Below, one piece after another: positions 1-64,000 of a stretch of 64,000 bases of DNA. The notes below the pieces were generated by a model that did no database searches, was not told where the DNA came from, and saw only the letters and a list, made by a program, of their open reading frames with translations. Source of the DNA: a virus. Each line of letters starts with the position of its first letter. Positions within the stretch are counted from its first letter, which is position 1. The DNA lies in IMG/VR virus record IMGVR_UViG_3300036761_001135, positions 104,689 through 168,688 of that record. One strand, 5' to 3'. The position numbers were made by a program, and so were the translations under genes.

Positions 1-1
1 C

Positions 2-211
2 TTCAGTGGGAGCCACGAGGTTATGTACCAGATCGGTCTGACCGGGGGCGGCATCCCGCGCTATGATCCCAGCCTGAATCCTACATGGATTGATCGCAAT
101 CCATTCGGTTTCGAGGGGTTGACCGGCGCGTGGCACTGGAGGCTGACGAATCTAGGCGGGACGACGGTGACATTTCGCGTGACGGTGCGCTGTCACGGGA
201 CGAGGAGTTGA
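2..211 (+). CDS. C-terminal end of a structural protein (5' truncated)
   Basis: The reading frame is open from the first bases of the window and stops at 209-211, so this is the tail of a gene that starts upstream. The visible end is beta-rich and polar. It sits directly before two paralogous virion-type proteins, with the next start codon one base after its stop. No family is recognised; a tail or decoration protein is only an inference from position. Confidence 0.6.
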   Translation, partial: FSGSHEVMYQIGLTGGGIPRYDPSLNPTWIDRNPFGFEGLTGAWHWRLTNLGGTTVTFRVTVRCHGTRS

Positions 212-212
212 C

Positions 213-1250
213 ATGGCCGCACCGACAAGAACGAAAACGTGGGTGAAGCATTCGCATTACGTGGTAACGGCTGATGCTCCGACGCCACAGGCTGGGCAAA
301 CGGTAGACCGTAGCGCGGCACGGTACATCATGCACCTCATCAAGACGCAGTGGATCGCCATGGGGGGCACGGTGGCGCGCAGTTGCGGGTACTACGATGC
401 CGGAGGTGGTGCGGCATGGCATTACGGGGCAGCGGACCATTGGCCAGATGCGGCATCGGTGCGGTGGAAAGAGGGCGACGGAAAGTTCGGTTGGGTCGTG
501 TTGAAGAACACGAACATGCACAGCGGAGGTAACGGCTTCCAGGTACTTTTGGCTCTGACCAGAGATCGCACGCTTACATACTACATGACGATGGCGGTCT
601 CGTTGGAGGCGGGCTTCACGGATGGGACCGAGACGACGCGCCCGACAGCGACGGATGAGGTGATCGTTTACAACGATGAGGCGTGGTATTCGACTGCCGG
701 GGCGGGATACTCGCAGTGTCCGATGTCGCTGAATATCTGGTACGCTAACGATGGAACCAGTTTCCGTGTATTTGGTTGTGGAGTGGCGGCAGAAGAGACT
801 TATAGAACTTTAAATCCGTGGATGTTCGAGAAGTTGGTAGACGCGCCGACCTGGCTAGATAAGCCGGTTGCTTTTGGGGCCATGTGGTGGCGGAGAACCA
901 GCATGGTGGGTGATCCGCCCGCATCATTTAGGCGCATGTTTTTCTGCTGCGACGACTTGGTAGCGATTCAGGCGATGATGTCTGTCGAGGGCATTTATGG
1001 CCTTGGACCGCTGACACAGCATGCAGCCTGTCAGGTATCTGACATGGGTGGATCGTGGCCGGTGTTTCCGGTGTCTGTGATAAGTATATATCCGTCTGTT
1101 CCCGGGTACATAGGGAAACTGGTTGACTTCTGGGCCGTACCGGATGCGTTGGCCAGCGGGGACTACATGCCAGGGGATGGGTCGATGGCGATGGCGGTGG
1201 TGCAGGACGTGTTGCAGGGAAATGACGGGACAGCCGTCATGATATCGTAG
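213..1250 (+). CDS. putative virion surface/tail protein, paralogue A
   Basis: 345 residues, start preceded by GAGGAG. It has no membrane segment or enzymatic motif; composition (Trp, Gly, Tyr, aromatic-rich beta strands) is that of a receptor-binding or decoration protein. It shares with the next gene the block RPTATDEV near the middle and a C-terminal block of the form G-x-WPVF followed by G-x(2)-G-x(3)-D-x-WA-x-P and G-x-Y. The two are therefore diverged tandem duplicates. The exact role is unknown; location upstream of fibres suggests the adsorption apparatus. Confidence 0.6.
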   Translation: MAAPTRTKTWVKHSHYVVTADAPTPQAGQTVDRSAARYIMHLIKTQWIAMGGTVARSCGYYDAGGGAAWHYGAADHWPDAASVRWKEGDGKFGWVVLKNTNMHSGGNGFQVLLALTRDRTLTYYMTMAVSLEAGFTDGTETTRPTATDEVIVYNDEAWYSTAGAGYSQCPMSLNIWYANDGTSFRVFGCGVAAEETYRTLNPWMFEKLVDAPTWLDKPVAFGAMWWRRTSMVGDPPASFRRMFFCCDDLVAIQAMMSVEGIYGLGPLTQHAACQVSDMGGSWPVFPVSVISIYPSVPGYIGKLVDFWAVPDALASGDYMPGDGSMAMAVVQDVLQGNDGTAVMIS

Positions 1251-1259
1251 GAGGTTCGC

Positions 1260-2240
1260 ATGAGTGGACTCAGTCGGATCAGGGCGTATGCGAACAAGCG
1301 CATGATAGTGTATGGGACACTAACTACAACTTATTATGACAATATGTTTTGGATGATCAAGGAGGCCATGCAGTACGGCACGAACGGGGTCAAAGTGGGG
1401 GGCATAGCGGCGTGGACGGTTGTGGGTAGTAGCAATAGCGTGAATTTCAATATGGCTGGCACGGATTTGTTAGTCGCACCGGCAAACATCGTGCAGGCTA
1501 CTGGAAATCACTCGTGGATCGTGTTGCAGCAGCCGTTGCAGGGGGCCGCACCGGGCTATCTTCAGGTCTGCTTTGATTGGAATAGTGCGTCAGGCGGGTC
1601 TATGTCGATGGCCTTTTCTGTATCCGCAGGATTTACAGTTGGAGCGATTAATGCTCGACCGACCGCGACAGATGAGGTCGTTATGTTCACGGCTGGGGCG
1701 GTTTTTGGAGGCACGACGAGTACGGGTAGTTGCGGTGTGAACTGCCTAAAGAGTACGGATGGAAAGTCTACGCGCATTGTTGTCACGCGGGACGGGGCAT
1801 TAGAGACGCGGGGGTTTTGGATGTTCGATGAGCTGATCGATATCGAGAGTTACTGGATCTCGAAGAGTATCGTTTGTGCTACGAGCTTGACTCACGCAAT
1901 GTTGAGTGGTGGGGCGAACATTTTCAACTATCAGGGTGGAAGCCATTCAGGTCGACTGACATGGGCGGGGATGACAAGTTACGTGTTGTCGGAGCAGTTT
2001 GCGGTTCCGACGATGCATCGCCCTAGTTATGGTGGAGAGTGGCCGGTGTTCAAGGTAGGCTTCTGTAACACGGTGGGCACCAACAAAGGGTGGCTAGGGT
2101 CGGTAGCGGATATGTGGGCGGCTCCATACACGATGCCAACAGGCCAGTATTTGGGGTCGTCTCTCGGGGGAGAATTTCAGTACGTCAACATTGGAGGCTT
2201 GGTGTTCCCCTGGACCGGGGAGCCCCTGGCGTTGCCATAA
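1260..2240 (+). CDS. putative virion surface/tail protein, paralogue B
   Basis: 326 residues, start preceded by GGAGG in the nine-base gap after paralogue A. It repeats the RPTATDEV block and the C-terminal WPVF...DMWAAP...GQY signature of its neighbour, with the remainder strongly diverged, as expected for receptor-binding proteins under diversifying selection. The stop codon TAA overlaps the next start (TAATG), so the following small gene is probably translationally coupled. Function by homology is not recognised. Confidence 0.6.
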   Translation: MSGLSRIRAYANKRMIVYGTLTTTYYDNMFWMIKEAMQYGTNGVKVGGIAAWTVVGSSNSVNFNMAGTDLLVAPANIVQATGNHSWIVLQQPLQGAAPGYLQVCFDWNSASGGSMSMAFSVSAGFTVGAINARPTATDEVVMFTAGAVFGGTTSTGSCGVNCLKSTDGKSTRIVVTRDGALETRGFWMFDELIDIESYWISKSIVCATSLTHAMLSGGANIFNYQGGSHSGRLTWAGMTSYVLSEQFAVPTMHRPSYGGEWPVFKVGFCNTVGTNKGWLGSVADMWAAPYTMPTGQYLGSSLGGEFQYVNIGGLVFPWTGEPLALP

Positions 2241-2413
2241 TGGCGAACCTGACTGGGACATTGGGTTCTGGCGAGATCGATATGCCGAGTAGCGAACTCG
2301 ATGGCATAGATGGCGACGGGGAGATCGATCTCGTCAGTTGGGGTGGCAGTCCGCCTGAGTCTCCGTGTGAGCCCGTGCGGTCTATTCCGCGTCTCGTCCG
2401 CACGGATCCGTAG
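2240..2413 (+). CDS. small acidic hypothetical protein
   Basis: 57 residues, beginning with the ATG that overlaps the preceding TAA. It is rich in Gly, Asp, Glu and Ser, with a repeated GEID element (GSGEIDMPS and GDGEIDLVS), and has a Pro-rich end. No family is recognised. The overlap and absence of its own Shine-Dalgarno argue for coupled translation with paralogue B. Confidence 0.45.
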   Translation: MANLTGTLGSGEIDMPSSELDGIDGDGEIDLVSWGGSPPESPCEPVRSIPRLVRTDP

Positions 2414-2499
2414 GCGCGTGGGAAGTGGAGGTCGTGATATCGTCCAGATGGTGCAACCGGCGTCTCGATCCGGTATTCTATCCGGGTTAGGAGAACAGC

Positions 2500-4056
2500 A
2501 TGGCGCAGGCGAGTAATACAGGACATTTTCAGTGGCCGATTCCGAATTGGAACGCCGACTGGCAGAAGTGGCAGCAGATGTTCGGGACGTTTGCCCACGG
2601 GGTGGACGCCTGCGTCTTTGGCATCCTAGAGCACATCACAGTGCTCGCCAAGACGCTCCCGAGCGCGGTGATCATCGACCCGGGGACGCATGTGTTTTCG
2701 CAGAACGCGGCGGCGGTCTTCGTCTCGCGGACGCTTCAGACACAGATCTACGTGGGGCCGACCCCGTTGACGTTGATTCCGGGGGCGCTGGTGTGCGCGT
2801 CTCTTCAGCCGGGAGCGGTTGGTCCACAGGTTGTGGATTGGGAGTTGCGGGATGGAAGCACTCCGGTCGATCCGGCATTGGTCGTGTTTGGAGTGGTGGC
2901 GGACGACTATGCGATCCGCTGGTACAACGGGGCGCGGTTGCCGCTGGGCACGGCTATGGTGTTGTTCGAATTTCCAGGCGGGAGTGGGCCGGGCGGTGGA
3001 TTAGATCCAGCGCCGTTCCTGACGCTTTCGGCGAACACGGTGCTGACCGAATCTCAAAACGGGCAGTATTTCGAGACGAATAATGTTGGGGGCACGGTAA
3101 CAGTGACGCTGCCGACCGACCCGACGGACGGCATGCAGTACACGGTGGTTGCTGGGAAGGGCACTACGACCGTCGTGGAGGCAGGTGGGACGAACGGCAT
3201 ACTCTGGCCGCAGTCCACGGTGAGCGTGCCCCTGGTGCCTGATTTGCGGGCGGCTCCGACGACGTTGGCACCTGTTCGATTGACGATCACGGCGAAGGAT
3301 CTCACGGCGTTTGGGATCTCGGAGATCGCGTGGATAGCGACGTCGGCGACGGGGTTGTGGACAGACGCGGTGAGTGGCAAGGCGTTTGACTTCAATTTCC
3401 CGGTGACGGTGAGTAGCGGGTTGCTCATCGACGATCCTTTGGTTGGGACCAAGTCGGTGGCGGGTGCGCCTGCGTTGGTAAGTGACGCAGCGGCGGTGAC
3501 ACCGTTCCGGCTGAAGTGCGAGTCGGACACCCATTTGCGCAGCGTGGACATGACGGTGACGCGAACCCAGGTTCGTGCCTTACTGGAGAGCTACCACGGG
3601 TCGGCCTCGGTGGTCCCGGTTGCGTTTACGGTGAACACCACGGTGTTTGCAGCGGTGGCAGACGACGGGTGGGTGGCCACGTTCAAGGTCGGAGCGAACA
3701 CGTCGGGTGCAGCGGTTCCAATCGTTGTGCAGAACGAGGGCGTGGTGACCGAGATTTCCATTGGAGACGCGCCATTTGTCCACAGCATTACCTGCTCGCA
3801 GCTTGGGGCGAGTATCATCCTGCGGCACACGGGAAATCCGCTGGGGTCGCGTGGCCGGTTCCAAGTCATAGCGGGGTCTGGCACATGGACGGACAATCTT
3901 GGTGGCGTGCATGTTTTCGATAGTTTGGGCGCGCTGGACGGGGCTGCGAATCCCAATGGGATCGTGACCGGGGTTCTTGGGCAGTCGTACTATCAGACAG
4001 GGGTGGGCGTATTTTGGATCAATATAGACGGCAGCACGGAATGGATCGTACAGTAG
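2500..4056 (+). CDS. tail fibre/baseplate-associated protein
   Basis: 518 residues, start preceded by GGAGAA. N-terminal part (about 1-165) looks like a baseplate-attached domain with the pattern of gp53/tail-collar-type proteins. The middle is a chain of beta-rich repeats, and the last about 35 residues carry the module NPNGIVTGVLGQ followed by aromatic strands. A related module (NPNSVVTGVLGE) ends the next gene, so the two fibres share a C-terminal cap. A copy of the dispersed palindrome lies inside the gene at 3562-3575, encoding TRTQVR. Confidence 0.6.
   Translation: MAQASNTGHFQWPIPNWNADWQKWQQMFGTFAHGVDACVFGILEHITVLAKTLPSAVIIDPGTHVFSQNAAAVFVSRTLQTQIYVGPTPLTLIPGALVCASLQPGAVGPQVVDWELRDGSTPVDPALVVFGVVADDYAIRWYNGARLPLGTAMVLFEFPGGSGPGGGLDPAPFLTLSANTVLTESQNGQYFETNNVGGTVTVTLPTDPTDGMQYTVVAGKGTTTVVEAGGTNGILWPQSTVSVPLVPDLRAAPTTLAPVRLTITAKDLTAFGISEIAWIATSATGLWTDAVSGKAFDFNFPVTVSSGLLIDDPLVGTKSVAGAPALVSDAAAVTPFRLKCESDTHLRSVDMTVTRTQVRALLESYHGSASVVPVAFTVNTTVFAAVADDGWVATFKVGANTSGAAVPIVVQNEGVVTEISIGDAPFVHSITCSQLGASIILRHTGNPLGSRGRFQVIAGSGTWTDNLGGVHVFDSLGALDGAANPNGIVTGVLGQSYYQTGVGVFWINIDGSTEWIVQ
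3562..3575. repeat. dispersed palindrome copy 1 (CGAACCCAGGTTCG), intragenic
   Basis: GAAC-N4-GTTC palindrome inside the fibre gene. It is one of two copies that fall in coding sequence. The left flank GACG and right flank TG match the consensus ACG-[palindrome]-YGT only partly. Confidence 0.7.
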
Positions 4057-4109
4057 CGTAAAGTTACACGGTTCTCGGCAATATCGCCGGGTCACAAAGG
4101 AGTTCACCA

Positions 4110-5261
4110 ATGGCAGGGTTCACCAGTCCGTATCGCTACCACAACTTCATCGGCAATCACGCAAACAAAGCAGCGGCCAAGACGTTCTTCGAGACCACCC
4201 TGGGCTGGGGCACGATGGGCGCGAGCGTCGGCCTTGGCGTCTCCTACTGGGACGACACAGCCGTGTTGATCAAGGTCTGGAACGGCTCGGATTTTGTAGC
4301 CCTAACTGCCGCGACTCCGGCACTGAGCGCAGTGCTCGCGGTTGGCGCGGACGCGAACTCTGTCGTCATCACGAACCTCGGAGCGCCGAACAATGCAGGC
4401 GATGCGGCGACCAAGGGATACGTGGACAGCGTGGCCACGGGCCTCATGTGGAAGCCCCCGGTCCTCGTGATCAACATGGTGAGCAACGCTGACCAAAGCG
4501 GAGCCGACCCGACCGGCATGGTCAAGGGCGACTGCTACGTCGTGAACAACTGGCTCACCACGGATTGGGACGATGGCGACATCGTGGAGTACAGCGGCAC
4601 GGCGTGGGTACGTATCCAAGCCGCGACGACTGGCGAGCCTGCCGATGGCACACGCGTTATCGTGAAGGCGACTGGCGCGGCGGGATCGTTCGTGGGCCAG
4701 GCCAACAAGGTCTCCACCTACAACGCCACGACAGACGCCTGGGCACATGCGGCTCCGGCAGACGGTTGGGCGGCGCTGGTCATCGGTAACGGCGGCATCT
4801 GGAGCGACACCGGCTGGACCTACACCGGATCGGCGTGGGTACAGTTCACTGGCGCTGGCCAGATCAACGCTGGTTCCGGTCTCACCAAGGACGGAAACAC
4901 TCTGAACGTCGGTAAGGGCGACGGCATCGCGGTCGGTAACGACACCGTGGGCATCGACCTGACCTCCAGCAACCCCGGCTTAGAGCTGACTGGCACCAGC
5001 CCGAACAAGACCCTGCAAGTCATGGCGGACGGAGCCCACGGTATCGTGCGCGGCGCGTCCGGCGTCGAGATCGAGCTGGCGGCCACGGCGGCCAAGGGCG
5101 GTCTGGTCGTCGACTCCGATGGCGTGCGCTCGATGCAGTTCAACGCTGGCAACCCCAACAGCGTCGTGACCGGCGTGCTGGGCGAGTTCTGCCTGGATAC
5201 CACGAGCAAGGTGCTCTACGTCTGCACGACGGCGGGCAGCGCCAACTGGAACGTGGTCTGA
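4110..5261 (+). CDS. tail fibre protein with ATKGYVDS module
   Basis: 383 residues, start after AAAGGAG. Residues 1-70 form an anchor-like module (PYRYHN, then WDDT...KVWNGSDFVAL) that reappears in diverged form at the N-terminus of the fibre at 6693. Around residue 100 is the phage-fibre signature DAATKGYVDSVATGL. The C-terminus carries the NPNSVVTGVLGE cap shared with the previous gene. It is the last gene before a clear intrinsic terminator and the insertion sequence. Confidence 0.75.
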   Translation: MAGFTSPYRYHNFIGNHANKAAAKTFFETTLGWGTMGASVGLGVSYWDDTAVLIKVWNGSDFVALTAATPALSAVLAVGADANSVVITNLGAPNNAGDAATKGYVDSVATGLMWKPPVLVINMVSNADQSGADPTGMVKGDCYVVNNWLTTDWDDGDIVEYSGTAWVRIQAATTGEPADGTRVIVKATGAAGSFVGQANKVSTYNATTDAWAHAAPADGWAALVIGNGGIWSDTGWTYTGSAWVQFTGAGQINAGSGLTKDGNTLNVGKGDGIAVGNDTVGIDLTSSNPGLELTGTSPNKTLQVMADGAHGIVRGASGVEIELAATAAKGGLVVDSDGVRSMQFNAGNPNSVVTGVLGEFCLDTTSKVLYVCTTAGSANWNVV

Positions 5262-5277
5262 CGATCTCGGGATCTGT

Positions 5278-5338
5278 GGGGTCGGGTAGACGGTCTCTTG
5301 TGCTTTTCTCCTCTGGCTACCCGGCCCCGCCTTTTTTT
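5278..5338 (+). terminator. intrinsic terminator after fibre gene
   Basis: Twelve-base stem GGGGTCGGGTAG (5278-5289) pairs with CTACCCGGCCCC (5317-5328) with one G-T wobble, followed by GCC and seven T. This is a strong rho-independent terminator that ends transcription of the fibre operon just before the insertion sequence. Confidence 0.85.
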
Positions 5339-5363
5339 GAGTTGCGCGATGAGGTGCCTGCTT

Positions 5364-5409
5364 GACATCCTCCGCCCGTTAAAGAAGGCGGATTCCTGAA
5401 GGAAGAATG
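5364..5409 (-). ncRNA. putative TnpB guide RNA (omegaRNA/reRNA) 3' region
   Basis: TnpB proteins use an RNA transcribed from the 3' end of their own gene and the transposon right end. On the minus strand the 46 bases after the tnpB stop contain the right-end hairpin and end in GTCAAG. The scaffold would extend back into the tnpB 3' coding region, and the guide would be read from the flanking phage sequence below 5361. Presence is inferred from family knowledge only. Confidence 0.4.
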
Positions 5410-6588
5410 CTAGGCATTGTTTACAACAGGTTGGTTCACAGTTCGACGACCGCTGCGTGTCTTGGCGAGTGCCTTGCTACGTCTTCTGCGGTCTCCCTGT
5501 GCGTTTATTCTGTCAGTCTGTCCGACCGCCAGTATATTCAGCGCGGCGTTGTGGTCCCGGTCGTGGACGACGCCGCATATCGGGCACGCCCATTCACGAA
5601 TCGACAACGGCAGCGCACTAACAACGTGGCCACAATCGTGACACCGTTTGCTGGATGGGAAGAAGCGGTCAATCTTGACCATCTCCTTGCCGTACCAGGC
5701 GCACTTGTACTCAAGCAGGCCCACGAATTTGCTCATCGAGGCATCGCTGAGCGCCTGGGCCAGGCAGTGGTTGCGGACCATGCCACGCACGTTCAGGTCT
5801 TCGACGCAAATCACGTCGAAGCGGCGCACAAGGTTGGTAGTGACCTTCTGCATGTGGTCGATGCGGGTATCCGCAATGCGGGAGTGGATGCGGGCAACTT
5901 TGAGACGTTGACGCTCGCGGCGGTGACTGCCTTTCTGTTTGCGGGCCAGGGATTTTTGCGCCTTGGCCAGTTTGCGGAGCTTTTGTTTGAGCAGGCGAGG
6001 GTTAACGATGTGCTCGCCGTTCGAGAGCGTGGCGAGTCGGTTGATGCCCATGTCTATCCCGATGACATCGCCAGTTTTGGGCAGCGGTTGGATGGTCTCG
6101 TCGAGCACCAGGGTCACGAAGTACCGGCCATCCATGTGCTTGGCTATCGTCACAGTGGTGGGGGTACTGGTGAATGGGCGCGACCAGCGAACATCCAAGC
6201 GGCCAAGCTTAGCGATGGTCAGGTGGAGATGGGTAGCGTTCCAGTCAAAGGCACTAGCGGTGTATTCCGCAGATTGATGACCACGTTTTTTCTTAAAGGA
6301 CGGGTACGACGTGCGCTTCTCGAAGAAGTTCACGAAAGCGGTTTGCAGGTGTCGCAATGTTTGCTGCGTGGGCACGGACGAGATTTCGTAGAGCCACGCG
6401 GTCTCGGGTTGCTTCTTGAGTTTGGTCAGTGCATTCGACGATGCCTCATATGTCATCCGAGAACCGTTGTGGTAGGCGTCGGTGCGGGCGCGAAGAGCCC
6501 AGTTATAGACGAAGCGACAAGCGCCAAAGGTGCGTGCGAGGATGCGTTGTTGGTCCTCCGTTGGGTACACGCGAAATTGATAACGCAT
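5410..6588 (-). CDS. tnpB: RNA-guided nuclease TnpB (IS605 OrfB)
   Basis: 392 residues from the start MRYQFRVYP; an upstream ATG would add 14 residues, but TnpB proteins normally start here. The RuvC-like nuclease is split as usual: GIDMG (Asp179), CVEDLNV (Glu263) and HDRDHNAALNI (final catalytic Asp). Between the last two lies the zinc ribbon CHDCG...CPICG (about 316-338). All catalytic and zinc residues are present, so the enzyme looks intact. TnpB cuts DNA next to a short TAM using the transposon-end RNA and helps retain the element. It opposes all neighbouring genes. Confidence 0.95.
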   Translation of the reverse strand: MRYQFRVYPTEDQQRILARTFGACRFVYNWALRARTDAYHNGSRMTYEASSNALTKLKKQPETAWLYEISSVPTQQTLRHLQTAFVNFFEKRTSYPSFKKKRGHQSAEYTASAFDWNATHLHLTIAKLGRLDVRWSRPFTSTPTTVTIAKHMDGRYFVTLVLDETIQPLPKTGDVIGIDMGINRLATLSNGEHIVNPRLLKQKLRKLAKAQKSLARKQKGSHRRERQRLKVARIHSRIADTRIDHMQKVTTNLVRRFDVICVEDLNVRGMVRNHCLAQALSDASMSKFVGLLEYKCAWYGKEMVKIDRFFPSSKRCHDCGHVVSALPLSIREWACPICGVVHDRDHNAALNILAVGQTDRINAQGDRRRRSKALAKTRSGRRTVNQPVVNNA

Positions 6589-6641
6589 CTTCACAGAAAA
6601 CGGCATAATCCTGTAAATGCAGTCTGTCAACGAGGAAAGGA

Positions 6642-6686
6642 ATGGCGCTTTTGCTGTCGTCTGAACGTGACGGTCTGAGCGCCTAA
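6642..6686 (+). other. 14-codon minicistron upstream of displaced fibre gene
   Basis: ATG at 6642 follows GAGGAAAGGA and opens a 14-codon frame stopping at 6684-6686, seven bases before the start of the fibre gene at 6693, which has no Shine-Dalgarno of its own. The minicistron coincides with the left-end hairpin of the insertion sequence. It may supply ribosomes to the fibre gene by reinitiation. This is an inference from spacing. Confidence 0.35.
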
Positions 6687-6692
6687 AATAAG

Positions 6693-9464
6693 ATGAGTTT
6701 GACGATGCCTTACGGGCAGAACCACTACATGGGCGAGTGCGCCACCGAGTCGGCGGCGCTGGTGTGGATTCGTGACAATAAGTGGGACAGCGCGGGGAAC
6801 GGCACTGGCAATCCGAAGGCTGGCATGGCGTTCTTCGATACGGGGGCGACCAAGCTCAAGGTGCATGACGGCAGCGCGTGGGTTGGACTAGGTAGCGCGA
6901 GTGCGGCAGGATCGACGGGCTACGTCCAGTTCAATACTGGCGGGGTATTTGATGCCGAGGCCGCTCTCTTTTGGGATAAGTCGAATGACCGACTGGGCGT
7001 AGGGTGTTCGAATCCATCATATGGGATTGAGGCTTCCAAGGATGGAGCACAGTCCGTCTGTATTTCAAGTTTTGGCACTGGCGTTTCGCCAAGCGTCATC
7101 ATGCAACGCGGTCGCGGGTCGCGGGCGAGTTATTCAGCCATCAGCAGTGGAGACCTATTGGGGTCGGTTCGATTTGCAGGTTTTTACGACACTTCATCGG
7201 TCAGTTATGCCTCTGGGCAGATCCAGGTGGTGGCGACGGAGAATTGGAGCGGTAGTGCGTTTGGTGCGGAGATGCAGTTCCATACAGCTCCAAACGGTTC
7301 TGCTGGCATTACGCAGCGCATGGTGATCACACAGGACGGCAGGTTTGGCTTTGGAGTAGCAGCGCCAGCGACGTTTATGCACTTACAGGCCGAGGCGAGC
7401 ACGACGATCACGGCAGCGACCTATAGCAGCAGTGCGAGTGCGGCGCTGAACTTATTTCGAGCGCGGAACACGGTGGCTGTTCCACAGAATGTTCAGTTGG
7501 GCGACTATCTGGGGACTATCGCTTTTCGCGGGTACGTTGGAGGTGGGGCTACAGCGGGTCAGATTCAAGCAGTAGCGACGGAGAACTGGTCGGCCAGCTC
7601 GGGGACTGCGTTGACGTTTTGGACCTACCCGAACACCACGGGAGCGCTGACCGAGCGCGTGCGGATCGATCAGTCTGGGTACGTTGGCGTTGGAACGACG
7701 GCACCGACTTGGCAGGTCCATGCGTCTAGGGCAGGGGATGCGACGATAGGATCGACAGCGTATGGCACGGGCTATCGAGGCTATCTCCTCATGGCACATG
7801 CCAATGGGACGGAGGGAACGCCGACTACGCTTGGAAGTTATGACTATATCGGCCAGATCAGCTTTCTAGGGCACACGGGGACAGCGTTTCGTGGGGGAAC
7901 GGCGATTCGTTCTATGACGTCGGAGGCGTGGACTGAGTCAAACCGTGGTTGCCAGATTGAGATTTTTACAACGGCGAGTACAACGAGCACGGTTCGTCAG
8001 ATTGCGACGTTTGGGCAAGACGGATCTCTGACCATGGGAGTGGTTGGTACGTTGGGTGGCAAGATCGTGATGTCCGGTTTGACATCGGGAACATGTACGA
8101 TTCAGGTGGCGGCGGCGGCGGGCACGGTCACGTTTCAGTTGCCGTCGACCAATGGCACGAACGGGTATTTTCTCAGGACGGACGGGGCAGGCGTGACGAG
8201 TTGGGCTGTCGCAACAGCGATTCCAGCGGGCAGCACAACACAAGTCCAATACAATAATGCTGGAGCATTTGGCGCAGATAGTGGTTTCACTTTTGATAGC
8301 ACGAATAAAATAATCGATCTTGCTGGAAGTGCGGTGAATTCAGGGTTACGTGTCACGGTGGCAGGCACTTCAGCTTTCCCATTTTTAACGTTCAGACGCT
8401 ACAGGAATACCATTGCATCGCCACAGGCGGTTCAAAGTGGAGATGTGATTGGACAGATTGCTTTTGTTGGCTATGGAACCACAGGAAATTATACGGGTTC
8501 AAATTTTGTTGGGTATGCAGATGCTACATGGACGGATTCGTCATCTCCGGCTTACATACTTTTCAGGACTACTCCTGCTGCATCTACGATTCCTGTCGAG
8601 CGACTGCGCATCACGAGTACAGGACAGATCGCGACGGGAGCAGAGTCCGCACCAGATGTCGATCCAGGTGGACTCTGCATCCACCATGGAGCCAACGATG
8701 GGTATCCGTTGACGTTCAAGAACAGCGACGTCAACCATCCGTTCACGGCGATCTGCGAAGCGGACACGTATCTCCGTACCAACAAGACGGACTCCGCCGC
8801 AGGCGGCGCGAATTTCATCGGATTTGGCACAGGATCGGTCGGCATTGGCCTCTTGCTGGGAGGGGCCAACTCGAACCCCGTGAGTGGCACGTCCGATGGA
8901 TGCGTGGCCATCGTGGCATACAAGAGCAACGGGACGACGGGGTTTGCGGCGTTGGCCGCGACAGAGAATTTGGCGGCCTTCCGCAGCTATCAGACGACGC
9001 AGGTGATCATCAAGGGGTCGGGCGACATTCACACCGTGGCCGGGTTGAAGATCGGGGCCTATGGCCAGACGGCGGCGGCGGGGGCCATCGAATGGAACGG
9101 CACCAACTTCCGAGGGTACACGGGGAGCGTGTGGAAGAACTTGGACGCGAGTGGCGGGACCACGGTGGACGCGGGCACGGCCCAGGGCCAGGTCTTGTTC
9201 TGGAACAACGCGGGCAGCGCGTGGACCTACGCGGAGACTTCGGAGTGGATCTGGGATGACACCAACAAGCGGGTGGGCATCAATGAGGCAGCGCCCAGCT
9301 CGCGCCTGGACGTGGGCGGGGACGTGGAGATCGCCAGCAACGGCTGGCACTACTACGGCGACCCGAGCACGGACGGGTCATGGCGCACGGGGCGGGTGAG
9401 TGCGGATCTGGTGGTGCAGAAGCGGGAGAGCGGCACCTGGAATACGAAGCACACGTTCTCGTGA
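6693..9464 (+). CDS. large tail fibre protein
   Basis: 923 residues. N-terminal about 70 residues repeat the anchor module of the 4110 fibre (PYGQNHYMG, then FFDTGATKLKVHDGSAWVGL). The remainder is a series of beta-helical repeats of the type LTERVRIDQSGYVGVGTTAP followed by a short strand, typical of fibres whose repeats have the form GxVGIGTxxP. The end (MNVGGDVEI-like, GDPSTDGSWRTGRV) is a cap without an S74 domain. The start has no Shine-Dalgarno and is preceded in frame by TAA, which suggests that the insertion sequence removed the native leader. Confidence 0.8.
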   Translation: MSLTMPYGQNHYMGECATESAALVWIRDNKWDSAGNGTGNPKAGMAFFDTGATKLKVHDGSAWVGLGSASAAGSTGYVQFNTGGVFDAEAALFWDKSNDRLGVGCSNPSYGIEASKDGAQSVCISSFGTGVSPSVIMQRGRGSRASYSAISSGDLLGSVRFAGFYDTSSVSYASGQIQVVATENWSGSAFGAEMQFHTAPNGSAGITQRMVITQDGRFGFGVAAPATFMHLQAEASTTITAATYSSSASAALNLFRARNTVAVPQNVQLGDYLGTIAFRGYVGGGATAGQIQAVATENWSASSGTALTFWTYPNTTGALTERVRIDQSGYVGVGTTAPTWQVHASRAGDATIGSTAYGTGYRGYLLMAHANGTEGTPTTLGSYDYIGQISFLGHTGTAFRGGTAIRSMTSEAWTESNRGCQIEIFTTASTTSTVRQIATFGQDGSLTMGVVGTLGGKIVMSGLTSGTCTIQVAAAAGTVTFQLPSTNGTNGYFLRTDGAGVTSWAVATAIPAGSTTQVQYNNAGAFGADSGFTFDSTNKIIDLAGSAVNSGLRVTVAGTSAFPFLTFRRYRNTIASPQAVQSGDVIGQIAFVGYGTTGNYTGSNFVGYADATWTDSSSPAYILFRTTPAASTIPVERLRITSTGQIATGAESAPDVDPGGLCIHHGANDGYPLTFKNSDVNHPFTAICEADTYLRTNKTDSAAGGANFIGFGTGSVGIGLLLGGANSNPVSGTSDGCVAIVAYKSNGTTGFAALAATENLAAFRSYQTTQVIIKGSGDIHTVAGLKIGAYGQTAAAGAIEWNGTNFRGYTGSVWKNLDASGGTTVDAGTAQGQVLFWNNAGSAWTYAETSEWIWDDTNKRVGINEAAPSSRLDVGGDVEIASNGWHYYGDPSTDGSWRTGRVSADLVVQKRESGTWNTKHTFS

Positions 9465-9469
9465 GGACG

Positions 9470-9483
9470 CGAACCCAGGTTCG
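9470..9483. repeat. dispersed palindrome copy 2 (CGAACCCAGGTTCG)
   Basis: Lies in the 36-base gap between two fibre genes, directly 5' of the GAGGAG Shine-Dalgarno of the 9501 gene. In RNA it would form a six-base stem GCGAAC/GUUCGC closed by CCAG. Confidence 0.75.
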
Positions 9484-9500
9484 CCTGGTGAGGAGTACCG

Positions 9501-12500
9501 ATGGGCATTCAGTACGATAGCGCGAACAATCAGGTGGTCTTCAGCGGGGATGCCTACGTCAAGCGGGAGGCGGCGGGCGCGATCCGGTTGGGCAACGCCA
9601 GCACGGGCCTGGTGGCATCCGACCACGCGCTGTTCGCGGCGATCAGCACGCCGACAACGCCCGGATCGGGGCTGGGCCGCCTGTTTGCGAATGGGGCCGG
9701 GGCGAGTGACATCTACTGGCTGAACAGCGGTGGGGTGGCGGTCTCGCTCACGCAGTCGCAGACGTTCTCGACGCTACAAGGCGAGCCAACGGGCTTGCCG
9801 AATCGCACGGACTCGACGCTGTCGTTCAACAACACCACGCGGGAGTTCACGATTGCTCCAGCGGTGACGAGTTTCGACGTCTATTCGAAGGGCACCAAGT
9901 ACACCAAGAGTAGCGCCCAGACGGTGACGCTGACGGACGTGACAGGGCTGCACTATGTCTACTTCGACGCGAGCGGCGTGCTCCAGAAGGCGACCTCGAC
10001 GTGGGATCTCGGCGCGGGGATCTCGCCCGTGGCGACGGTGTACTGGAACACCGATCTGGACCAGGGGCGTATCGGCGAGGAGCGGCACGGCCTGGTCATG
10101 GACTGGGCCACCCATGACTACATGCACGAGACGCTGGGGTCTCGCTATGTGAACGGGCTCGGCGGTAGTTTCACGAACACCACGTTCACGATCACGGACG
10201 GCGTGTATCGAGACGAGGACATCCGTCATGTGCCCGGTCAGCAGACGCAGTGTCGGGTGTTTCGGCGCGATGGGAGTGGGAACTGGACCTGGGGTAGCAA
10301 GGGCACGCTGTACTACGTGGTTCAGAACACGCACCTGACCTACGACAACGGCGGCACGCTGACCGAGACGAACAGCAACGACTACGTGGCGGTTTGGTTC
10401 TTCGTGACGAACGATCCCGAGACGCCGATCTACGTGATCATGGGGCAGCGCAAGGACGGCAACATCGCCGATGCGCGCAACAACAACACCTACGACCAGT
10501 TGAGCCTGACCAATCTCCCAGCCAAGGAGTTCAAGGTGCTGTATCGCGTCATACTGCGGGACGACGCGAGTCCCTACGAGGAGGCGCAGGATCTGCGCAG
10601 CCTGGCGGTGGTGTCCTCGGGGACGTATGTGGCGACAGACCACAACAGCCTCACGAATCGCACCGTGCTGGGGTCGCATCCGGCGAGCGCGATCACGGTG
10701 GATGTGGGAGCGTTCACGGGCTTCTTGACGGGGACCACCAGCGGGCAGACCGCGTTTGCGACGTTGGACACGCACACGCATGCGCCGCCCACGGGCGATA
10801 CCAAGGTAATCTACAACGACGGCGGGGCGTGGGCCGCAGCGAACGTCTACTACACCAAGGCCAATGGGTATCTCGGTGTGGGCCAGGCCACGCCGGGCGA
10901 GCGCCTGCACCTCAAGGACGGGTCGGATAACGGCGCGGTAGTGCTCGGGGCGCACCAGAACGCGACGGCCATCGCAGGCACCGTGGAGTGGACGGGGACG
11001 GCGCTGCGCTGGTACGACGGGTCGACTTGGAAGAGTGCGGGCATCGAGCTGACCGATCCGTTGCTGTACAAGGGGGCCATCGACTGCTCGACGAATCCCA
11101 ACTATCCGGCAGCGGACGCGGGGTTCACCTACCGCATCAGCGTGGCGGGCAAGATCGGCGGGGCCAGCGGGCCGAACGTCGAGGCGGGCGACATGCTGGT
11201 CTGCCATGTGGATGGGTCCGCAGCGGGCACCCACGCTGTTGTGGGGGCCAACTGGGACATCCTCCAGATCAATTTGGACGGGTCGGTGATCGGCCCGACG
11301 AGCGCGACGGATTCGGCAGTAGCGCTGTTCGATTCGACGACGGGGAAGTTGATCAAGAACTCGTTGGTCACGATTGACGGGAGCGGGTCGGTCAACATTC
11401 CCAGCGGGCAGAGCTACAAGATCAATGGGACCGCGTTGACGGCGGCGAACGTGGGGGCGGAACCGACGTTGCCGTTGAGTACGCGAGGGGATCTGCTCTA
11501 CCGCAACGCGAGCAACGTGACGGCGCGGTTAGCTGTGGGGACGAACGAGCAGGTGATCACGACGAACGGGACCGACGCCTCTTGGGGGGCGGTGCCAGGG
11601 CGGCACGATGCCGTGACGTTGGCGACGTCAGCAACGACGGGTGGGCTTGGCCTGTCTACGCAGGAGATCAGCTTCCAGGCGGCGTCAGGGTCCACGAACG
11701 GGTATCTGACGAGCACCAACTGGACCACGTTCAACAGTAAGGTGAGCGGGGCGGCGGGTAGCAACACTGAAATTCAGTACAACAGTAGCGGCGCGTTCGC
11801 GGCGAGTTCCAATCTGGTGTGGGACAACGGGAATGTGCGGCTAGGCATCGGTGGGGCGCCGCAGGCGACGTTGGACGTGCAGGCGGCCTCGGCGTGGATT
11901 CGGGCCATGGGATCGACGAACCCGTACATTTCAGCCCAGGACACGACCAACAGTTGCGTGGCGAAGATCCAGGCGTTGGATACAGCCGTTTCCGTGGGCG
12001 CACAGAGCGACCATGAGGTGCGCTTCATCGTGAACAACGCGGCGAAGATGTACCTCACGACGACGGGCCGGTTAGGGATCAACGTCGCCGCGCCCTCGTA
12101 CATCCTGCACACGTCGGTCGATGGGCGTGGCGACGTCCAGTTCGACGCGCACAGCGCCTCGGACGATGGGACGTTCTTGTGGTTGCGGCGGAGCGGCGGC
12201 ACGCAGGCGAGTCCGGCAGCGGTGCCATCGGGGCATCGGCTGGGGAACATCGCCTTCGCAGGGTACTATGATGCGTCCAATTCGAGCTGGGGTGCCGTGA
12301 TCCAGTCCATGGCCTACGGGCTGTGGTCGGCTACGAATCGCGGAGCCTGCCTGCAATTCTACACGACGACGACGGGCACGACCGCGCTGACCGAGCGCAT
12401 GCGGATCATCGACAGCGGGTACGTGGGGATCGGAGCCACCGCGCCTGACGCGAAGTTGCAGGTTGGAACTTGGATCGAGAACAACACCGTTGGCAATACG

Positions 12501-14225
12501 CCGACCGTTTTGTTTTGGGGAAATTCTCCTATGTCCGCGACCTCGGAGACGGTGTTGCGCTTGCAGCGTCCTGTGGCGTCTGGCGTGACCTATGGAGGCG
12601 GTGCGGATTTCAATATTTACAGGTACACCACTGGAACGACAGCTCCATACACGCAGATGGATATCGCGCTGAAGGATGCCGTCTCGTACACGCAGACGGC
12701 CACGGTCAACGTGATCTCCATGCGAGATACCGGGGCAGTAGGCATCGGCAACATTACGCCAGACACGTTGCTCACTTTGGGCACGGCGGGCACGAAGGCG
12801 GGCGTGATCAAGATCGCGGGCGGGACCAGTGGGGCGTGTACGGTGCGTGTCGCAGCGGCGGCGGGAAGCGGCACGATCTTCGAGTTACCCGCGACCAATG
12901 GCACCAACGGATATTTCCTCAAGACGGACGGAACGGGCGTGACCAGTTGGGCGGCGGCGGGGAGCGGGGGAACGCCAGGTGGTAGTGACACCTATGTGCA
13001 GTTCAACAACTCCAGTGCCTTTGGCGGTGACTCGAATTTCATCTGGGATAACACCAATAAGCGTGTGGGCGTGGGCGTGGCAACCACGCTGAATTATGAA
13101 ATCCAGATCACGAAGGATTCGGCTGCGGCATCTTTTGCGGCATACGCTTTTGGTTCGACAGCGACTTATGTTCCAGAGATAAGGATGTTTCGGGCGCGTG
13201 GATCGTATGCGAGTCCGAGTGCTGTCTCTACCGGAGATGTACTTGGTCATTGGGGAGCATCAGGTTATGGAACTTCGTATTATATTCATACAGGGTCAAT
13301 AGAGTTCATTGCTCGTGGTACGTATTCGTCTTCGTCTGGTTCTACCACTTTGCGTTTTATGAAGTCGCTAAGTGGTGCTGCTAGTGAATCATCTTATTTG
13401 CTCCACAACGTGGATAATCAGGCATTGTATACTTTAGAGGCGTATACATCTTATGACAGTTTCACTTTGAGCATGTCTTCGACTGAGTTTTTGCGTCCCA
13501 CAGTAGTAGCACAACGTACATGGGGTGGTACTACTAGTGCGGCGCGGGATGCAGCACTGATTGCGGTACATGGGTCGTCTTCGACAGCGAATGAGGGTGG
13601 ATGGTTTTGGGCGATGCGATCTAGCGGGTTGACCTCGCGCAGTATCGTCACCAATGGCGATTCAGTGGGTGGTATCCAGGGGATCGCCTATTCGGGCAAT
13701 TCGACGTATCCATGGGTTCGCGTGGGTTCAATTGCGTTTGAGATGGACGGAACGTTGAGCACGACTGCGATGCCAAGTCGGATTACGTTCTGGACGGTGG
13801 CGTCGGGTGGAATTGTGTTGTCGGAGCGCATTCGAATAGACAACGCGGGTAAGTTATATTCATATCAGATGTATAGTGGGTACACGATTGGTGGAACCAA
13901 CAAGGCGGTGTACGTCGATTCGACAGGGATGGTTGGCGTCCTTTCATCTTCTCTTCGGACCAAACAGGACGTCGTGGACATGGAGGACGTTGAGTGGATA
14001 GACCGGCTGCATCCGGTGAATTTCTGCTATCGGTCGACGCCTGGGGTGAAGCAGTATGGCCTGATCGCGGAAGAGGTCGAGGGCGTGAACCGGGACATCG
14101 TCGGGTACGACTGGGAGGGGCTACCGGATAGCGTGAATTACGACAGGCTCGTTCCGGTGCTGCTCAAGGCAGTCAAGGATCTTCGGGGCGAGGTGCAACG
14201 ATTACGGGCAGAACTGTTGCCATAG
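9501..14225 (+). CDS. giant tail fibre with C-terminal S74 chaperone domain
   Basis: 1574 residues, start after GAGGAG. The long repetitive shaft contains GVGQATPGERLHLKDG, GIGNITPDTLLTLGT and VRIDNAGKL-type units, the same repeat style as the preceding fibre. The last about 95 residues are a Peptidase_S74 (endosialidase intramolecular chaperone) domain: SLRTKQDVVDMEDVEWIDRL, then FCYRSTPGVKQYGLIAEEVE and a coiled-coil C-terminus. In this family the domain drives trimerisation and then cleaves itself off at a conserved Ser. This is the most likely main host-recognition fibre. Confidence 0.9.
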   Translation: MGIQYDSANNQVVFSGDAYVKREAAGAIRLGNASTGLVASDHALFAAISTPTTPGSGLGRLFANGAGASDIYWLNSGGVAVSLTQSQTFSTLQGEPTGLPNRTDSTLSFNNTTREFTIAPAVTSFDVYSKGTKYTKSSAQTVTLTDVTGLHYVYFDASGVLQKATSTWDLGAGISPVATVYWNTDLDQGRIGEERHGLVMDWATHDYMHETLGSRYVNGLGGSFTNTTFTITDGVYRDEDIRHVPGQQTQCRVFRRDGSGNWTWGSKGTLYYVVQNTHLTYDNGGTLTETNSNDYVAVWFFVTNDPETPIYVIMGQRKDGNIADARNNNTYDQLSLTNLPAKEFKVLYRVILRDDASPYEEAQDLRSLAVVSSGTYVATDHNSLTNRTVLGSHPASAITVDVGAFTGFLTGTTSGQTAFATLDTHTHAPPTGDTKVIYNDGGAWAAANVYYTKANGYLGVGQATPGERLHLKDGSDNGAVVLGAHQNATAIAGTVEWTGTALRWYDGSTWKSAGIELTDPLLYKGAIDCSTNPNYPAADAGFTYRISVAGKIGGASGPNVEAGDMLVCHVDGSAAGTHAVVGANWDILQINLDGSVIGPTSATDSAVALFDSTTGKLIKNSLVTIDGSGSVNIPSGQSYKINGTALTAANVGAEPTLPLSTRGDLLYRNASNVTARLAVGTNEQVITTNGTDASWGAVPGRHDAVTLATSATTGGLGLSTQEISFQAASGSTNGYLTSTNWTTFNSKVSGAAGSNTEIQYNSSGAFAASSNLVWDNGNVRLGIGGAPQATLDVQAASAWIRAMGSTNPYISAQDTTNSCVAKIQALDTAVSVGAQSDHEVRFIVNNAAKMYLTTTGRLGINVAAPSYILHTSVDGRGDVQFDAHSASDDGTFLWLRRSGGTQASPAAVPSGHRLGNIAFAGYYDASNSSWGAVIQSMAYGLWSATNRGACLQFYTTTTGTTALTERMRIIDSGYVGIGATAPDAKLQVGTWIENNTVGNTPTVLFWGNSPMSATSETVLRLQRPVASGVTYGGGADFNIYRYTTGTTAPYTQMDIALKDAVSYTQTATVNVISMRDTGAVGIGNITPDTLLTLGTAGTKAGVIKIAGGTSGACTVRVAAAAGSGTIFELPATNGTNGYFLKTDGTGVTSWAAAGSGGTPGGSDTYVQFNNSSAFGGDSNFIWDNTNKRVGVGVATTLNYEIQITKDSAAASFAAYAFGSTATYVPEIRMFRARGSYASPSAVSTGDVLGHWGASGYGTSYYIHTGSIEFIARGTYSSSSGSTTLRFMKSLSGAASESSYLLHNVDNQALYTLEAYTSYDSFTLSMSSTEFLRPTVVAQRTWGGTTSAARDAALIAVHGSSSTANEGGWFWAMRSSGLTSRSIVTNGDSVGGIQGIAYSGNSTYPWVRVGSIAFEMDGTLSTTAMPSRITFWTVASGGIVLSERIRIDNAGKLYSYQMYSGYTIGGTNKAVYVDSTGMVGVLSSSLRTKQDVVDMEDVEWIDRLHPVNFCYRSTPGVKQYGLIAEEVEGVNRDIVGYDWEGLPDSVNYDRLVPVLLKAVKDLRGEVQRLRAELLP

Positions 14226-14307
14226 CAGGAGAGACACTGGTCTATTGAAAACGTGGCGCAATAGAATGGCTGCGTGATAACGTGGCGCAAGATGTCGGAG
14301 GTGTGTG

Positions 14308-14562
14308 ATGAGTTGGAGCGCAAGCGAGAAGAAGTGGGCCGAGGAGATGCTGCGTGGTTTTTACAGCGGCATGTCGAGTCAACCGGTGACGGCGCAGGAC
14401 ATCGACACGTTGGTGTTTGGGGCCGTCGAGGTGGATCGCAAGGCTGTGGCGACGGCCTACGCGCAGACCGTCATCAAGCCGCGCCTAGAGAACAGCCTGA
14501 CGGCGTTGGACGATCAGGCGGCGGTGGTAGAGGTAGAGATTGCGGAGATCCCGTCCTCTTGA
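14308..14562 (+). CDS. small hypothetical protein
   Basis: 84 residues; ATG 14308 is chosen because GGAGG lies six bases upstream. The protein is helical, with an acidic C-terminus and no recognisable motif. The 80-base gap upstream contains a direct repeat AACGTGGCGCAA at about 14249 and 14279. It sits between the main fibre and another helical protein, a place where phages often encode fibre-assembly chaperones, but nothing in the sequence proves this. Confidence 0.55.
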   Translation: MSWSASEKKWAEEMLRGFYSGMSSQPVTAQDIDTLVFGAVEVDRKAVATAYAQTVIKPRLENSLTALDDQAAVVEVEIAEIPSS

Positions 14563-14611
14563 AATGGGGGGTCGGACGTTGGTGCAAGATGCACGTTGAA
14601 AGGGTGAGTTG

Positions 14612-15106
14612 ATGAAGTTGAAGAACGAGTTGTGTTTCGAGGGTGACGCGGTGATGGCAAAGGTCGAGAAGGTGAAGAACGTGCCAGTGGCCTGGGCCAT
14701 GGCTCGAAACAGGGAGAAGTTGGAGAAGCCGTTGGCGGACGTGCGCAAGATGCTAGAGAGCACGGCGGCGATGAAGGCGTTGAATGAGGCGATCCAGAAG
14801 GCGGCGGAGGCGCACGCGGAGAAGAACGCGGACGGCAAGCCGAAGACCGAGATCGCGGATGATCGTGTGATGATGCGGTTGGCGGACACGGCGGGGTACA
14901 CGGCGGCGGTGGAGGCCCTGCGGGCGTCTGAGGAGCACGCACAGGCCCTCGTGGACGAGAAGGAACTGAAGGAAAAAGAAACGGCCCTGCTGGCCGAGAC
15001 TATCGACTGGGAGCCGTACAAGCTCAAGGTGGAGCGTTTGAAGGACGGCGACATGGACGGCGCGCAGATGCGCGTGCTGTTCAAGATGGGCATTTTGGAG
15101 GAGTAG
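14612..15106 (+). CDS. helical hypothetical protein, fibre-chaperone candidate
   Basis: 164 residues, start ATG 14612 after AAAGGGTGAG. Lys/Glu/Ala-rich and predicted almost entirely helical, with a coiled-coil-like stretch around residues 55-135 (EAIQKAAEAHAEKN and SEEHAQALVDEKELKEKE). Position right after the fibres and before a membrane protein fits a tail-fibre assembly or tape-type accessory protein; no specific family is recognised. Confidence 0.5.
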   Translation: MKLKNELCFEGDAVMAKVEKVKNVPVAWAMARNREKLEKPLADVRKMLESTAAMKALNEAIQKAAEAHAEKNADGKPKTEIADDRVMMRLADTAGYTAAVEALRASEEHAQALVDEKELKEKETALLAETIDWEPYKLKVERLKDGDMDGAQMRVLFKMGILEE

Positions 15107-15131
15107 CGCAAACCACAAAGGAGGCGACGCC

Positions 15132-15455
15132 ATGGATCTAGTGAGCATCCTGATTACGCCACAGGTGTTGGCCATTGCGGCGGCGACGGTAGCGTTGATC
15201 TATTTCCTTGGCCAGATTCCGTTTCGGCGTAGCAAGTTAGTCAATGCTCGTTGGTGGCGTCGTCTCCTTCCACTTTTGCCGTTGGCCATGGGCGTTGGGA
15301 TGGCGTTTTTGCCGGGGGTGTTACCGGCGGACGTGGCGCTGTCCAAGGGCTGGGGAACCAACGTCCTTGTGGGGCTATGGTCGGGCCTGGTAGCATCGCA
15401 GGGGCGCGCTGTATTCAAGCGTCTTGTTGTGGATAAGCTCGAACCCAAGGAGTAG
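15132..15455 (+). CDS. small integral membrane protein, holin candidate
   Basis: 107 residues, start after AAAGGAGG. Hydrophobic segments at about 8-28, 46-62 and 75-92 separated by the basic patch FRRSKLVNARWWRR, and a charged C-terminus VVDKLEPKE. Size, three short segments and a charged tail are compatible with a holin-like protein, but no lysis enzyme is adjacent. An alternative is a virion-associated or superinfection-related membrane protein. Confidence 0.5.
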   Translation: MDLVSILITPQVLAIAAATVALIYFLGQIPFRRSKLVNARWWRRLLPLLPLAMGVGMAFLPGVLPADVALSKGWGTNVLVGLWSGLVASQGRAVFKRLVVDKLEPKE

Positions 15456-15497
15456 TCCTGGGGTCGATTACCCTGTACGCGGAAGGAATAGGGACAC

Positions 15498-17561
15498 ATG
15501 ACGACCCTCAAGGAAATCTCCATTCCAGAGAATCAACTGAAGCTGCGGTGGCGCGAGCCCTATGTGACGGACGGCACCAACAAGGCGTTGGCGGTGTTGG
15601 ATCCGGGGGCGTACAGGGGCGGGTACGCACGGGAGACGGACCCGATCAGCACGTCGTTCCGCATTACGGCGGAGGGCGAGCAGGACAATTCTTTCTTGTG
15701 GGTGGACAAGGCCACGGGGACGGCGTTGTCGATACTGTACGGCACGGACGTGCTGGTCGATATGGCACCGCAGTTCTCCGGGCCTGGAGGCACGTTGCCG
15801 AGCGCGCAGACTTGGTACGTCTGGTTGGATTGTTCTTACAGCGTGGGTGTGGCGACCACGGGCAAGTTCTACGTGACGACTACGGCTCCGACCAGCGCGA
15901 ATGCGGTGAAGATCGCTCGCATCAACATGCCGAGCGGGGTGATGAGCATTTTGACCAGCTACATCGACTGGTCCACCTCGTACCGCACGGTGGCGCATGT
16001 GGATCGGCCGCTATTGATCGCGAAGGCCGTGACGAAGTCGGTCTCCACCAACAAGTTCCAACTCTCGGGCAAGGTGTACCTGCCTGCTGGCACGGCCAAC
16101 TGGGCGACGCGGGATTTCTATATCAATCTGCTGGGCGGATTGGGTCTGACCCGTTGGGCCTATGCAGGGGACGACGGGGCGCTGATCTGGGTTAAGAACG
16201 TGTGGGCGGACAGCGGCCTATCGGTGGCGGTTGGATCCGATTCCGAGGGGTTTATTGAAGATCCTTGGATCGAGCTGGACGTCTCGCAGACGACGGATCC
16301 AACTCCTCCGATGTGTTATGTGCGGTACTGGACGCGAGGGACGATGCGCGACCTCGTGTTGGACGATCAGATCAAGTCGGACTGGTTGCCGCACGATCAT
16401 GCGCTTTTGGTATCGACGCGGGCGAAGGCTGGGTATCCGACTTCTCTCACGGCGGGGTCTGCACAGTCGCAGATCGAGGCGTTGCTGACGGCGGTTAATG
16501 AGCGGATTAGCGCGAAAGCACCAGAGTCGGCACCTGCCAGTCCGGTGTTGCTGTGGCGGTCGCACAACATCGCCAGCGACGCTCTGGTGACGGGCACGAC
16601 GATCAGCATCTACTGGGGCACCAACCTGGGCTTTGCGGTCATCGTGGGCGGGTACATCTCAGGGGGCAACGCGGTGCGGGCGCTGGTCAGCCCGGGGGAC
16701 ACGATGGTCCTGCTGCGCCTGCATGGGAACCTGGGGGCGGGGCCGGAGCTGCTGTCGAGTCCGGCGGCGGCGGGGGCCACGAGAGCTTGGAACATCGTGA
16801 CCGACTGGACGGCGGGGCTGTACACGACAGATTTCTTCGGGGCTCCGCTGTTCAAGATGCCTGCGTTGATTGCGGAGATCCTCTTTGTGACCATGGGGAT
16901 TACCCTGGACAGCTCGACGCTGTTGCTCACCAATCATGAGAGCTACATCTCTGGAAATCAGCCGGGCGTTGGTGGTCTGGACACCTACTGCAAGTTGTTC
17001 GAGTCTGCTGGGCTCGTGGTCAAGATGCGTTTGTACTACGGAAGTGGATATTTTTATATCACGTACAACGCGGAGTGGGTGCAGTCATCGGGAGGGTGGT
17101 ATGAAGACGATGATGGCGTAAATGCGATGGCGGTAGGCGTTAGCCTATACGATGGTGGTCCAGCACTGAAGGTCAGGACGAAGCGCAAGGTAAACTTTGG
17201 AGCTGGGTGGACGGATTGGGATTCTGATTTGATGTATGGTGGAGATGTAGATGGATATTGTCGTGTGGCTCCAGTTGTGTCTGGAAATTACAAGGACATA
17301 TGCAAGTGGTGTTTGTCGATTGCACCTGTTGCTGGAGCTGATGGAGTTTCTGCGCTCACGGCAGTTACTTATCATGCTGCGATCCCGACAATTCCAAACC
17401 TTTCCTCTGTAGACGTCATAGATTCATATGGAACATGGGGATTAACACCGACGATTCTTCCAGATAGCATAGATGAGTATGGTCTTATGATTTATGGAAC
17501 TGGAACGAGGCGTGCTGATGTAACGATTTGGTCGCATGGAAACGTGCGTATATTCGAATGA
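15498..17561 (+). CDS. baseplate/tail fibre-like protein
   Basis: 687 residues. The N-terminus (ISIPENQLKLRWREPYVTDG, then LDPGAYRGGY) has the pattern of proteins that plug fibres into the baseplate. The middle has a Pro/Ala linker around 335-345, followed by a second beta-rich domain. The last 200 residues use noticeably more A/T-ending codons than the first 400, suggesting a C-terminal receptor domain acquired separately. Confidence 0.55.
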   Translation: MTTLKEISIPENQLKLRWREPYVTDGTNKALAVLDPGAYRGGYARETDPISTSFRITAEGEQDNSFLWVDKATGTALSILYGTDVLVDMAPQFSGPGGTLPSAQTWYVWLDCSYSVGVATTGKFYVTTTAPTSANAVKIARINMPSGVMSILTSYIDWSTSYRTVAHVDRPLLIAKAVTKSVSTNKFQLSGKVYLPAGTANWATRDFYINLLGGLGLTRWAYAGDDGALIWVKNVWADSGLSVAVGSDSEGFIEDPWIELDVSQTTDPTPPMCYVRYWTRGTMRDLVLDDQIKSDWLPHDHALLVSTRAKAGYPTSLTAGSAQSQIEALLTAVNERISAKAPESAPASPVLLWRSHNIASDALVTGTTISIYWGTNLGFAVIVGGYISGGNAVRALVSPGDTMVLLRLHGNLGAGPELLSSPAAAGATRAWNIVTDWTAGLYTTDFFGAPLFKMPALIAEILFVTMGITLDSSTLLLTNHESYISGNQPGVGGLDTYCKLFESAGLVVKMRLYYGSGYFYITYNAEWVQSSGGWYEDDDGVNAMAVGVSLYDGGPALKVRTKRKVNFGAGWTDWDSDLMYGGDVDGYCRVAPVVSGNYKDICKWCLSIAPVAGADGVSALTAVTYHAAIPTIPNLSSVDVIDSYGTWGLTPTILPDSIDEYGLMIYGTGTRRADVTIWSHGNVRIFE

Positions 17562-17571
17562 GAGGTGATCC

Positions 17572-17937
17572 ATGTTCATGAGCAGATTAACTGCAAATAG
17601 TATTACTGCGAAGTGCATGGCGTGTGAAACGTGGAGCGATTATGCACTATCGGATCTGAAGGCGGCAAATCGGTCGGTGTCGTTTCCAACCTGTCCGTCG
17701 TGTCAGAAGTCTACGATGCAGGTGAATGTCATCCCTGGTCCGATCACAAAATCCGGCGATCCGGCGCTATCTCAGTCGTGGATCAAGGCGTTGCACCGAC
17801 AGCTCATCGTTGCGGGTCATACGGCAGATATCTACAGCGCGGAGAAGGTGGCCTTAAACGCCCATGAGGGTGCTGTCGAATGGCCGACTGGCGATGCTGT
17901 GGTGGATTTCGTCGTGACGCCAGTGAGCGAGCCATAG
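17572..17937 (+). CDS. small zinc-ribbon protein
   Basis: 121 residues. A CxxC pair at CMAC (15-18) and another at CPSC (41-44) make a zinc ribbon, followed by a mixed domain ending VVDFVVTPVSEP. Codon use is A/T-richer at the 5' end, like the end of the preceding gene. No known family is recognised; between baseplate-type genes it may be an assembly factor or minor structural protein. Confidence 0.5.
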   Translation: MFMSRLTANSITAKCMACETWSDYALSDLKAANRSVSFPTCPSCQKSTMQVNVIPGPITKSGDPALSQSWIKALHRQLIVAGHTADIYSAEKVALNAHEGAVEWPTGDAVVDFVVTPVSEP

Positions 17938-17940
17938 AGG

Positions 17941-17954
17941 CGAACCCGGGTTCG
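17941..17954. repeat. dispersed palindrome copy 3 (CGAACCCGGGTTCG)
   Basis: In the 31-base gap between the zinc-ribbon gene and the baseplate gene, just upstream of the start region of the latter. Core CCCGGG. Confidence 0.75.
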
Positions 17955-17968
17955 CGTGCAGGTGCAGA

Positions 17969-20389
17969 ATGACGGACGATCCAGGAAGCGGATTCTTTGG
18001 CAAGGGATATTGGGGGCGGCGTGTGCTGTGGGAGAACGTCCCTGTGCAGCATCGCAACCTCGACGTAGACGGATACCTTCAGCGGCTTTTGCAGGCGTAT
18101 GGGGACACATTGGAGTCGTTCATCGCGCAGATCGCGGCGCTCCCGTTTCAGCGAGATCCATTTGATGCCAGGGCGGAAGAAAACCAAGAAGAGTGGTTTT
18201 ACGTCACGGCCGCAGAGCGCTACACGGACCCGGTGCGAGGGGCGGTGACGCGTTTGATTGGAGAGCGAGATCCGTCGGAGAGTCCGGGCGCGGAGAATCC
18301 TTCCATGCCGGGACCGTCGGAGCGATATCCGTGGGATCCATACGAGCCGATACAGCGGATTGCCAGATGGTGGAAGTCCATCATTCCGACTGTGGACGAG
18401 GCGACTGGGACAGAGGATCCGACCGAGTACGCGGTGGCGATGGTGCGGGCTCGCAACTTCGACGCTGGAGATCTGTACGACGTAGATCGGTCCATTGGGA
18501 ACGAGGTATGGGTGGAGGGTGGCGACCTGACGTTGCCGATGTCCTTGCCCGCTGGCTGGCTCGTGTATGGCCCAACGATGCCGGGTGTGCCTGTGGGGTT
18601 AGGGGACGGAACTGGGACGCCATCTGTGGCCATCCCTGGGCTTCACACGCGGTTTGAGCATGGGGACGGCACGGTGGCTGGCGCGTGTGTAGTGCTGGAC
18701 GTGCCGACTCCGACTGTTTTGAGGCTGTACGACAAGCCTGATGCGCCTGCGACGCTTGAGACCGGGGTGTTGTACCGCGAGGATCCGTTGGTTCCTGGAT
18801 CGCTGGATCTTGTGAATCCGCTTGGTACGGTGGACTACTTCGGCGGCACGGTGGCCATTGATTTGTCGTCTCTTGTTTTGGCGTCGCACATACAGGGTGT
18901 CATTCGGGCGTTCTGGCAGGCGCGAGGGGTTTACTTGAGGTTTCTTCCTCCTCGCGTGTTGGACGTGCTTGCCAAGGACTACGGCTTTGAGAACGACCGG
19001 AACGATCCCGAGGACAGGCAGCGGGTGGCGATTGCGCATTTGCACCAATATTACGGTGTGAAAGGCGCGCAAGAAGCGTATCGAATTCGTGGAGAAATCA
19101 GCCTGTTCAAGGTCGAGGTGCAATCCTTGTGGCGCGTCTGCGATGCCGACTTGATCCTGGCGCTGCCAGAGGAGCACAGGTTTGAGTATGGCGGTCTGTT
19201 TTATTCGGATTTGACCCCGGTCATGCTGACCTTTGACGACATCGTGGCGGACGAGGAATACTACGATCCTGACGCGGCGGATTGGGTGACACTGCTGGAC
19301 CGCGCGTTGCTGTATCAGTCCGATTCTTTCACGAGTGGCATGTCGCCGGCGTTGGCCTATGCAGTGGACGTGACGCAGGGGTATGAAGGGCCTGTGTCGT
19401 CTACGAATCCGGCTTTACGTGGCGCGGCCACGGTGGATAGCAGTACGCCATTGACGGCGGCCGAGGCGTTGGCGATGGGATTGCCAGGTGGCCATCGCGT
19501 GGTTGTTAGGATGTTGCGCTGCCAGGCGGACGCCTTCAACTTTCGCAAGACGGCCTTCGGGCTGACGGAATATGACGCGTCGGAGTCTGAGCCACCGCTG
19601 TTGTCGGACCCAGTTTTTTGGATCGACCGAGAGGAGATTCCGTGGACGTTTGACGTGGCGGGATCGACACCGGAAGAGGACATCGGCCTTTGGACGATCA
19701 TCATCGGCGTTGGGCTGGACGGGTCTGGGGATCCGCTTCCTGGTCCCGTGGTAGGCGGTGACGTGGCGGTGCGCTACGCGCCTGGAATGTCGATTAGTTG
19801 TTGTTGGTGCCCGAGCTATCGAGTGCGCGTGAGAATCGAGCCGTGGGAGGCACCAGACGGGACGTTCCCGGCCTACGCGCATTACGAGACGGACGCGGCG
19901 ATGCAGGCGGCGGTAGATCGTCTCAAGGGAAAGATTCTCGACCAGCTTTTGCCGATCCATGTGCGCGTGGCCGAGTGGGTTGTCACCACTGAGTGGTCGG
20001 TGTTCATGGGTGGAATTCATGGCGGTGTGACGAGAACGTGGGACATCGTTGGCGAGTTTGCTGGGATGTCTGCTCGTGACGTGGTGCGTGTGACGTTGGA
20101 GCAGCGTGGGGATTTGTTGGCGGTTGGAAAGACGCAGGAGATCTGGGCGCATATGTTACCGGCTGACGTGGCGTTGGTTCCTGCCGTGAATACTGGTTCT
20201 GTGCAGAGTGGGTACGCCGATCCAGACACTTGGTATCCGGTGGCAGGCTGGGAAGATGTGGATGTCACGGATTCGGTGGCTAGCTCGCCTGCGGATCATG
20301 ATTTGCGGTTGAAGGCGAGCGCGGATGGGAGCGTAACCTACGGTGACGTTCGGTGGACATTCCGAGTGACACATAGCACGCTGGGTTAG
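17969..20389 (+). CDS. baseplate wedge / tail protein I-like
   Basis: 806 residues. Around residues 315-335 the sequence LRFLPPRVLDVLAKDYGFEN, followed by NDPEDRQR and a helical stretch with HLHQYYGVKGAQEAYRIRG, has the character of P2 gpI/T4 gp6-type baseplate proteins, which position the wedge around the hub. The C-terminal half contains beta domains and a CCWCPSY cysteine cluster. It is followed at once by a tube/hub protein. Assignment rests on pattern and context. Confidence 0.55.
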   Translation: MTDDPGSGFFGKGYWGRRVLWENVPVQHRNLDVDGYLQRLLQAYGDTLESFIAQIAALPFQRDPFDARAEENQEEWFYVTAAERYTDPVRGAVTRLIGERDPSESPGAENPSMPGPSERYPWDPYEPIQRIARWWKSIIPTVDEATGTEDPTEYAVAMVRARNFDAGDLYDVDRSIGNEVWVEGGDLTLPMSLPAGWLVYGPTMPGVPVGLGDGTGTPSVAIPGLHTRFEHGDGTVAGACVVLDVPTPTVLRLYDKPDAPATLETGVLYREDPLVPGSLDLVNPLGTVDYFGGTVAIDLSSLVLASHIQGVIRAFWQARGVYLRFLPPRVLDVLAKDYGFENDRNDPEDRQRVAIAHLHQYYGVKGAQEAYRIRGEISLFKVEVQSLWRVCDADLILALPEEHRFEYGGLFYSDLTPVMLTFDDIVADEEYYDPDAADWVTLLDRALLYQSDSFTSGMSPALAYAVDVTQGYEGPVSSTNPALRGAATVDSSTPLTAAEALAMGLPGGHRVVVRMLRCQADAFNFRKTAFGLTEYDASESEPPLLSDPVFWIDREEIPWTFDVAGSTPEEDIGLWTIIIGVGLDGSGDPLPGPVVGGDVAVRYAPGMSISCCWCPSYRVRVRIEPWEAPDGTFPAYAHYETDAAMQAAVDRLKGKILDQLLPIHVRVAEWVVTTEWSVFMGGIHGGVTRTWDIVGEFAGMSARDVVRVTLEQRGDLLAVGKTQEIWAHMLPADVALVPAVNTGSVQSGYADPDTWYPVAGWEDVDVTDSVASSPADHDLRLKASADGSVTYGDVRWTFRVTHSTLG

Positions 20390-20404
20390 ATAGAGGAGGT
20401 TGGC

Positions 20405-21235
20405 ATGGCGTTCGGGTTCATCGGCAAGCTCACTGAAGCAATCATGAACGGGCCGGAGGGCGCGGACAGCGCGAGCATGTCGATCTTGGGGATCGATTCG
20501 ACTGACCCAAAGGGCAGCACGGTGATTTTGCCGGAGCGGACGTTTCAGTTCTGGCCGGAGAGCATCCAAGACAGCATCGAGATCGGGTGGCAGTTCAAGG
20601 ACATTCCGGGCGGCTCGCATGCTCTGGCGCAATGGGGAAGTAACAACGGTCGCACGATCAGCTTTGAGGTACGGTTGCACCGTTTCATGAAGCCGGTGGA
20701 CGACCGCACCATCTTTGAGAAGATTATGGACCCGATTGGGCTGACGACGCCTGGCCAGCAGTATCTGAAGGACATGCGTCCGCACAACGTGGATATCGAA
20801 TCTGAAATCCGCTACCTGAGAGCGTTCTGCTACCCGAGCTACGCTGTGGACAATGTGTCCGGTAGCACGGTTTCGTATTCACCTCCGGTGGCTATGCTGT
20901 GCGTGCCTGGAGTTGGTCTGAACGAGTTGGGAAGCCACACCATCATGGCCGTGATGACGGGCTGTGATGTTACCTACAATCTGTTGTTTCCAAATGGGAA
21001 GCCGCGCAACGCTACGGTAGCGCTCACGTTCAAGCAGATCGTCCAGAAGGCTGATGTTGGCGTGATGTGGAGGGGGATTGGCAAGGACGCGGCCATCAAT
21101 GGGTACAAGCACCGCATTCCAGACATCGGCTACAATGTAAATGCCTACACGGCGGGCAATGCCAAGAGTGCCAAGGAGCCCTGGACGGGCGCTGGAGGCG
21201 TGCTCAACAAGATTGACACGAAGGGGACGACCTGA
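20405..21235 (+). CDS. contractile-injection tube / baseplate hub protein
   Basis: 276 residues, start after GAGGAGG. The core matches the CIS-tube/LysM-type hub pattern: LPERTFQFWPESIQDSIEIG, then FKDIPGGSHALAQWGSNNGR and TISFEVRLHRF (a statement that the tube domain folds like the tail tube). A second similar half holds PPVAMLCVPGVGLN and VTYNLLFPNGKPRNATVALTF. Such proteins cap the tail tube at the baseplate in contractile phages and PVC/R-type particles, and this is the best evidence here for a contractile tail. Confidence 0.7.
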   Translation: MAFGFIGKLTEAIMNGPEGADSASMSILGIDSTDPKGSTVILPERTFQFWPESIQDSIEIGWQFKDIPGGSHALAQWGSNNGRTISFEVRLHRFMKPVDDRTIFEKIMDPIGLTTPGQQYLKDMRPHNVDIESEIRYLRAFCYPSYAVDNVSGSTVSYSPPVAMLCVPGVGLNELGSHTIMAVMTGCDVTYNLLFPNGKPRNATVALTFKQIVQKADVGVMWRGIGKDAAINGYKHRIPDIGYNVNAYTAGNAKSAKEPWTGAGGVLNKIDTKGTT

Positions 21236-21480
21236 TGGGCATCAAGGCACAGCCGACGCAGTCTACCCACGCGAACTCGGGTTCGTCTATGCCTCCAATA
21301 TCGCCGGACGCGCATGCGCTCACGATGGAGGACGCGCTGGTCATGGTGATCTTCCCGCAGGCGACGTGGGATGCTGTTTTGCAGTTGGCGAAGGAGTTGA
21401 ACGTCGCGCCGGCCGAGGCGTTAGGTGCGGCGATCAAGCTGCTTCGGGCGCGTGTAGACGAGGAGACGAGTCACGGATGA
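21235..21480 (+). CDS. small protein with RHH-like C-terminus
   Basis: 81 residues; the ATG overlaps the TGA of the hub gene. Residues 33-75 (VMVIFPQATWDAVLQLAKEL...) have the strand-helix-helix spacing of ribbon-helix-helix proteins, so it could bind DNA, but the match is loose. A copy of the dispersed palindrome (21272-21285) lies within its first 20 codons, encoding HANSGSS. It may be an ordinary tail accessory protein. Confidence 0.4.
   Translation: MGIKAQPTQSTHANSGSSMPPISPDAHALTMEDALVMVIFPQATWDAVLQLAKELNVAPAEALGAAIKLLRARVDEETSHG
21272..21285. repeat. dispersed palindrome copy 4 (CGAACTCGGGTTCG), intragenic
   Basis: Variant with T at core position 1 but intact GAAC-N4-GTTC; lies in the 5' coding part of the RHH-like gene. 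Confidence 0.65.
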
Positions 21481-21537
21481 TGGTGACGCACCGCTGGACC
21501 GTGACCAGGCGTCGCGGTCGGGCAGGAAGAGGGCCGC

Positions 21538-21957
21538 GTGGTTGCAGTTGCTCGCTTTGGGTTTGGCGCTAGCTCCGAGACCGTTCATGTGGCGTGTCTC
21601 TCGACCGACGCTGTGGGGGACGTGGTGGCGCTACGGGACACGGCGACGGTGACGGGGCGCTGGCGTGTGCAGCGGGCGGATCCGATGGACAACAATCGCA
21701 TGCCGGGGATCGGCGTGCTTCTGCGCAAGGTGACGCCTACGACGGGGATCATGCAAAGGGTGGGTCATATTCGGGGTATCTATTCGGGGCTGGTCGCGCC
21801 GCGTCCGGTCTGGGTGGGGGTCGATGGGAGACCGACACAGACGATTCCGGCACCGACAGGGGGGCCTGTGATCATCCAGCGTTTGGGCCTGCCCGTGGAC
21901 GGAGATGTGCTATTCTTGACGGGAGAAGTTGGGCAGTTGACGCAGAGGATTCCGTAG
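21538..21957 (+). CDS. beta-rich tail-associated hypothetical protein
   Basis: 139 residues from GTG 21538; no ATG is available before it. Alternating hydrophobic strands with no recognisable motif. Between the previous stop and this start a 30-codon frame (21480-21572) begins at an ATG overlapping TGA and may couple translation. Neighbours place it in the tail module. Start position is uncertain. Confidence 0.5.
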   Translation: MVAVARFGFGASSETVHVACLSTDAVGDVVALRDTATVTGRWRVQRADPMDNNRMPGIGVLLRKVTPTTGIMQRVGHIRGIYSGLVAPRPVWVGVDGRPTQTIPAPTGGPVIIQRLGLPVDGDVLFLTGEVGQLTQRIP

Positions 21958-22013
21958 GTGGAGACAGGCGTGCAGGCGATGGTTTCAGTTCATTTGTCGC
22001 GTCGTTGTATATG

Positions 22014-22042
22014 TTGATTGGCACTGGACATGGCGGTATTAT
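22014..22042 (+). promoter_or_regulatory. sigma70-like promoter
   Basis: TTGATT (22014-22019), 17-base spacer, TATTAT (22037-22042), in an A/T-rich 130-base gap between genes. It would drive the 22089 gene and the following operon. Confidence 0.6.
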
Positions 22043-22088
22043 TAAACGCGGGTGTTGAGTGCTGAGTAAAAAGCTGATGGAGGAAGCG

Positions 22089-22592
22089 ATGCAGAAGAAG
22101 GAAAAGTTAGCGAAGCTGAGCAAGCGGGTGAAGTTATTCCCGACGGTTGACCATGCGAAGACCGATGCGGATCTGGTCGGGCGGGTGAGTGATGTGCTGC
22201 CCGTGCTGGAGCCCACGTTGCCACCGGACGCGGCTGATTTCCCGCCGATAGCGGGTGGGATCGTGGACCATTTGCGTGTGTTGCGTCTGGCCTATGCCCA
22301 GATGGTCGTGGAGAAGTTGCAGTCGCAGCAGACCGCGTACACGCTTTCTTTTGACAGCCAGATCCGGGAGCTGACGCAGCGGAGGACGACGACTTTGATG
22401 CAGTTGATGCAGGAGTTGGCGCGGGCGAAAGAGACGTATCTGGGCGTCCAGCGTGAGATCGAGGGCTTCCATGGGATCGTGTTGGCCGAGTACACGTTCA
22501 ACCCCGATGTTGGGACGTTGAACAGGATCGTGGATCCGTCAAAGAACATGGACGGGGCGTCTGCGGTGACGCAGGCAGAGCACTCGTCGTAG
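22089..22592 (+). CDS. coiled-coil hypothetical protein
   Basis: 167 residues with ATG 22089 (GGAGGA five bases upstream); a GTG at 22059 could extend it. Residues 85-140 form a Gln/Glu/Arg-rich helix (SFDSQIRELTQRRTTTLMQL), likely a coiled coil, flanked by a Pro-rich segment. It follows a promoter and precedes a fibre, so it may be a tail-assembly or structural protein. Confidence 0.5.
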   Translation: MQKKEKLAKLSKRVKLFPTVDHAKTDADLVGRVSDVLPVLEPTLPPDAADFPPIAGGIVDHLRVLRLAYAQMVVEKLQSQQTAYTLSFDSQIRELTQRRTTTLMQLMQELARAKETYLGVQREIEGFHGIVLAEYTFNPDVGTLNRIVDPSKNMDGASAVTQAEHSS

Positions 22593-22631
22593 AGGCAGCG
22601 CGGCGCGTGTCGCCGTCGGAGGAGTCGCACC

Positions 22632-24038
22632 ATGGCAAACATTTACGTTCTGAAGTTGCACGCGGATGGCTACCCGGCAGAATTGGACCCCGCAGGGGTA
22701 GGGGCCGACATCCTACAACTGCCGAGCACCACGTTCGGTGGGGACATCGATCTGGGTGGCAACGAGGTCAAGAACATCTCGTATCCCACCGAGGGCGATT
22801 CGGCGGTCAACAAGAGCTATGTGGATGCGATTGCCTCGGGCCTCACGCCGCATGAGGCGGTCATCGTCAAGACACCTGCCATCCTGACGGATTACGTGTC
22901 GGGCGGCGGCACGGGCGTGGGGCACACCTTGACCGCGCCGGACTTCACCGTCGCGCACAACACCATCGACAGTTTCCTGCTGACCACGATTGGCCAGCGC
23001 GTGTTGGTGTCGATGCAGGGTGGCGACGATGCGACGGCGCACAAGGACAACGGCGTATACACCGTGTCGGCGTTGGCCAACGGCGTAGACGTGGCCTTCC
23101 AGTTGACCCGCGCCACGGACGCGGATCAGGCGGCGGCGGGCGAGATGGCGACTGGCCTGTACGTGTTCGTCACGGACGGCAGCACGCTGAAGAACACGGG
23201 CTGGACCCTCGTGACGCCAGAACCGATCACGATTGAGACCACCGCGCTGAAGTTCGCGCAGTTCAGCGGCGCACCGGGACTCACCTATGACAAGGGTCTC
23301 CATCGCTCGGTCAACAGCGTCTATGTCGAACTCGACGGCAACGCGGATGCGCAGGGCGCAGGTGCTCCCACGGCCTCACGCAAGTCGGGCTTGGAGTTCG
23401 ATGCGGATACGGCGGCGGGCAAGTTGCGGGTGGCCGTGGCGGCCGCCGGTGGTTTGGAGCGCTACCAGACATCGACCTACGGTCTTGCGATCCTCGTGGA
23501 CAACACGGACAGCGATGCCACGTTGGGGCTCACCTCCGACGGTGTGAAGGTGTTGGGTCTGCCCGCCTCGTTCACCATCGACGGGACAGGCGTAGATCCG
23601 TTGGTCACGGCGGACAACCTGACCGAGTTGGTGGACGGCAGCTCGACCACGCTGCATAGCCATCCGGGCGCGGGCGAGTCCGAGCGCGTGGAGTACGACT
23701 TCGTCGCAGATGGGGCCATCGCCCTGGGAGATCCGGTCTACTTGACCTCCGCTGGCAAGGTGTCCAAGGCGCGGGCCGATACCGATGCCAAGGCGTTCGC
23801 GTGCGGCATTGCGCATCTCGGCGGAGCAGATGGGTTTACCTGTCCCGTCGTGATCGATGGCGTGGCAGCGGCGGTGTTCGGCTCGGATCAGACGATGGGC
23901 GACCGCTGGTACGTCGCGGCCACAGGCGGCTTGACCAAGGTCGTGCCGGGCGCTGGCAAGCACGTCATGCAGATGGGCTTCACCTGTGCGGTGCGCAGTC
24001 TACTTTTGCAGAAGCAATACATCGGCAAGAAGGTATGA
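22632..24038 (+). CDS. tail fibre-like protein with NKSYVD module
   Basis: 468 residues, start after GGAGGAG. Residues 55-70 contain the fibre signature GDSAVNKSYVDAIASGL, equivalent to ATKGYVDS of the 4110 fibre. The C-terminal 110 residues (VEYDFVADGAIALGDPVYLT...) resemble DUF2190-type capsid/fibre decoration domains that replace pieces of phage surface proteins. Probably a second, independent fibre or decoration gene. Confidence 0.65.
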   Translation: MANIYVLKLHADGYPAELDPAGVGADILQLPSTTFGGDIDLGGNEVKNISYPTEGDSAVNKSYVDAIASGLTPHEAVIVKTPAILTDYVSGGGTGVGHTLTAPDFTVAHNTIDSFLLTTIGQRVLVSMQGGDDATAHKDNGVYTVSALANGVDVAFQLTRATDADQAAAGEMATGLYVFVTDGSTLKNTGWTLVTPEPITIETTALKFAQFSGAPGLTYDKGLHRSVNSVYVELDGNADAQGAGAPTASRKSGLEFDADTAAGKLRVAVAAAGGLERYQTSTYGLAILVDNTDSDATLGLTSDGVKVLGLPASFTIDGTGVDPLVTADNLTELVDGSSTTLHSHPGAGESERVEYDFVADGAIALGDPVYLTSAGKVSKARADTDAKAFACGIAHLGGADGFTCPVVIDGVAAAVFGSDQTMGDRWYVAATGGLTKVVPGAGKHVMQMGFTCAVRSLLLQKQYIGKKV

Positions 24039-24054
24039 TTCAGCATAGTTACGC

Positions 24055-24096
24055 ATGACAGGAAAGCGTAACCAACTCAGTACATCCGCACGTTGA
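24055..24096 (+). pseudogene. 13-codon leader frame of the small HTH cassette
   Basis: ATG 24055 opens MTGKRNQLS... and stops at TGA 24094-24096, which overlaps the ATG of the next frame (TGATG). Joined by a frameshift, the two would read as one HTH protein beginning MTGKRNQLS. Either the gene is a broken remnant or the two pieces are coupled. Confidence 0.35.
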
Positions 24097-24206
24097 TGGC
24101 GCAGGGCACGCATTCCGCGAGCGACCTGGCAAAGATATTCTGTGTCTCGCCGATGACTGTGTATAATGTCCTCCAGCGGCGAACGCATGCGCACGTCACC
24201 GACTAG
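24096..24206 (+). CDS. tiny helix-turn-helix protein or remnant
   Basis: 36 residues: SASDLAKIFCVSPMTVYNVL is a clear resolvase/NUMOD-type helix-turn-helix, and the tail RRTHAHV matches the end of HTH units found beside HNH endonucleases. The reading frame remains open upstream as far as a TAA at about 24069, giving QYIRTLMAQGTHS before the HTH. No endonuclease follows. Most likely the relic of an HTH-bearing selfish gene, but a functional micro-protein is possible. Confidence 0.4.
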   Translation: MAQGTHSASDLAKIFCVSPMTVYNVLQRRTHAHVTD

Positions 24207-24214
24207 GAGGCATC

Positions 24215-24556
24215 GTGGCCAAGGATCGCGTCCAGCCTCTCAAGCTTGAAGATCCCGAAACCGGGGGCGTCGAGACGGACTTTGGGCCGACCTCGACGGA
24301 CCCGAGCGAGGATTACCTTGACGCGCACGGGCTCACCATCCAGAGCACGACGTCCGACGATGAGGACGTGTGGATAGGGCGGGACGACGCGACCGACGAC
24401 ATGGTTTTCACGGACAAGGTGGCGGGGGGACCGTACACGCTGACCCAGTTGTTGGAGGGGGAGAACACGTTTGATCCGGGCATCTTGATCATTACGACAT
24501 GGGGCGGACTGGTGTACAACAATCAAGGCCGGTTCATCGTGAAGAAGGAGCCATAA
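24215..24556 (+). CDS. small acidic structural-type protein
   Basis: 113 residues, GTG start with AGGAGG six bases upstream. Acidic N-terminal half (DPETGG, SDDEDVWIGRDDATDD) and a beta-like C-terminus ending KKEP. The stop TAA overlaps the next ATG. Typical of short proteins that precede fibre subunits in phages; no family recognised. Confidence 0.5.
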   Translation: MAKDRVQPLKLEDPETGGVETDFGPTSTDPSEDYLDAHGLTIQSTTSDDEDVWIGRDDATDDMVFTDKVAGGPYTLTQLLEGENTFDPGILIITTWGGLVYNNQGRFIVKKEP

Positions 24557-25077
24557 TGCCCAGCACCTCGCTCCATAAAGACCTCATCCCAGAACAGATC
24601 CACGCGCCGTTGTCGTTTTCGTACACGGACTCGGCCACGCGGGAGGGTGCGACGGGCCTGTTGCCGATAGACGTGGGGAAATTCGCTCGCCAGCTCGATG
24701 ACAACTCGGTGTGGATGCTGGTGGACGACAGCCCGGTGACGTGGGCGACGGTAAGTGGCCAGGGGATCACGACGGACCAGCACAAGGCGTTGAGGCACCT
24801 GATACATTTTATCGATCATGGCCCAGCCGACGGCTTCGCCAGCGGGGCATACCGAGAGATGACGGGGACGGTGTTTCCGACGGCGATCATTTGGTATGAT
24901 CAGGCCGGGGTGGGGAAGAAGAAAATCGTCGAGAAGCTGACAACGTGGACCGGGGTGAACCCGACGACGATCACCTGGAAGATGTACGATGCCAGCGAGA
25001 CCTTGTTGGTGACCTTGACAGACACGGTTGTCTACAGCGGTGTGTTCGAGACCTCTCGAACTCGCGCCATCAGTTGA
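24556..25077 (+). CDS. tail-module hypothetical protein
   Basis: 173 residues starting at the ATG overlapped with the preceding TAA. Contains LPIDVGKFARQLDDNSVWML, reminiscent of short fibre head domains, then a beta-rich second half (ATTITWKMYDASETLLVTLT). Coupled to the 24215 gene; function not recognised. Confidence 0.5.
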   Translation: MPSTSLHKDLIPEQIHAPLSFSYTDSATREGATGLLPIDVGKFARQLDDNSVWMLVDDSPVTWATVSGQGITTDQHKALRHLIHFIDHGPADGFASGAYREMTGTVFPTAIIWYDQAGVGKKKIVEKLTTWTGVNPTTITWKMYDASETLLVTLTDTVVYSGVFETSRTRAIS

Positions 25078-25087
25078 GAGGGAGAAC

Positions 25088-26428
25088 ATGGGCGACTCAC
25101 CAGCTTCCATTTTACACAACACGTCGGGAACCGAGATTGCAACGGCGTCCAATCCCGTGCGCGTGGACCCGACCGGGACCACGACGCAGCCGGTATCGGC
25201 CACGGCGCTGCCCTTGCCCACTGGAGCCTCGACTTCGGCGAAGCAGCCCGCGTTGGGGACGGCGGGATCGCCTTCGGCAGATGTGATTTCGGTCCAGGGC
25301 GTGTCTGGTGGGACGCCACAGCCGGTGTCCGATGGAGGGAGTTCGATCACCGTCGATGGGACCGTGACGGCGAACGCAGGCACGGGGCCGTTCCCGGTGA
25401 GCGACAACGGCGGGAGTCTCACGATTGATGGATCGGTGACGGCGAACATCGGCACGTCAGGATCGCTCGCGCTTGATGCCACGCTCACGGGCGGCACGCA
25501 GAAGGCTATCGTGCGGGGCGGGGCCAAGGGGGCAACGTCGGCAGCGGACGTGACCTCGACGGCGGAGGGCACCGACCACCAGGCGTTGGATGTGCAGATC
25601 ATGCACGGGGGCGCGGCGAAAGATCCCACGCAGATCCGGGCGCTCACGGCGTCGGACATCGTGACAGCGGCGCAGGGGACGGCGGCGGCATCGTCTGGAG
25701 CCTGGCCTGCCAAGGTCACTGATGGCACCAACGTGGCAGCGGTCAAGGCGGCTTCGACGGCGGCGGTGGCGGCGGACCCCGCGTTGGTCGTAGCCATCTC
25801 GCCGAACAATACCCCGGTGTTGCCGAGTGGGGCCGCGACGTCGGCGCTTCAGACGACGGGCAACACGTCGGTGGGGAACATTGATACGAAGACGCCAACG
25901 TTGGGGCAGAAAGCCATGGCGGGGTCGACTCCGGTCGTGTTGGCGTCGGATCAGAGTGCGGTGCCAGTGGCGGATGGCGGGGGGTCGTTGACCATCGACG
26001 CTACAGCGTTGCCCCTCCCGACGGGCGCGTCTACTGAGACGACGCTCTCTGCGGTGTCTACGAAGCTGCCTGCGACGTTGGGGCAGAAGGCCATGGCGGC
26101 GAGTCTCGCGGTGACGTTGGCCTCGGACCAGAGCGTGATCGCCATGCGGGATGCTCCAGCGACGGCGGCGACGGTGGCGAGCGTAGCGGCGGCGGTGGCC
26201 GATACGACGTTGCTGGCTGCGAATGCGTCGCGCATGGGCGCGTCCGTGTTCAACGCGAGCACGGCCATCCTGTACCTAAAGTTGGGTACAGGGGCGAGCG
26301 CGGCCTCCTACACGGTGCGCATGACGCCCAACGCCTATTACGAGATTCCTTTCGGGTACAGCGGGCAGATCAACGGGTACTGGGCAGCGGCGAACGGGGC
26401 GGCACTGGTGACGCAGGTGACGCAGTAG
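25088..26428 (+). CDS. repetitive phage structural protein
   Basis: 446 residues; ATG 25088 chosen for GAGGGAGAAC upstream. Low-complexity Ala/Thr/Val/Pro-rich chain built of units such as TALPLPTGAST (twice), LGQKAMA plus VTLASDQS, and GGSLTIDGSVTANIG. The same ALPLPTGAST style is frequent in phage virion proteins with unknown fold. C-terminal 60 residues form a compact beta end. Likely a fibrous tail or head decoration component. Confidence 0.6.
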   Translation: MGDSPASILHNTSGTEIATASNPVRVDPTGTTTQPVSATALPLPTGASTSAKQPALGTAGSPSADVISVQGVSGGTPQPVSDGGSSITVDGTVTANAGTGPFPVSDNGGSLTIDGSVTANIGTSGSLALDATLTGGTQKAIVRGGAKGATSAADVTSTAEGTDHQALDVQIMHGGAAKDPTQIRALTASDIVTAAQGTAAASSGAWPAKVTDGTNVAAVKAASTAAVAADPALVVAISPNNTPVLPSGAATSALQTTGNTSVGNIDTKTPTLGQKAMAGSTPVVLASDQSAVPVADGGGSLTIDATALPLPTGASTETTLSAVSTKLPATLGQKAMAASLAVTLASDQSVIAMRDAPATAATVASVAAAVADTTLLAANASRMGASVFNASTAILYLKLGTGASAASYTVRMTPNAYYEIPFGYSGQINGYWAAANGAALVTQVTQ

Positions 26429-26863
26429 ATGGGGCTGTATCTCCCATATCCCGAGGTTGGCGGGATCATACAGACGGCCTCGGCGCGGTTGACGGCGAAC
26501 ACCACGACGACCTCCATCACCTATGTGGATCTGTTGACCTGTGCGATCACGACGGGGGGCAGCTCGCGGTTGGAGGTGTACGCGAGTTTTGCGACGAGCA
26601 ATGCGGTGGACCGTGCCGGGACGGAGCAGGACTACTTCCAGATCACGGTGGATGGGACGGTGTTGGCCCAGGGCGGGAGCGAGCAGTGGACGGTGACGGA
26701 GAGCGGGGCATTGTTCGCGGTGTCCGGTGTGTTGGCGGCGGGGGCCAAGACGGTGCGGCTCCAGTGGCGGACCACGACAGGGGGGACGTTGCGCTGTGCG
26801 GGTGGCACCATACTGACCCAGCCCGAACATGCGTCGCTCGTGGTCATCGAGACGAAGGGTTGA
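26429..26863 (+). CDS. beta-sandwich protein, tandem paralogue 1
   Basis: 144 residues, start directly after the preceding TAG. Shares with the next two genes the order: Thr-rich strand (TTTTSITYVDLLT), ITVDGTVLAQGG, then GAKTVRLQWRT...GTLRCAGGT and a closing ASLVVIET strand. The pattern suggests a C1q/TNF-like jelly-roll trimer. Three adjacent diverged copies imply expansion of a receptor-binding or decoration subunit. Confidence 0.55.
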   Translation: MGLYLPYPEVGGIIQTASARLTANTTTTSITYVDLLTCAITTGGSSRLEVYASFATSNAVDRAGTEQDYFQITVDGTVLAQGGSEQWTVTESGALFAVSGVLAAGAKTVRLQWRTTTGGTLRCAGGTILTQPEHASLVVIETKG

Positions 26864-26868
26864 TGTAG

Positions 26869-27279
26869 ATGCCACTCTTCCCAGACCTTCCGGTATTGAT
26901 CACGAAGACGGCGTTTACGGCGTTGGAGGTGGATCGAACGACCACGGCGACCAGTTACGAGAACCTGTTGACGCAGGAGATCCTGACGCAGGAGGGCAGC
27001 TTTCTGGTGATTCGCGCCTCGTTCTCGACCTCGGACAGCGCGTCGTTGTCTTCGCAAAACTCTTTCCGCGTTACGGTAGACGGAAACACGGTCGCTCTTG
27101 GGGGGGCTGAGATATTTACGTGCATCCAGTCGGGGTCGATTTGCACGCTAGTGGGTCCGTTGACGGCGGGACCGCATACCGTGAATCTGGACTGGCAGAC
27201 GGCGGCGGGGAACACGTTACGGTGTCGCCCGGTGACGCAGGATGAGCAGGCGTCGTTGCTGACGACTGAGGAGACGTGA
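26869..27279 (+). CDS. beta-sandwich protein, tandem paralogue 2
   Basis: 136 residues, paralogue of both neighbours: TTTATSYENLLTQEI, VTVDGNTVALGG, GPHTVNLDWQT, NTLRCRPV, ASLLTTEET. Five bases separate it from copy 1. The alternation of strongly conserved core strands and variable loops fits surface exposure. Confidence 0.55.
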   Translation: MPLFPDLPVLITKTAFTALEVDRTTTATSYENLLTQEILTQEGSFLVIRASFSTSDSASLSSQNSFRVTVDGNTVALGGAEIFTCIQSGSICTLVGPLTAGPHTVNLDWQTAAGNTLRCRPVTQDEQASLLTTEET

Positions 27280-27280
27280 G

Positions 27281-27706
27281 ATGCCGCTGACCAATGCGAA
27301 GGTGGTAGATCCCAACGTGGTGCAGACGGTGAGTGCCGTGTTGGATGTCGATAAGACCATCGCCTCGACCACGTATGGGGTGGTGCTCTCGCTGAGCGTG
27401 ACGACGTTGGCCAGTTCGAACCTGTTGATCTGGGTGAGTTACTGCATGACGTTCACGCCGAGCGTGACCAACGAGTACCGCTTGCAGTTGCGGGTGGACG
27501 GGACGGTGGTGTTGTTCTCCGGGGAAGAAGAGTTCGGCATTGCGCAGACCGGGTCCATGGTGCATCGGGCGGTCGCGCTGACAGCCGGAGCGCATACCGT
27601 GGACGTGCGGTGGCGCATTGGGGCGGCGGGGGAGGGCACGTTGCGGTGTCGCCCGTCGGTGCCGCCCGAGGGGATTTCCATCATTGCCATGGAGACGCTA
27701 GTCTAG
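27281..27706 (+). CDS. beta-sandwich protein, tandem paralogue 3
   Basis: 141 residues; conserved blocks IASTTYGVVLSLSV, LRVDGTVVLFSG, GAHTVDVRWRI, GTLRCRPSV and ISIIAMETL. It follows copy 2 with a one-base gap, consistent with stoichiometric co-translation. Confidence 0.55.
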   Translation: MPLTNAKVVDPNVVQTVSAVLDVDKTIASTTYGVVLSLSVTTLASSNLLIWVSYCMTFTPSVTNEYRLQLRVDGTVVLFSGEEEFGIAQTGSMVHRAVALTAGAHTVDVRWRIGAAGEGTLRCRPSVPPEGISIIAMETLV

Positions 27707-27717
27707 GAGGAGTACCG

Positions 27718-28665
27718 ATGACCAGTTATGTGTTTTCCATTCACGACGATTTTCCGAACCACGCCTTAGCCTCCGACCGGCTCACCATCGAGATTGGGGA
27801 GAGCGCCATTGTCACCGCGCTGGACGGCATCAGCACGTCCGGGGACGTCTGCGACATCGTGTTCAAGGCGGCGCTCTCCGAGGGGGACGAGGCGCTGCTG
27901 GAGGGGCTGGTAGCCGCGCACAGCGGGTTGCCGCTGCCCCAAGTGACCGAGGTGCGCACGACGGACGGGAAGTTGTACGTGTCGCCCGACATGTGGCCGC
28001 TAGGGACGCTGACCAACTTCACGGGAGCCGCCGACGATGTGACCAACGGCGTCGTGGGCACGGATCTGCTGGCGTTTTCCTCGACAGCCGTGGAGGACAA
28101 CGTCAAGGCGTTTCAGTTCATCCTGCCCAGCTACCTGGCCGGGGGGCATCTCCAGTACCAGGGGGCGGTGTTTGGCGACTGGATCGACTTCACGAGCGTC
28201 GTACCAGCGACGGCAGGCGTGTCGAATCCGGGGGCAGGAAATTTCAATAAGGTGCAGGTGGGCGCAGGGGCAAACGTCTTTGTGCCTTCGGTGCCAGGGT
28301 CGGGAAATTGGGATCTCGATCTTACCGCCAAGGAGAACGCCAACGTCACCTTTACCAAGGTCAGGCCGGTTCCCGCGCCCGGCATGAACGGATACTTCGA
28401 CCACAGCATCGAGACTGGAGCGGTGGTTCTCAACGCGACTGGGCATGGAGGGTATCACCTGTGCGATTACGAGGTGACGCTGGCTCGGTTCATTACGCGG
28501 GTGTCGATCATGGGGAGCGACCACTTCCCGTTGACGGTGCCAGCGGTGCGCCCGATCCTGATCCTGCCGCACTGGTTGCACCGCGTGACCGTGCATAATT
28601 CGACGACCAAGACGCTGCATCTGGTCGCCATGCTCTACCGAGGGTTGGTCAATCCGTTGAGGTGA
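27718..28665 (+). CDS. tail/baseplate hypothetical protein
   Basis: 315 residues; ATG 27718 has AGGAGGAG upstream. An N-terminal 95-residue helical-beta domain (SEGDEALLEGLVAAHSGLP) is followed by a beta-rich body and a His-containing end (HWLHRVTVHNSTTKTLHLVA). No family is recognised. It ends the run of surface-protein genes before the papain-like pair. Confidence 0.5.
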   Translation: MTSYVFSIHDDFPNHALASDRLTIEIGESAIVTALDGISTSGDVCDIVFKAALSEGDEALLEGLVAAHSGLPLPQVTEVRTTDGKLYVSPDMWPLGTLTNFTGAADDVTNGVVGTDLLAFSSTAVEDNVKAFQFILPSYLAGGHLQYQGAVFGDWIDFTSVVPATAGVSNPGAGNFNKVQVGAGANVFVPSVPGSGNWDLDLTAKENANVTFTKVRPVPAPGMNGYFDHSIETGAVVLNATGHGGYHLCDYEVTLARFITRVSIMGSDHFPLTVPAVRPILILPHWLHRVTVHNSTTKTLHLVAMLYRGLVNPLR

Positions 28666-28667
28666 GC

Positions 28668-29198
28668 ATGGACGACGTGCGCATCATTTTGTCGGCCTCC
28701 AGAACGCCTCTTGGATCATTGATCCGGTGGTGTACTAAGAGCCAGGTCTCGCACTGCATGGTGGAGTTCCCGGTCTGGGGACGGAGCATGGTAGCCGAGT
28801 CTCGGGTGGGTGGAGTGCGGATTGTGCCATCGACGAAAGCGCGGCATCATGTGGTGGTTGAATATCGCTGTTGCTTTCCCTCTCGTACCGGGCTGGCGGC
28901 GATCTCGGACGAGGCTGGGGAGAAGTACGACTACGGCGGGTTGTTCGTGATCGGTTGGGCGATCATTGCTGCGAAATGGCTGCGGATTTCTGTGAAGCGG
29001 TGGCGTTGGAAGTCGGAATCAATCAAGTGCTCGGAGCTGGTCGTGATCTTCTTGCGGGCGTCGGGTGTGAAAGGGGCGGAGTTGCTTCCCATGGAGCTGA
29101 CGACCCCGGAGGACATCCGTAGTTTTTGCCAAGAACAGAAGGCGTATTTCGAGGAGGTCATCAAGGGGAACGCTGCCAAATCCGGGCTCATACCCTGA
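28668..29198 (+). CDS. permuted papain-like (NlpC/P60-YiiX type) hydrolase
   Basis: 176 residues. His29 in QVSHCMVEF and Cys121 in IKCSEL are in the circularly permuted order of YiiX/YebB-like NlpC/P60 peptidases and amidases (His before Cys), with the aromatic KYDYGGLF stretch at 87-93. Such enzymes cleave peptidoglycan peptides or acyl/amide bonds. No signal peptide, so it would need a holin or be virion-carried. ATG 28668 is preferred to GTG 28662 because of GAGG spacing. A Cys-to-Ser paralogue follows at 29623. Confidence 0.65.
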   Translation: MDDVRIILSASRTPLGSLIRWCTKSQVSHCMVEFPVWGRSMVAESRVGGVRIVPSTKARHHVVVEYRCCFPSRTGLAAISDEAGEKYDYGGLFVIGWAIIAAKWLRISVKRWRWKSESIKCSELVVIFLRASGVKGAELLPMELTTPEDIRSFCQEQKAYFEEVIKGNAAKSGLIP

Positions 29199-29200
29199 CG

Positions 29201-29214
29201 CGAACCTGGGTTCG
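29201..29214. repeat. dispersed palindrome copy 5 (CGAACCTGGGTTCG)
   Basis: Three bases after the papain-like gene stop, flanked by GACG and CCTGGT. Starts the 420-base intergenic region between the two paralogues. Confidence 0.75.
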
Positions 29215-29622
29215 CCTGGTATCGCTGAAGCCTCGAAAACGGAATAGTTATTGGATATTCGTCTGGCATTATTCAAAATCTCGGGGTCAAAAAAAACAGC
29301 CTGGATATATATGCGAAATCATAAGTCCGCGCAAAGCGTGTCATAAAGTGCATAACTTATGCGTGCGGTTTGCACGGGATCGCGGGTGTGATAGAAGGGG
29401 ATTAGCCCACGCTGCCATCGTCTTGACCCTCCCCGTTTGGTTGGTGGCAGCGTGGGGTGTCATCCTTGCCGCTCTAGATCTGGCGTGATACCATCAAAAC
29501 CATGGTAGATTGCGTCCATGCCATCTCGCGGGAGTGCGCCGATTTTGGCATGGCGATGATCGATCCTGCGGGAAAGACCACATGGAGCCGGTATTTTGTG
29601 GACGTATACCGCGAACCAGATC
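29215..29622. other. A/T-richer intergenic region with long inverted repeat
   Basis: 408 bases without a convincing gene. Contains a perfect 12-base inverted repeat CCCACGCTGCCA (29406-29417)/TGGCAGCGTGGG (29445-29456) with a 27-base loop, and smaller hairpins GCATAA/TTATGC and CGTGC/GCACG just before it. A 41-codon frame from GTG at about 29358 encodes one hydrophobic segment but has no Shine-Dalgarno. Base composition differs from neighbours, so the region may be a remnant of an inserted element. Confidence 0.45.
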
Positions 29623-30189
29623 ATGAGATCTGAGAATCCCGTTCCATATCTGCGCTGGCCGGATGTGCGCATTGTTTTTGTGAGTACGTCGGGGGTTTTC
29701 GCGTCGATAACGCGATGGGCAGCGAGTAGCCCGGTAAACCATGTCTATCTGGAGGTGCCTGTTTGGGGGCGGCGCATGGTATGCGATGCGACGATGAGGC
29801 ATGGCGTGCGGTTGCTTCCACATGCCCCGTTGGGAGTACGTGTCGTTGCCACATATCGCTGTCATTTTGATACCACCCCTGGAATCTACCTATTGATGGA
29901 TCAATTGGGGCGTCCTTACGAAAACTGCGGCAGGTTTGGAACCGCGTGGATGCGTTTGGCATGGAGGTGGCTCAGGCTAAAGATGAAGAACTGGCGTTGG
30001 AATACGAGTGCGATTAAGAGTTCCGAATTGTCGGTGTTATTCATCAAGGCATGTGATGTTCGATCCACGAGTCTCGTTCCAGATCGCACGGATTTAGTGG
30101 ATATGTTAGGTTGGTGTCAGGCTCGGCCTGGATGGTTCGAGCGGGTTCAGGGAGCGCCGCCCCATTTGGCGCAGCGGGAGCGACGATGA
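29623..30189 (+). CDS. papain-like paralogue lacking the catalytic Cys
   Basis: 188 residues, aligned over its length with the 28668 protein (DVRI, EVPVWGRRMV, YRCHF, IKSSEL, DLVDMLGWCQ). His40 in VNHVYLEV is retained, but the Cys nucleophile is Ser133 (IKSSEL for IKCSEL). It is either a pseudoenzyme, for example a peptide-binding or immunity partner, or a serine variant. No good Shine-Dalgarno precedes ATG 29623; a TTG at 29596 is an alternative start. Codon use is A/T-richer than the paralogue. Confidence 0.6.
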   Translation: MRSENPVPYLRWPDVRIVFVSTSGVFASITRWAASSPVNHVYLEVPVWGRRMVCDATMRHGVRLLPHAPLGVRVVATYRCHFDTTPGIYLLMDQLGRPYENCGRFGTAWMRLAWRWLRLKMKNWRWNTSAIKSSELSVLFIKACDVRSTSLVPDRTDLVDMLGWCQARPGWFERVQGAPPHLAQRERR

Positions 30190-30599
30190 CGACATGGTTG
30201 CACAAGACGCAGGCGTGGGTCGAGCGCTACTGGCAGTGGGTTGTGGCGGGGTTGGGGACTGGGGCGGCACTTGTGGCGACATTGGTAGTCCGACGAAAGA
30301 GCCATAAAGATCCAGAGCCCGTGGTGCCGGAGGTGGTAGTCGATCCTAGCCCGGCGTTGGGACCGTTGGCGGACATCGGCCCGCAGGTGGACGCGATTGA
30401 GGCCGTGGTGCGGGATGAGGCGGCGCATGATGCCGTTGAAACGAAGGAGGCCCACGATGCGATTAACGCTGCTGATAGCATTTCTGCTGTCACTGATATT
30501 CTGTATGGCCGCACCAAGTCGAGCGACGTCCCTGCCTCCACGTCCGACGGTGGAGCTGCCCCTACCGATGGGGTTCGAGGAAAAAACAAGCGGCGGTGA
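30186..30599 (+). CDS. membrane-anchored protein, first of nested lysis-type pair
   Basis: 137 residues; ATG overlaps the previous TGA (ATGA). A single N-terminal membrane segment (about 18-38, VVAGLGTGAALVATLVV) precedes a Pro/Val-rich and acidic helical domain. The next gene begins inside this one in another frame. Topology matches an inner-membrane spanin-like subunit or a small holin-type protein; no family match is claimed. Confidence 0.5.
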   Translation: MTTWLHKTQAWVERYWQWVVAGLGTGAALVATLVVRRKSHKDPEPVVPEVVVDPSPALGPLADIGPQVDAIEAVVRDEAAHDAVETKEAHDAINAADSISAVTDILYGRTKSSDVPASTSDGGAAPTDGVRGKNKRR

Positions 30600-30912
30600 G
30601 GCGCAGTGTTTTTTGCTTCCCGAGTGGAAGGAGATGGCGCACATCGTTGTGGACTATCGGTTGTTGCTGGCGTGGGCGGGCCAGGCGGAGGTGTTGTACG
30701 CCACGGCGAGCATTAGCAAATCGACGGCAGAGGCGACGGCGAAGGTGGCATTGGCGTCTCAGCAGGCGGCAGTAGCGAGCGAGAAGGCATCGCGGGAGAA
30801 GGCGGAAAAGGAGCGTAAGAAGTCGCAACGGCGGGGATGGCTTGCGGCAAGTTTTGGATTAGCGGCTATCGTACTTGGTGGCGTTGTGGTTGTCGTTGTA
30901 GCGGGGAAATAG
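30457..30912 (+). CDS. signal peptide plus C-terminal TM protein, u-spanin candidate
   Basis: 151 residues from ATG 30457, which has AAGGAGG six bases upstream inside the preceding gene, so 143 bases are read in two frames. N-terminal signal MRLTLLIAFLLSLIFCMAAP (Cys16 has a non-canonical lipobox), a Pro-rich stretch, a long Ala/Glu/Lys helix and a C-terminal membrane segment (about 128-150). Export signal at one end and TM at the other is the topology of unimolecular spanins that fuse inner and outer membranes; nested spanin genes are common. Confidence 0.5.
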   Translation: MRLTLLIAFLLSLIFCMAAPSRATSLPPRPTVELPLPMGFEEKTSGGEAQCFLLPEWKEMAHIVVDYRLLLAWAGQAEVLYATASISKSTAEATAKVALASQQAAVASEKASREKAEKERKKSQRRGWLAASFGLAAIVLGGVVVVVVAGK

Positions 30913-30913
30913 C

Positions 30914-31390
30914 ATGATCCTGTTGCGTCCAGATCCGGTTGATGTTGCGCTCCAGATCCTTGCGACTGGCCTGGACGGTGCGCCCAAACTGGACGTGGTA
31001 AGTGGCACGGTGCGCGTGTATCGGGTGACGGGCGCGGGAGAGGTGGAGGTTTTCCCGGTAACGGCGTTGGCGAACGTGGCTGGCACGAGCACATGGAGAT
31101 TGCTGTGGACATCGGCCACGCTGGTAGTTGGGCAGTACGTCGCGGAGTATCGGTTGGTTGACCTCTACGGCCAGGAGTGCGTGGCTCAAGAGGACATTGT
31201 GGTGCATGATTTGGCGTTGCAGGCGGACCTTGCGTTGGTGCGGCAGGTGGAGACAGGGCGCTGGCGCATTGTAGCCAACCAGATGATTTTCTTTGGTGAT
31301 GATGGAATTACGCCTATCCTGACGTTCAACTTGAAGAACGAGTCTGGTATTCCGGCGATGGACGAAGTGTTCGAGCGGGTGCCAGTATGA
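30914..31390 (+). CDS. BppU/Ig-like tail protein
   Basis: 158 residues starting one base after the previous stop region. Beta-strand pattern VSGTVRVYRVTGAGEVEVFP...WRLLWTSATLVVGQYVAEYRL is that of BppU_N-type immunoglobulin-like baseplate domains; C-terminal 40 residues form a hook (PILTFNLKNESGIPAMDEVFERVP) often seen at the end of such proteins. Coupled to a tiny frame by ATGA. Confidence 0.5.
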   Translation: MILLRPDPVDVALQILATGLDGAPKLDVVSGTVRVYRVTGAGEVEVFPVTALANVAGTSTWRLLWTSATLVVGQYVAEYRLVDLYGQECVAQEDIVVHDLALQADLALVRQVETGRWRIVANQMIFFGDDGITPILTFNLKNESGIPAMDEVFERVPV

Positions 31391-31551
31391 TTGGCCAGAG
31401 GATCATCACGCGTGGGATGGGGCGAGAGCAGCAGCTTCTTTGCACGCGTGGATATGGCAGGTTGCGGGCTCGTATTCGTGAGGTCATTCGGCTTTGTGGT
31501 TGTATAGCGCAGCAGATTTGGATTAGGTCGCCATGGAAGCCGACCGAATAG
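31387..31551 (+). CDS. basic micro-protein, coupled
   Basis: 54 residues beginning at an ATG overlapped with the preceding TGA, Arg-rich (GRLRARIREVIR) with two Cys pairs near CGC. No Shine-Dalgarno of its own. The overlap chain continues into the next two genes, so translation of the block is probably coupled. Existence as a protein is uncertain. Confidence 0.35.
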   Translation: MIGQRIITRGMGREQQLLCTRGYGRLRARIREVIRLCGCIAQQIWIRSPWKPTE

Positions 31552-31712
31552 CAGTTGTTTCACGGTTTTCTGGGTTTCGCATCGAACTCGTTTCGCGGCC
31601 TGGGCAGCGGATCACGATGACTTCTCGTCCGACGAGACGATTGGATGTACAATCGCCGTTTGGGACTCAGATCCGCGTAGCGTCGGCCCTATCACTGGAG
31701 GAGCTTCGATGA
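31533..31712 (+). CDS. small protein, coupled
   Basis: 59 residues in a different frame from its neighbours; overlaps the micro-protein by 19 bases and the 31709 gene by four (ATGA). The sequence RFSGFRIELVSRPGQRITMT looks like a short beta hairpin protein. A GGAGGA lies inside its end and serves the following gene. Confidence 0.35.
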   Translation: MEADRIAVVSRFSGFRIELVSRPGQRITMTSRPTRRLDVQSPFGTQIRVASALSLEELR

Positions 31713-32020
31713 GCGTGTGTCAAACAGGGTGTGGAAGCAGCAAATACTATGTGGGAGACGTCGGAACCGAGTTGATTGTCGATGTGTGCGTGGACATCAC
31801 GACGGCGGTGGCGTCAAAGCTGTACGTCATGAAGCCTGGGGCAACCTTGGCGGTGGAGTGGGCGGCGGGAGTGTATCAGACGCAGTACCTACGGTACGTG
31901 ATCCAGGCAGGCGACTTGAGCGTGCCTGGGGAGTTCAAGGTGCAGGCGTGGGTGCAGCTCCCGAGCGGGTCGTGGCGCGGGGACGTGGGCACGTTTCGTG
32001 TGTATCCGCCTTTCGCCTAA
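31709..32020 (+). CDS. BppU/Ig-like small tail protein
   Basis: 103 residues, start with GGAGGA upstream. Pattern VGDVGTELIVDVCVDITTAVA...YVMKPGATLAVEWAAGVY...PGEFKVQAWVQLPSG is that of BppU_N-like immunoglobulin folds in phage baseplates. Shorter relative of the 30914 protein in style, though not obviously a recent duplicate. Confidence 0.5.
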   Translation: MSVCQTGCGSSKYYVGDVGTELIVDVCVDITTAVASKLYVMKPGATLAVEWAAGVYQTQYLRYVIQAGDLSVPGEFKVQAWVQLPSGSWRGDVGTFRVYPPFA

Positions 32021-32096
32021 TTTATAGATGGCAGCCATCGGCGGTGCTACGCTGAAGGTTGCAGACGCAGAGAACAACACCAAACAGGAGGACACT

Positions 32097-32678
32097 ATGG
32101 GTTACGAGAAGCTGAGCCAGTCGGTGGTCACGGATCAGGAAGCGCAGTTTGCCGGGGACGTCGAGGCCACGTTCTTCGAGATGCCGTACCTGGCCGGGCT
32201 CCCTCCCGTTGCGCCGGACAAGAGCACGACACGCCTGTACACGGACACGGCCGGGCACACCAAGCTACGGGACGCGACTGGCAAGGTGCTGGACCTGACG
32301 GCTGGCGCGCTGGCAGGGTCGGACGCGCGGTCGCTGTCGGAGGTATCTTTGGCGGTTGCAGCCACGACGACCAAGCGGGTTTTCCGGGCGCTGACCGATG
32401 GTGCGATCCGTGAGGTGGCGGCAGAGATCGGGACCGTGGCGGCGGCGGCCGAGTCGCTCTCCATCGACATTCTCATCGCTGGCGTTTCCGCGTTGACCGC
32501 TCCCATCGTCATTGACAGCACGGTGCTCATCAACACTCCGGTGGAGGGATTGATCGATGCGACATCCAACGAGTACGTCGTGGGCGATTTGATCACGGTG
32601 TCATTTGCCTATACGGCAGGCGGCGGACCAACTCCCATGGCAAACGCCATTGTTGGGATTGGCGTACAGAGCGCGTGA
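32097..32678 (+). CDS. small virion-type hypothetical protein
   Basis: 193 residues; ATG 32097 has CAGGAGGAC upstream. N-terminal half contains TRLYTDTAGHTKLRDATGKV, a motif style of fibre attachment domains; the second half (AVAATTTKRVFRALTDGAIR...) resembles short spike/adsorption units. A possible extended -10 promoter (TGCTACGCT) lies about 45 bases upstream. Confidence 0.5.
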   Translation: MGYEKLSQSVVTDQEAQFAGDVEATFFEMPYLAGLPPVAPDKSTTRLYTDTAGHTKLRDATGKVLDLTAGALAGSDARSLSEVSLAVAATTTKRVFRALTDGAIREVAAEIGTVAAAAESLSIDILIAGVSALTAPIVIDSTVLINTPVEGLIDATSNEYVVGDLITVSFAYTAGGGPTPMANAIVGIGVQSA

Positions 32679-32687
32679 TTGTAGGCG

Positions 32688-33035
32688 ATGTTTGACTACC
32701 AGGCGCGTGTGGTGTCGGTCATCGACGAGTACACGGTGGAATTGGCGGTTGATCTTGGGCTAGGAGTCACGAAGATCGACCGTTTTTTCCTGTTTGGAGT
32801 CGATTTGTCTGTGAGTCACATGGCATATCCGCAACACAGGCAACGTGCCAGGACTCGATTGCGTGAGATCCTCAACCAGACCATAAACGGCAAGGTGTAT
32901 GTCCTCACGGTGCGCAATCCACATGACCCATATGGAAGCTATCTAGCGCGCATTCTGGTGCCTACTCAGAGTGGCGTATGGGATGTAGGGGCCATGCTTG
33001 TTGACGAGTGCCTAGCGCGTCCTAGCGCGTCCTAA
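32688..33035 (+). CDS. SNase-like OB-fold protein, probably inactive
   Basis: 115 residues with the staphylococcal-nuclease layout: VVSVIDEYTVELAVDLGLGV, IDRFFLFGVDLSV and DPYGSYLARILVP...GVWDVGAMLVDECLA. The usual GDT calcium motif is EYT and the catalytic Arg of the RL-x-GID block is replaced, so nuclease activity is doubtful. The C-terminus encodes a short duplicated CTAGCGCGTC unit. A host-interaction or nucleic-acid-binding role is possible. Confidence 0.6.
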   Translation: MFDYQARVVSVIDEYTVELAVDLGLGVTKIDRFFLFGVDLSVSHMAYPQHRQRARTRLREILNQTINGKVYVLTVRNPHDPYGSYLARILVPTQSGVWDVGAMLVDECLARPSAS

Positions 33036-33098
33036 CGACGTGAAAAGATAGATCCGCCTTTCGTCATCGTGCTACAAAGTAAGAATTGGAGGTACGAC

Positions 33099-33845
33099 AT
33101 GCCAGGACGCGACGTGAATCCACGATTTATGCAGCGGTGTGTGGCAGATGTGACGGCGACTGGCAAAGAGCTGGGGTCGGCCTTCGCAATCTGTACGGCG
33201 CAATCCCAGAAGTCTGGCTACACTAAGAAAGGCTCGTCCAAGATGACCGGCAAGGGTGCCGCGAGGGAACGGGCTTTCAAGAATGCGCCGGATATGGACC
33301 AGAAGAATGCAGATTACGAGCGTGCGGTGCAGGCCGGGCGCCAGCAGGAGGAGATCAGCATGCGGAGCATTATTCGACAACTCGAAGAAGGGTCCAAAGA
33401 CCGCCCGCGCCATCGGGAGATCTTGTCCGAGATCAAGGCGATGGAGTTGGAAGTGCAACGCATGGCGGAGCGCATCTCGGAGGACGGCGACGAGAAGCTG
33501 GCCGGGTATGCCATGGAGGCCGCTGGCATGCTGGGCAAGGCATGGGTGCGCATGGCCTTCTTCGTGAAGAGCGCCGCTGGAAAGACGATCCGATCCGAGG
33601 AGACGGATGCGGACGATGGCGTGCTGGACGAGCGATTCGGTCGTCGTCAATCCTACAGTCGTGATCCCTACCTCACGAAGGCAAAGACGGCGGGAGTCGA
33701 TGCCAAGGGCCTGGCCTACAAGAAGGGCGACGAGGTCATGATCTACAAGGACGGGGCAACATATGCCGGGGCCAACAAGGACCAGGCGTGGCGGGATTTC
33801 CAGGCGGCCAAGGATGATGAAGCATTCATGAGTGGCGGGTACTGA
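33099..33845 (+). CDS. two-part protein with internal CTS-like start
   Basis: 248 residues; ATG 33099 has TGGAGG upstream. The first about 85 residues (FMQRCVADVTATGKELGSAF then AICTAQSQKSGY) resemble a small phage family with paired Cys. At 33360 an internal ATG with GGAGGAG six bases ahead starts MRSIIRQLEEGS, the recurring motif of this region, followed by an acidic helical domain and a KGDEVMIYKDGATY strand. It may yield two products from one gene. No known enzyme motif is seen. Confidence 0.5.
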   Translation: MPGRDVNPRFMQRCVADVTATGKELGSAFAICTAQSQKSGYTKKGSSKMTGKGAARERAFKNAPDMDQKNADYERAVQAGRQQEEISMRSIIRQLEEGSKDRPRHREILSEIKAMELEVQRMAERISEDGDEKLAGYAMEAAGMLGKAWVRMAFFVKSAAGKTIRSEETDADDGVLDERFGRRQSYSRDPYLTKAKTAGVDAKGLAYKKGDEVMIYKDGATYAGANKDQAWRDFQAAKDDEAFMSGGY

Positions 33846-33855
33846 TAGCCTGACG

Positions 33856-33869
33856 CGAACCCAGGTTCG
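33856..33869. repeat. dispersed palindrome copy 6 (CGAACCCAGGTTCG)
   Basis: Between two motif-bearing genes, immediately before the GGAGG Shine-Dalgarno of the 33885 gene, flanked by GACG and TATGG. Confidence 0.75.
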
Positions 33870-33884
33870 TATGGAGGACGGACG

Positions 33885-34649
33885 ATGCGTAGATTATTCG
33901 AGCGGTGTGAGAGGCGGATGAACGAGGAGTATGGCGGCAAGAAGACCGTTCGGGAGCCAGCGTCTCACACGGAGTATATCGAAAAGATTTTGCGGGGCAT
34001 CGGCAAGAAATATGCGACAAGTTACGCTTCGCGTACATCTGGTACCTATACGGACAATCCTCCTTACGACGCGCCAAGTACAAATATTGTGTGGAGTCTG
34101 CCAAATGGTTACGTCAAGTTGTCGATTGAGTCAGATTTGACAGCAGGTGGAGCCCCTCTGAAGACGTTGCGGGCATTTATAGAGCCAGCTTACGCGAACC
34201 GACCGATGACGAAGGTGACAGAAATTGCCAAGGCGTTGAAGGGGGAGCTGGAGGCGGGGGATACAGACTCCAGTGCGGACGCTGAGGAACTCATAGCAAC
34301 TGTGAAGAAGGCGTTTGCTGAATTCGAAAAAGAATACGCAAAACCACAGAAAGCACGCATGCCGACTCCAGTGCCTGTGTTGTCATTTAATACAGAGGAA
34401 GACATGCGATTTTGGAAGGCGGCGGTAGCCGTAGGGGGAACAGCCTCCAGTTCCAACGTGATTCTGAAGATTTCTGGTGCTGAGATTTCAATACACAATC
34501 AGGGTTACTACGGCGGATCGGTAAATATTTATACAAAAGACGAGATGCTGGACAACCATTTGGTGCGCTTGAACGTGGCAGAGCGAGCGTTCCTGCGAGT
34601 CATGCAGCAGCATGGGTGGCTGAAATCTGGCTATGTGCGAGAGATGTGA
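33885..34649 (+). CDS. hypothetical protein with diverged CTS-like start
   Basis: 254 residues. N-terminus MRRLFERCERRMNEE is a weak form of the shared motif. The body is mixed with two acidic helical stretches and ends with AERAFLRVMQQHGWLKSGYVREM. Codon use is A/T-rich relative to neighbours, suggesting recent acquisition. No fold is recognised; a packaged protein is inferred from position and N-terminus. Confidence 0.45.
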   Translation: MRRLFERCERRMNEEYGGKKTVREPASHTEYIEKILRGIGKKYATSYASRTSGTYTDNPPYDAPSTNIVWSLPNGYVKLSIESDLTAGGAPLKTLRAFIEPAYANRPMTKVTEIAKALKGELEAGDTDSSADAEELIATVKKAFAEFEKEYAKPQKARMPTPVPVLSFNTEEDMRFWKAAVAVGGTASSSNVILKISGAEISIHNQGYYGGSVNIYTKDEMLDNHLVRLNVAERAFLRVMQQHGWLKSGYVREM

Positions 34650-34675
34650 CAGACGTAGTTGGTAGCGATCCGACG

Positions 34676-34689
34676 CGAACCCAGGTTCG
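34676..34689. repeat. dispersed palindrome copy 7 (CGAACCCAGGTTCG)
   Basis: Sits 20 bases upstream of the start of the 34709 gene, symmetric flanks GACG and CATA. Confidence 0.75.
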
Positions 34690-34708
34690 CATATTGACGA
34701 GGCACACG

Positions 34709-35935
34709 ATGGCAGAAAAATTGGACCATGGCGTTGTCAACCTGCCGCTCGACAAGCGCGGGGGTGGGAGCCTGGACGCGCAGATCGACCGCTTCAAGGC
34801 GGGGCAGCAGCGAGATGCCAAGGCAGCGGCCAAGGACAAGCACGCGCGATCCGTGGAGGCCAAAGAGTTCGTGGACAACATGGACGACGCGCAGCTTCGG
34901 CGACTGGCGGAGAAGGCCGGGATGACGGTGGTGCAGGCGCGCAAGAAGCTGTTGAGCATGGCGCGTTTTGAACCGGACAAGGTGCTGCGGCTCAAGGCCG
35001 CGCAGCCCACGGAGGAGACGATGCGGAGCTTGATCCGGCAACTGGAAGAGGCGAAGAAAAGCAATCCGAAACATGCGCAGGATAATGAGAGTGAAAAACA
35101 TCGAGAGATGGATCCGAAGACGAAGGCGGCTTTTTCACGAGCATTTAGCGCTCTTGGAAGTAATAAGCAGCCTTCTGCTGGCGCATCGAGTGCGGATGAT
35201 GACAGGAAAGCTCGCAAGGAATTGGCAGATGTGAGCGCGAAGCATCGAGAGCTAGGGGCGGGTGGTGGCCACGTCGGCACCAAGAAGATTTTCACGGGTA
35301 AAAAGTCAGCCATGGACCAGCTCAAGGCCGGTGGTCCGGCGAGCAAGGGATCGGACGCGGGTGGCGAGGGGACGATGCCAGGGCCAGAGGGCGAGGTAGA
35401 TGGCAAGTGGGTGACGGTGCGTGGAAAGCGAATGTTCTTCCCGAACGATCCCGGGGAGGGCGTGCCCGAGGGTCCGTGGGGTGGTGCGCCATGGCGTCCC
35501 GGCTGGACTGGCAAGGGTGGGGATTGGCGCAAGGGACGCGGTGTTCCTAAACAAAAGGGGCAGATGAGTCTCTTTGGCAAAAACGAGGACATGCAGTCGC
35601 TATTCCAACGCCTGGAAGAGGAAGCCGGTCGGTCTAAAGAGATCGCGGACGAGATTTTGCGGCAGTTGGGTGGGAGGCGCTTCCTGGTGATGACGGGCGC
35701 GAGGAACCTGCTGGCGTTTGACACGCTGGACGCGGAGCGGAAGTGGCCTGGCTTGCAGGTGCAGTTTCCACATGGGAACGCCAAGGTGATGCGGATCGCG
35801 TTGGCACCGGACGACACCTATGTGATCCAGTTCATGACGCGGGCGGGGCGAATAACCAAGGAGATGGACGACATCTATTCGGAGGTGCTTCAGCGCGTGG
35901 TCTCGGACTACACGGGCTTGGCGTTGAGCCTGTAA
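34709..35935 (+). CDS. multi-segment protein with two internal CTS-like motifs
   Basis: 408 residues. Segment A (1-104) is Lys/Ala-rich helical. At codon 105 (35021) MRSLIRQLEEAK begins, preceded by GGAGGAG; at 35591 MQSLFQRLEEEAG begins, preceded by CGAGGAC. Segment C ends with a beta-type domain VQFPHGNAKVMRIALAPDDT...MDDIYSEVLQR. The motifs could be internal starts producing shorter proteins, or internal cleavage sites (L-E-E|A) of a prohead-protease precursor. A GGGHVGTKKIFTGKKSAM stretch links B and C. Confidence 0.5.
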   Translation: MAEKLDHGVVNLPLDKRGGGSLDAQIDRFKAGQQRDAKAAAKDKHARSVEAKEFVDNMDDAQLRRLAEKAGMTVVQARKKLLSMARFEPDKVLRLKAAQPTEETMRSLIRQLEEAKKSNPKHAQDNESEKHREMDPKTKAAFSRAFSALGSNKQPSAGASSADDDRKARKELADVSAKHRELGAGGGHVGTKKIFTGKKSAMDQLKAGGPASKGSDAGGEGTMPGPEGEVDGKWVTVRGKRMFFPNDPGEGVPEGPWGGAPWRPGWTGKGGDWRKGRGVPKQKGQMSLFGKNEDMQSLFQRLEEEAGRSKEIADEILRQLGGRRFLVMTGARNLLAFDTLDAERKWPGLQVQFPHGNAKVMRIALAPDDTYVIQFMTRAGRITKEMDDIYSEVLQRVVSDYTGLALSL

Positions 35936-35944
35936 GGAGATCCC

Positions 35945-36592
35945 ATGGGACGATTGGCGATCCTATCCGAAGCGCTCATGCAGGTGGCGCGTCCGAAGAC
36001 GCTTTCCGACGAAAAATCTTACAGGCAGGCATTGGCGTTATTGCGTGATGGCGTGATGCCGATGGGTGAGACTTGGGGAGACGGCCCGCCGCCGTTGTTC
36101 GTGCATCTTGGCGGTTCAGATTCCTGCGTAGTGATGCGCGAGCGTAGGGAGTCGGTGGACGATCCATTGCGGATGGGTCGTGGAACTCGATTTTGGGTAC
36201 GGTTTTCTGTGAAGCCAGGGCGTAGTGGAGGTGCGGGGGTCAGCATCGATCCTGTCGCAACTGAGGCGTTCATGTCGCAAGCCATGGCGGCTCCTTGCGA
36301 CGACCATCTGGCGTTAGAGCATTTGGCTGCGGCGATGCGGGTGGTGTCCGAGGAGCGCTTGGATAGCGTGCAGGGTGCCATTCGGAAGTTGTTTTGGGAG
36401 GACGGGATCTGGAGATTGGTTGGCTGGAGGAATGCGGATCAATGGGAGTTGGAGACGATTGAAGTGACTCGCGTGGATCTTGGCGAGGCGGTTGTTGGGG
36501 AAAACCGTGGAGAAGATTGGGTAGCCAAGCGGTGGGAGGCGTGGGTGCCGTTCACTTGCGATGTTGAGGCGACTCTTTGGAGGAAGAAATGA
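35945..36592 (+). CDS. hypothetical protein, N-terminal LSEA motif
   Basis: 215 residues, start after AAGGAG. N-terminus MGRLAILSEALMQ has the hydrophobic-x-Glu-Ala form of T4-type protease sites although it departs from the MRxL motif. The body has no recognised domain; a Trp-rich C-terminus (RLVGWRNADQWELE). The last four bases overlap the next start (ATGA). Confidence 0.45.
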   Translation: MGRLAILSEALMQVARPKTLSDEKSYRQALALLRDGVMPMGETWGDGPPPLFVHLGGSDSCVVMRERRESVDDPLRMGRGTRFWVRFSVKPGRSGGAGVSIDPVATEAFMSQAMAAPCDDHLALEHLAAAMRVVSEERLDSVQGAIRKLFWEDGIWRLVGWRNADQWELETIEVTRVDLGEAVVGENRGEDWVAKRWEAWVPFTCDVEATLWRKK

Positions 36593-36918
36593 AGACGATT
36601 GAACAGAAACCAAGCGGTTCAGAATACAAGTCGCGTAGTGGGTTGGACCGACTTCAGGATGGGATTGCAAAGTGGGTAGAGGGACATCCTGTTCATGTGG
36701 TGGTGAAGGCGAAAGGCATGGGAGAGGATGTCACGTTGGAGGACGATCTCTCGGCGGTAGCGGAGCAGATCGACAAGATTTTGCGTGAGAATCCCGACGC
36801 TAAGTTTTCGTTGGTTGGATTTGCAACGTATTCCACGGAGGAATCCGAGGAATCCGATGAGCAGGAAGAATCCGTCGAGCAGCCATCGATCTGGGCGGCG
36901 CGGGGCGCAGTGCAATAG
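36589..36918 (+). CDS. small acidic hypothetical protein
   Basis: 109 residues from ATG 36589 (GGAGGA upstream; ATGA overlap). Central hydrophobic-beta segment VHVVVKAKGMGEDVTLEDDL and a Ser/Glu-rich tail (STEESEESDEQEESVEQ) that is probably disordered. Function unknown. Confidence 0.45.
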   Translation: MKTIEQKPSGSEYKSRSGLDRLQDGIAKWVEGHPVHVVVKAKGMGEDVTLEDDLSAVAEQIDKILRENPDAKFSLVGFATYSTEESEESDEQEESVEQPSIWAARGAVQ

Positions 36919-36952
36919 GCGAAGGATCAGGTCGCAAACCAAGGAGGCATAG

Positions 36953-37318
36953 ATGCCGCTATCCGTTTCAACGCAGGTCTCCCCGGTAGGGAGCAAACTG
37001 ATCGCGCAGACAAGTGTGGGCGCGACACCGGACAACAACGTCACGGGCGCAGCGGGCACGCTGTACATGGTGGACGTGGACAACACGGCCAACACGGTGG
37101 ACCCAGCGTACCTAAAGATCTACAGCGATGCGGCTCCGGTCGTGGGAACCACGCCCCCGGACCTCTTGTTTTTGGTGGGCGTGAACAAGCGGCGGACGTT
37201 CGTGGTGCCGGAGGGCTGGGCCTTCACGGCGCTGTCGTTCGCGTGCGTCACGGCGGGTGGCACAGCGGGCGTAACGGCTCCGACGAATCCTGTCGTGGTC
37301 AGGATGGTGGCGTCGTGA
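36953..37318 (+). CDS. small virion decoration-like protein
   Basis: 121 residues, start with AAGGAGG upstream. Ser/Val/Thr-rich beta chain (GAAGTLYMVDVDNTANTVDP...LKIYSDAAPVVG) typical of tail or head decoration units. It interrupts the series of motif-bearing genes. Function unknown. Confidence 0.5.
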   Translation: MPLSVSTQVSPVGSKLIAQTSVGATPDNNVTGAAGTLYMVDVDNTANTVDPAYLKIYSDAAPVVGTTPPDLLFLVGVNKRRTFVVPEGWAFTALSFACVTAGGTAGVTAPTNPVVVRMVAS

Positions 37319-37908
37319 AGCGTTTCGACATGGATGTAGACACACATGAGGCGGTATGGACGTTGGGTGCGCGAGCAGCGCGAGAGGCGCGTGGGAAGCT
37401 CGATCTCGATGGAGCCTTCATCGCGGCGGTGCGTAAATACGGAACCAAAGTGTTCCCTGCGGCCAAGGGCCACGAGGATGACCCATGGTTCGAGGAATAC
37501 TTCCAGGCGTTTCGTGATGGGGCCGAAGCGGCGGGCGTGAATGAGAGCACCATGGCGATGCGTGGTCTGATTCGTCGGTTGGAGGAATCGAGTGTAAAGG
37601 ACTCCGGTTCCAGTGAGTGGGTGGCGCAGAATCTGGCGATGTTGGCAGCGAATTTCGCACAGCAGGCCACGGAGACCTATCGAGGGCGAGGGACGGCATA
37701 TCCGCGTAAGTGGTATGGCAAGATGGAGAAGGTGCTAGCGGGAAATGGGTTCGGTCCGTTGAATGCCAAACAGTTGGCCCTGTTCTCTGAGGCATACGAG
37801 CGGTTCATGGCAGCGTATGGGTCAGAGGACGGGCAGGATCTCGATGCAATAGAGCGGATTACCAAGGACATCACAAATCGCGCGTTAGCGCTCGTGAGGG
37901 CATCATGA
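37315..37908 (+). CDS. helical protein with internal CTS-like motif
   Basis: 197 residues from GTG 37315, which overlaps the previous TGA. The first 80 residues contain VWTLGARAAREARGKLDLDG and an acidic helix; MRGLIRRLEESS follows at codon 82 (37558), then a helical domain (LAANFAQQATETYRGRG). Position of the motif inside the gene parallels those of the 33099 and 34709 genes. No enzymatic motif. Confidence 0.5.
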   Translation: MKRFDMDVDTHEAVWTLGARAAREARGKLDLDGAFIAAVRKYGTKVFPAAKGHEDDPWFEEYFQAFRDGAEAAGVNESTMAMRGLIRRLEESSVKDSGSSEWVAQNLAMLAANFAQQATETYRGRGTAYPRKWYGKMEKVLAGNGFGPLNAKQLALFSEAYERFMAAYGSEDGQDLDAIERITKDITNRALALVRAS

Positions 37909-38345
37909 CAACAATGCGGATCTTGATCGAGCGGTTGGAGGAAGGCGCAAGCGCGTGGACGCCTGCCGAAGAGACGGCTTGCTTTAAGCTCGCCAAGCAG
38001 CAGATCGCCACGCACGGCTACCGCTGGAATCCGCGCGTAGATGTCAGCAGCAGTACCGTGGTGGTGGACGCGCTGGTGAAGGGGCTGTTCAACGGGCGCG
38101 AGGGCACGCTGGTGATCGAGGTATCGCGGGGACGCACGGGGGACGGATCGCAGATGGAGGCGGGGGCCTCGTTCCAGACGGGCAAGAAGTGGACGGTCGA
38201 GGTGGTGGCGTTCAAGCCGATCCCGCAGACGAAGGAGAAGAAATGGCCACCGGATGCCTTTGCCTTCGGGCTGGAGGCCGGGGACATGCTTGTGCAGATA
38301 TACGAGATGGCAATCCGCGAGGGGTTTTCCGAAGGGGCACCCTGA
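37905..38345 (+). CDS. CTS-motif protein, possible injected internal protein
   Basis: 146 residues; ATG overlaps TGA. N-terminus MTTMRILIERLEEGAS carries the motif, then a beta-rich domain (VDALVKGLFNGREGTLVIEV) ending GFSEGAP. If processed like T4 internal proteins it would be cleaved after the Glu-Glu and the rest injected. Function of the mature domain unknown. Confidence 0.5.
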   Translation: MTTMRILIERLEEGASAWTPAEETACFKLAKQQIATHGYRWNPRVDVSSSTVVVDALVKGLFNGREGTLVIEVSRGRTGDGSQMEAGASFQTGKKWTVEVVAFKPIPQTKEKKWPPDAFAFGLEAGDMLVQIYEMAIREGFSEGAP

Positions 38346-38362
38346 TCGGTGGAGATGGGATG

Positions 38363-38376
38363 CGAACCTGGGTTCG
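38363..38376. repeat. dispersed palindrome copy 8 (CGAACCTGGGTTCG)
   Basis: Between two motif genes, directly before TAGGAGGAC, the Shine-Dalgarno of the 38390 gene. Confidence 0.75.
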
Positions 38377-38389
38377 CTAGGAGGACAGG

Positions 38390-38914
38390 ATGACGAGGAT
38401 GCGGTCATTGATCGAGCGGTTGGAAGAGGCCAAGACGATGAAGGATCAGCCGGAGCCCTACAAGATTGGACAGCGGTTCCAGTTCAAGGTGGGGGACCGC
38501 GTGATCTGTAATGGGTATCCCGGCGAAGTGGAGCGGGTTGTCAAGGAGCGTGGCAGCGTCGAGGTGCGTCTGGAGCGTGGGCATGTGGAAGTGCCAGCTT
38601 CCTATCCTGATTGCTACCCAGACAAGGATGGATCTGACCTGTCAAGGTCGGACGTGAAGAGCGTAGGGGAACCGAAGAAAGAGGACGAGCCTGCGCCGCG
38701 TGGGCGCAACCTGCCAGACTCATGGCGAATCACGCAGATGTTCCGTGTGGGCAAGGATCGTTATCAGGTGCGGACTTCCTGGAAGGGGATACCGTGGGAC
38801 GAGCGTGAACAGGTAAATCTCGTGAATGACATGCGCGGCGAGCTGTGGCAGCAGCTACGCACGGGGCATTCGCGGTTGCAGTCGATGGGAGCCAACCTGT
38901 GGGTTCTGCCATAG
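38390..38914 (+). CDS. CTS-motif protein with SH3-like basic domain
   Basis: 174 residues, start after GGAGGAC. MTRMRSLIERLEEAKT motif, then a 60-residue domain RFQFKVGDRVICNGYPGEVE resembling small SH3/Tudor-type folds that bind nucleic acids or proteins, then a Pro/Glu-rich linker and a helical C-terminus. A packaged DNA- or protein-binding factor is an inference. Confidence 0.5.
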   Translation: MTRMRSLIERLEEAKTMKDQPEPYKIGQRFQFKVGDRVICNGYPGEVERVVKERGSVEVRLERGHVEVPASYPDCYPDKDGSDLSRSDVKSVGEPKKEDEPAPRGRNLPDSWRITQMFRVGKDRYQVRTSWKGIPWDEREQVNLVNDMRGELWQQLRTGHSRLQSMGANLWVLP

Positions 38915-38941
38915 CTCTCAACGCCTTGTAGGAGCATTGGG

Positions 38942-39538
38942 ATGAATGTATCGACCGACTTCGTGGGGCGACACCTGATCGTGGACGCCTCGACCTACAA
39001 CCGGCGAAACCTGACGTCCACGGACACCATCTTCTCGCTGTTCGAGTCGTTGGCCCGCAACCTGGACATGACCCTGATCATCCCGCCCATCGTATGTCGG
39101 TATCCGTTTGCGAACAGCGAGCTTGAGAACTTCTGCCACAGCGTGGAGCGCGATCTTGAGAAGCAGGTGCCGCAGCCGGACCTGGCCTCTATCCGCACCA
39201 TGCGGCAGTTTTTAGCGCGGCGGCAGGTGGAGGAGAGCGGTGTCACGGGAATCAGCGTTTGGGCGGAGTCGCATTGCGCGATCCATACCTGGGACGCGGA
39301 CAACTATTTCGCGTTCGACGCCTTCTCGTGCAAGGACTACGCGCCCAAGGACGCCCTGCGGCTGCTGCTGAACCACTTCGACGTGGAGATGCTGAACTGC
39401 ATCAACCTGATCCGGCACCAGCGGAGCGTGCCGACGCTGACGAACTTCCAGGTCAACACGAACTGGGACGTGCTGGTGGCGGGGGTCAAGATCGGTGAAC
39501 TCGACACAGTGGACTTTGACAGGATGGTGGCACAATGA
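38942..39538 (+). CDS. speD: S-adenosylmethionine decarboxylase proenzyme
   Basis: 198 residues. GVTGISVWAESHCAIHTWDA is the prokaryotic AdoMetDC self-processing region: Ser110 becomes the pyruvoyl group, with His111, His115 and the Cys130 (FSCKD) near the active site. The N-terminus HLIVDASTYN is the conserved strand. The pyruvoyl enzyme makes decarboxylated AdoMet, the aminopropyl donor for spermidine. A longer insertion (about 53-95) separates the two regions compared with short class 1b enzymes. No partner spermidine synthase is visible in the window; phage speD genes are known from some large phages. Confidence 0.88.
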   Translation: MNVSTDFVGRHLIVDASTYNRRNLTSTDTIFSLFESLARNLDMTLIIPPIVCRYPFANSELENFCHSVERDLEKQVPQPDLASIRTMRQFLARRQVEESGVTGISVWAESHCAIHTWDADNYFAFDAFSCKDYAPKDALRLLLNHFDVEMLNCINLIRHQRSVPTLTNFQVNTNWDVLVAGVKIGELDTVDFDRMVAQ

Positions 39539-40047
39539 AGACAATGAGATCGATTTTTGAGGCGGCAGAGACGAGCCAGGCAAGGCTGACGGACAAGTTG
39601 GTCGCGCAGTTCTGCGTGGGGACCAGCGGGGTTGCGGAGCGTATGGCCAGGACGGGGCAGCAGGTCGAGGGTAAGGAATTCGCGTTCCTCCAGAAGCAGA
39701 ATGTTCGGAATGTATCGAAATACTGGACCGTGACCCGACTGCCAGACGGGATCGAAGTGTTGGCGAAAGGGATCGAGGTGTCGGAGAAACTGACGCGGGG
39801 GAGCGATTTGAATCAGGGCTTACGCAACGATGACTACTGGACCGTGAAGGTGGTGTTGACCGCTGCGCGCAACGGGGTGGCGTTCAATGCGGAGTACGCA
39901 AGGGAAATGGACGAGGGGGGGAAGAAGCATATCGAGACCCTTCCGTGGCGGAATGTGCTGAGCGCCGATTCGGGGGATCTCGCGTATTATGTCATCGACG
40001 CGATTGACTGGATCTGGGACGAGATCCGCGACTACGTGAAGCCGTAG
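39535..40047 (+). CDS. CTS-like start, hypothetical protein
   Basis: 170 residues; ATG overlaps the speD stop. MKTMRSIFEAAETS is a variant of the motif (and like T4 CTS begins MKT). The body is mostly beta with a WTVKVVLTAARNGVAFNAEY strand pair. Unknown function. Confidence 0.45.
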   Translation: MKTMRSIFEAAETSQARLTDKLVAQFCVGTSGVAERMARTGQQVEGKEFAFLQKQNVRNVSKYWTVTRLPDGIEVLAKGIEVSEKLTRGSDLNQGLRNDDYWTVKVVLTAARNGVAFNAEYAREMDEGGKKHIETLPWRNVLSADSGDLAYYVIDAIDWIWDEIRDYVKP

Positions 40048-40069
40048 GGTAATTTACCGTGAGGTGACC

Positions 40070-40924
40070 ATGCGATCTTTGATCCGACAGTTGGAAGAAG
40101 CGTCTGGGGCGCGCATCACAATCGACACTGGTCCATACGAGAAACAAATCCGAGAGAGATTGCAGGATCTGTTCGATTACGTCATGGACAAATACAATGA
40201 CGAGCAGGCGGGGAGGCGGCAACCGCATCCTCGCATGGGTCCGACGGAGAAGCCAGACTGGGACGTTGACAAAGAGGTTGCGAGGATTATTGAGGAGTCC
40301 CGCAAGGAAATTCAGACGCTGGTGCGACAGGTGGAAGCGGCGCTCGGTCGGTTGGAGAGTTGGGACAGCGGGATGCCGATTGTGATCCGTCCGATGCCTG
40401 GCATGGACGAAGTGTTTCACGATCAGATCTCTATAGATCCAGCAAAGAACATCGCGGTGGAGATGGGGACGGGGAGGGACAAACCTGGGTTTACGTTGTT
40501 CTTCGATGGCACCATTGACGACGTTCTGGACGCCGGAGACCGTGACTTTTTCCGCGATCCGGCGGTGGAGACGGACTACTTCAACATTGTAAGTGAAATC
40601 GAAAAGCCGGGCAGTACGAAGCGGGCTGCGGGTAAGGTTGTCACAGTTTACACGGCGCGGCCGATTCGGGACAGAGCACAATATGAGCGTGCGACGACGA
40701 TTCCGCATGCGGTGTTCCTGACCAATGATCTCGATACGGCGGTAGGCTATGCGCATGACCTGAGTGGTAGTGGTGGTCGAGACATCTACCGCATTCGGAT
40801 CGACGAGCGGCATCTGCGGGTGACATTGCAGAGTGGGCGCGTTCGTGAGTACCAAGTGATTGGCACGACAGGGAAGGTGCCCGTGGTAGAGATCGAACTG
40901 GTTGATATGATTTCAGCTCGGTAA
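40070..40924 (+). CDS. CTS-motif protein, possible ADP-ribosyltransferase-like domain
   Basis: 284 residues; ATG 40070 is preferred to GTG 40064. MRSLIRQLEEASG starts it. The C-terminal about 95 residues have the order of an ADP-ribosyltransferase or related fold: VYTARP (193-198), VFLTNDLDTAVGYA (215-228) and RVREYQVIG (257-265). Acidic helical N-terminal part (residues 20-95). T4 Alt, an ADP-ribosyltransferase, is also packaged and injected, which is why the comparison is interesting. The match is by motif spacing only. Confidence 0.45.
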   Translation: MRSLIRQLEEASGARITIDTGPYEKQIRERLQDLFDYVMDKYNDEQAGRRQPHPRMGPTEKPDWDVDKEVARIIEESRKEIQTLVRQVEAALGRLESWDSGMPIVIRPMPGMDEVFHDQISIDPAKNIAVEMGTGRDKPGFTLFFDGTIDDVLDAGDRDFFRDPAVETDYFNIVSEIEKPGSTKRAAGKVVTVYTARPIRDRAQYERATTIPHAVFLTNDLDTAVGYAHDLSGSGGRDIYRIRIDERHLRVTLQSGRVREYQVIGTTGKVPVVEIELVDMISAR

Positions 40925-40960
40925 AATAGCGCGTACTGCTATCAAGGAGCTTTTGAACCA

Positions 40961-41332
40961 ATGAGACATCTTCTGCGACGGCTAGAAGAGGCCACGGACG
41001 CGCCTTTGGCGACGATCACGGTGCGGGTGGTGGACGGCGCGCAGGCGCGGGCGCAGGACCAGTCGTTCGCGGTAGGCGGGCACCACGAGGTGTACCCGTG
41101 GATTCCACAGGACGAGGTCTGGATCGAGCGTGGGTCGGATGGGCCGGACCGCACGGCGATCCTTGTCCACGAGCTGGTGGAGTGGGCGCTCATGCGGTGG
41201 GATGGGCTGGCCTACGACCGGGCGCACCAATTAGCCAACGCGGCGGAGGAGGCGGTGCGGTTGCGGGTCGGGGTGAAGGACGGGGAGACGCGATCTGCTC
41301 CGGCGGGCCTGCCGGTGGGAGAGGGCAAGTGA
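40961..41332 (+). CDS. CTS-motif protein with HExxE metal-site domain
   Basis: 123 residues. MRHLLRRLEEATD, then a beta part (ITVRVVDGAQARAQ) and ILVHELVEWALM (His70, Glu71, Glu74) plus YDRAHQLANAAE (His89). The pattern HExxE with a later His-x(3)-A is a recurrent small phage/bacterial family likely to bind a metal ion, perhaps a protease. The stop TGA overlaps the next ATG. Confidence 0.5.
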   Translation: MRHLLRRLEEATDAPLATITVRVVDGAQARAQDQSFAVGGHHEVYPWIPQDEVWIERGSDGPDRTAILVHELVEWALMRWDGLAYDRAHQLANAAEEAVRLRVGVKDGETRSAPAGLPVGEGK

Positions 41333-42624
41333 TGCGACAGCTCATTCGACGCTTGGAAGAGGCGGCTCCGGCTCCTGGATCCAAGGAGTGGCTGGCAGGG
41401 GTCAAGAAGTGGTGGGGGCAGTGGGTTGAAGACGCTGATCGGATTTCAAAAATTCGAGATCAACAGGATCGTCGGCAGGTTCGGGCGTGGTTTGTCGATG
41501 GTGAGAAGCGTTTGAACATGCTTGTGGACGTTTTAGTACGTCGGGCGAATCTCGTAACAGCGCCAGCCCTGGCGAGTATTACGACGGGGGACGACAACCG
41601 AGAGTACAAAGATGGAGTGGGGCGTTTGAAGGTGCCGCGCTCATATAGTGTGCTTGGATTCAAGGTTAAGCCTGAGCCAGGGGATTTAGTGCATTCGCAC
41701 TTGCAGGCGGCTTTGGATTCATTGGGCAATGTGCAGGATCATGAGCAGGATCGCTGGGTAGACATGCAAAGACGCCCGGATGAGAGGGACTGGGGAACGA
41801 CGGGCGATTTAGACGAGTGGCAAGCTTACTTGGAGATTATGCCGCATAACATTTCTGGAGTTGATGCGGACGTGCAGGCGGCGATGCGTAAGTTTGCAAT
41901 GCAAATGAAGTCGGAACCTAATCGGGAGAGCGTCATAAACGACGCAATTCCGTTGGATTATGATTTGGGTGGCATGAAAGTGCTTACCAACCCTGGGTCA
42001 TTGAGTAGTCTGTATTCTGCTGTCACTGGGGATGAGCAGGACGATATGGAAAATGCGATGGTGGATGCTGCCACGTCGAAGGAGGTTCGTGCCGGGTTGA
42101 TGCTGGCACAGAGAGCATTGGAACAGCGTGGTTTTGGTAAGGTTTGGCATGGAAAAATCTATGTGTTGCCACCTCGTCTGGCGGCTACTTTTACGAAAGC
42201 TAAGACCAGGCAGTCATTCTTGTCTGGCGGTCATTACGATCACAGCAAAGATATTGTTGTTATAAATCCAAGGCATAACTGGAAGGCAACGACCATCTCC
42301 GAGATCGTGGTACACGAACTAGGGCATCGCTACTGGTACAGATTCATGAAGGCGGGCGCGCGGGCGCGATTTGCGGCATGGTTCGACCCACGCACCAAGG
42401 CGGAACAAGATCGAGCTGGAGCGAAGTCCGAGTATGTGCCAGCGCCGACGGCGTATGGATCAGAGAGTCCGGTCGAGGAGTTTGCAGAGACCTTCGCAGC
42501 CTACGTGCTGGGAAAATACGAGGGCATAACGCTGACGGGGCCACAGAAGGCACGGTTCGAGGCGTTGGCCCTTGGTAGGGCAGCACAGAGCGAAGACGTG
42601 GAAGAGGCGCTGGGCAAAGACTAG
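41332..42624 (+). CDS. CTS-motif zinc metalloprotease
   Basis: 430 residues starting at ATG 41332. MRQLIRRLEEAAP motif, a long helical/variable middle (20-300), then the catalytic domain IVVHELGHRYW (His328, Glu329, His332) with SPVEEFAETFAAYV downstream, where Glu386 is the probable third ligand as in gluzincin-like proteases. Fully formed active site. A packaged protease delivered with the DNA is an inference from the N-terminal motif; a prohead/assembly role is the alternative. The 41600-42290 segment uses A/T-rich codons. Confidence 0.7.
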   Translation: MRQLIRRLEEAAPAPGSKEWLAGVKKWWGQWVEDADRISKIRDQQDRRQVRAWFVDGEKRLNMLVDVLVRRANLVTAPALASITTGDDNREYKDGVGRLKVPRSYSVLGFKVKPEPGDLVHSHLQAALDSLGNVQDHEQDRWVDMQRRPDERDWGTTGDLDEWQAYLEIMPHNISGVDADVQAAMRKFAMQMKSEPNRESVINDAIPLDYDLGGMKVLTNPGSLSSLYSAVTGDEQDDMENAMVDAATSKEVRAGLMLAQRALEQRGFGKVWHGKIYVLPPRLAATFTKAKTRQSFLSGGHYDHSKDIVVINPRHNWKATTISEIVVHELGHRYWYRFMKAGARARFAAWFDPRTKAEQDRAGAKSEYVPAPTAYGSESPVEEFAETFAAYVLGKYEGITLTGPQKARFEALALGRAAQSEDVEEALGKD

Positions 42625-42706
42625 CCATGACGTCCTCGACGCGGCATACTGGCTGCCTGATGGTGTTGTCACCCCGCTGTGAGGCGGTCGAGCAAGGAGT
42701 ATCCCC

Positions 42707-43087
42707 ATGACCGAGCAGTACAAGGCGTTGAACTATGCGGACGGCATGCGCGGGCTGCTGCGGTCCCTGGAGGAAGCCCTCACGGGGCGCTACACGTTCG
42801 TGTTCAAGCCGGTGAAGGAGCGCGTGGGGGCGACAGGCCCGGACAAGACGCTGATCGCGCACCCCACCAAGAAGGTGAGCGTAGAGATCTATTACTACGA
42901 GAAGCCGGATCGGTGGAGCGCGACGATCTTCGATGGGGATGCCGAGGAGGAGTTCACACCGGACTACATCGTGGGCGGCCAGGCGTTCGCCAAGGGGCTC
43001 ACGCAGTCCGAGGCGGAAGAGGCGGCGATTGAGATCACGTTGAAGTACCTGGGGGACAAACGACGCAAGGGCTGGCGGGAGCCGTAG
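42707..43087 (+). CDS. small CTS-motif protein
   Basis: 126 residues, start after CAAGGAG. MRGLLRSLEEALTG lies at residues 14-27, so the motif is internal but near the N-terminus; ATG 42746 is an alternative start. The rest is a beta strand pair plus an acidic helix (FAKGLTQSEAEEAAIEITLK). Last member of the motif series. Confidence 0.5.
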   Translation: MTEQYKALNYADGMRGLLRSLEEALTGRYTFVFKPVKERVGATGPDKTLIAHPTKKVSVEIYYYEKPDRWSATIFDGDAEEEFTPDYIVGGQAFAKGLTQSEAEEAAIEITLKYLGDKRRKGWREP

Positions 43088-43115
43088 GGGCGGAGAGCGT
43101 TCGACGGCGATCCGA

Positions 43116-43271
43116 TCACAAGCGCAGGTGTCCCAGATTCCCCGTGAGCAGTAGGATGAGCAGGATGAGCATGATGATGCCCAGGGGGGACCAGCCGAGG
43201 GGATGGCCTTGTATCCCGCCGAAGAGGGCCACGACGATCAGGACGATGACCAGGATGACCAGTATCGACAT
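43116..43271 (-). CDS. small membrane protein of DUF3309 type
   Basis: 51 residues on the minus strand, too short for most gene finders. ATG at 43271-43269 has AAAGGAG upstream. MSILVILVIVLIVVALFGG, then HPLGWSPLG and a second hydrophobic segment LGIIMLILLILLLTG match the DUF3309 family of small bacterial membrane proteins common in Proteobacteria. It is the only minus-strand phage-type gene seen outside the insertion sequence, and its promoter region carries palindrome copy 9. Probably host-derived. Confidence 0.75.
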   Translation of the reverse strand: MSILVILVIVLIVVALFGGIQGHPLGWSPLGIIMLILLILLLTGNLGHLRL

Positions 43272-43294
43272 GCCGTACTCCTTTCAGCTCGCCT

Positions 43295-43345
43295 GGTAAC
43301 AGTGTAGCACGCGAACCTGGGTTCGTGTGGTTCTCACCAATCGGC
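43295..43345 (-). promoter_or_regulatory. putative promoter/operator of the DUF3309 gene
   Basis: Read on the minus strand, TACACT (-10 like, with TGC before it) sits at 43308-43303 and the palindrome CGAACCCAGGTTCG occupies the -35/-10 spacer, an operator-like position. -35 match is weak. Inference only. Confidence 0.4.
43312..43325. repeat. dispersed palindrome copy 9 (CGAACCTGGGTTCG)
   Basis: In the divergent gap between the minus-strand DUF3309 gene and the 43397 gene. Outer flanks CACG and TGTG extend the symmetry with one G-T pair. Confidence 0.8.
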
Positions 43346-43396
43346 AGCGGTGGCATGTCCGGGGTGGCAAACGATATTTTGTGATAAACTTGGGGG

Positions 43397-43774
43397 ATGA
43401 AAACGTTGACCTTGAAGACGCGACCACCCAAGAGCCCACCGGAGAATTGCGGAAGCGGAAGCGGAGAGTGTACCGACTTCTTTCTACGCATTACTGAGAC
43501 GATGGAGGCGATCCGTGAGGAACAGCGGACTCTACGTCGAAGTGTACTGGCCATGGAGGGGAGGTTGGCGACCTTGGAGGTACAGGGCCAAAAGCTGGGA
43601 CATCAAATCCGGCAGTCGGACATGGTCTCTCGCCAGTTGCCTGTGATGCAGGAACGTGCGGTAGAGAAGTTGCCCCAACGGTCGGGTGCGCCGTTCATCG
43701 GAATTGTGATAGGGGTTGCGATAGTGGTTGTTATCGTGCTTGCTGCTTGGATCGGGCTGTTCAATGGGTTCTAA
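43397..43774 (+). CDS. coiled-coil protein with C-terminal TM anchor
   Basis: 125 residues. Helical middle (ITETMEAIREEQRTLRRSVL) forms a coiled coil; residues 100-122 (FIGIVIGVAIVVVIVLAAWI) are a membrane anchor. Start after GGGGG. Tail-anchored topology suggests an inner-membrane protein acting in the host, for example exclusion or a lysis regulator. No family recognised. Confidence 0.5.
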   Translation: MKTLTLKTRPPKSPPENCGSGSGECTDFFLRITETMEAIREEQRTLRRSVLAMEGRLATLEVQGQKLGHQIRQSDMVSRQLPVMQERAVEKLPQRSGAPFIGIVIGVAIVVVIVLAAWIGLFNGF

Positions 43775-43786
43775 AAAACATGGAAG

Positions 43787-43845
43787 TTGACGAACCATTT
43801 GCTATCGGTTAGATTTGGCGAGCGATGCCTGGCATGATGTTGGGC
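43787..43845 (+). promoter_or_regulatory. promoter plus stem-loop cassette 1 (PeSL-like)
   Basis: TTGACG (43787-43792), 17-base spacer, TAGATT (43810-43815); 11 bases later a stem GCCTGGC/GTTGGGC (43827-43833/43839-43845) with three wobble pairs and a five-base loop; Shine-Dalgarno AAGGAA before ATG 43872. Follows the general design of cassettes 2-6. Confidence 0.6.
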
Positions 43846-43871
43846 TGATACACAAGGAATTGGGTGAATCC

Positions 43872-44096
43872 ATGAGTGACGAGAGCACGGGAGAGAAGGC
43901 GGCTAAGGCTGCGGCGGCGGGTGCGGCGGGCGCAGCGGCTGGGTACGGCGTGGTTGCGGCTACGGGAATGACAGCGGTGGGCATGATGGGTGGTGGCGCG
44001 GGTATTGGTGCGGCGGCCGGGCCGGTGGGCGCGGCAGCCGGAGCCTTGTTTGGCCTGGCAAGCTACGGTCTCTATCGGTTGTTCGACAGCGATTGA
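43872..44096 (+). CDS. glycine-zipper membrane protein
   Basis: 74 residues from ATG 43872, selected because cassette 1 initiates transcription about 50 bases upstream. After a charged start, residues 14-60 are Gly/Ala-rich (AAAGYGVVAATGMTAVGMMG, then GAGIGAAAGPVGAAAGALF) as in glycine-zipper membrane proteins and pore-forming peptides. May be a membrane-acting factor: exclusion protein, holin-like or toxin. Untested. Confidence 0.55.
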   Translation: MSDESTGEKAAKAAAAGAAGAAAGYGVVAATGMTAVGMMGGGAGIGAAAGPVGAAAGALFGLASYGLYRLFDSD

Positions 44097-44106
44097 GAGG
44101 TCACGG

Positions 44107-44850
44107 ATGGCGCGACGTTTGAAATATGTGCAGACAGATCAGTTGGACATCTTTGCACCTGCACCGCCTCTTCCAAAGCCGATTGTGACGGTGCCGCAGG
44201 AAGTTGTGCAGGAGCCACCTACACCTGAACCACCGTTGGTCAAGGCACTTGTAAATGGCGAGACAGTGTTGACAGGGGAGGGATGGAAGCCGATTGAGAG
44301 TACCATGATTGGAGATCGTGTTGCTGGGGCTGACGGGGCGCTCCATGTCGTGACAGGAATCTATCCACCCATCTGTGCGGCGTTGCCAGAGTCGATGTTG
44401 AACGTGGCGGTTGAGGTTGTCGTTCCAGATGTGATAATCGAGCCACATGTTGAGACAGTTGCAGATGTGGATTCTGTAGCGAGTAGTGCTGAAGCCGTGA
44501 TAGCGATGGCTATCGCACGGTGGGAGACCTTAGTTCACTTGTGGGAAGGTGGAACGCCAGAGGTGTGTGCTCCCTACGTTGGGAATGCGGAAGGAAATCG
44601 CCCGTGGAAGGCGCGTTGGATGTCTACTGCCGATGCCGAGCGCGTGCTTGCGATGGCTCAGTACACATTGCATTGCCATCACGAGGGGCCGTTTCCGGGA
44701 GGTGGAGGACCACGTCGTGCGAAGGTTTGGAGGCGTGCCGACTCGGACAAGAGGACGTTTGCGGCTCCACTGGCAGTGGTTGCTGTTGAGTTGGGCGTGC
44801 CAGAGCTGTTGGATTCCATCGCCGTGGCCCGTCGGAATCCTGTTCCTTGA
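44107..44850 (+). CDS. hypothetical protein with degenerate Hint-like segment
   Basis: 247 residues, ATG 44107. After a Pro-rich N-terminus, residues 46-90 read ALVNGETVLTGEGWKPIEST, then MIGDRVAGADGALHVVTGIY, the layout of blocks A-B of intein/Hint domains (G-D/E-T-V-L-T, GWKPI, VGD, G-DG..V). The catalytic first Cys is absent (Ala46 region) and the C-terminal blocks are not seen, so this is either a remnant or a domain that lost splicing. The rest is unrecognised. Confidence 0.5.
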   Translation: MARRLKYVQTDQLDIFAPAPPLPKPIVTVPQEVVQEPPTPEPPLVKALVNGETVLTGEGWKPIESTMIGDRVAGADGALHVVTGIYPPICAALPESMLNVAVEVVVPDVIIEPHVETVADVDSVASSAEAVIAMAIARWETLVHLWEGGTPEVCAPYVGNAEGNRPWKARWMSTADAERVLAMAQYTLHCHHEGPFPGGGGPRRAKVWRRADSDKRTFAAPLAVVAVELGVPELLDSIAVARRNPVP

Positions 44851-44854
44851 CACG

Positions 44855-44911
44855 TTGACGAACACACGCCAGCGGTTAAATTAAGGGCAGATTCCTGGCG
44901 TTGATGCCAGG
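44855..44911 (+). promoter_or_regulatory. promoter plus stem-loop cassette 2 (PeSL-like)
   Basis: TTGACG (44855-44860), 16-base spacer, TAAATT (44877-44882), then stem CCTGGC/GCCAGG (44894-44899/44906-44911) with a six-base loop, and AAGGAG before ATG 44935. Confidence 0.65.
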
Positions 44912-44934
44912 TGAGGTGGACCAAGGAGAAGCAC

Positions 44935-45240
44935 ATGGAAATCAGGAACGAGGCAGAGGCGCGGGCCTGGGTGCGCGCGTGGCAGCAGGACGGCGGACTT
45001 CGGATCGGCATCCTGAAGGCGGCGATGGACGGGATGCGGACGTGCGTGGGGCTGACCTACAAGACGCCGGACACGCAGGCGGCGTACCAGGCGGCGCTGA
45101 CCTACCTGGACGGGGTGCTGGCCGAGCTGGAGATCCAGCGGGAGCAGGCGGCGCGCGATTACGAGCGCATGGAAGAGGCGAGACAGGACTTGGCGGAGGC
45201 CCGGACGGACCGGATCTCGAACGGGTATCGAAACTGGTAA
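44935..45240 (+). CDS. small helical protein
   Basis: 101 residues with own cassette and AAGGAG. Helical, Ala/Glu/Arg-rich (MEEARQDLAEARTDRIS). First gene of an operon of 47 kb-region small proteins. No family recognised. Confidence 0.5.
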   Translation: MEIRNEAEARAWVRAWQQDGGLRIGILKAAMDGMRTCVGLTYKTPDTQAAYQAALTYLDGVLAELEIQREQAARDYERMEEARQDLAEARTDRISNGYRNW

Positions 45241-45250
45241 AGGAGAAGTT

Positions 45251-45580
45251 ATGAGCGACGAAAATGAAGCTGAAATGAATCCAAATGAAGTAGTAGAGGC
45301 ATTTGCTGTTCTATGCCCAGAGTGCCTAAAGATGGGAAGACGTAGTGAATACAATACGTCTGCTGTGCTATATGTACACTACACAGAAGAGTGGATACAT
45401 AGCCTTGTAATAGATTGTGATGACACTTCTGATCATGTAGTGAAGATTGAAGGGGCTTGGACCAATCCGATAGTCAAAGATGTATTGGCGCGGTTTGGTC
45501 TAACGAAGCGCAAGATCATGGCAGAGCATGCAAAACGAATGGCGAAGAAGGAGGTGCCCCATTTGCAAGCTGTTCACTGA
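45251..45580 (+). CDS. small zinc-finger protein
   Basis: 109 residues, AAAGGAG upstream. CPEC at residues 22-25, a central beta part HYTEEWIHSLVIDCDD, and a basic C-terminus (KRKIMAEHAKRMAKKE). Codon use A/T-rich. Its last 53 bases overlap the next gene in another frame. Confidence 0.5.
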   Translation: MSDENEAEMNPNEVVEAFAVLCPECLKMGRRSEYNTSAVLYVHYTEEWIHSLVIDCDDTSDHVVKIEGAWTNPIVKDVLARFGLTKRKIMAEHAKRMAKKEVPHLQAVH

Positions 45581-46685
45581 AATCAATCCTGGGCAGTCGG
45601 GATGGTACTGGCACGAGGGCCGCGTGATCGAGGTGGTGCGGCACGCGGACGGGACGTTGTGGGTGTTCTGGCGGGTCGAGGGGAAGGATCCCCGGTTGGA
45701 CTTCCCGACAGGCCCACGGTGCTCGTCGCCCGAGGAGGACAATGCACTGTATCAACGGTTGCTGGCGACGGATGATCGGCTTAGGACGACGGCACAAGTG
45801 CTCATCGAAGCTGTTGGAGCCGAGGGACCGTGCGATGCGGAAGACGCGGCGGCTCGTGCCGTTGAGCATCTCGAAAAGATGACGGAAGCGCGGGATGCGT
45901 TGGCGGCCAAGGCCAGTCGGTGGCAGGAGGAGTACGATCATCTCAAGGTGCTGTGGAATGAGGCGGCTGCCGTAGCCAGGAAGAATTGCCCGACTGCGCT
46001 TGGCGAGGACTATCTCATACATGGCGTGCCTCGGCTGGCGTCGCTACTGAAGGATGCGCAGATCGAGAACGAGCGGTTGCGTGGGGTGCTCCAACAGGAG
46101 AAGGCAGATCGTGAGAGGGCGTGGATTGCCAACTGGCGCTTCACGATCTCGGTCGAGTCCAGCGAGCCCCAGCGGCCGGGTCCGTACAACCGCGTCACTG
46201 CGATCATTGCGGACATCGGGCACGCGGATCGCGGCGTGATCCTGGATCCCGAGGTGCCGTTGGTGCCCGCCAGCGATGTGGTCGCGTTGAAGGCCGAGGT
46301 CGAGCGGCTCCAGGGGGCGCTAGATGCGGAGAAGGCTTACTACGCCTGCCTCCAGGGGGAGTTTAATCGGGCGGTGGCGTTGGCGCAGGAGCACTGTCCC
46401 AAGCCGGAGTTGGGGCAGTCCTGGTTGATGGCGGGCATCCCCTTGTTGGCCCAGCGGGCGGCGGCGCTAGAGGTTGAGGTAGCGCGGCTCCAGGGGGAGC
46501 TAAGTGACGAGGAGTGCGATGCTGCCTACTGGCGGGAACAGGCTGCCAAGGCAGCCGCACGGGAGCGGGCGGCGATTGTGGCGTGGCTAAGAAGAGACGA
46601 AAATGAACTTAGACTTTTAGGAATGAGAACACTGACCTACAGAATTGAGCTGGGCGAGCACTGGCCCACGGAGGAGAAGCCATGA
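45528..46685 (+). CDS. zinc-ribbon coiled-coil protein (Ea22-like style)
   Basis: 385 residues. CPIC at 10-13, a Trp-rich beta domain (GWYWHEGRVIEVVRHADGTL), then long coiled-coil segments (about 85-125, 170-190, 245-275, 320-345), repeating VERLQGALDAEKA and VARLQGELSDEE. Ends AERELRLLG-like RTLTYRIELGEHW. Typical of large accessory proteins of lambda Ea22 type but without direct family evidence. Confidence 0.5.
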   Translation: MQNEWRRRRCPICKLFTEINPGQSGWYWHEGRVIEVVRHADGTLWVFWRVEGKDPRLDFPTGPRCSSPEEDNALYQRLLATDDRLRTTAQVLIEAVGAEGPCDAEDAAARAVEHLEKMTEARDALAAKASRWQEEYDHLKVLWNEAAAVARKNCPTALGEDYLIHGVPRLASLLKDAQIENERLRGVLQQEKADRERAWIANWRFTISVESSEPQRPGPYNRVTAIIADIGHADRGVILDPEVPLVPASDVVALKAEVERLQGALDAEKAYYACLQGEFNRAVALAQEHCPKPELGQSWLMAGIPLLAQRAAALEVEVARLQGELSDEECDAAYWREQAAKAAARERAAIVAWLRRDENELRLLGMRTLTYRIELGEHWPTEEKP

Positions 46686-47023
46686 AACAAGTACCATTGC
46701 TACCGATGATGTTGGTGGTGTTCGTGCTCGGCAGCGTGATTCTTGGCGCGGTATGTGGAAAGTGGGTACAGGCTGCGGACGATGAGGTTGCGGCGTTAAA
46801 GGAGAGTGTGTCCGATCTAGAGCAAGACCTAGTGGATTGTCAGATTCAGTTGCGGGGTGCGATGCTGGAATCGGACAAGCGCAAACAGGGTGCTCTCGGA
46901 GCAGCTAACATGGTGAAGGGTGAAGATGTGTATCTCAGATGTCCCGATGGAGAGCGATGCAGTCGCATCTTTCTGGATGCGGAGAACCGCGTGCAGATCG
47001 AGCCATATTTGGAGGAACCATGA
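46682..47023 (+). CDS. membrane-anchored coiled-coil protein
   Basis: 113 residues; ATG overlaps the preceding TGA. Residues 7-28 (LPMMLVVFVLGSVILGAVCG) are a signal anchor, followed by a coiled coil (AALKESVSDLEQDLVDCQIQ) and a Cys-containing end. An i-spanin-like topology, but no partner with a lipobox is directly downstream. Confidence 0.45.
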   Translation: MKQVPLLPMMLVVFVLGSVILGAVCGKWVQAADDEVAALKESVSDLEQDLVDCQIQLRGAMLESDKRKQGALGAANMVKGEDVYLRCPDGERCSRIFLDAENRVQIEPYLEEP

Positions 47024-47526
47024 GCGAATGTGAGATCGAAAAAGACGGGGAGTATGTCGGGCGGTATGAGTGCGCGACGCATGGCGTTTGGTATTGCGAC
47101 TCGGACACAAAGCCCAAGGAGTCGTGTCCCGTCGGCGAGGCCGAAGAGGGATTGCGGCGCGAGGTAGAGCGGCTCACCAAGATGCTGGAGGTGTGTTCCG
47201 TTACGCATAGCCATAACGTGGAACTCAAGACCGAGGTCGAGCGGCTCAAGATCGAGACCTATTGCGGGGACCGTGGATGCGGTTTCCGTTTGGACGCGCC
47301 GGACGCGACGACGCAGATCGGGGCGCACATCGGGACGTGTTCCAAACATCCGATGCGAGTTGTGGAAGCGGAGAGAGATGATCTGAAGCGCGAGGTGGCG
47401 CAGTTGCATGCCGAGATCTTCGGGTTGAAGCCGTATGTGTATCAGGCTGAGGAGTTGCAAGCCGAGCTGAGGAAGATTCGGGAGGCGGTCGCCGAAGGAG
47501 CGCCCTTCTTGTTCTTGCCGGAGTAG
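47020..47526 (+). CDS. Cys/His-rich coiled-coil protein
   Basis: 168 residues; ATGA overlap. Paired Cys/His (YECATHGVWYCDSD, TYCGDRGCGF, HIGTCSKHP) suggest one or two zinc-binding knuckles within helices (VERLTKMLEVC, VERLKIETYC). Unknown function. Confidence 0.45.
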   Translation: MSECEIEKDGEYVGRYECATHGVWYCDSDTKPKESCPVGEAEEGLRREVERLTKMLEVCSVTHSHNVELKTEVERLKIETYCGDRGCGFRLDAPDATTQIGAHIGTCSKHPMRVVEAERDDLKREVAQLHAEIFGLKPYVYQAEELQAELRKIREAVAEGAPFLFLPE

Positions 47527-47528
47527 CC

Positions 47529-47753
47529 ATGAGCACGTCTATCGCAGACTACTTTAAGCTGTTGACCGATCACGACTGGACCTATCAGCACGCAGACGAA
47601 TTCCGCGCATGGGTGAAGGGTGCGGAGGAGCGCCGCCGCCTGGAGTATCTAGCTTTGGGTAGTGAACAACGAGCGTCCCTCTACATAGCGTTCCGGGACT
47701 TCCACGCGGGGCTCAAGACGCAGCTCCCTACCTGCCCAGAGGAGGAGACATGA
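47529..47753 (+). CDS. small hypothetical protein
   Basis: 74 residues; two bases after the previous stop. Aromatic-rich helical protein (YFKLLTDHDWTYQHADEFRA). Overlaps the next start by four bases. No family recognised. Confidence 0.4.
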   Translation: MSTSIADYFKLLTDHDWTYQHADEFRAWVKGAEERRRLEYLALGSEQRASLYIAFRDFHAGLKTQLPTCPEEET

Positions 47754-47992
47754 CGACGGAAGAACAGGCGTGTACGCGATCTAGCCTGCTGGCTGCGGTG
47801 ACCAAGGTGGTGGACGTCCTGCACCTGACAGATCCATACGCGATCCCGCCCATTGCGGTGGAGGCCGTGTACTTTCGTTTGGGGGACGTAGTGCAGTGGC
47901 CTCCAAGCCAAGGAGAAGTGCGTCACGCCATAGCGCTACGGATCGCGGAGATCCACCCGAGTAATCCAGTTGCGGAACACCTGCCGTTTTAG
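47750..47992 (+). CDS. small hypothetical protein
   Basis: 80 residues; ATGA overlap. Mixed helix-strand; no motif recognised. Last member of the operon before a 770-base gene-poor region. Confidence 0.4.
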   Translation: MTTEEQACTRSSLLAAVTKVVDVLHLTDPYAIPPIAVEAVYFRLGDVVQWPPSQGEVRHAIALRIAEIHPSNPVAEHLPF

Positions 47993-47994
47993 TT

Positions 47995-48198
47995 GTGAGG
48001 ATGGGGGAAATAAAAAAAGCGACGCGCCAAGCTCAGTGTGGGGGGGACACCGGGGGTGCTCGGCGCATCGCAGGGGAAAAAGCTATCATCGCTTTTATCG
48101 AAAATCAAATTGAATTTGCGACGCGAACCCGGGTTCGTGTCGATTTTACCATGTGCAACGTCTTCGATATTTTATATGTGGTATTTAGCAACAGGTGA
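47995..48198 (+). CDS. weak small ORF containing palindrome copy 10
   Basis: 67 residues from GTG 47995, Lys/Arg-rich N-terminus, then a hydrophobic end. The dispersed palindrome (48124-48137) lies inside. No Shine-Dalgarno and atypical codon use; could be non-coding. Confidence 0.2.
   Translation: MRMGEIKKATRQAQCGGDTGGARRIAGEKAIIAFIENQIEFATRTRVRVDFTMCNVFDILYVVFSNR
48124..48137. repeat. dispersed palindrome copy 10 (CGAACCCGGGTTCG)
   Basis: Extended symmetry CGACG...TGTCG around the core (one G-T pair), giving a ten-base stem if transcribed. Confidence 0.8.
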
Positions 48199-48540
48199 TG
48201 TCTTTTGTAATTTCATGGAGTTACAGTACGATGTCGCTATTTGCTTGACACGACATTTGGATCAGGGCACATGGGGGGAGGCGAGCGCAGCGAGACGGGG
48301 GGCAGGCGCGGATCCGAAGCTCTGAACGAAGCCGTCACCAACCCCGAATCCCCACATGCTTTTTTGATGTCTGAATCTTCAGAGCTGCGATTCACCGCCC
48401 CCCGGAAGGGGGGACGGCGCTGACCGCAGGGAAGCGCCGGGGGGGATCGATGGTTCTTGGGTTTAAGTAGAGATCCATTCAAAAAAACAGGTATCGGAAA
48501 AAACCAACAAAAGTCCACTGGTTAGGTACACATTTAAATA
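48199..48540. other. non-coding region with three stem-loops
   Basis: No convincing gene. A TTGACA at 48245-48250 precedes, in order: AGCTCTGAA (48318-48326)/TTCAGAGCT (48378-48386); CCCCCC-GGAA-GGGGGG (48398-48413), extendable by CCG/CGG; and GGCGCT (48416-48421)/AGCGCC (48433-48438). The -10 for the TTGACA is weak. The tight series of GC-rich hairpins suggests a structured RNA, an attenuator or an origin-type element rather than chance. Confidence 0.45.
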
Positions 48541-48553
48541 GGCACAGATAACA

Positions 48554-48628
48554 GTTTGTCAACAGTTGAGTTTTGTTGACAAACGACATGCGTTTTTCGG
48601 TTTGGCGCGTTTTGATCGGTTGACAAAC
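48554..48628. promoter_or_regulatory. three GTTGACAAAC sites, first two inverted
   Basis: GTTTGTCAAC (48554-48563) is the inverse of GTTGACAAAC (48575-48584); a third copy in + orientation lies at 48619-48628. The decamer equals the extended -35 element found upstream of later genes, but no good -10 follows here, so the sites may be operators or an origin-type region. They precede an antirepressor gene by 140-200 bases. Confidence 0.45.
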
Positions 48629-48669
48629 GTGCATGAGCAGATCAACGTGTGGCTGGTTTTTGTGGCAGG

Positions 48670-48683
48670 CGAACCTGGGTTCG
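48670..48683. repeat. dispersed palindrome copy 11 (CGAACCTGGGTTCG)
   Basis: About 77 bases upstream of the antirepressor start, just after the GTTGACAAAC cluster; a natural operator position. Confidence 0.75.
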
Positions 48684-48759
48684 TGTCTGTGGGTATTTGG
48701 AGTTGATGCGGTTCGTGGTGAGCCGCGTGGATTGATGGCTGAACAGATGGAGGTGATCG

Positions 48760-49635
48760 ATGGAAGAGAGTCAGTTGGTACAGGCGTTTGAGTTTGATGG
48801 TCATCGGGTGCGTGTGCAGATGTTCGATGGGGAGCCCTGGTGGGTGGCTTCTAACGTGTTGGTGGCGCTTGGGCATAATGACAACGTCGATGTTCTGAGT
48901 GCCTTGGCGGAGGTGCCATACGAGTGGAAGGGTAATAAGCCGTTTGCGCTTCTTTTCGGAGTGGATGAACTTCCAGCGCTTTCCGAGCATGGTCTTTACG
49001 TCCTTTTGGCTCGGAGCATTATGCCGGCGGCTATCCCGTTTCATAAGTGGATTGCCAGTGAAGTGTTGCCACAGATTCGGAAGACGGGTCGGTACAGTGA
49101 TTCGAAGACCCCGGTCGAGTCTCTTTTGGACGCTGTGCAGAACCTCGTGGATCACGAGCGTCGTATGCGGGAGCTGGAAGCCGAGCACTTTCGGGTTAGG
49201 TCTGCCCAGCAGGTCATTGCGAAGCGAGTAGGTGACTTGGCACGTCGTGCGGCAGAGGGTGCTGCGATGATCCTAGCGCCACCGGAGCAGGCTGAGGAGC
49301 TGGCAGTGGAGCCTGTCAAGGAGCCGGTAGTGGATCCTCCCGTGCTTGGTGTGTGTGAGGTGCCATTGAGGGAGCGTATTAATCAGATTGTCCAGAGGTA
49401 CATTGATGCTCGCGGGCTCAGCAATGAGGAAGCAGGGATGGTCTGGAGTAAATTGTATAGTGAGTTTCGAACGCGGCATGGAATCGATCTAGTTCGAAGG
49501 GCTAAGAACCGAGGACACAAGGTTTCTGGGTTAGATATCGTCGAGGAATTAGACAGAGTGAAATATCCGGGATCTTTTTCGGATCTTTACATTGTGTCTC
49601 GTGATTTGTACGGATTTCGTGCAGATTCCAAGTAA
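48760..49635 (+). CDS. antirepressor-type protein, Bro-N plus ORF6C
   Basis: 291 residues, start after GGAGGTGATCG. Residues 1-108 are a Bro-N domain: FEFDGHRVRVQMFDGEPWWV, HGLYVLLARS and FHKWIASEVLPQIRKTGRYS. A helical linker (115-170) with a heptad-like pattern precedes an ORF6C-type domain (about 205-285: RINQIVQRYIDARGLSNEEA, then LDIVEELDRVKYPG). Such proteins antagonise repressors or act as transcription factors in phages. Near many operator-like sites, it is a candidate partner of one of the repeat families. Confidence 0.85.
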   Translation: MEESQLVQAFEFDGHRVRVQMFDGEPWWVASNVLVALGHNDNVDVLSALAEVPYEWKGNKPFALLFGVDELPALSEHGLYVLLARSIMPAAIPFHKWIASEVLPQIRKTGRYSDSKTPVESLLDAVQNLVDHERRMRELEAEHFRVRSAQQVIAKRVGDLARRAAEGAAMILAPPEQAEELAVEPVKEPVVDPPVLGVCEVPLRERINQIVQRYIDARGLSNEEAGMVWSKLYSEFRTRHGIDLVRRAKNRGHKVSGLDIVEELDRVKYPGSFSDLYIVSRDLYGFRADSK

Positions 49636-49637
49636 TC

Positions 49638-49750
49638 AGCAGCGGATTTTCGTATGTGCGTTTGATACTGGTGAATCTCCATGTGGCGGATTGTGATTCG
49701 TGAGGATTTCTTGCTGATTTTAACGAATTAGCAACGGATTTCTATATGTG
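49638..49750. repeat. imperfect 21-base direct repeat
   Basis: AGCAGCGGATTTTCGTATGTG (one unit, 49638-49658) recurs with 17 of 21 matches at 49730-49750. Both lie in the A/T-rich gap between the antirepressors. Possible protein-binding sites. Confidence 0.4.
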
Positions 49751-49797
49751 ATTTTGCTGTTGTGGTAGGGTTCTAAATCGGTCGGTTACCCAACGGT

Positions 49798-49828
49798 GCC
49801 TCGGCGCAATGGTGCGCCGGGGCTTTTT
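49798..49828 (+). terminator. intrinsic terminator after the Bro-N gene
   Basis: Stem GCCTCGGCGC (49798-49807)/GCGCCGGGGC (49814-49823) with a six-base loop and one wobble, followed by TTTTT. Confidence 0.8.
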
Positions 49829-49875
49829 ATTTTACGGGGTAGTTTCGTGGCATTAGACGAAGGGGAATTGATCGG

Positions 49876-49905
49876 TTGAACAACCTTGTTGGCAGGTGAT
49901 ATAGA
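49876..49905 (+). promoter_or_regulatory. promoter for the second antirepressor
   Basis: TTGAAC (49876-49881), 18-base spacer, TATAGA (49900-49905). It drives the 49976 gene after the preceding terminator; the 5' leader carries a nine-base hairpin (see the minus-strand terminator). Confidence 0.55.
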
Positions 49906-49913
49906 AGCGTGGG

Positions 49914-49953
49914 CAAAAAAAAAGGCCGTCCAGTGAGGCAAACCGGACGGCCT
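49914..49953 (-). terminator. minus-strand intrinsic terminator in antirepressor leader
   Basis: A perfect nine-base inverted repeat AGGCCGTCC/GGACGGCCT (about 49922-49952), with a run of nine A on its left. Read on the minus strand this is a hairpin followed by a T-tract, that is, a terminator for transcription coming from the right, across the start of the antirepressor gene. In the sense RNA the same hairpin sits just before the start codon. Confidence 0.65.
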
Positions 49954-49975
49954 AAAACGAAAGGACGTGACGTGC

Positions 49976-51427
49976 ATGGATAGCAATGGAACCAGTTTGA
50001 GGCAAGAGGGAACGAACAAGGGCAGTGCGAAACTGGCGGAGCGGATCGTCGATACGTTGAATCTGGGACAGTACGGCGTCACGTACCGTGTGGAGGACGG
50101 CCAGCGGTGGTGGAATTTACGGGAGATGTTGCGACACCTCGGATACACGCTCGATTACAATCCTCCGCATGTGGAGGTGGTCCACAAGCGGTTCTTTACC
50201 ATCGAGACAAGCAGGGGCCAGCAGTCCCGTGTTTACCTGTCTGATTCCGGCATGATCCGGTTCCTGGTGCGGTCAGACAAGAAGAGTGCCCAGTCATTCC
50301 GCTACCAGATCGCGGAAGCCCAGGTGGTCGTCCCGCAGGTACCAGTCGAGCCAGCTCCGCAGGCACAGCCGAGATCCGTCCCACAGGAGCCCGCTGCACC
50401 AGCAGCGCCACGGGTAGCCGAATCTGAGAGGGTACTCGATCCCGTCGATTTCCATGGGCAGAGACTGACCCTCGTGGATCGGAGGGGCGAACCCTACGTG
50501 GCGATGCGGCCGATTGTCGAGGGTATGGGGTTGGACTGGAAGGGCCAGCATGCGAAATTGACCAGTGAAACGAGTCGTTTCTGCGTGGAGATGATCACCA
50601 TGCAGCTTTTTGGGGATTCGCAAGTGCGCGAATTTACTTGTATCCCATTGCAAAAGCTGGCTGGGTGGTTGATGACCTTGCAACCGTCGCGGATGGATAT
50701 GTTCATGGCCGACAAGGTGCGCATGTACCAGAATGAGTGCGACACCGCCCTTTGGAACTACTGGACGAGGGGGGCGGCTGTGAATCCGCGTGCGCAGGTC
50801 TCGGATGACCCGACGAAGATGGGGTTGCCGGACTTTCGCGATCCGCGTGCGGCTGCCGTGGGGTGGATCGAGCAATACGACCGGGCGGTGGCGGCAGAGC
50901 TGGAGGCGCGAGCGGCCAAGGAGCGAGCGCACCTCCTCGCGGCCAAGATGGCGGAGGACGCCCCATTGGTGGACTTCGCGGAGCGCGTGGAAGCCTCCCC
51001 GACGACGCATCTGGTGGGGGCCGTGGCCAAGATGATCCAGCAGGGCACGGGGCTGTCGATGGGGCAGAACCGGCTGTTCGAGTGGTTGCGCGAGAACCGC
51101 TACCTGCATCAGACGGGGAGCCGCACGAATCAGCCGACCCAGCGCAGCCTGGACCAGGGCTGGTTCATGTTGCAGGTGAGAAACGTGGACATCGGGCACG
51201 AGACCCGCGTGAAGTACACGACTCGCGTCACGGGCAAGGGGCTCATGCACTTCTACGAGCAGTTCTACCGGACGGCCATCGAGCTGGGGCTCAAGCCGCG
51301 AGTGCGACCGGAGCTGGTTACGTCGGCGGAGGTGTTGCGCCAACTGCCACTTTGGGCCGACGAGGACAGCGACCGAGTGGACGAGGATCTGATCAAGGAG
51401 GCCAAGCGGCTGGATCCGAAGCCCTAG
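49976..51427 (+). CDS. large antirepressor: N-terminal unit, P22_AR_N and KilAC
   Basis: 483 residues, ATG 49976 (a GTG at 49967 is possible). The N-terminal about 115 residues form a DNA-binding-type unit (WWNLREMLRHLGYTLDY...). A Pro/Ala/Gln linker follows to 154. Then P22_AR_N: VDFHGQRLTLVDRRGEPYVA, SRFCVEMITMQL and MADKVRMYQNECDTALWNYW. The C-terminus is a KilAC/ANT domain (VGAVAKMIQQGTGLSMGQNR, then LFEWLRENRYLHQTG...VTGKGLMHFYEQF). P22 Ant-like proteins inactivate repressors of resident prophages. A minus-strand terminator lies in its leader. Confidence 0.88.
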   Translation: MDSNGTSLRQEGTNKGSAKLAERIVDTLNLGQYGVTYRVEDGQRWWNLREMLRHLGYTLDYNPPHVEVVHKRFFTIETSRGQQSRVYLSDSGMIRFLVRSDKKSAQSFRYQIAEAQVVVPQVPVEPAPQAQPRSVPQEPAAPAAPRVAESERVLDPVDFHGQRLTLVDRRGEPYVAMRPIVEGMGLDWKGQHAKLTSETSRFCVEMITMQLFGDSQVREFTCIPLQKLAGWLMTLQPSRMDMFMADKVRMYQNECDTALWNYWTRGAAVNPRAQVSDDPTKMGLPDFRDPRAAAVGWIEQYDRAVAAELEARAAKERAHLLAAKMAEDAPLVDFAERVEASPTTHLVGAVAKMIQQGTGLSMGQNRLFEWLRENRYLHQTGSRTNQPTQRSLDQGWFMLQVRNVDIGHETRVKYTTRVTGKGLMHFYEQFYRTAIELGLKPRVRPELVTSAEVLRQLPLWADEDSDRVDEDLIKEAKRLDPKP

Positions 51428-51464
51428 CAGACGTCTGGAAGTCTGGAAGTCTGTGGTCGGAACG

Positions 51465-51478
51465 CGAACCCGGGTTCG
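51465..51478. repeat. dispersed palindrome copy 12 (CGAACCCGGGTTCG)
   Basis: Ends four bases before the -35 hexamer of cassette 3, so a bound protein could affect that promoter. Confidence 0.8.
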
Positions 51479-51482
51479 TTTG

Positions 51483-51542
51483 TTGACAAACGCGGATCGG
51501 GTGGCTAGATTGAGAGGCAAGATGGCGGGCGCGATGCTCGCC
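51483..51542 (+). promoter_or_regulatory. promoter plus stem-loop cassette 3 (PeSL-like)
   Basis: TTGACA (51483-51488), 17-base spacer, TAGATT (51506-51511); stem GGCGGGC/GCTCGCC (51524-51530/51536-51542) with one wobble and a five-base loop; GGAGG before ATG 51554. Flanking CGTTTGT/ACAAACG makes the -35 region nearly palindromic. Palindrome copy 12 lies just upstream. Confidence 0.8.
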
Positions 51543-51553
51543 GGGAGGTGTCC

Positions 51554-51838
51554 ATGGAAATCAAGAAGCTCAACCGCGTTGATGACGAACCTTTGCGCCA
51601 AGCGATCCTAGACGAGATCATGCAGGCGATCACGGTCCGCGTGGTCGCTGGGGTGGTCCATCTTGAGTCCCTGCGTGGTCTGGCCACGGTGGCGACTGCT
51701 GGCAGCATCGTGACCATAGAGTACCGGGGCAAGGCGTCGGGGGTGGCGTACCAGTTTTGGATGGACAAGGAACATGCTTCCGTTCGGGCGCTCGGGGCGC
51801 AGTTGCGTCGCCTCCGGGACGCGCAGCGGGCGGCGTAG
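51554..51838 (+). CDS. small beta-strand protein
   Basis: 94 residues from ATG 51554 (GGAGG; a GTG at 51548 is possible). Mixed helix-strand protein: ILDEIMQAITVRVVAG, VTIEYRGKASGVAYQFW. First gene of the cassette-3 operon. No family recognised. Confidence 0.5.
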   Translation: MEIKKLNRVDDEPLRQAILDEIMQAITVRVVAGVVHLESLRGLATVATAGSIVTIEYRGKASGVAYQFWMDKEHASVRALGAQLRRLRDAQRAA

Positions 51839-51848
51839 AAAGGCAACT

Positions 51849-52136
51849 ATGATGAACCCAAACAATTTGAAGGGACCGCTTGTTCACCTCAACGGAACGA
51901 GCGCGGGTGAGCTGGATGAGCAGATGCGTGCGTGCCGTGACACGCTGCGGGCTGCTTTGTTCGCATTGCACCTCGCCGCGCCCAACGCGAGGGACTACTA
52001 TCCTCTTGGCGACAATGCGTTCGCGGAGGCGCAGGCCCGTCATGCGAGCCGAATCATGGCGATGAGGGCCGTTTACAATGAATGCTGTGCGATTTTTATA
52101 GAGATCGTCGAACAGAAAGAATCTAGGGCGCGGTGA
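51849..52136 (+). CDS. conserved phage hypothetical protein
   Basis: 95 residues. PLVHLNGTSAGELDEQMRAC followed by LRAALFALHLAAPNARDYYP is a widely seen small phage protein without assigned function; two tandem ATG codons open it. Cassette-3 operon. Confidence 0.6.
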   Translation: MMNPNNLKGPLVHLNGTSAGELDEQMRACRDTLRAALFALHLAAPNARDYYPLGDNAFAEAQARHASRIMAMRAVYNECCAIFIEIVEQKESRAR

Positions 52137-52184
52137 AGGATGGCGTTACACTGTACTGGGGAGGGGGTGTAGGAAGGATAGGAG

Positions 52185-52379
52185 ATGGAGACGGGGAAGG
52201 GTGGCCGCGAGCTAGAAACCTGTGAGATGAATTTACTTTGGTTTCGCCTACGGGGTCGGAAGGTGCTCAACCATTACGACGTGCAGATGTGCGTGCGCCA
52301 GGCAGAGCGCGCACGGATGGACCAGAACAGCTTGGCTTTTTGGGATGAGATCAGCGGCATAGAATTGACAGACGGTTGA
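52185..52379 (+). CDS. small basic protein
   Basis: 64 residues from ATG 52185 with TAGGAG upstream. Mixed charge (LLWFRLRGRKVLNHYDVQMC). Its end overlaps the promoter-like TTGACA repeats at 52365-52381. Function unknown. Confidence 0.4.
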   Translation: METGKGGRELETCEMNLLWFRLRGRKVLNHYDVQMCVRQAERARMDQNSLAFWDEISGIELTDG

Positions 52380-52404
52380 CAAACGCTTGAATGGCTGGGA
52401 ATAC
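52376..52404 (+). promoter_or_regulatory. weak GTTGACAAACG promoter
   Basis: TTGACA 52376-52381 with 17-base spacer to GAATAC (poor -10), 20 bases before the methylase start; a second TTGACA lies at 52365-52370. Listed because the extended -35 GTTGACAAACG recurs. Confidence 0.35.
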
Positions 52405-52421
52405 TCTCCGCAGGAGGGACT

Positions 52422-53039
52422 TTGGAAAATTCAGATGTTTTTTGTACCCCGGGCGTAGGCGTTTTCACTGTCAATGCGAATGACGTAGTAGACGAGGCCC
52501 GCCTGCGGCAGGAATGGCAAACTCCGCGCGTGTTCTTGGCGGCTCTAGCGCGTGAGTTCTGCATCGACATTGATGTCGCGTCGAGTGACGACAACGCCGT
52601 GGTTCCTCGCCATATCACCTGGGAACAAGATGGGCTGGTACAGTCGTGGTTTGCACAGGCACCAGAGGACGTTCGTGGTCGCCCTCGCGTGGCATGGTGC
52701 AACCCTGGCTTCAAGGATCTTGGCGCGTGGATGTCGAAGGCCGTGCGTGAGGTGGACGCTCATCCGGGGTGCGTAGCGCTTGTCATGGGCACGGCAGCAC
52801 CATCTACGGCCTGGTGGGCGCGAGCGATTGCGGCGGGTGCAGAGATCCGTCTGCTTGCTCCGCGTGTGCAGTTCATGGCCCCTCCGGGTATCAAGCAGTC
52901 GAGCAATGCGCGAGAGAACGCGCTGGTCATCATTCGGAGCCAAGTGGGCGGCAACTCGATCCTTCGAGAGCGTCGTTCTCATATTTGGACATGGCGGTGG
53001 GATGCAGAGGCAGTTCTCACCAATGGAGAAGAGTCATGA
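52422..53039 (+). CDS. Dam-like DNA adenine N6-methyltransferase
   Basis: 205 residues from TTG 52422 with AGGAGGG upstream. Phage N-6-adenine-methyltransferase (Dam-family) order: LRQEWQTPRVFLAALAREFC, IDVASSDDNAVVPRHITWEQ, VAWCNPGF and WMSKAVREVD, with APRVQFMAPPG and ARENALVIIR later. The catalytic motif normally read as NPPY is here NPGF, so activity or specificity may differ. Protects phage DNA or alters host methylation marks; such enzymes are common anti-restriction factors. Confidence 0.8.
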   Translation: MENSDVFCTPGVGVFTVNANDVVDEARLRQEWQTPRVFLAALAREFCIDIDVASSDDNAVVPRHITWEQDGLVQSWFAQAPEDVRGRPRVAWCNPGFKDLGAWMSKAVREVDAHPGCVALVMGTAAPSTAWWARAIAAGAEIRLLAPRVQFMAPPGIKQSSNARENALVIIRSQVGGNSILRERRSHIWTWRWDAEAVLTNGEES

Positions 53040-53395
53040 AAGAGTTGATCATCAGCGGTGGAAGTGACGACCTGATCGAAATCGGTGGGTGCATCTCGGA
53101 CGAATTCGCAGCCAACGTCGGATCGCAGGAGGAGCTTGGCGAGGTGATCGACATGTACGTTGGATGCAAGCAGGTGGCCTGCGTCCACTGCTTCTACGAC
53201 GGCTGCTGGTTTTTCGGGTTCGTCGGGACGGACGACACCGAGGACGGTGACCGCGTGACCATGCCGGAGGGTTGGAAAGTTGAGGTGCGTGCGTGTGGCG
53301 ACCGAGAGGGTGGCATCGCTCCGTACTCCATGAGCGTTCACATCTTCATGCCAGACGACTGCGATGTCAGCGTGGTGCAGCGCCAGGCAGATTAG
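53036..53395 (+). CDS. small hypothetical protein
   Basis: 119 residues; ATGA overlap with methylase. Cys-rich centre CKQVACVHCFYDGCWF suggests disulfides or metal binding. Unknown role. Confidence 0.45.
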   Translation: MKELIISGGSDDLIEIGGCISDEFAANVGSQEELGEVIDMYVGCKQVACVHCFYDGCWFFGFVGTDDTEDGDRVTMPEGWKVEVRACGDREGGIAPYSMSVHIFMPDDCDVSVVQRQAD

Positions 53396-53396
53396 G

Positions 53397-53660
53397 ATGC
53401 CCGAGCACCATCGTATGGCTCGCCTGTCGGCAGTGAAGCGCAACGAGCGCGACCGACTGGTTCAGCAGATCTTGGATGCGTCGAAGGCGCTGTACGAATA
53501 CAAGCTGCTTCGCAATTGCGATCTTGTCGTGGACCAAGACGACCTCGGACCAACGGAAGCGCGCACTGGAAACCCGACTGACAATATGTTCTATTCGAAT
53601 AATCGGAGCTGCGACGTGCGCGTTAGTGTCACATTGGTGGTGCGCGCCATAGATCGCTGA
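53397..53660 (+). CDS. small hypothetical protein
   Basis: 87 residues from ATG 53397. N-terminal basic helix (RLSAVKRNERDRLVQQIL), C-terminal strand. No family recognised. Confidence 0.4.
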   Translation: MPEHHRMARLSAVKRNERDRLVQQILDASKALYEYKLLRNCDLVVDQDDLGPTEARTGNPTDNMFYSNNRSCDVRVSVTLVVRAIDR

Positions 53661-53665
53661 ACACC

Positions 53666-54040
53666 ATGGACGAAGACAACATCATCACGTTGAGAGACAT
53701 CAAGGACCAAATCCGGGCGCGAGAAGAGGAGCTGGAGAAACTTCATGGGGAACTAGATGCGCAGCATGTTGCAGGAAGAATCCAGGCTCGTGAGGAGGCG
53801 CTCGAACGGCTGTGCATAGCGCTCCAATATTTGCAAAACTCGATGGCCGAGGTGAAGGCCACGCGGGCTCGATTGGATATGGAGCGGGGGATTATGATGC
53901 GCGAGTTGCGGGAGTCCCGTGCGCGAGCTGAAGAGCTGGACGCAGAGCTGCGGAGCGTGCGGTTGGCCCACCGAGAAGTTGAACGACAGATGGAATCCGA
54001 TGACGACGACACTGACCCAACGCCTTCGGGCGCTCGCTGA
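53666..54040 (+). CDS. coiled-coil protein
   Basis: 124 residues, almost entirely heptad-patterned helix (REEELEKLHGELDAQHVAGR..., ESRARAEELDAELRSVRLAH), acidic end. Overlaps the next gene by 41 bases. Confidence 0.5.
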   Translation: MDEDNIITLRDIKDQIRAREEELEKLHGELDAQHVAGRIQAREEALERLCIALQYLQNSMAEVKATRARLDMERGIMMRELRESRARAEELDAELRSVRLAHREVERQMESDDDDTDPTPSGAR

Positions 54041-54452
54041 ACACCCCTCCACCCCGCCCGAGGAGCGCGACAATGCCATGCGGCGATTGGCAGAGCTGGG
54101 GGCCAAGTCGCCACCACCGTCGCCGGCTGCACCAACAGTGCGCGAGAAGCTGGGACGTGTCCGGGCGAGGCCCGTGGTCCGAGTGCTTCCAGTGCGCTGG
54201 CCCTTCGGCTGGGAAGGTCCGCGACTTCCTGTGGAGCGCGAGATCGGAAGCGATGGGCGCGGCGGGATCGCCGTGGGCTGGAAGTGCCCGGCTTGCGGTG
54301 GACAAGTCGAGCGGCGTCTGTCGCGTGCGGATCTCACTCGCATGTCGCCACCTGGACGAAAGAGCAGTGTTGAGTCGCAGATCACTCACATGGTAGATGG
54401 GACGATGAACCAGCTCTGCATGACGTGCTGGGATCGTTGGGAAGCGCTCTGA
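54000..54452 (+). CDS. zinc-ribbon protein
   Basis: 150 residues from ATG 54000. N-terminal Pro-rich stretch (PPPSPAAPTVREKLGRV), then CPACGG and a later CMTC pair forming a zinc ribbon. The gene reads over the end of the coiled-coil gene. Small zinc ribbons are common in phage transcription or host-takeover factors. Confidence 0.45.
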   Translation: MTTTLTQRLRALAEHPSTPPEERDNAMRRLAELGAKSPPPSPAAPTVREKLGRVRARPVVRVLPVRWPFGWEGPRLPVEREIGSDGRGGIAVGWKCPACGGQVERRLSRADLTRMSPPGRKSSVESQITHMVDGTMNQLCMTCWDRWEAL

Positions 54453-54454
54453 CA

Positions 54455-54468
54455 CGAACCTGGGTTCG
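54455..54468. repeat. dispersed palindrome copy 13 (CGAACCTGGGTTCG)
   Basis: Lies 15 bases upstream of the -35 of cassette 4, three bases after a gene stop; flanks GACA and CGTGTC. Confidence 0.8.
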
Positions 54469-54483
54469 CGTGTCGATTCACGG

Positions 54484-54550
54484 TTGACAAACGCGACAGG
54501 CTGGTTAAATTCATAGGCGAGGGCGAGATGCCTGGCAACGGATGCCGGGT
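54484..54550 (+). promoter_or_regulatory. promoter plus stem-loop cassette 4 (PeSL-like)
   Basis: TTGACA (54484-54489), 16-base spacer, TAAATT (54506-54511), then stem GCCTGGC/GCCGGGT (54530-54536/54544-54550) with two wobbles, and AAGGAGGA before ATG 54566. Palindrome copy 13 is immediately upstream. Confidence 0.8.
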
Positions 54551-54565
54551 GCCCAAGGAGGAACC

Positions 54566-54988
54566 ATGTACCTTCATTCCTGCAAGCCGAACTCGAAGCG
54601 CGATGCCAGCAAGGACCGCAACGGCCAGAGCAATATCGTGGCACTCTTCCGCCGCACGCGGAAGGGCCAGAAGCAGATCGCTTCCGGCCAAGAGCTTGGC
54701 GTGGAAGGCGTGAACGGATCGGACTACTACGAGATCCGCATCGGAGTAGACGGAGTGCTCTACTGCTCGTGCCCGGATTACAAGTTTCGGGGTCACCGCT
54801 GGAACCGAGAGCACGCGAGCCACTACGCGTGCAAGCACATCGTCGTGGCGCTCGAACACTTCGCCACGATGGCCCAGCGCGGCGTGGCCATGGACAGCGA
54901 GATGATCGTCTATCGTCCCGAAGTGCTTGTCGCCGAGGCCGCTCGCCTCTCCGCCGCCGCCGCCGCCGCTTCAGAGAGGACCGCATGA
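54566..54988 (+). CDS. SWIM zinc-finger protein 1
   Basis: 140 residues. Cys67-x-Cys69 (LYCSCPDYKF) and Cys89-x-His91 (YACKHIVVAL) give the SWIM pattern CxCx(n)CxH. SWIM domains bind DNA or proteins, including recombination mediators. An Ala-rich tail follows. First gene of cassette 4. Confidence 0.75.
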   Translation: MYLHSCKPNSKRDASKDRNGQSNIVALFRRTRKGQKQIASGQELGVEGVNGSDYYEIRIGVDGVLYCSCPDYKFRGHRWNREHASHYACKHIVVALEHFATMAQRGVAMDSEMIVYRPEVLVAEAARLSAAAAAASERTA

Positions 54989-55140
54989 AAAAGCGCGGAG
55001 ATGCGGAGCGGGCCGCCAAACCCGCGCCTGTGACACGGCTGCCACGTCGCACGAGCCCTCGCCAACTGGCATCGCAGGCAGCTCGCCAGACGGCTGCCTT
55101 GGAGGCTGCCAGGGCGCTGCTTGAGGAGGTCAACCGATGA
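54985..55140 (+). CDS. small basic protein
   Basis: 51 residues; ATGA overlap on both sides with its neighbours. Lys/Arg/Ala-rich helix (KKRGDAERAAKPAPVTRLPR), possibly nucleic-acid binding. Part of the SWIM/J-domain operon. Confidence 0.5.
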   Translation: MKKRGDAERAAKPAPVTRLPRRTSPRQLASQAARQTAALEAARALLEEVNR

Positions 55141-55559
55141 CCGGGCCAGAGCGCTGCCCCATTTGCGGGGATGCCCTTGAGGCGGGTAGGACCGTGGGGA
55201 TCGGGGGCTGGAAGGTCTGTACCCATCATTGGGTACGGATCATGCCCAGCAAGTACGCCTCGCGCTGCCATGAGTGCCTCGGTCCAATCCTGCCCGGCGA
55301 GGAGATCGTGTTGTCGAAGGACAATAAGGACTCGCGGTGGGTGGTGTTCCACCGGAAGGACCGCTGCGATGGTGCTATGCAGGTGGCTCCGAACGCGCCG
55401 AGTGGACCGTGGGCTGTCCTGTACCTCGTGCCAGGGGCTCCGCCCGAGGTCATCAAGGCTGTGTACCGGGCGCTCTCCCAGAAGTACCACCCTGATCGCG
55501 GCGGGGACGTGGTGAAGATGCAGGAACTCAACGCGGCGATGGCCGCGCTGATCAAGTAG
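55137..55559 (+). CDS. zinc-finger J-domain co-chaperone
   Basis: 140 residues. N-terminal zinc-binding region with CPIC (7-10), CTHH and CHEC (44-47), then a J-domain covering residues 90-138: VLYLVPGAPPEVIKAVYRAL, HPD at 118-120 within KYHPDRGGD. The J-domain is near the C-terminus, unlike DnaJ, and recruits DnaK. T4-type and other large phages encode such factors to redirect host chaperones. A GroES-like gene is 1.5 kb away. Confidence 0.85.
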   Translation: MTGPERCPICGDALEAGRTVGIGGWKVCTHHWVRIMPSKYASRCHECLGPILPGEEIVLSKDNKDSRWVVFHRKDRCDGAMQVAPNAPSGPWAVLYLVPGAPPEVIKAVYRALSQKYHPDRGGDVVKMQELNAAMAALIK

Positions 55560-55568
55560 GAGGCGAGG

Positions 55569-55814
55569 ATGAAGTGGACAACAGCGATGCCAAAAGAGGA
55601 GGGATGGTACTACTTGCGAAGCACGGAAAGCAAGGCTGTACCTGCCTTCCCGGCGCTGTGCAAGCGTGAAAAAGATGGGAGTTTTGCGTTGTATGTGGCT
55701 GGGGCGAAGGAGCCTTTTCGAACGGTCTTCTGTCTGCCCTATACGACGATGATCCCTGCCTTCCTTGTAGGAGAACGGATGGAAGACCATTTGAAAAGCG
55801 TCGTGGAGGTGTGA
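55569..55814 (+). CDS. small Trp-rich hypothetical protein
   Basis: 81 residues. MKWTTAMPKEEGWYYLRS resembles the WxxxxP-x-G-W-Y style of small phage proteins such as DUF551, but the match is weak. Unknown role. Confidence 0.45.
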   Translation: MKWTTAMPKEEGWYYLRSTESKAVPAFPALCKREKDGSFALYVAGAKEPFRTVFCLPYTTMIPAFLVGERMEDHLKSVVEV

Positions 55815-55816
55815 CA

Positions 55817-55954
55817 ATGGCGACGATGGAACATTTTTGCTCGAAGTGCGGCTGGTCAACCTGCAACAACAGCAGCGGGCCGTTCGTGTGCCCCAAGTGC
55901 GGGGAGGAGCTGGGTCACGCCAGCGATGATGATTATGAAGATGACGACGAATGA
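55817..55954 (+). CDS. tiny zinc-ribbon protein
   Basis: 45 residues, below many gene-finder cutoffs. CSKC (8-11), CPKC (26-29) around a short loop form a complete rubredoxin-like/zinc ribbon, with an Asp/Glu tail. Follows the previous gene with a two-base gap. Confidence 0.65.
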   Translation: MATMEHFCSKCGWSTCNNSSGPFVCPKCGEELGHASDDDYEDDDE

Positions 55955-55962
55955 GATGACAC

Positions 55963-56169
55963 ATGACGGATAGATACGCTATTGGTCATATGGTGAGACG
56001 GTGCGGTGACGGTGTCTATCGAGAGCTGGACCTGGACGACCGGAGCCTGGCCCCCATGTGTCGGCTGCGCGTGTGCGAGCAATGCGGGACTGAGTTTCGG
56101 GCGCGCACTCGCAATGGTCAGCGTTGCCCCCTGTGTGAGGATGTTGCGTCCATTTCCAGAGCGGGATAG
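55963..56169 (+). CDS. small zinc-ribbon protein
   Basis: 68 residues with CEQC and CPLC pairs (37-40 and 55-58) framing FRARTRNGQR. A second zinc-knuckle protein in tandem with the previous gene. Function unknown. Confidence 0.6.
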   Translation: MTDRYAIGHMVRRCGDGVYRELDLDDRSLAPMCRLRVCEQCGTEFRARTRNGQRCPLCEDVASISRAG

Positions 56170-56178
56170 CATTAGGAT

Positions 56179-56547
56179 ATGCCGAAGAAGCTTCCACCCA
56201 ACCCAGACGAACTTCCAGCCCTGCAACATGTGAAAAGCTCGAACGTCTTTGCTATTGGGTACAGCATTCGTGATCGCAAGCTGTTCGTGCAATTCCGTGC
56301 GGCCGGATCGGAGCGACCAGTACCAGGCGCAATCTACCGTTACGATGACGTCCCGATCACGGTGTGGAGGCGGTTCAAGGATGCCAAAAGCAAGGGGCAC
56401 TTCCTGGCCGCGCACATCAAGGGCACCTACTGGTACATGCGCTGGACGGGACGCACCTGGCGTCCTGAGACCGCCCTGCGGTTCGACTCGAAGAAGAAAA
56501 AGAGGCTGAAGCAATTAGCGAAAAAGCTGCGCGACGCGACAAGTTGA
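56179..56547 (+). CDS. KTSC-domain protein
   Basis: 122 residues. HVKSSNVFAIGY (about 17-28), LFVQFRA, IYRYDDVPITVWRRF and SKGHFLAAHIKGTYW give the KTSC domain (V-x-SSN-x(3)-IGY...YRY..VP...S.G.F). The domain is common in phage and bacterial proteins with uncertain function. A Lys-rich C-terminus. Confidence 0.75.
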   Translation: MPKKLPPNPDELPALQHVKSSNVFAIGYSIRDRKLFVQFRAAGSERPVPGAIYRYDDVPITVWRRFKDAKSKGHFLAAHIKGTYWYMRWTGRTWRPETALRFDSKKKKRLKQLAKKLRDATS

Positions 56548-56587
56548 CAAACGGCTCCTAATGGGTAGGATGCGAACCTGAGTTCGC
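56544..56587 (+). promoter_or_regulatory. promoter with palindrome at leader (cassette 5, PeSL-like)
   Basis: TTGACA (56544-56549), 16-base spacer, TAGGAT (56566-56571), immediately followed by GCGAACCTGAGTTCGC (56572-56587), i.e. palindrome copy 14. Here the dispersed palindrome occupies the place of the leader stem-loop of the other cassettes. GGAG precedes ATG 56599. Confidence 0.75.
56573..56586. repeat. dispersed palindrome copy 14 (CGAACCTGAGTTCG)
   Basis: Variant core CTGA; overlaps the predicted transcription start of cassette 5. This is the clearest operator-like placement. Confidence 0.8.
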
Positions 56588-56598
56588 GTGGAGACATT

Positions 56599-56817
56599 AT
56601 GGACATCTGGATCGTGACATCGGCGGCGACGGAGGAAGACAAGTACGGTAAGATCTTGTCGGTGCAGGCTCGGTGTTTCGGGGTGTTCACGACGCTTGAA
56701 GAGGCGGACGGGGTGGCGGCTCGGCACCATGGGCACGTTACACCAATGGTCACAGACCAGGACGAGATGGTGCGCCTGGAGCGCTGGGTAAATCCTGGTT
56801 TTGCTACGCAAGGCTAA
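56599..56817 (+). CDS. small hypothetical protein
   Basis: 72 residues. MDIWIVTSAATEEDKYGKIL, then a short helix EEADGVAARHHGHV; mixed fold with no recognised family. First gene of the cassette-5 operon. Confidence 0.45.
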   Translation: MDIWIVTSAATEEDKYGKILSVQARCFGVFTTLEEADGVAARHHGHVTPMVTDQDEMVRLERWVNPGFATQG

Positions 56818-56831
56818 AGGCGGTGCGACCC

Positions 56832-57029
56832 ATGGGACTCCTAGAAGCCTTTGGATTGGCGGAGGAAGTCGGGTCGCGGGCGTTGACGTTTGACGATCTG
56901 TTGTTTATGGCGGACGCACGCAAGCGCAAGGGCTGCAAGACGGTCCAGCGCCAGTTGAAGGCAGAAGAGATCCAGCGCGTGCTGGAGTTGGGCCGCAAGT
57001 GCGCGGCGTATAAGGAGATGACTCGATGA
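56832..57029 (+). CDS. small helical protein
   Basis: 65 residues from ATG 56832 (GTG 56823 is possible). Helical with a basic stretch (ARKRKGCKTVQRQLKAEEIQ). The last four bases overlap the GroES-like start (ATGA). Confidence 0.5.
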   Translation: MGLLEAFGLAEEVGSRALTFDDLLFMADARKRKGCKTVQRQLKAEEIQRVLELGRKCAAYKEMTR

Positions 57030-57295
57030 AACCAGTTGCTATGCTCGGTTCCTACATCTTGACCCAGAGGGACAAGCCCGAGGAGAAGCGCAGTCCAGGA
57101 GGGATCGTCATGCCTGCGCAGGCGTCGGCCAACCCGACTTGGGCGAACGTCTTGGCGGTTGGTGACGCGGTAGGAACCAAGGTCATGGTCGGAGACCGAA
57201 TCCTAGTGAGCAAGTTTGCGGGTGCGGACGTCATGGTTGGCGAGGAGCAGTGCTTCGTCGTGCGCCTGGACGATGTGTACGGAGTCCAACGCTAG
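57026..57295 (+). CDS. groES-like: GroES-like co-chaperonin
   Basis: 89 residues of the cpn10 family. The mobile loop is KRSPGGIVMPAQASANPTWA (21-40) and the core strands VLAVGDAV, KVMVGDRILVSKFAGADVMV and DDVYGV are present, including the GDRILVSKF signature. It is slightly shorter than host GroES (about 97). Phage co-chaperonins such as T4 gp31 cap GroEL and favour folding of phage proteins. No groEL is visible; the host protein is the likely partner. Confidence 0.9.
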   Translation: MKPVAMLGSYILTQRDKPEEKRSPGGIVMPAQASANPTWANVLAVGDAVGTKVMVGDRILVSKFAGADVMVGEEQCFVVRLDDVYGVQR

Positions 57296-57300
57296 GCTGA

Positions 57301-57358
57301 TTGACAAATTTACTGTAGGCATTAAATTTGCCAGTGATGCCGGACGAGGATGTTCGGC
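57301..57358 (+). promoter_or_regulatory. promoter plus stem-loop cassette 6 (PeSL-like)
   Basis: TTGACA (57301-57306), 16-base spacer, TAAATT (57323-57328), stem GCCGGAC/GTTCGGC (57339-57345/57352-57358) with one wobble; GGGAG before ATG 57371. Right after the GroES-like gene. Confidence 0.75.
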
Positions 57359-57370
57359 GGGAGTGAGAAA

Positions 57371-57670
57371 ATGATCGACTACATGCACATCATCAATGGT
57401 TTCAAGGCGTCGCTCGCGTTGGAGTTCGAGCGGTTTGAGGATCAACAGCACCTCGATGGCTCTGACTTGGATCGCATGGCGGTCGTGAGCGCACAGATCA
57501 CGATTCTCAACAGCGTCCACTCGGCGATGCTCCATGCGGAGAACGTCGAGTTGGATCGTCAGTACCTCGCGCATCGGTCAGGGATCGCAGTTGCCGAAGC
57601 AATTCGGAGATTTGACGGCGAGGATGAGTCTGTCACTCAACCCATGGAAAGAGGTGGCGATCATGCGTAG
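57371..57670 (+). CDS. small helical protein
   Basis: 99 residues from ATG 57371. Predominantly helical (FKASLALEFERFEDQQHLDG). Overlaps the lipoprotein start by eight bases. No family recognised. Confidence 0.45.
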   Translation: MIDYMHIINGFKASLALEFERFEDQQHLDGSDLDRMAVVSAQITILNSVHSAMLHAENVELDRQYLAHRSGIAVAEAIRRFDGEDESVTQPMERGGDHA

Positions 57671-58340
57671 GATTTTTTGGGCACTGGTGTTGATGGCTGG
57701 GTGCTCTGATCCGACAAGGGCATTCTCGGACGATCCCGACGAGTCGGCGACTGTGACCGTTTCGGAAAAGGAGACTGAAGCGACCCAGGATGAGACGGAC
57801 GAGACTGTTTCTGAGACGGCGGGGTCTGCTTCTGAGACGGGCTCTGGCTCGGGTAGCGCCACCGTCGATACGGGGTCGGCGACGGCGGAGACGGGGAGTG
57901 GAACAGTGGATTCGGATACGGTTCCTGACTGCTGGCTTTCGTGCATGTCGTTGAAGAGCGAGTGCCAGCTTGGGTCGGTGGTCATTGGTCGCTGCCCAAA
58001 TGCGGCATGGTGTTGCGAGCCAAAGGCTGTGGACACTGGGACAGTGTCAACGGACACGTCGCCTCCATGCTCTGGAACATGTTCCAACTGGAGCGGATGC
58101 GCGGGGGATTGGCACAAAATCCCTGGTTCCTGTCCTAACGGGAAGGCTTGCTGCGAAGAGGATTCCGATACGGGCAGCGCGACGGTAGACACGGATACGA
58201 ATCCTGAGCCATGCCCGCAGGGAGATCCAAAGTACATTTGTGAGCGGCGTGGCCTATGTACTACCTCGTATGGATACGAGGACACAGACTACTATTGTAC
58301 AGATCCTGTTAATTGGGCATGTTGTCGTAAACTCTACTGA
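57663..58340 (+). CDS. secreted lipoprotein with three Cys-rich repeats
   Basis: 225 residues. MRRIFWALVLMAGCS has a lipobox ending at Cys14 (LMAGC). Residues 25-90 are a low-complexity Ser/Thr/Glu/Gly linker (ETGSGSGSATVDTGSATAET), then three related Cys repeats of pattern C-x(3)-C...C...CP-x(2,3)-xCC (CWLSCMSLKSECQLG, CSGTCSNWSGCAGD and CPQGDPKYICERRGLC). A surface lipoprotein made during infection could block superinfection. Linker style resembles Myxococcota secreted proteins. Confidence 0.75.
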   Translation: MRRIFWALVLMAGCSDPTRAFSDDPDESATVTVSEKETEATQDETDETVSETAGSASETGSGSGSATVDTGSATAETGSGTVDSDTVPDCWLSCMSLKSECQLGSVVIGRCPNAAWCCEPKAVDTGTVSTDTSPPCSGTCSNWSGCAGDWHKIPGSCPNGKACCEEDSDTGSATVDTDTNPEPCPQGDPKYICERRGLCTTSYGYEDTDYYCTDPVNWACCRKLY

Positions 58341-58368
58341 TTCCGAATGCGATGTTCGGGAGGTTGCC

Positions 58369-58491
58369 ATGTTGAAGACGCAAGAAGACGAACGATTGGA
58401 GAGAGAATCAGCGATTGCATATCGCCTATCCTGGGCTGCATCCTTTGGGATGATTTTGATAGCAATATTTGCAAGGTGTTGCGAGGCATAG
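58369..58491 (+). CDS. small single-TM protein
   Basis: 40 residues. Charged N-terminus, then a membrane segment (AYRLSWAASFGMILIAIFAR) ending in CCEA. GGGAGG upstream. It stands directly before the next gene; may be an accessory to the lipoprotein. Confidence 0.5.
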   Translation: MLKTQEDERLERESAIAYRLSWAASFGMILIAIFARCCEA

Positions 58492-58492
58492 C

Positions 58493-58834
58493 ATGGGAAA
58501 AAAATTGACCAAGGACGAGTACCTTCAGAAGCGGGTATTCCCGCTGTTGGAGCGGGCGCATCAGCTCTGCGTTGAGCGTGAGATCGCGCTGTTCTTTACG
58601 GCGCGATGCAGCTCGGAAGGTGGGGTTGTAGGTATCGTGGCGTCGAACGAGGAGGGGGAAACGATTCCATTTGCGCGGGAGATGATTGCGTTGCGCCAGC
58701 ATCACGAGGTGGCATCCAGCGGCATCATGGATGCCATCCATGACGTGATCTTCAAGAAGATAAAAGAGGATCGTGAGGATTGCACGGGGGACTGCGCTGC
58801 GTGCGTAGCAGGGAAATCGGAGGTTGAGGCATGA
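58493..58834 (+). CDS. hypothetical protein
   Basis: 113 residues starting at ATG 58493, one base after the previous stop. Mixed helical (LTKDEYLQKRVFPLLERAHQ) with a Cys-containing end (DCTGDCAACVAG). ATGA overlap with the next gene. Confidence 0.45.
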   Translation: MGKKLTKDEYLQKRVFPLLERAHQLCVEREIALFFTARCSSEGGVVGIVASNEEGETIPFAREMIALRQHHEVASSGIMDAIHDVIFKKIKEDREDCTGDCAACVAGKSEVEA

Positions 58835-59265
58835 GCCGTGAGTACCGGATCTGGGTGCGGGCCGATGTGGTGAACCGTGAGGATGCCCTGGACATCGAGG
58901 AGGCAGTTGGGGAGATTTGGCCGATGCAGGATGACCATGGCGACGATGGGATGCCTCCGAGGGGCACAGTGTATCGGGTGAGCTTATGTGGGGACGGTGC
59001 TCTGACTGGAGGTTTGACGCTTGATATGCTAGCCAGGCAGATCCAGAGGAAGATCTGGACGCGCGTTCAGAAGTACGTCGATGTGTCTGTGTCTGGTGTG
59101 TGCTTGGAGCCTGACGAGTATGTTGAGAGTTGTGTGTTGGATTTCGAGAGAGACCGGGATGCCAAGCTGTTGGACATGGAATGCTGTGATTGTGGGGATT
59201 GCGTCCCGTTTGGGTCTGAGGGAATACGGTGTGCGATATGCGAACTAGGAGGAATAGATGGATGA
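58831..59265 (+). CDS. hypothetical protein with C-terminal zinc site
   Basis: 144 residues. N-terminal beta-helix mix, then CCDCGDC (114-120) and a later CAIC pair, suggesting one zinc-binding site. Overlaps the next gene by eight bases. Confidence 0.45.
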   Translation: MSREYRIWVRADVVNREDALDIEEAVGEIWPMQDDHGDDGMPPRGTVYRVSLCGDGALTGGLTLDMLARQIQRKIWTRVQKYVDVSVSGVCLEPDEYVESCVLDFERDRDAKLLDMECCDCGDCVPFGSEGIRCAICELGGIDG

Positions 59266-59563
59266 TCATGCGGCATATGGGAAGTGTTCGGGGTGTAGGA
59301 AATGGGTGCTGCGGGATGAGGTTCTGAGCATCCATACAGATATTTACGATGCGAGCAATCGAAGGCGGGTGATCCGGCAGAGGTACTGCCTGCCATGTTT
59401 CGAGTCGGAGGTGAAGCGGTTGGAAGGCAGAGAGTGGGACCACATGGTCGTTGGAGGGCATATCTTGGCTCCTATGCCAGATGGATCTATGCCTTCGGAT
59501 GAAGAGATACGGGATCGCATGCGTGCCGGTGGAGCGGTTGACAAACGATCTGGTAACGAATAG
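59258..59563 (+). CDS. zinc-finger protein
   Basis: 101 residues. CSGC (10-13) and CLPC (44-47) give a zinc ribbon (YGKCSGCRKWVLRDEVLSIH). Its C-terminus encodes the promoter TTGACA of cassette 7, so promoter and coding sequence share bases. Confidence 0.5.
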   Translation: MDDHAAYGKCSGCRKWVLRDEVLSIHTDIYDASNRRRVIRQRYCLPCFESEVKRLEGREWDHMVVGGHILAPMPDGSMPSDEEIRDRMRAGGAVDKRSGNE

Positions 59564-59599
59564 GGTGCGGTGTTCAAGATCGTTCGCAAGATGCGAGCG
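59538..59599 (+). promoter_or_regulatory. promoter plus stem-loop cassette 7 (PeSL-like)
   Basis: TTGACA (59538-59543) within the end of the previous gene, 17-base spacer, TAGGGT (59561-59566), stem CGTTCGC/GCGAGCG (59581-59587/59593-59599) with one wobble, then AAGGAGG before ATG 59613. Confidence 0.7.
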
Positions 59600-59612
59600 C
59601 AAGGAGGGAGAG

Positions 59613-59999
59613 ATGAGGCAGCCAAAGGTGACTGGTTACGACGGAAGGCACGACAAGTTTATACCCGACGACCATGGCGGCGGCACGGTAGAGTGGCAGC
59701 CGGGGGACGGCACGCGTTACCTGATTGTGGCCAAGGTGCTGGACGAGGCTGAAGCGCGGATACACGGGGCGATTCCTGGGTCTAGGATCGTGTCTGTGGG
59801 TCCGGGCGGGGCCTGGTGGCTGACGATGATCGTGATCCCTTGGGCGTGCCATCACATAAGCTATGTGGCGGAGTATGCCCGTGATCGGAAGATGAGCGAC
59901 TACACGCTGTTGGCATGTACGGCGTTGATGAACCTTGCATTGGGTGACGAGGCGTATGGTATCGAATTGTTTGAGGAGATGATAAAGGGGAGGGGATAA
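59613..59999 (+). CDS. hypothetical protein
   Basis: 128 residues from ATG 59613 with AAGGAGGGAG. Contains a hydrophobic central part (GGAWWLTMIVIPWACHHISY) that might be membrane-associated, and helices at the C-terminus. No family recognised. Confidence 0.45.
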   Translation: MRQPKVTGYDGRHDKFIPDDHGGGTVEWQPGDGTRYLIVAKVLDEAEARIHGAIPGSRIVSVGPGGAWWLTMIVIPWACHHISYVAEYARDRKMSDYTLLACTALMNLALGDEAYGIELFEEMIKGRG

Positions 60000-60014
60000 C
60001 GGAGGTATGTGCGG

Positions 60015-60398
60015 ATGAGTGCAAGTCTGCGTGAGATCCAGGCGTGTCCAGCAACGCGGCGCAGGGCGAGGTTCAAGGTGCAGTCCACGTCGAGTGCTGG
60101 AACGGAATACACGGTTGAGGTGTCGCTGACGGCTGGGCAGGTGACGTGTGATTGTCCTGGGTTTCGATTTCGGGGGACGTGCCATCACACGGAGTTCACC
60201 GAGGACAAGTGCGGCTGGGTGGAGGGTGGTGAAGGGGCTGAGGTTCAGACCAAGGAACAATGTTCTGGGTGTATTTGTCCACGGTGTGGGAGTTCAACAA
60301 TCCTCATTGCTGGGGCTTCCTGCATAGAAGACGATAGCGAGGCCGCGTTGCGGTCGCGTGGAGTGCGGGTGCCCCCCCCACCTCGGTCTAATCGCTGA
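60015..60398 (+). CDS. SWIM zinc-finger protein 2
   Basis: 127 residues from ATG 60015 (GGAGG at 60001-60005). EYTVEVSLTAGQVTCDCPGF, Cys45-x-Cys47, then Cys56-x-His58 (TCHH) is a SWIM finger; a CICPRC pair follows (about 90-95). Second SWIM protein in the window, distinct from 54566. Pro-rich tail. Confidence 0.7.
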   Translation: MSASLREIQACPATRRRARFKVQSTSSAGTEYTVEVSLTAGQVTCDCPGFRFRGTCHHTEFTEDKCGWVEGGEGAEVQTKEQCSGCICPRCGSSTILIAGASCIEDDSEAALRSRGVRVPPPPRSNR

Positions 60399-60400
60399 TG

Positions 60401-60409
60401 TGATATAGT
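60401..60409 (+). promoter_or_regulatory. extended -10 promoter for transglycosylase
   Basis: TG-A-TATAGT at 60401-60409, an extended -10 element without a clear -35, twenty bases before the Shine-Dalgarno AAGGAGG of the 60429 gene. Confidence 0.4.
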
Positions 60410-60428
60410 CCGGTTGAAGGAGGAAAAA

Positions 60429-61238
60429 ATGCTGAAGACGATGTGTGTTTTGTTGATTGTGTCATTGGTGCCGATGTCGGTGTGGCCTACGAATGCGGTA
60501 ACGAATGTTGTGGTTGACGTGTCGGTCCAGGAGCAGGCGAGAGTGGAGTCGCAAGCAGATGTGGATGAGGCTGGGGATTTGGCAAAAATGGCTGAGGAGG
60601 ACGGTCTCATTGATGACGTGTCGAGGGGTATTGTGCGTGTGATCGAGGCGGAGAAATGTGCGTGGTACGAGTGCGGCACCATGACGCCTCCAGAGGAGTA
60701 CATGGAGCGCGCTAGACGCATCGCTCAGGCGACTAGGACGGCCTTGTTAGAGAACGGGCTGAGCCATGCCTACTATCTTTGGGGAGCTGTTGGGATTATC
60801 ATGCAGGAGTCGCGTGGGAACCCGTGCCCATTCGGACCGTATTCGCGTCAGTGGGCCATTGATAAGAAGCTGGTGAAGAGCAAGCACATGGTCTATTGGA
60901 ACACGGACGATGCCTTGCGTGTGATGCATTCCATGTTGTCGGGAAAGACCAAGCGGCGCGGGGTTGACTCTGGTGTCGGGCAGACGATTTGGCCGCGAAA
61001 TTCAAAGATTCGAGAGGAAACAGGCCAGGTGCGCACAGCGACGCCGGAGGAGATGGTGACGGTGGAGGGCGGCGCGCGGGCGTTAGCGTATCACATGCAG
61101 CAGAATGCGCAGTTGAGTCCGACTCGTCCGTGGGCGTACTGGCCTGGGGCGAAGGACGAATTGTATGGAGCGAAGATCGAGTGGTGGGTGCAGCGGATGC
61201 GTGGACCCAAGCTTGGATCGAAGGCGCATTGGCAATGA
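60429..61238 (+). CDS. secreted lytic transglycosylase-like endolysin
   Basis: 269 residues from ATG 60429 (AAGGAGGAAAAA). Signal peptide MLKTMCVLLIVSLVPMSVWP. The SLT-like catalytic domain is GAVGIIMQESRGNPCPFGPY with Glu127 as the acid, and GVDSGVGQTIWPRN as the GLMQ-type motif. Cleaves peptidoglycan between MurNAc and GlcNAc. Secreted by the Sec route, it could work without a holin (SAR-like or periplasmic), acting as endolysin or for wall turnover. Confidence 0.75.
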   Translation: MLKTMCVLLIVSLVPMSVWPTNAVTNVVVDVSVQEQARVESQADVDEAGDLAKMAEEDGLIDDVSRGIVRVIEAEKCAWYECGTMTPPEEYMERARRIAQATRTALLENGLSHAYYLWGAVGIIMQESRGNPCPFGPYSRQWAIDKKLVKSKHMVYWNTDDALRVMHSMLSGKTKRRGVDSGVGQTIWPRNSKIREETGQVRTATPEEMVTVEGGARALAYHMQQNAQLSPTRPWAYWPGAKDELYGAKIEWWVQRMRGPKLGSKAHWQ

Positions 61239-61750
61239 TGGATTTGAGGCGACAGATCGATTTCGATGTGGGTGTCATGGGGATGTACGGGTTTACGTGC
61301 AAATTCGGGATTGCAGGGCAGGACATTTACATGAAGGTGGCCTTGCACCAATCGGAACGTCGCCCGGAGCCCATGCTTTCCTACGTCGATGTGACCTTGT
61401 CGTCTCCGAAGGCGAAGGATGAAATTTTGGTTTCGCATCGCCAGACGCGAATCGAGACGTCGAAGACGGATGATGCGCGTGCGATGATCGAGCTGCTATG
61501 CCGACAGGCGAACGTGCTGTTGCAGAGCGGGACGTGGGATTGGGACGACCTGTGTGACTCATGGAGCGGGACTCGGTTTGATCCCTGTGGTCCGTGCGAA
61601 TTTCCAGATACATGTTCCATTGGGGGTACTATCGTGTCGTCTCCGCTGGACGCGGTAGCGCGTGTTTTGCGAGATCGGTTTCCTGTTTGGGGATCGAGAA
61701 TGATGCGTGTCGATATTGCGACCACCTCACCGGTCTTGGAAGACAGATGA
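61235..61750 (+). CDS. hypothetical protein
   Basis: 171 residues, start ATG 61235 inside the previous stop. Mixed fold, with a Cys-rich end (FDPCGPCEFPDTCSIG). Next gene starts at its stop (ATGA). Confidence 0.45.
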   Translation: MMDLRRQIDFDVGVMGMYGFTCKFGIAGQDIYMKVALHQSERRPEPMLSYVDVTLSSPKAKDEILVSHRQTRIETSKTDDARAMIELLCRQANVLLQSGTWDWDDLCDSWSGTRFDPCGPCEFPDTCSIGGTIVSSPLDAVARVLRDRFPVWGSRMMRVDIATTSPVLEDR

Positions 61751-61923
61751 TTGCGGTAGCGACATGGGTTATTGGGGTGTTTGTTGGGTGTTTTGTTGGC
61801 ATGTGGGTGCGCAGGGTGGATGTGCGGCAGTGGAAAGTCCGGGCGGTTGAGATGGCGAAAATCAACAACGCTCTAATGGATCGTGTTGAATTGCTGGAAA
61901 TAGAGATGCAAAAGGAGTCGTAG
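61747..61923 (+). CDS. small membrane-anchored coiled-coil protein
   Basis: 58 residues. N-terminal membrane segment (AVATWVIGVFVGCFVGMWV) and a helical rest. Could be an i-spanin-like or lysis accessory protein after the transglycosylase; no direct evidence. Confidence 0.5.
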   Translation: MIAVATWVIGVFVGCFVGMWVRRVDVRQWKVRAVEMAKINNALMDRVELLEIEMQKES

Positions 61924-62271
61924 ATGGAAGAGGAGAATGCTGTTTCGTTGTCTAGTGTCGTCGGTTCTGAAATTGAGTACACGCCGTTGTCCACCGATGC
62001 GGATCGGGTGTTGCAGTTGCCGGCGCGGATCGTCTGGGAGATCAGCACCATCCCGCATGTTGTGGAAGATCCGTTGCCGCTGTTTGTGGCTGTTAGCGAT
62101 TGGGCGCTTCTGTATCGTGTAGGAGAGTACCTTGCGGTGCGTGGGTTTTCAGACAAGGACCAGTTGTCTGAATTCTTGGCAGACATCTATCGCACGGCGG
62201 ATATCATCGCGGTGCTGTGCAAGGGCAGGCCGGTGAGATTCAATATGCGCGTGAGCGCGAGGATAGGGTGA
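61924..62271 (+). CDS. small hypothetical protein
   Basis: 115 residues, start right after previous stop. Mixed beta-helix protein (LPARIVWEISTIPHVVED). No family recognised. Confidence 0.45.
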   Translation: MEEENAVSLSSVVGSEIEYTPLSTDADRVLQLPARIVWEISTIPHVVEDPLPLFVAVSDWALLYRVGEYLAVRGFSDKDQLSEFLADIYRTADIIAVLCKGRPVRFNMRVSARIG

Positions 62272-62275
62272 TGAT

Positions 62276-63193
62276 ATGAGCAAGAACGGAAAGATCATAC
62301 AGTTCGACCGGAACAAGGCGGCGGGTCCGTGGCAACCTTTGATTCAGATTCCCCTCTCGGAGGAGGCGGTGCAGTCTGGTGTTGCGTCAGCCTTCCAGAA
62401 CCACAGGTTTCGGGTGTTTGTGAAGCAGACGGCCAGCTCGGGATTCATGATGCAGGGGCCGGATGGGCAGTCGCATCCGATGCCGATCCTGCACCTTATC
62501 ATCGCCGGGGTGAACGGGCGCAAGCCGGACTACGCTGAGATCCAGCGCATTAAGGCCGAGTTGGTCCACGAGGAAGCGGACGCGGTGGAGTTGTTCCCGG
62601 GCAAAGGGCGCGAGATCGATTCGCCGCAGACGCATATCTGGTGCTTGCCGCCTGGGTACGTCATGCCGGTGGGCCTTATCAAGGCTGCACCGCCAGATCC
62701 AAACGCGGAGTTGATCCCTGGGTCTTCTATCAAGCGGGAAGATTTGCTGTTCTACATCGTGGCGACGCAGGCGGAAGGCGCGGATCAGGTTGTCGAGGTG
62801 TTCGCCAGCGAGGATGACGCCAAGGCGTGCTACGACGTGGCTGGGAGCGAGTTCCTGCCTGGGCAATACGCCATGTACGGGCGGGTGCCGACAGAGGACG
62901 AGGGAGCGGCGTGGAGCCCTTCGGCGGTCGAGCGGCGGAACACCATCCAGGCGCGCATCGAGGCAGCGGGTGCGGCCATGGCGGAGCGGCACAGGGCTGG
63001 GAAGACACCGACAGAAGAGGAGATGCGTGCTGGGTTCGAGCGTAAGGGTATCGAAAGGTTGGAGGCCATTTCCGAGGCAGAGCGCATCGCGGACGAGGAT
63101 GGGGACGATGCTGCAAAGGCGTCATTGGCTGAATTGAGGGAGGAGCTAGTCCGGCGTGGGCGCATTGGAAAATCGGATGGAGAAGCTGAGTAA
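62276..63193 (+). CDS. DUF7694-like N-terminal protein with helical tail
   Basis: 305 residues. N-terminal part (ILHLIIAGVNGRKPDYAEIQ, then RIKAELVHEEADAVELFPGK) and CLPPGYVMPVGL match the small phage DUF7694-type domain. The second half is a low-complexity helix (IEAAGAAMAERHRAGKTPTE...). Overlaps the next gene by 17 bases. Confidence 0.55.
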   Translation: MSKNGKIIQFDRNKAAGPWQPLIQIPLSEEAVQSGVASAFQNHRFRVFVKQTASSGFMMQGPDGQSHPMPILHLIIAGVNGRKPDYAEIQRIKAELVHEEADAVELFPGKGREIDSPQTHIWCLPPGYVMPVGLIKAAPPDPNAELIPGSSIKREDLLFYIVATQAEGADQVVEVFASEDDAKACYDVAGSEFLPGQYAMYGRVPTEDEGAAWSPSAVERRNTIQARIEAAGAAMAERHRAGKTPTEEEMRAGFERKGIERLEAISEAERIADEDGDDAAKASLAELREELVRRGRIGKSDGEAE

Positions 63194-63578
63194 AGCCGAT
63201 CTGGCGTCCATCGATCTGTGGACTGCCTGTCCGATGACGTTCCATGCGGGGATGGGGGAGTTCATTATCATCCCGCGCTACACTCCATGTCACAAGCCTA
63301 AATATACTGAGAAGATGCGCAGTGAACTGAACGCTTTGACGCGTGGTCAGGCGTATCCGCTGGACGAGGGTGATTTCCTGGTGTTCGTCGATCTTGTGGG
63401 TCTGCGGCGCACCATTCGTCGGTCGAATCTCTACACGAGGAGCCAATACGATGATTCCAGGGAGAAAGATCGCGCTGCCTTGGGAGTATTGCGAGCGAAG
63501 TCCCGGAGGGCTGTGGGTGAAGGCGGAGAGGAGGTTGGATGCGATAGCCCTGTGGTGGCAGCCGAGGACGGTGACTAG
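63177..63578 (+). CDS. hypothetical protein
   Basis: 133 residues from ATG 63177 (a GTG 63156 is possible). Mixed alpha/beta (FHAGMGEFIIIPRYTPCHKP), last 40 residues overlap the next gene in another frame. Function unknown. Confidence 0.45.
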   Translation: MEKLSKADLASIDLWTACPMTFHAGMGEFIIIPRYTPCHKPKYTEKMRSELNALTRGQAYPLDEGDFLVFVDLVGLRRTIRRSNLYTRSQYDDSREKDRAALGVLRAKSRRAVGEGGEEVGCDSPVVAAEDGD

Positions 63579-64000
63579 CGCGGGCAGGGTGCAGACGCTC
63601 GATGCCGATGGCAGGGTGACGTCGGATGTTCCGTTAGCCCGGGTGAAGTGGGCCGATCCGTGGGTGTCGGCGGGCGAGGTGCCACTGGACGACGCCTTTG
63701 TAGAGTGGACAGGTGTTCAGCGCTTTGATGCGTGTGTTTATGGCACCATGCGCCATCTGTCTGGTCTCTTGGCGTGTGGCTTTGGAGACACTCCAGAGGA
63801 GGTCGTCGGGTGGTTTGGAGACATGGGTGCGTTGCAGTGGATCGTTGAAGGCGTGTTGTACAGAATTGAAGGAGGCGATGAGTTCGATGGGATCGATGGG
63901 TCTGTTGGAAAGATGGAATTCGATGAGGATAATGTACCTGTTTTAAATGTTGGAGTGGGGTCCGTAACGTATCCAATACGACTAGACACAGGCGACCTAC
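63451..64000 (+). CDS. hypothetical protein, 3' truncated by window end
   Basis: ATG 63451 with GAGGAG upstream opens a frame that remains open to the window end (more than 183 codons), so it is a real gene cut off here. Trp-rich N-terminus (WEYCERSPGGLWVKAERRLD) and acidic middle. Overlaps the 63177 gene by 128 bases; one of the two starts may be downstream. Confidence 0.7.
   Translation, partial: MIPGRKIALPWEYCERSPGGLWVKAERRLDAIALWWQPRTVTSAGRVQTLDADGRVTSDVPLARVKWADPWVSAGEVPLDDAFVEWTGVQRFDACVYGTMRHLSGLLACGFGDTPEEVVGWFGDMGALQWIVEGVLYRIEGGDEFDGIDGSVGKMEFDEDNVPVLNVGVGSVTYPIRLDTGDL

Follow-up and report, generated by a model that had tools for sequence, protein, structure and literature searches.

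Between positions 33360 and 43087 of the window (the whole 64,000-base stretch analysed here, positions 104689–168688 of a 168,688-base IMG/VR virus record, the remainder of which was also scanned), a series of plus-strand reading frames carry a similar short sequence, here called the tag, ahead of otherwise different bodies. The first (MRSIIRQLEE|G, where the bar marks the predicted cleavage site; 33360–33845) lies in frame within ORF 33069–33845, behind an AFAICT-type domain. A protein of unknown function encoded at 33885–34649 has a looser tag (MRRLFERCERRMNE|E) and is a plausible member of the set. The tag at 35021–35935 (MRSLIRQLEE|A) is in frame behind a conserved N-terminal part of ORF 34616–35935, for which the likely start is at about 34709, and the C-terminal part of the product matches phrog_9437; a variant (MQSLFQRLEE|E; 35591–35935) lies within the same frame. 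A second plausible member with a looser tag (MGRLAILSE|A) is found at 35945–36592, and MRGLIRRLEE|S (37558–37908) follows, in the same frame, a domain that carries a tag of its own in relative G004.

The genes at 37905–38345 (MTTMRILIERLEE|G) and 38390–38914 (MTRMRSLIERLEE|A) encode unknown bodies, and the variant tag at 39535–40047 (MKTMRSIFEAAE) is the nearest in form to those of the T4 internal proteins (MKTYQEFIAE). A conserved phage family is encoded at 40070–40924 (MRSLIRQLEE|A), with LLE|S or ILE|G at the junction in orthologues, and is followed by a small protein containing HELVE (MRHLLRRLEE|A; 40961–41332). The start of the next gene overlaps the stop of the previous one (TGATG), and its product (MRQLIRRLEE|A; 41332–42624) is zinc-peptidase-like, with an HExxH...EExxE arrangement. 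The last tag (MRGLLRSLEE|A; 42746–43087) belongs to an ORF that may begin at 42707. Amid these tagged genes lies one for an untagged AdoMet decarboxylase homologue (38942).

An earlier sequence-only reading had described about a dozen occurrences of a recurrent N-terminal motif in these 10 kb. All of the sites that it listed are present, most at the exact coordinate; those placed at 37911, 38396 and 39541 were three bases early, the Met codons being at 37914, 38399 and 39544, and the corresponding genes begin 9 bases further upstream as MTTM-, MTRM- and MKTM-. The set also proved larger than described, as there is a second cluster outside the window. This lies at 77.9–89.8 kb of the genome, directly behind the genes for the tail sheath and tube, and includes about fifteen genes whose tags follow a looser pattern, M-[TAK]-T-M-R-x-L-[IF] (for example MTTMRTLIGRLEEGS, MATMRTLFEAVEERE, MTMRTLIERFEGIMEARS, MTTMRRLSGLLTEAT and METMLKLFEARA), giving about 26–28 tagged genes in the two clusters combined. 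The product of 79467, in this second cluster, is Ala/Lys-rich.

When all six frames of the whole genome were scanned for a strict form of the motif, M-[RQ]-x-[LI]-[LIF]-x-x-L-E-E, ten copies were found between 33360 and 42746 (33360, 35021, 35591, 37558, 37914, 38399, 40070, 40961, 41332 and 42746), every one on the plus strand and initiated by ATG. An eleventh, at genome position 80283, is the only one in the remainder of the 168.7-kb genome. These 11 copies compare with none in 60 order-2 Markov genomes and none in 500 residue-shuffled proteomes, and a loose pattern occurred 22 times versus 1.3 and 0.84, respectively, in these two controls. Met followed by the tag head was found at gene starts in 28/908 versus 4/4080 cases (p = 2e-17). 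The motif therefore recurs far above the chance level in shuffles, and its placement, which the sequence-only reading had named beforehand as a point on which its proposal could fail, is not random in the genome-wide scan and the gene-start counts. Identity among the copies was 67%, 80% and 44% at the first, second and third codon positions, and the DNA flanking them agreed at 28–31%, which is the chance level. With variable third codon positions and unrelated flanks, it is the amino acids that are kept and not a DNA repeat.

No close cultured relative was found by capsid-protein matching among 50,697 phage records. The best match (31% identity) was an uncultured huge phage; identity to T4-like phages was ~27%, and jumbo phages reached 33–34% over part of the protein only. 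Relatives were present at 32 IMG/VR loci, with capsid identities from 99% down to 39%, and twelve further records from these loci and a later search were used for comparison. The phage carrying the tag system is an uncultured T4-like phage of a new lineage. When IMG/VR was searched for the strict tag as an exact DNA pattern, the only matches were the two close relatives, one fragment from another lineage (L126), and a sequence shared by two contigs that has the look of a chance match. With so few records matched, the LEE form in its strict version is lineage-specific; orthologues, rather than a DNA pattern, were used to trace the wider form. The tag persists in G015 (67.5% GC) and in relatives with 66% identity in the major capsid protein (MCP). 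No such tag was seen in the stretches examined of G013 and G014, the most distant relatives with the protease described below.

The bodies behind the tags are unrelated, as had been proposed, save for one paralogue pair (80601/81243) and one short common stretch (WxTVRGxxxFFPxD), and most had no match in database searches. In a relative whose capsid protein is 99% identical, the tags are retained and several bodies are missing or have been replaced. In the zinc-peptidase-like product of 41332, the HExxH glutamate and histidines and EExxE are kept in four homologues. The model of its C-terminal structure is moderately confident, and as PDB matches were to generic gluzincin folds with E above 1e-3, no specific peptidase assignment can be made. 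Inspection by eye of a huge-phage homologue (LR745208) revealed no clear tag. Two labels were not upheld. The resemblance of the 38390 product to SH3-like domains was not significant, and an ADP-ribosyltransferase assignment for 40070 found no match to the family or the fold in Pfam, PHROGs, NCBIfam, a PDB profile search or phage records; the AlphaFold model of 40070 (pLDDT 40) was unusable.

A T4-type gp21 protease, for which the sequence-only reading had proposed a search, was found at 60337–63132 (Pfam Peptidase_S77, 51 bits, above cutoff; phrog_207, 1e-40). The gene directly following it encodes a gp23-type capsid protein (phrog_138, 7e-68), and a Portal_T4 (gp20-type) gene is located a little upstream. 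The S77 protease was present in 15 of the 15 relatives searched. The frame is interrupted precisely at the GELDHP/SDGKTS boundary by an insert of 390 residues, which relatives with near-identical flanks lack; the insert-free protease of a relative is 577 aa long. The insert starts with CLTSDDFRVLTSDGW and ends with FWTGN, as in inteins, and looks intein-like from these ends, with no intein call on it by Pfam. The C-terminal half of the protease is long and coiled in appearance, and is probably a fused scaffold. Immediately ahead of the core domain, the MCPs from 27 sequences retain S-[LF]-x-E-[DE]-T or something close to it, in which P3 and P1 are conserved and P2 is free, as at an L/I-x-E site. 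This position corresponds roughly to the T4 gp23 cut point, ahead of the PNLIA..VQPM block.

T4 gp21 cleaves after L/I-x-E (PMC9026906), and the sequence-only reading had pointed out that L-E-E|A fits a rule of this type. This agrees with the junctions of orthologues that have different tags. In orthologues identified by body similarity only, a hydrophobic-x-E|[AGS] junction was found in 14/19, compared with 88/825 other N-termini (10.7%; p = 1.7e-10) and a mean of 3.3 and maximum of 9 in shuffles, though the orthologues are partly interdependent and the starts of some were picked by hand; counted once per family, 11 of 13 families have it. Of the residues possible at P1, E alone was enriched, followed by A/G/S at P1' and accompanied by a hydrophobic P3, and the same analysis showed no enrichment of [AGSTP]-x-E-[AGS], the phiKZ-type S/A-x-E site. 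When genes of far relatives were picked by the tag head alone (M-[RK]-x-[LI]-[LIMF]), [LIMVF]-x-E-[AGS] was present within residues 6–24 in 13/54, versus 55/749 internal (7.3%) and 96/1255 N-terminal (7.6%) controls (p about 2.6e-4).

Junctions in the 40070 family are MRSLIRQLEE|ASGARITID, MILRRLTDELGFVLLE|SSGRVIID, MLRRLTDELGFVLLE|SAGRFNLD and ..GSVILE|GIGKLNID, and those in the 85380 family are MRHLIERMERIME|ARGTEVLVKELP, MRYLIERINRLLE|ARSVEVAVKELP and MRALLRRLEE|GLSGGTAVAVKELP. The zinc-peptidase family has ..RRLEE|AAPAPGSKEWL and ..TLLE|AAPEPGTKAWL. In the 35945 family (MGRLAILSE|ALM, ..EPLME|GEEYDQA, ..ASELSE|SKEG), L-x-E|[GS] is kept in the orthologues from G006, G010 and G011 and the propeptides differ. 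The putative junction is constant while the predicted propeptide varies in length and sequence. A clear cleavage site is missing in some tagged genes (82544, 83666 and the 77922 C-terminal family).

Taken together, it is likely that the motif represents T4-type capsid-targeting propeptides, which the phage protease would cut off and which are carried by a large and fast-changing set of cargo proteins that are predicted to be packaged and injected. The S77 protease with its T4-type capsid and portal genes, the conserved junction, the MCP site, the non-random motif, the turnover of cargo between close relatives and the register shared with T4 IPIII support the analogy with T4 internal proteins that had been drawn earlier, at the level of sequence. 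The short amphipathic helix at the N terminus (M-R-x-L-I-x-x-L or M-T-T-M-R-x-L-[IF]) would bind the prohead core, for which the likeliest candidate here is the coiled-coil tail on the protease-scaffold polypeptide, so that the cargo would be built into the prohead. Cutting by the S77 protease after hydrophobic-x-Glu and before a small residue would then free the mature bodies in the head, and these (zinc-peptidase-like and many unknowns) would leave the head along with the DNA, to act at an early stage of infection.

Several observations count against this reading, namely the tags within longer frames, the tagged genes with no clear site, the lack of such a tag in the stretches examined of G013 and G014, and the polar position 7 of the MR-start form, as targeting of T4 IPIII depends on positions 4 and 7 (PMC9026906). 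Both positions are hydrophobic in the MTTMRxL[IF] form, and in the MRxLIxx form position 4 is hydrophobic and position 7 polar (R/Q). Amphipathic N-terminal helices act as docking signals in other systems, and the second cluster begins directly behind the genes for the tail sheath and tube, as might be expected if the tag docked its proteins to another assembly (baseplate, tail tube or an intracellular complex) and L-x-E were incidental. However, docking needs no junction, whereas h-x-E|[AGS] is selected in orthologues with different tags and fits the expected specificity of the phage's own head protease, and this explanation is considered improbable.

To a similar degree, it is unlikely that the tagged proteins are mainly core or scaffold parts of a large head that are digested at maturation rather than delivered as effectors. 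The T4 core proteins gp22, gp67 and gp68 are likewise cut at L/I-x-E (PMC9026906), and several of the bodies here are short, charged and helical, or Ala/Lys-rich (79467), but at least one looks enzymatic (the HExxH...EExxE peptidase), and cargo, unlike essential core proteins, comes and goes even between near-identical phages. At 35021, close relatives differ in sequence from immediately behind the tag onwards, suggesting that tags may serve as recombination joints and raising the possibility of a single leader recently duplicated by recombination, a mosaic joint with no selected function. Yet third codon positions have diverged (44% identity) with the amino acids retained, and the tag persists in both the GC-rich and the 66%-MCP relatives. 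Such a leader is scarcely credible, and the codon pattern rules out duplication as the sole cause.

The copies at 33360, 35021, 35591 and 37558 sit within longer open frames. As strong Shine-Dalgarno sequences directly precede the internal ATGs at 33360 (AGGAGGAG) and 35021 (GGAGGAG), nested starts are plausible at these two sites. In G015, the same AFAICT-type domain, itself tag-led, is in frame before MTKMQSLIRRLEE|A (54627), and in G010 and G011 another domain is in frame before the tags of two different cargo families. The domain-tag-body arrangement of the AFAICT-type frames, here and in G015, is conserved. It is possible, though doubtful, that such frames encode packaged polyproteins cut in the head, or nested-start products, in which case one tag would serve two products and the injected set would exceed 25 proteins.

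The tags likely act in the manner of the capsid-targeting sequence (CTS) of T4, and formal membership of that class is likely too, though it would rest on processing as predicted. In T4, IPI, IPII, IPIII and Alt likewise carry a short N-terminal tag on unrelated, variable bodies, together with an S77 protease. T4 IPIII (MKTYQEFIAE|A) has in common with the MRxLIxxLEE|A form a 10-residue register, M-[KR]-x-h-x-x-x-h-x-E|A, and the longer tag of T4 IPI (ITE|A at 19) resembles the longer tags of the second cluster. The tags are very short and the likeness is one of pattern only; the core is M-K-T-[YF]-x-E-F in T4 and M-R-x-L-I here. T4 has four tagged genes compared with the about 26–28 here, and, unlike in T4, some tags here are internal to longer frames; the MCP is about 27–34% identical to those of deposited phages. 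In phiKZ and SPN3US, many packaged proteins lose an N-terminal propeptide to the head protease (PMC10052503, PMC5694885). Propeptides on many proteins are a feature common to both systems, with removal here predicted from sequence, but those of phiKZ/SPN3US are mostly 111–254 residues with an S/A-x-E site, whereas those described here are about 9–25 residues with hydrophobic-x-E. An N-terminal segment of up to 30 residues sends the large DarB protein of phage P1 to the head (PMC9024508), but no motif common to the Dar proteins was found (PMC9024508), whereas one motif is common to many proteins here. What is known is therefore the T4 internal-protein principle, and the scale, the lineage and the internal tags are new.

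If this reading is correct, T4-type head loading would hold several times more kinds of cargo than the few internal proteins of T4, and the tag would be a candidate for a second loading signal in addition to the one used by T4. A start codon followed by the tag would mark unknown phage genes whose products travel in the virion for delivery at time zero, providing a sequence rule for finding injected proteins in uncultured phages of the T4 superfamily.

The gene for the prohead protease (S77, gp21-type; genome coordinates 60337–63132; L006:1837–4629) was found to carry an intein-like insert of 390 residues directly after GELDHP. The insert was absent from the prohead protease of the close relatives G002, G004 and G005, and enlarged protease frames, in both of which the S77 match is split, were also present in the related phages G014 and G015. 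An intein splicing domain and HNH/NUMOD3 endonuclease motifs were likewise found inside a 1741-aa frame located 5' of the portal gene (genome coordinates 51424–56649; L005:12424–17646), and this frame is probably the terminase.

An S-adenosylmethionine decarboxylase homologue (Pfam, 1e-18) is encoded mid-way in the first tagged cluster (window 38942–39538), though without a tag, and an N-acetylmuramoyl-L-alanine amidase gene (Pfam Amidase_2, 1e-8) lies near the second (genome coordinates 88215–88913; L007:10215–10910). In the related phage G010, a tagged protein with the tag sequence VMRNLIEK... (coordinates 169795–170772) had no match in Pfam; its LYRGI...SSWTS segment resembles ADP-ribosyltransferase by eye.

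The short stretch WxTVRGxxxFFPxDG recurs in several of the proteins that the tagged clusters encode, some of which bear the tag themselves (window 35420–35500; genome 82544; G004 40721; G010 166631). The AFAICT-type small domain was found in frame ahead of a tag in two phages differing greatly in GC content (window 33069–33359; G015 54369–54626).
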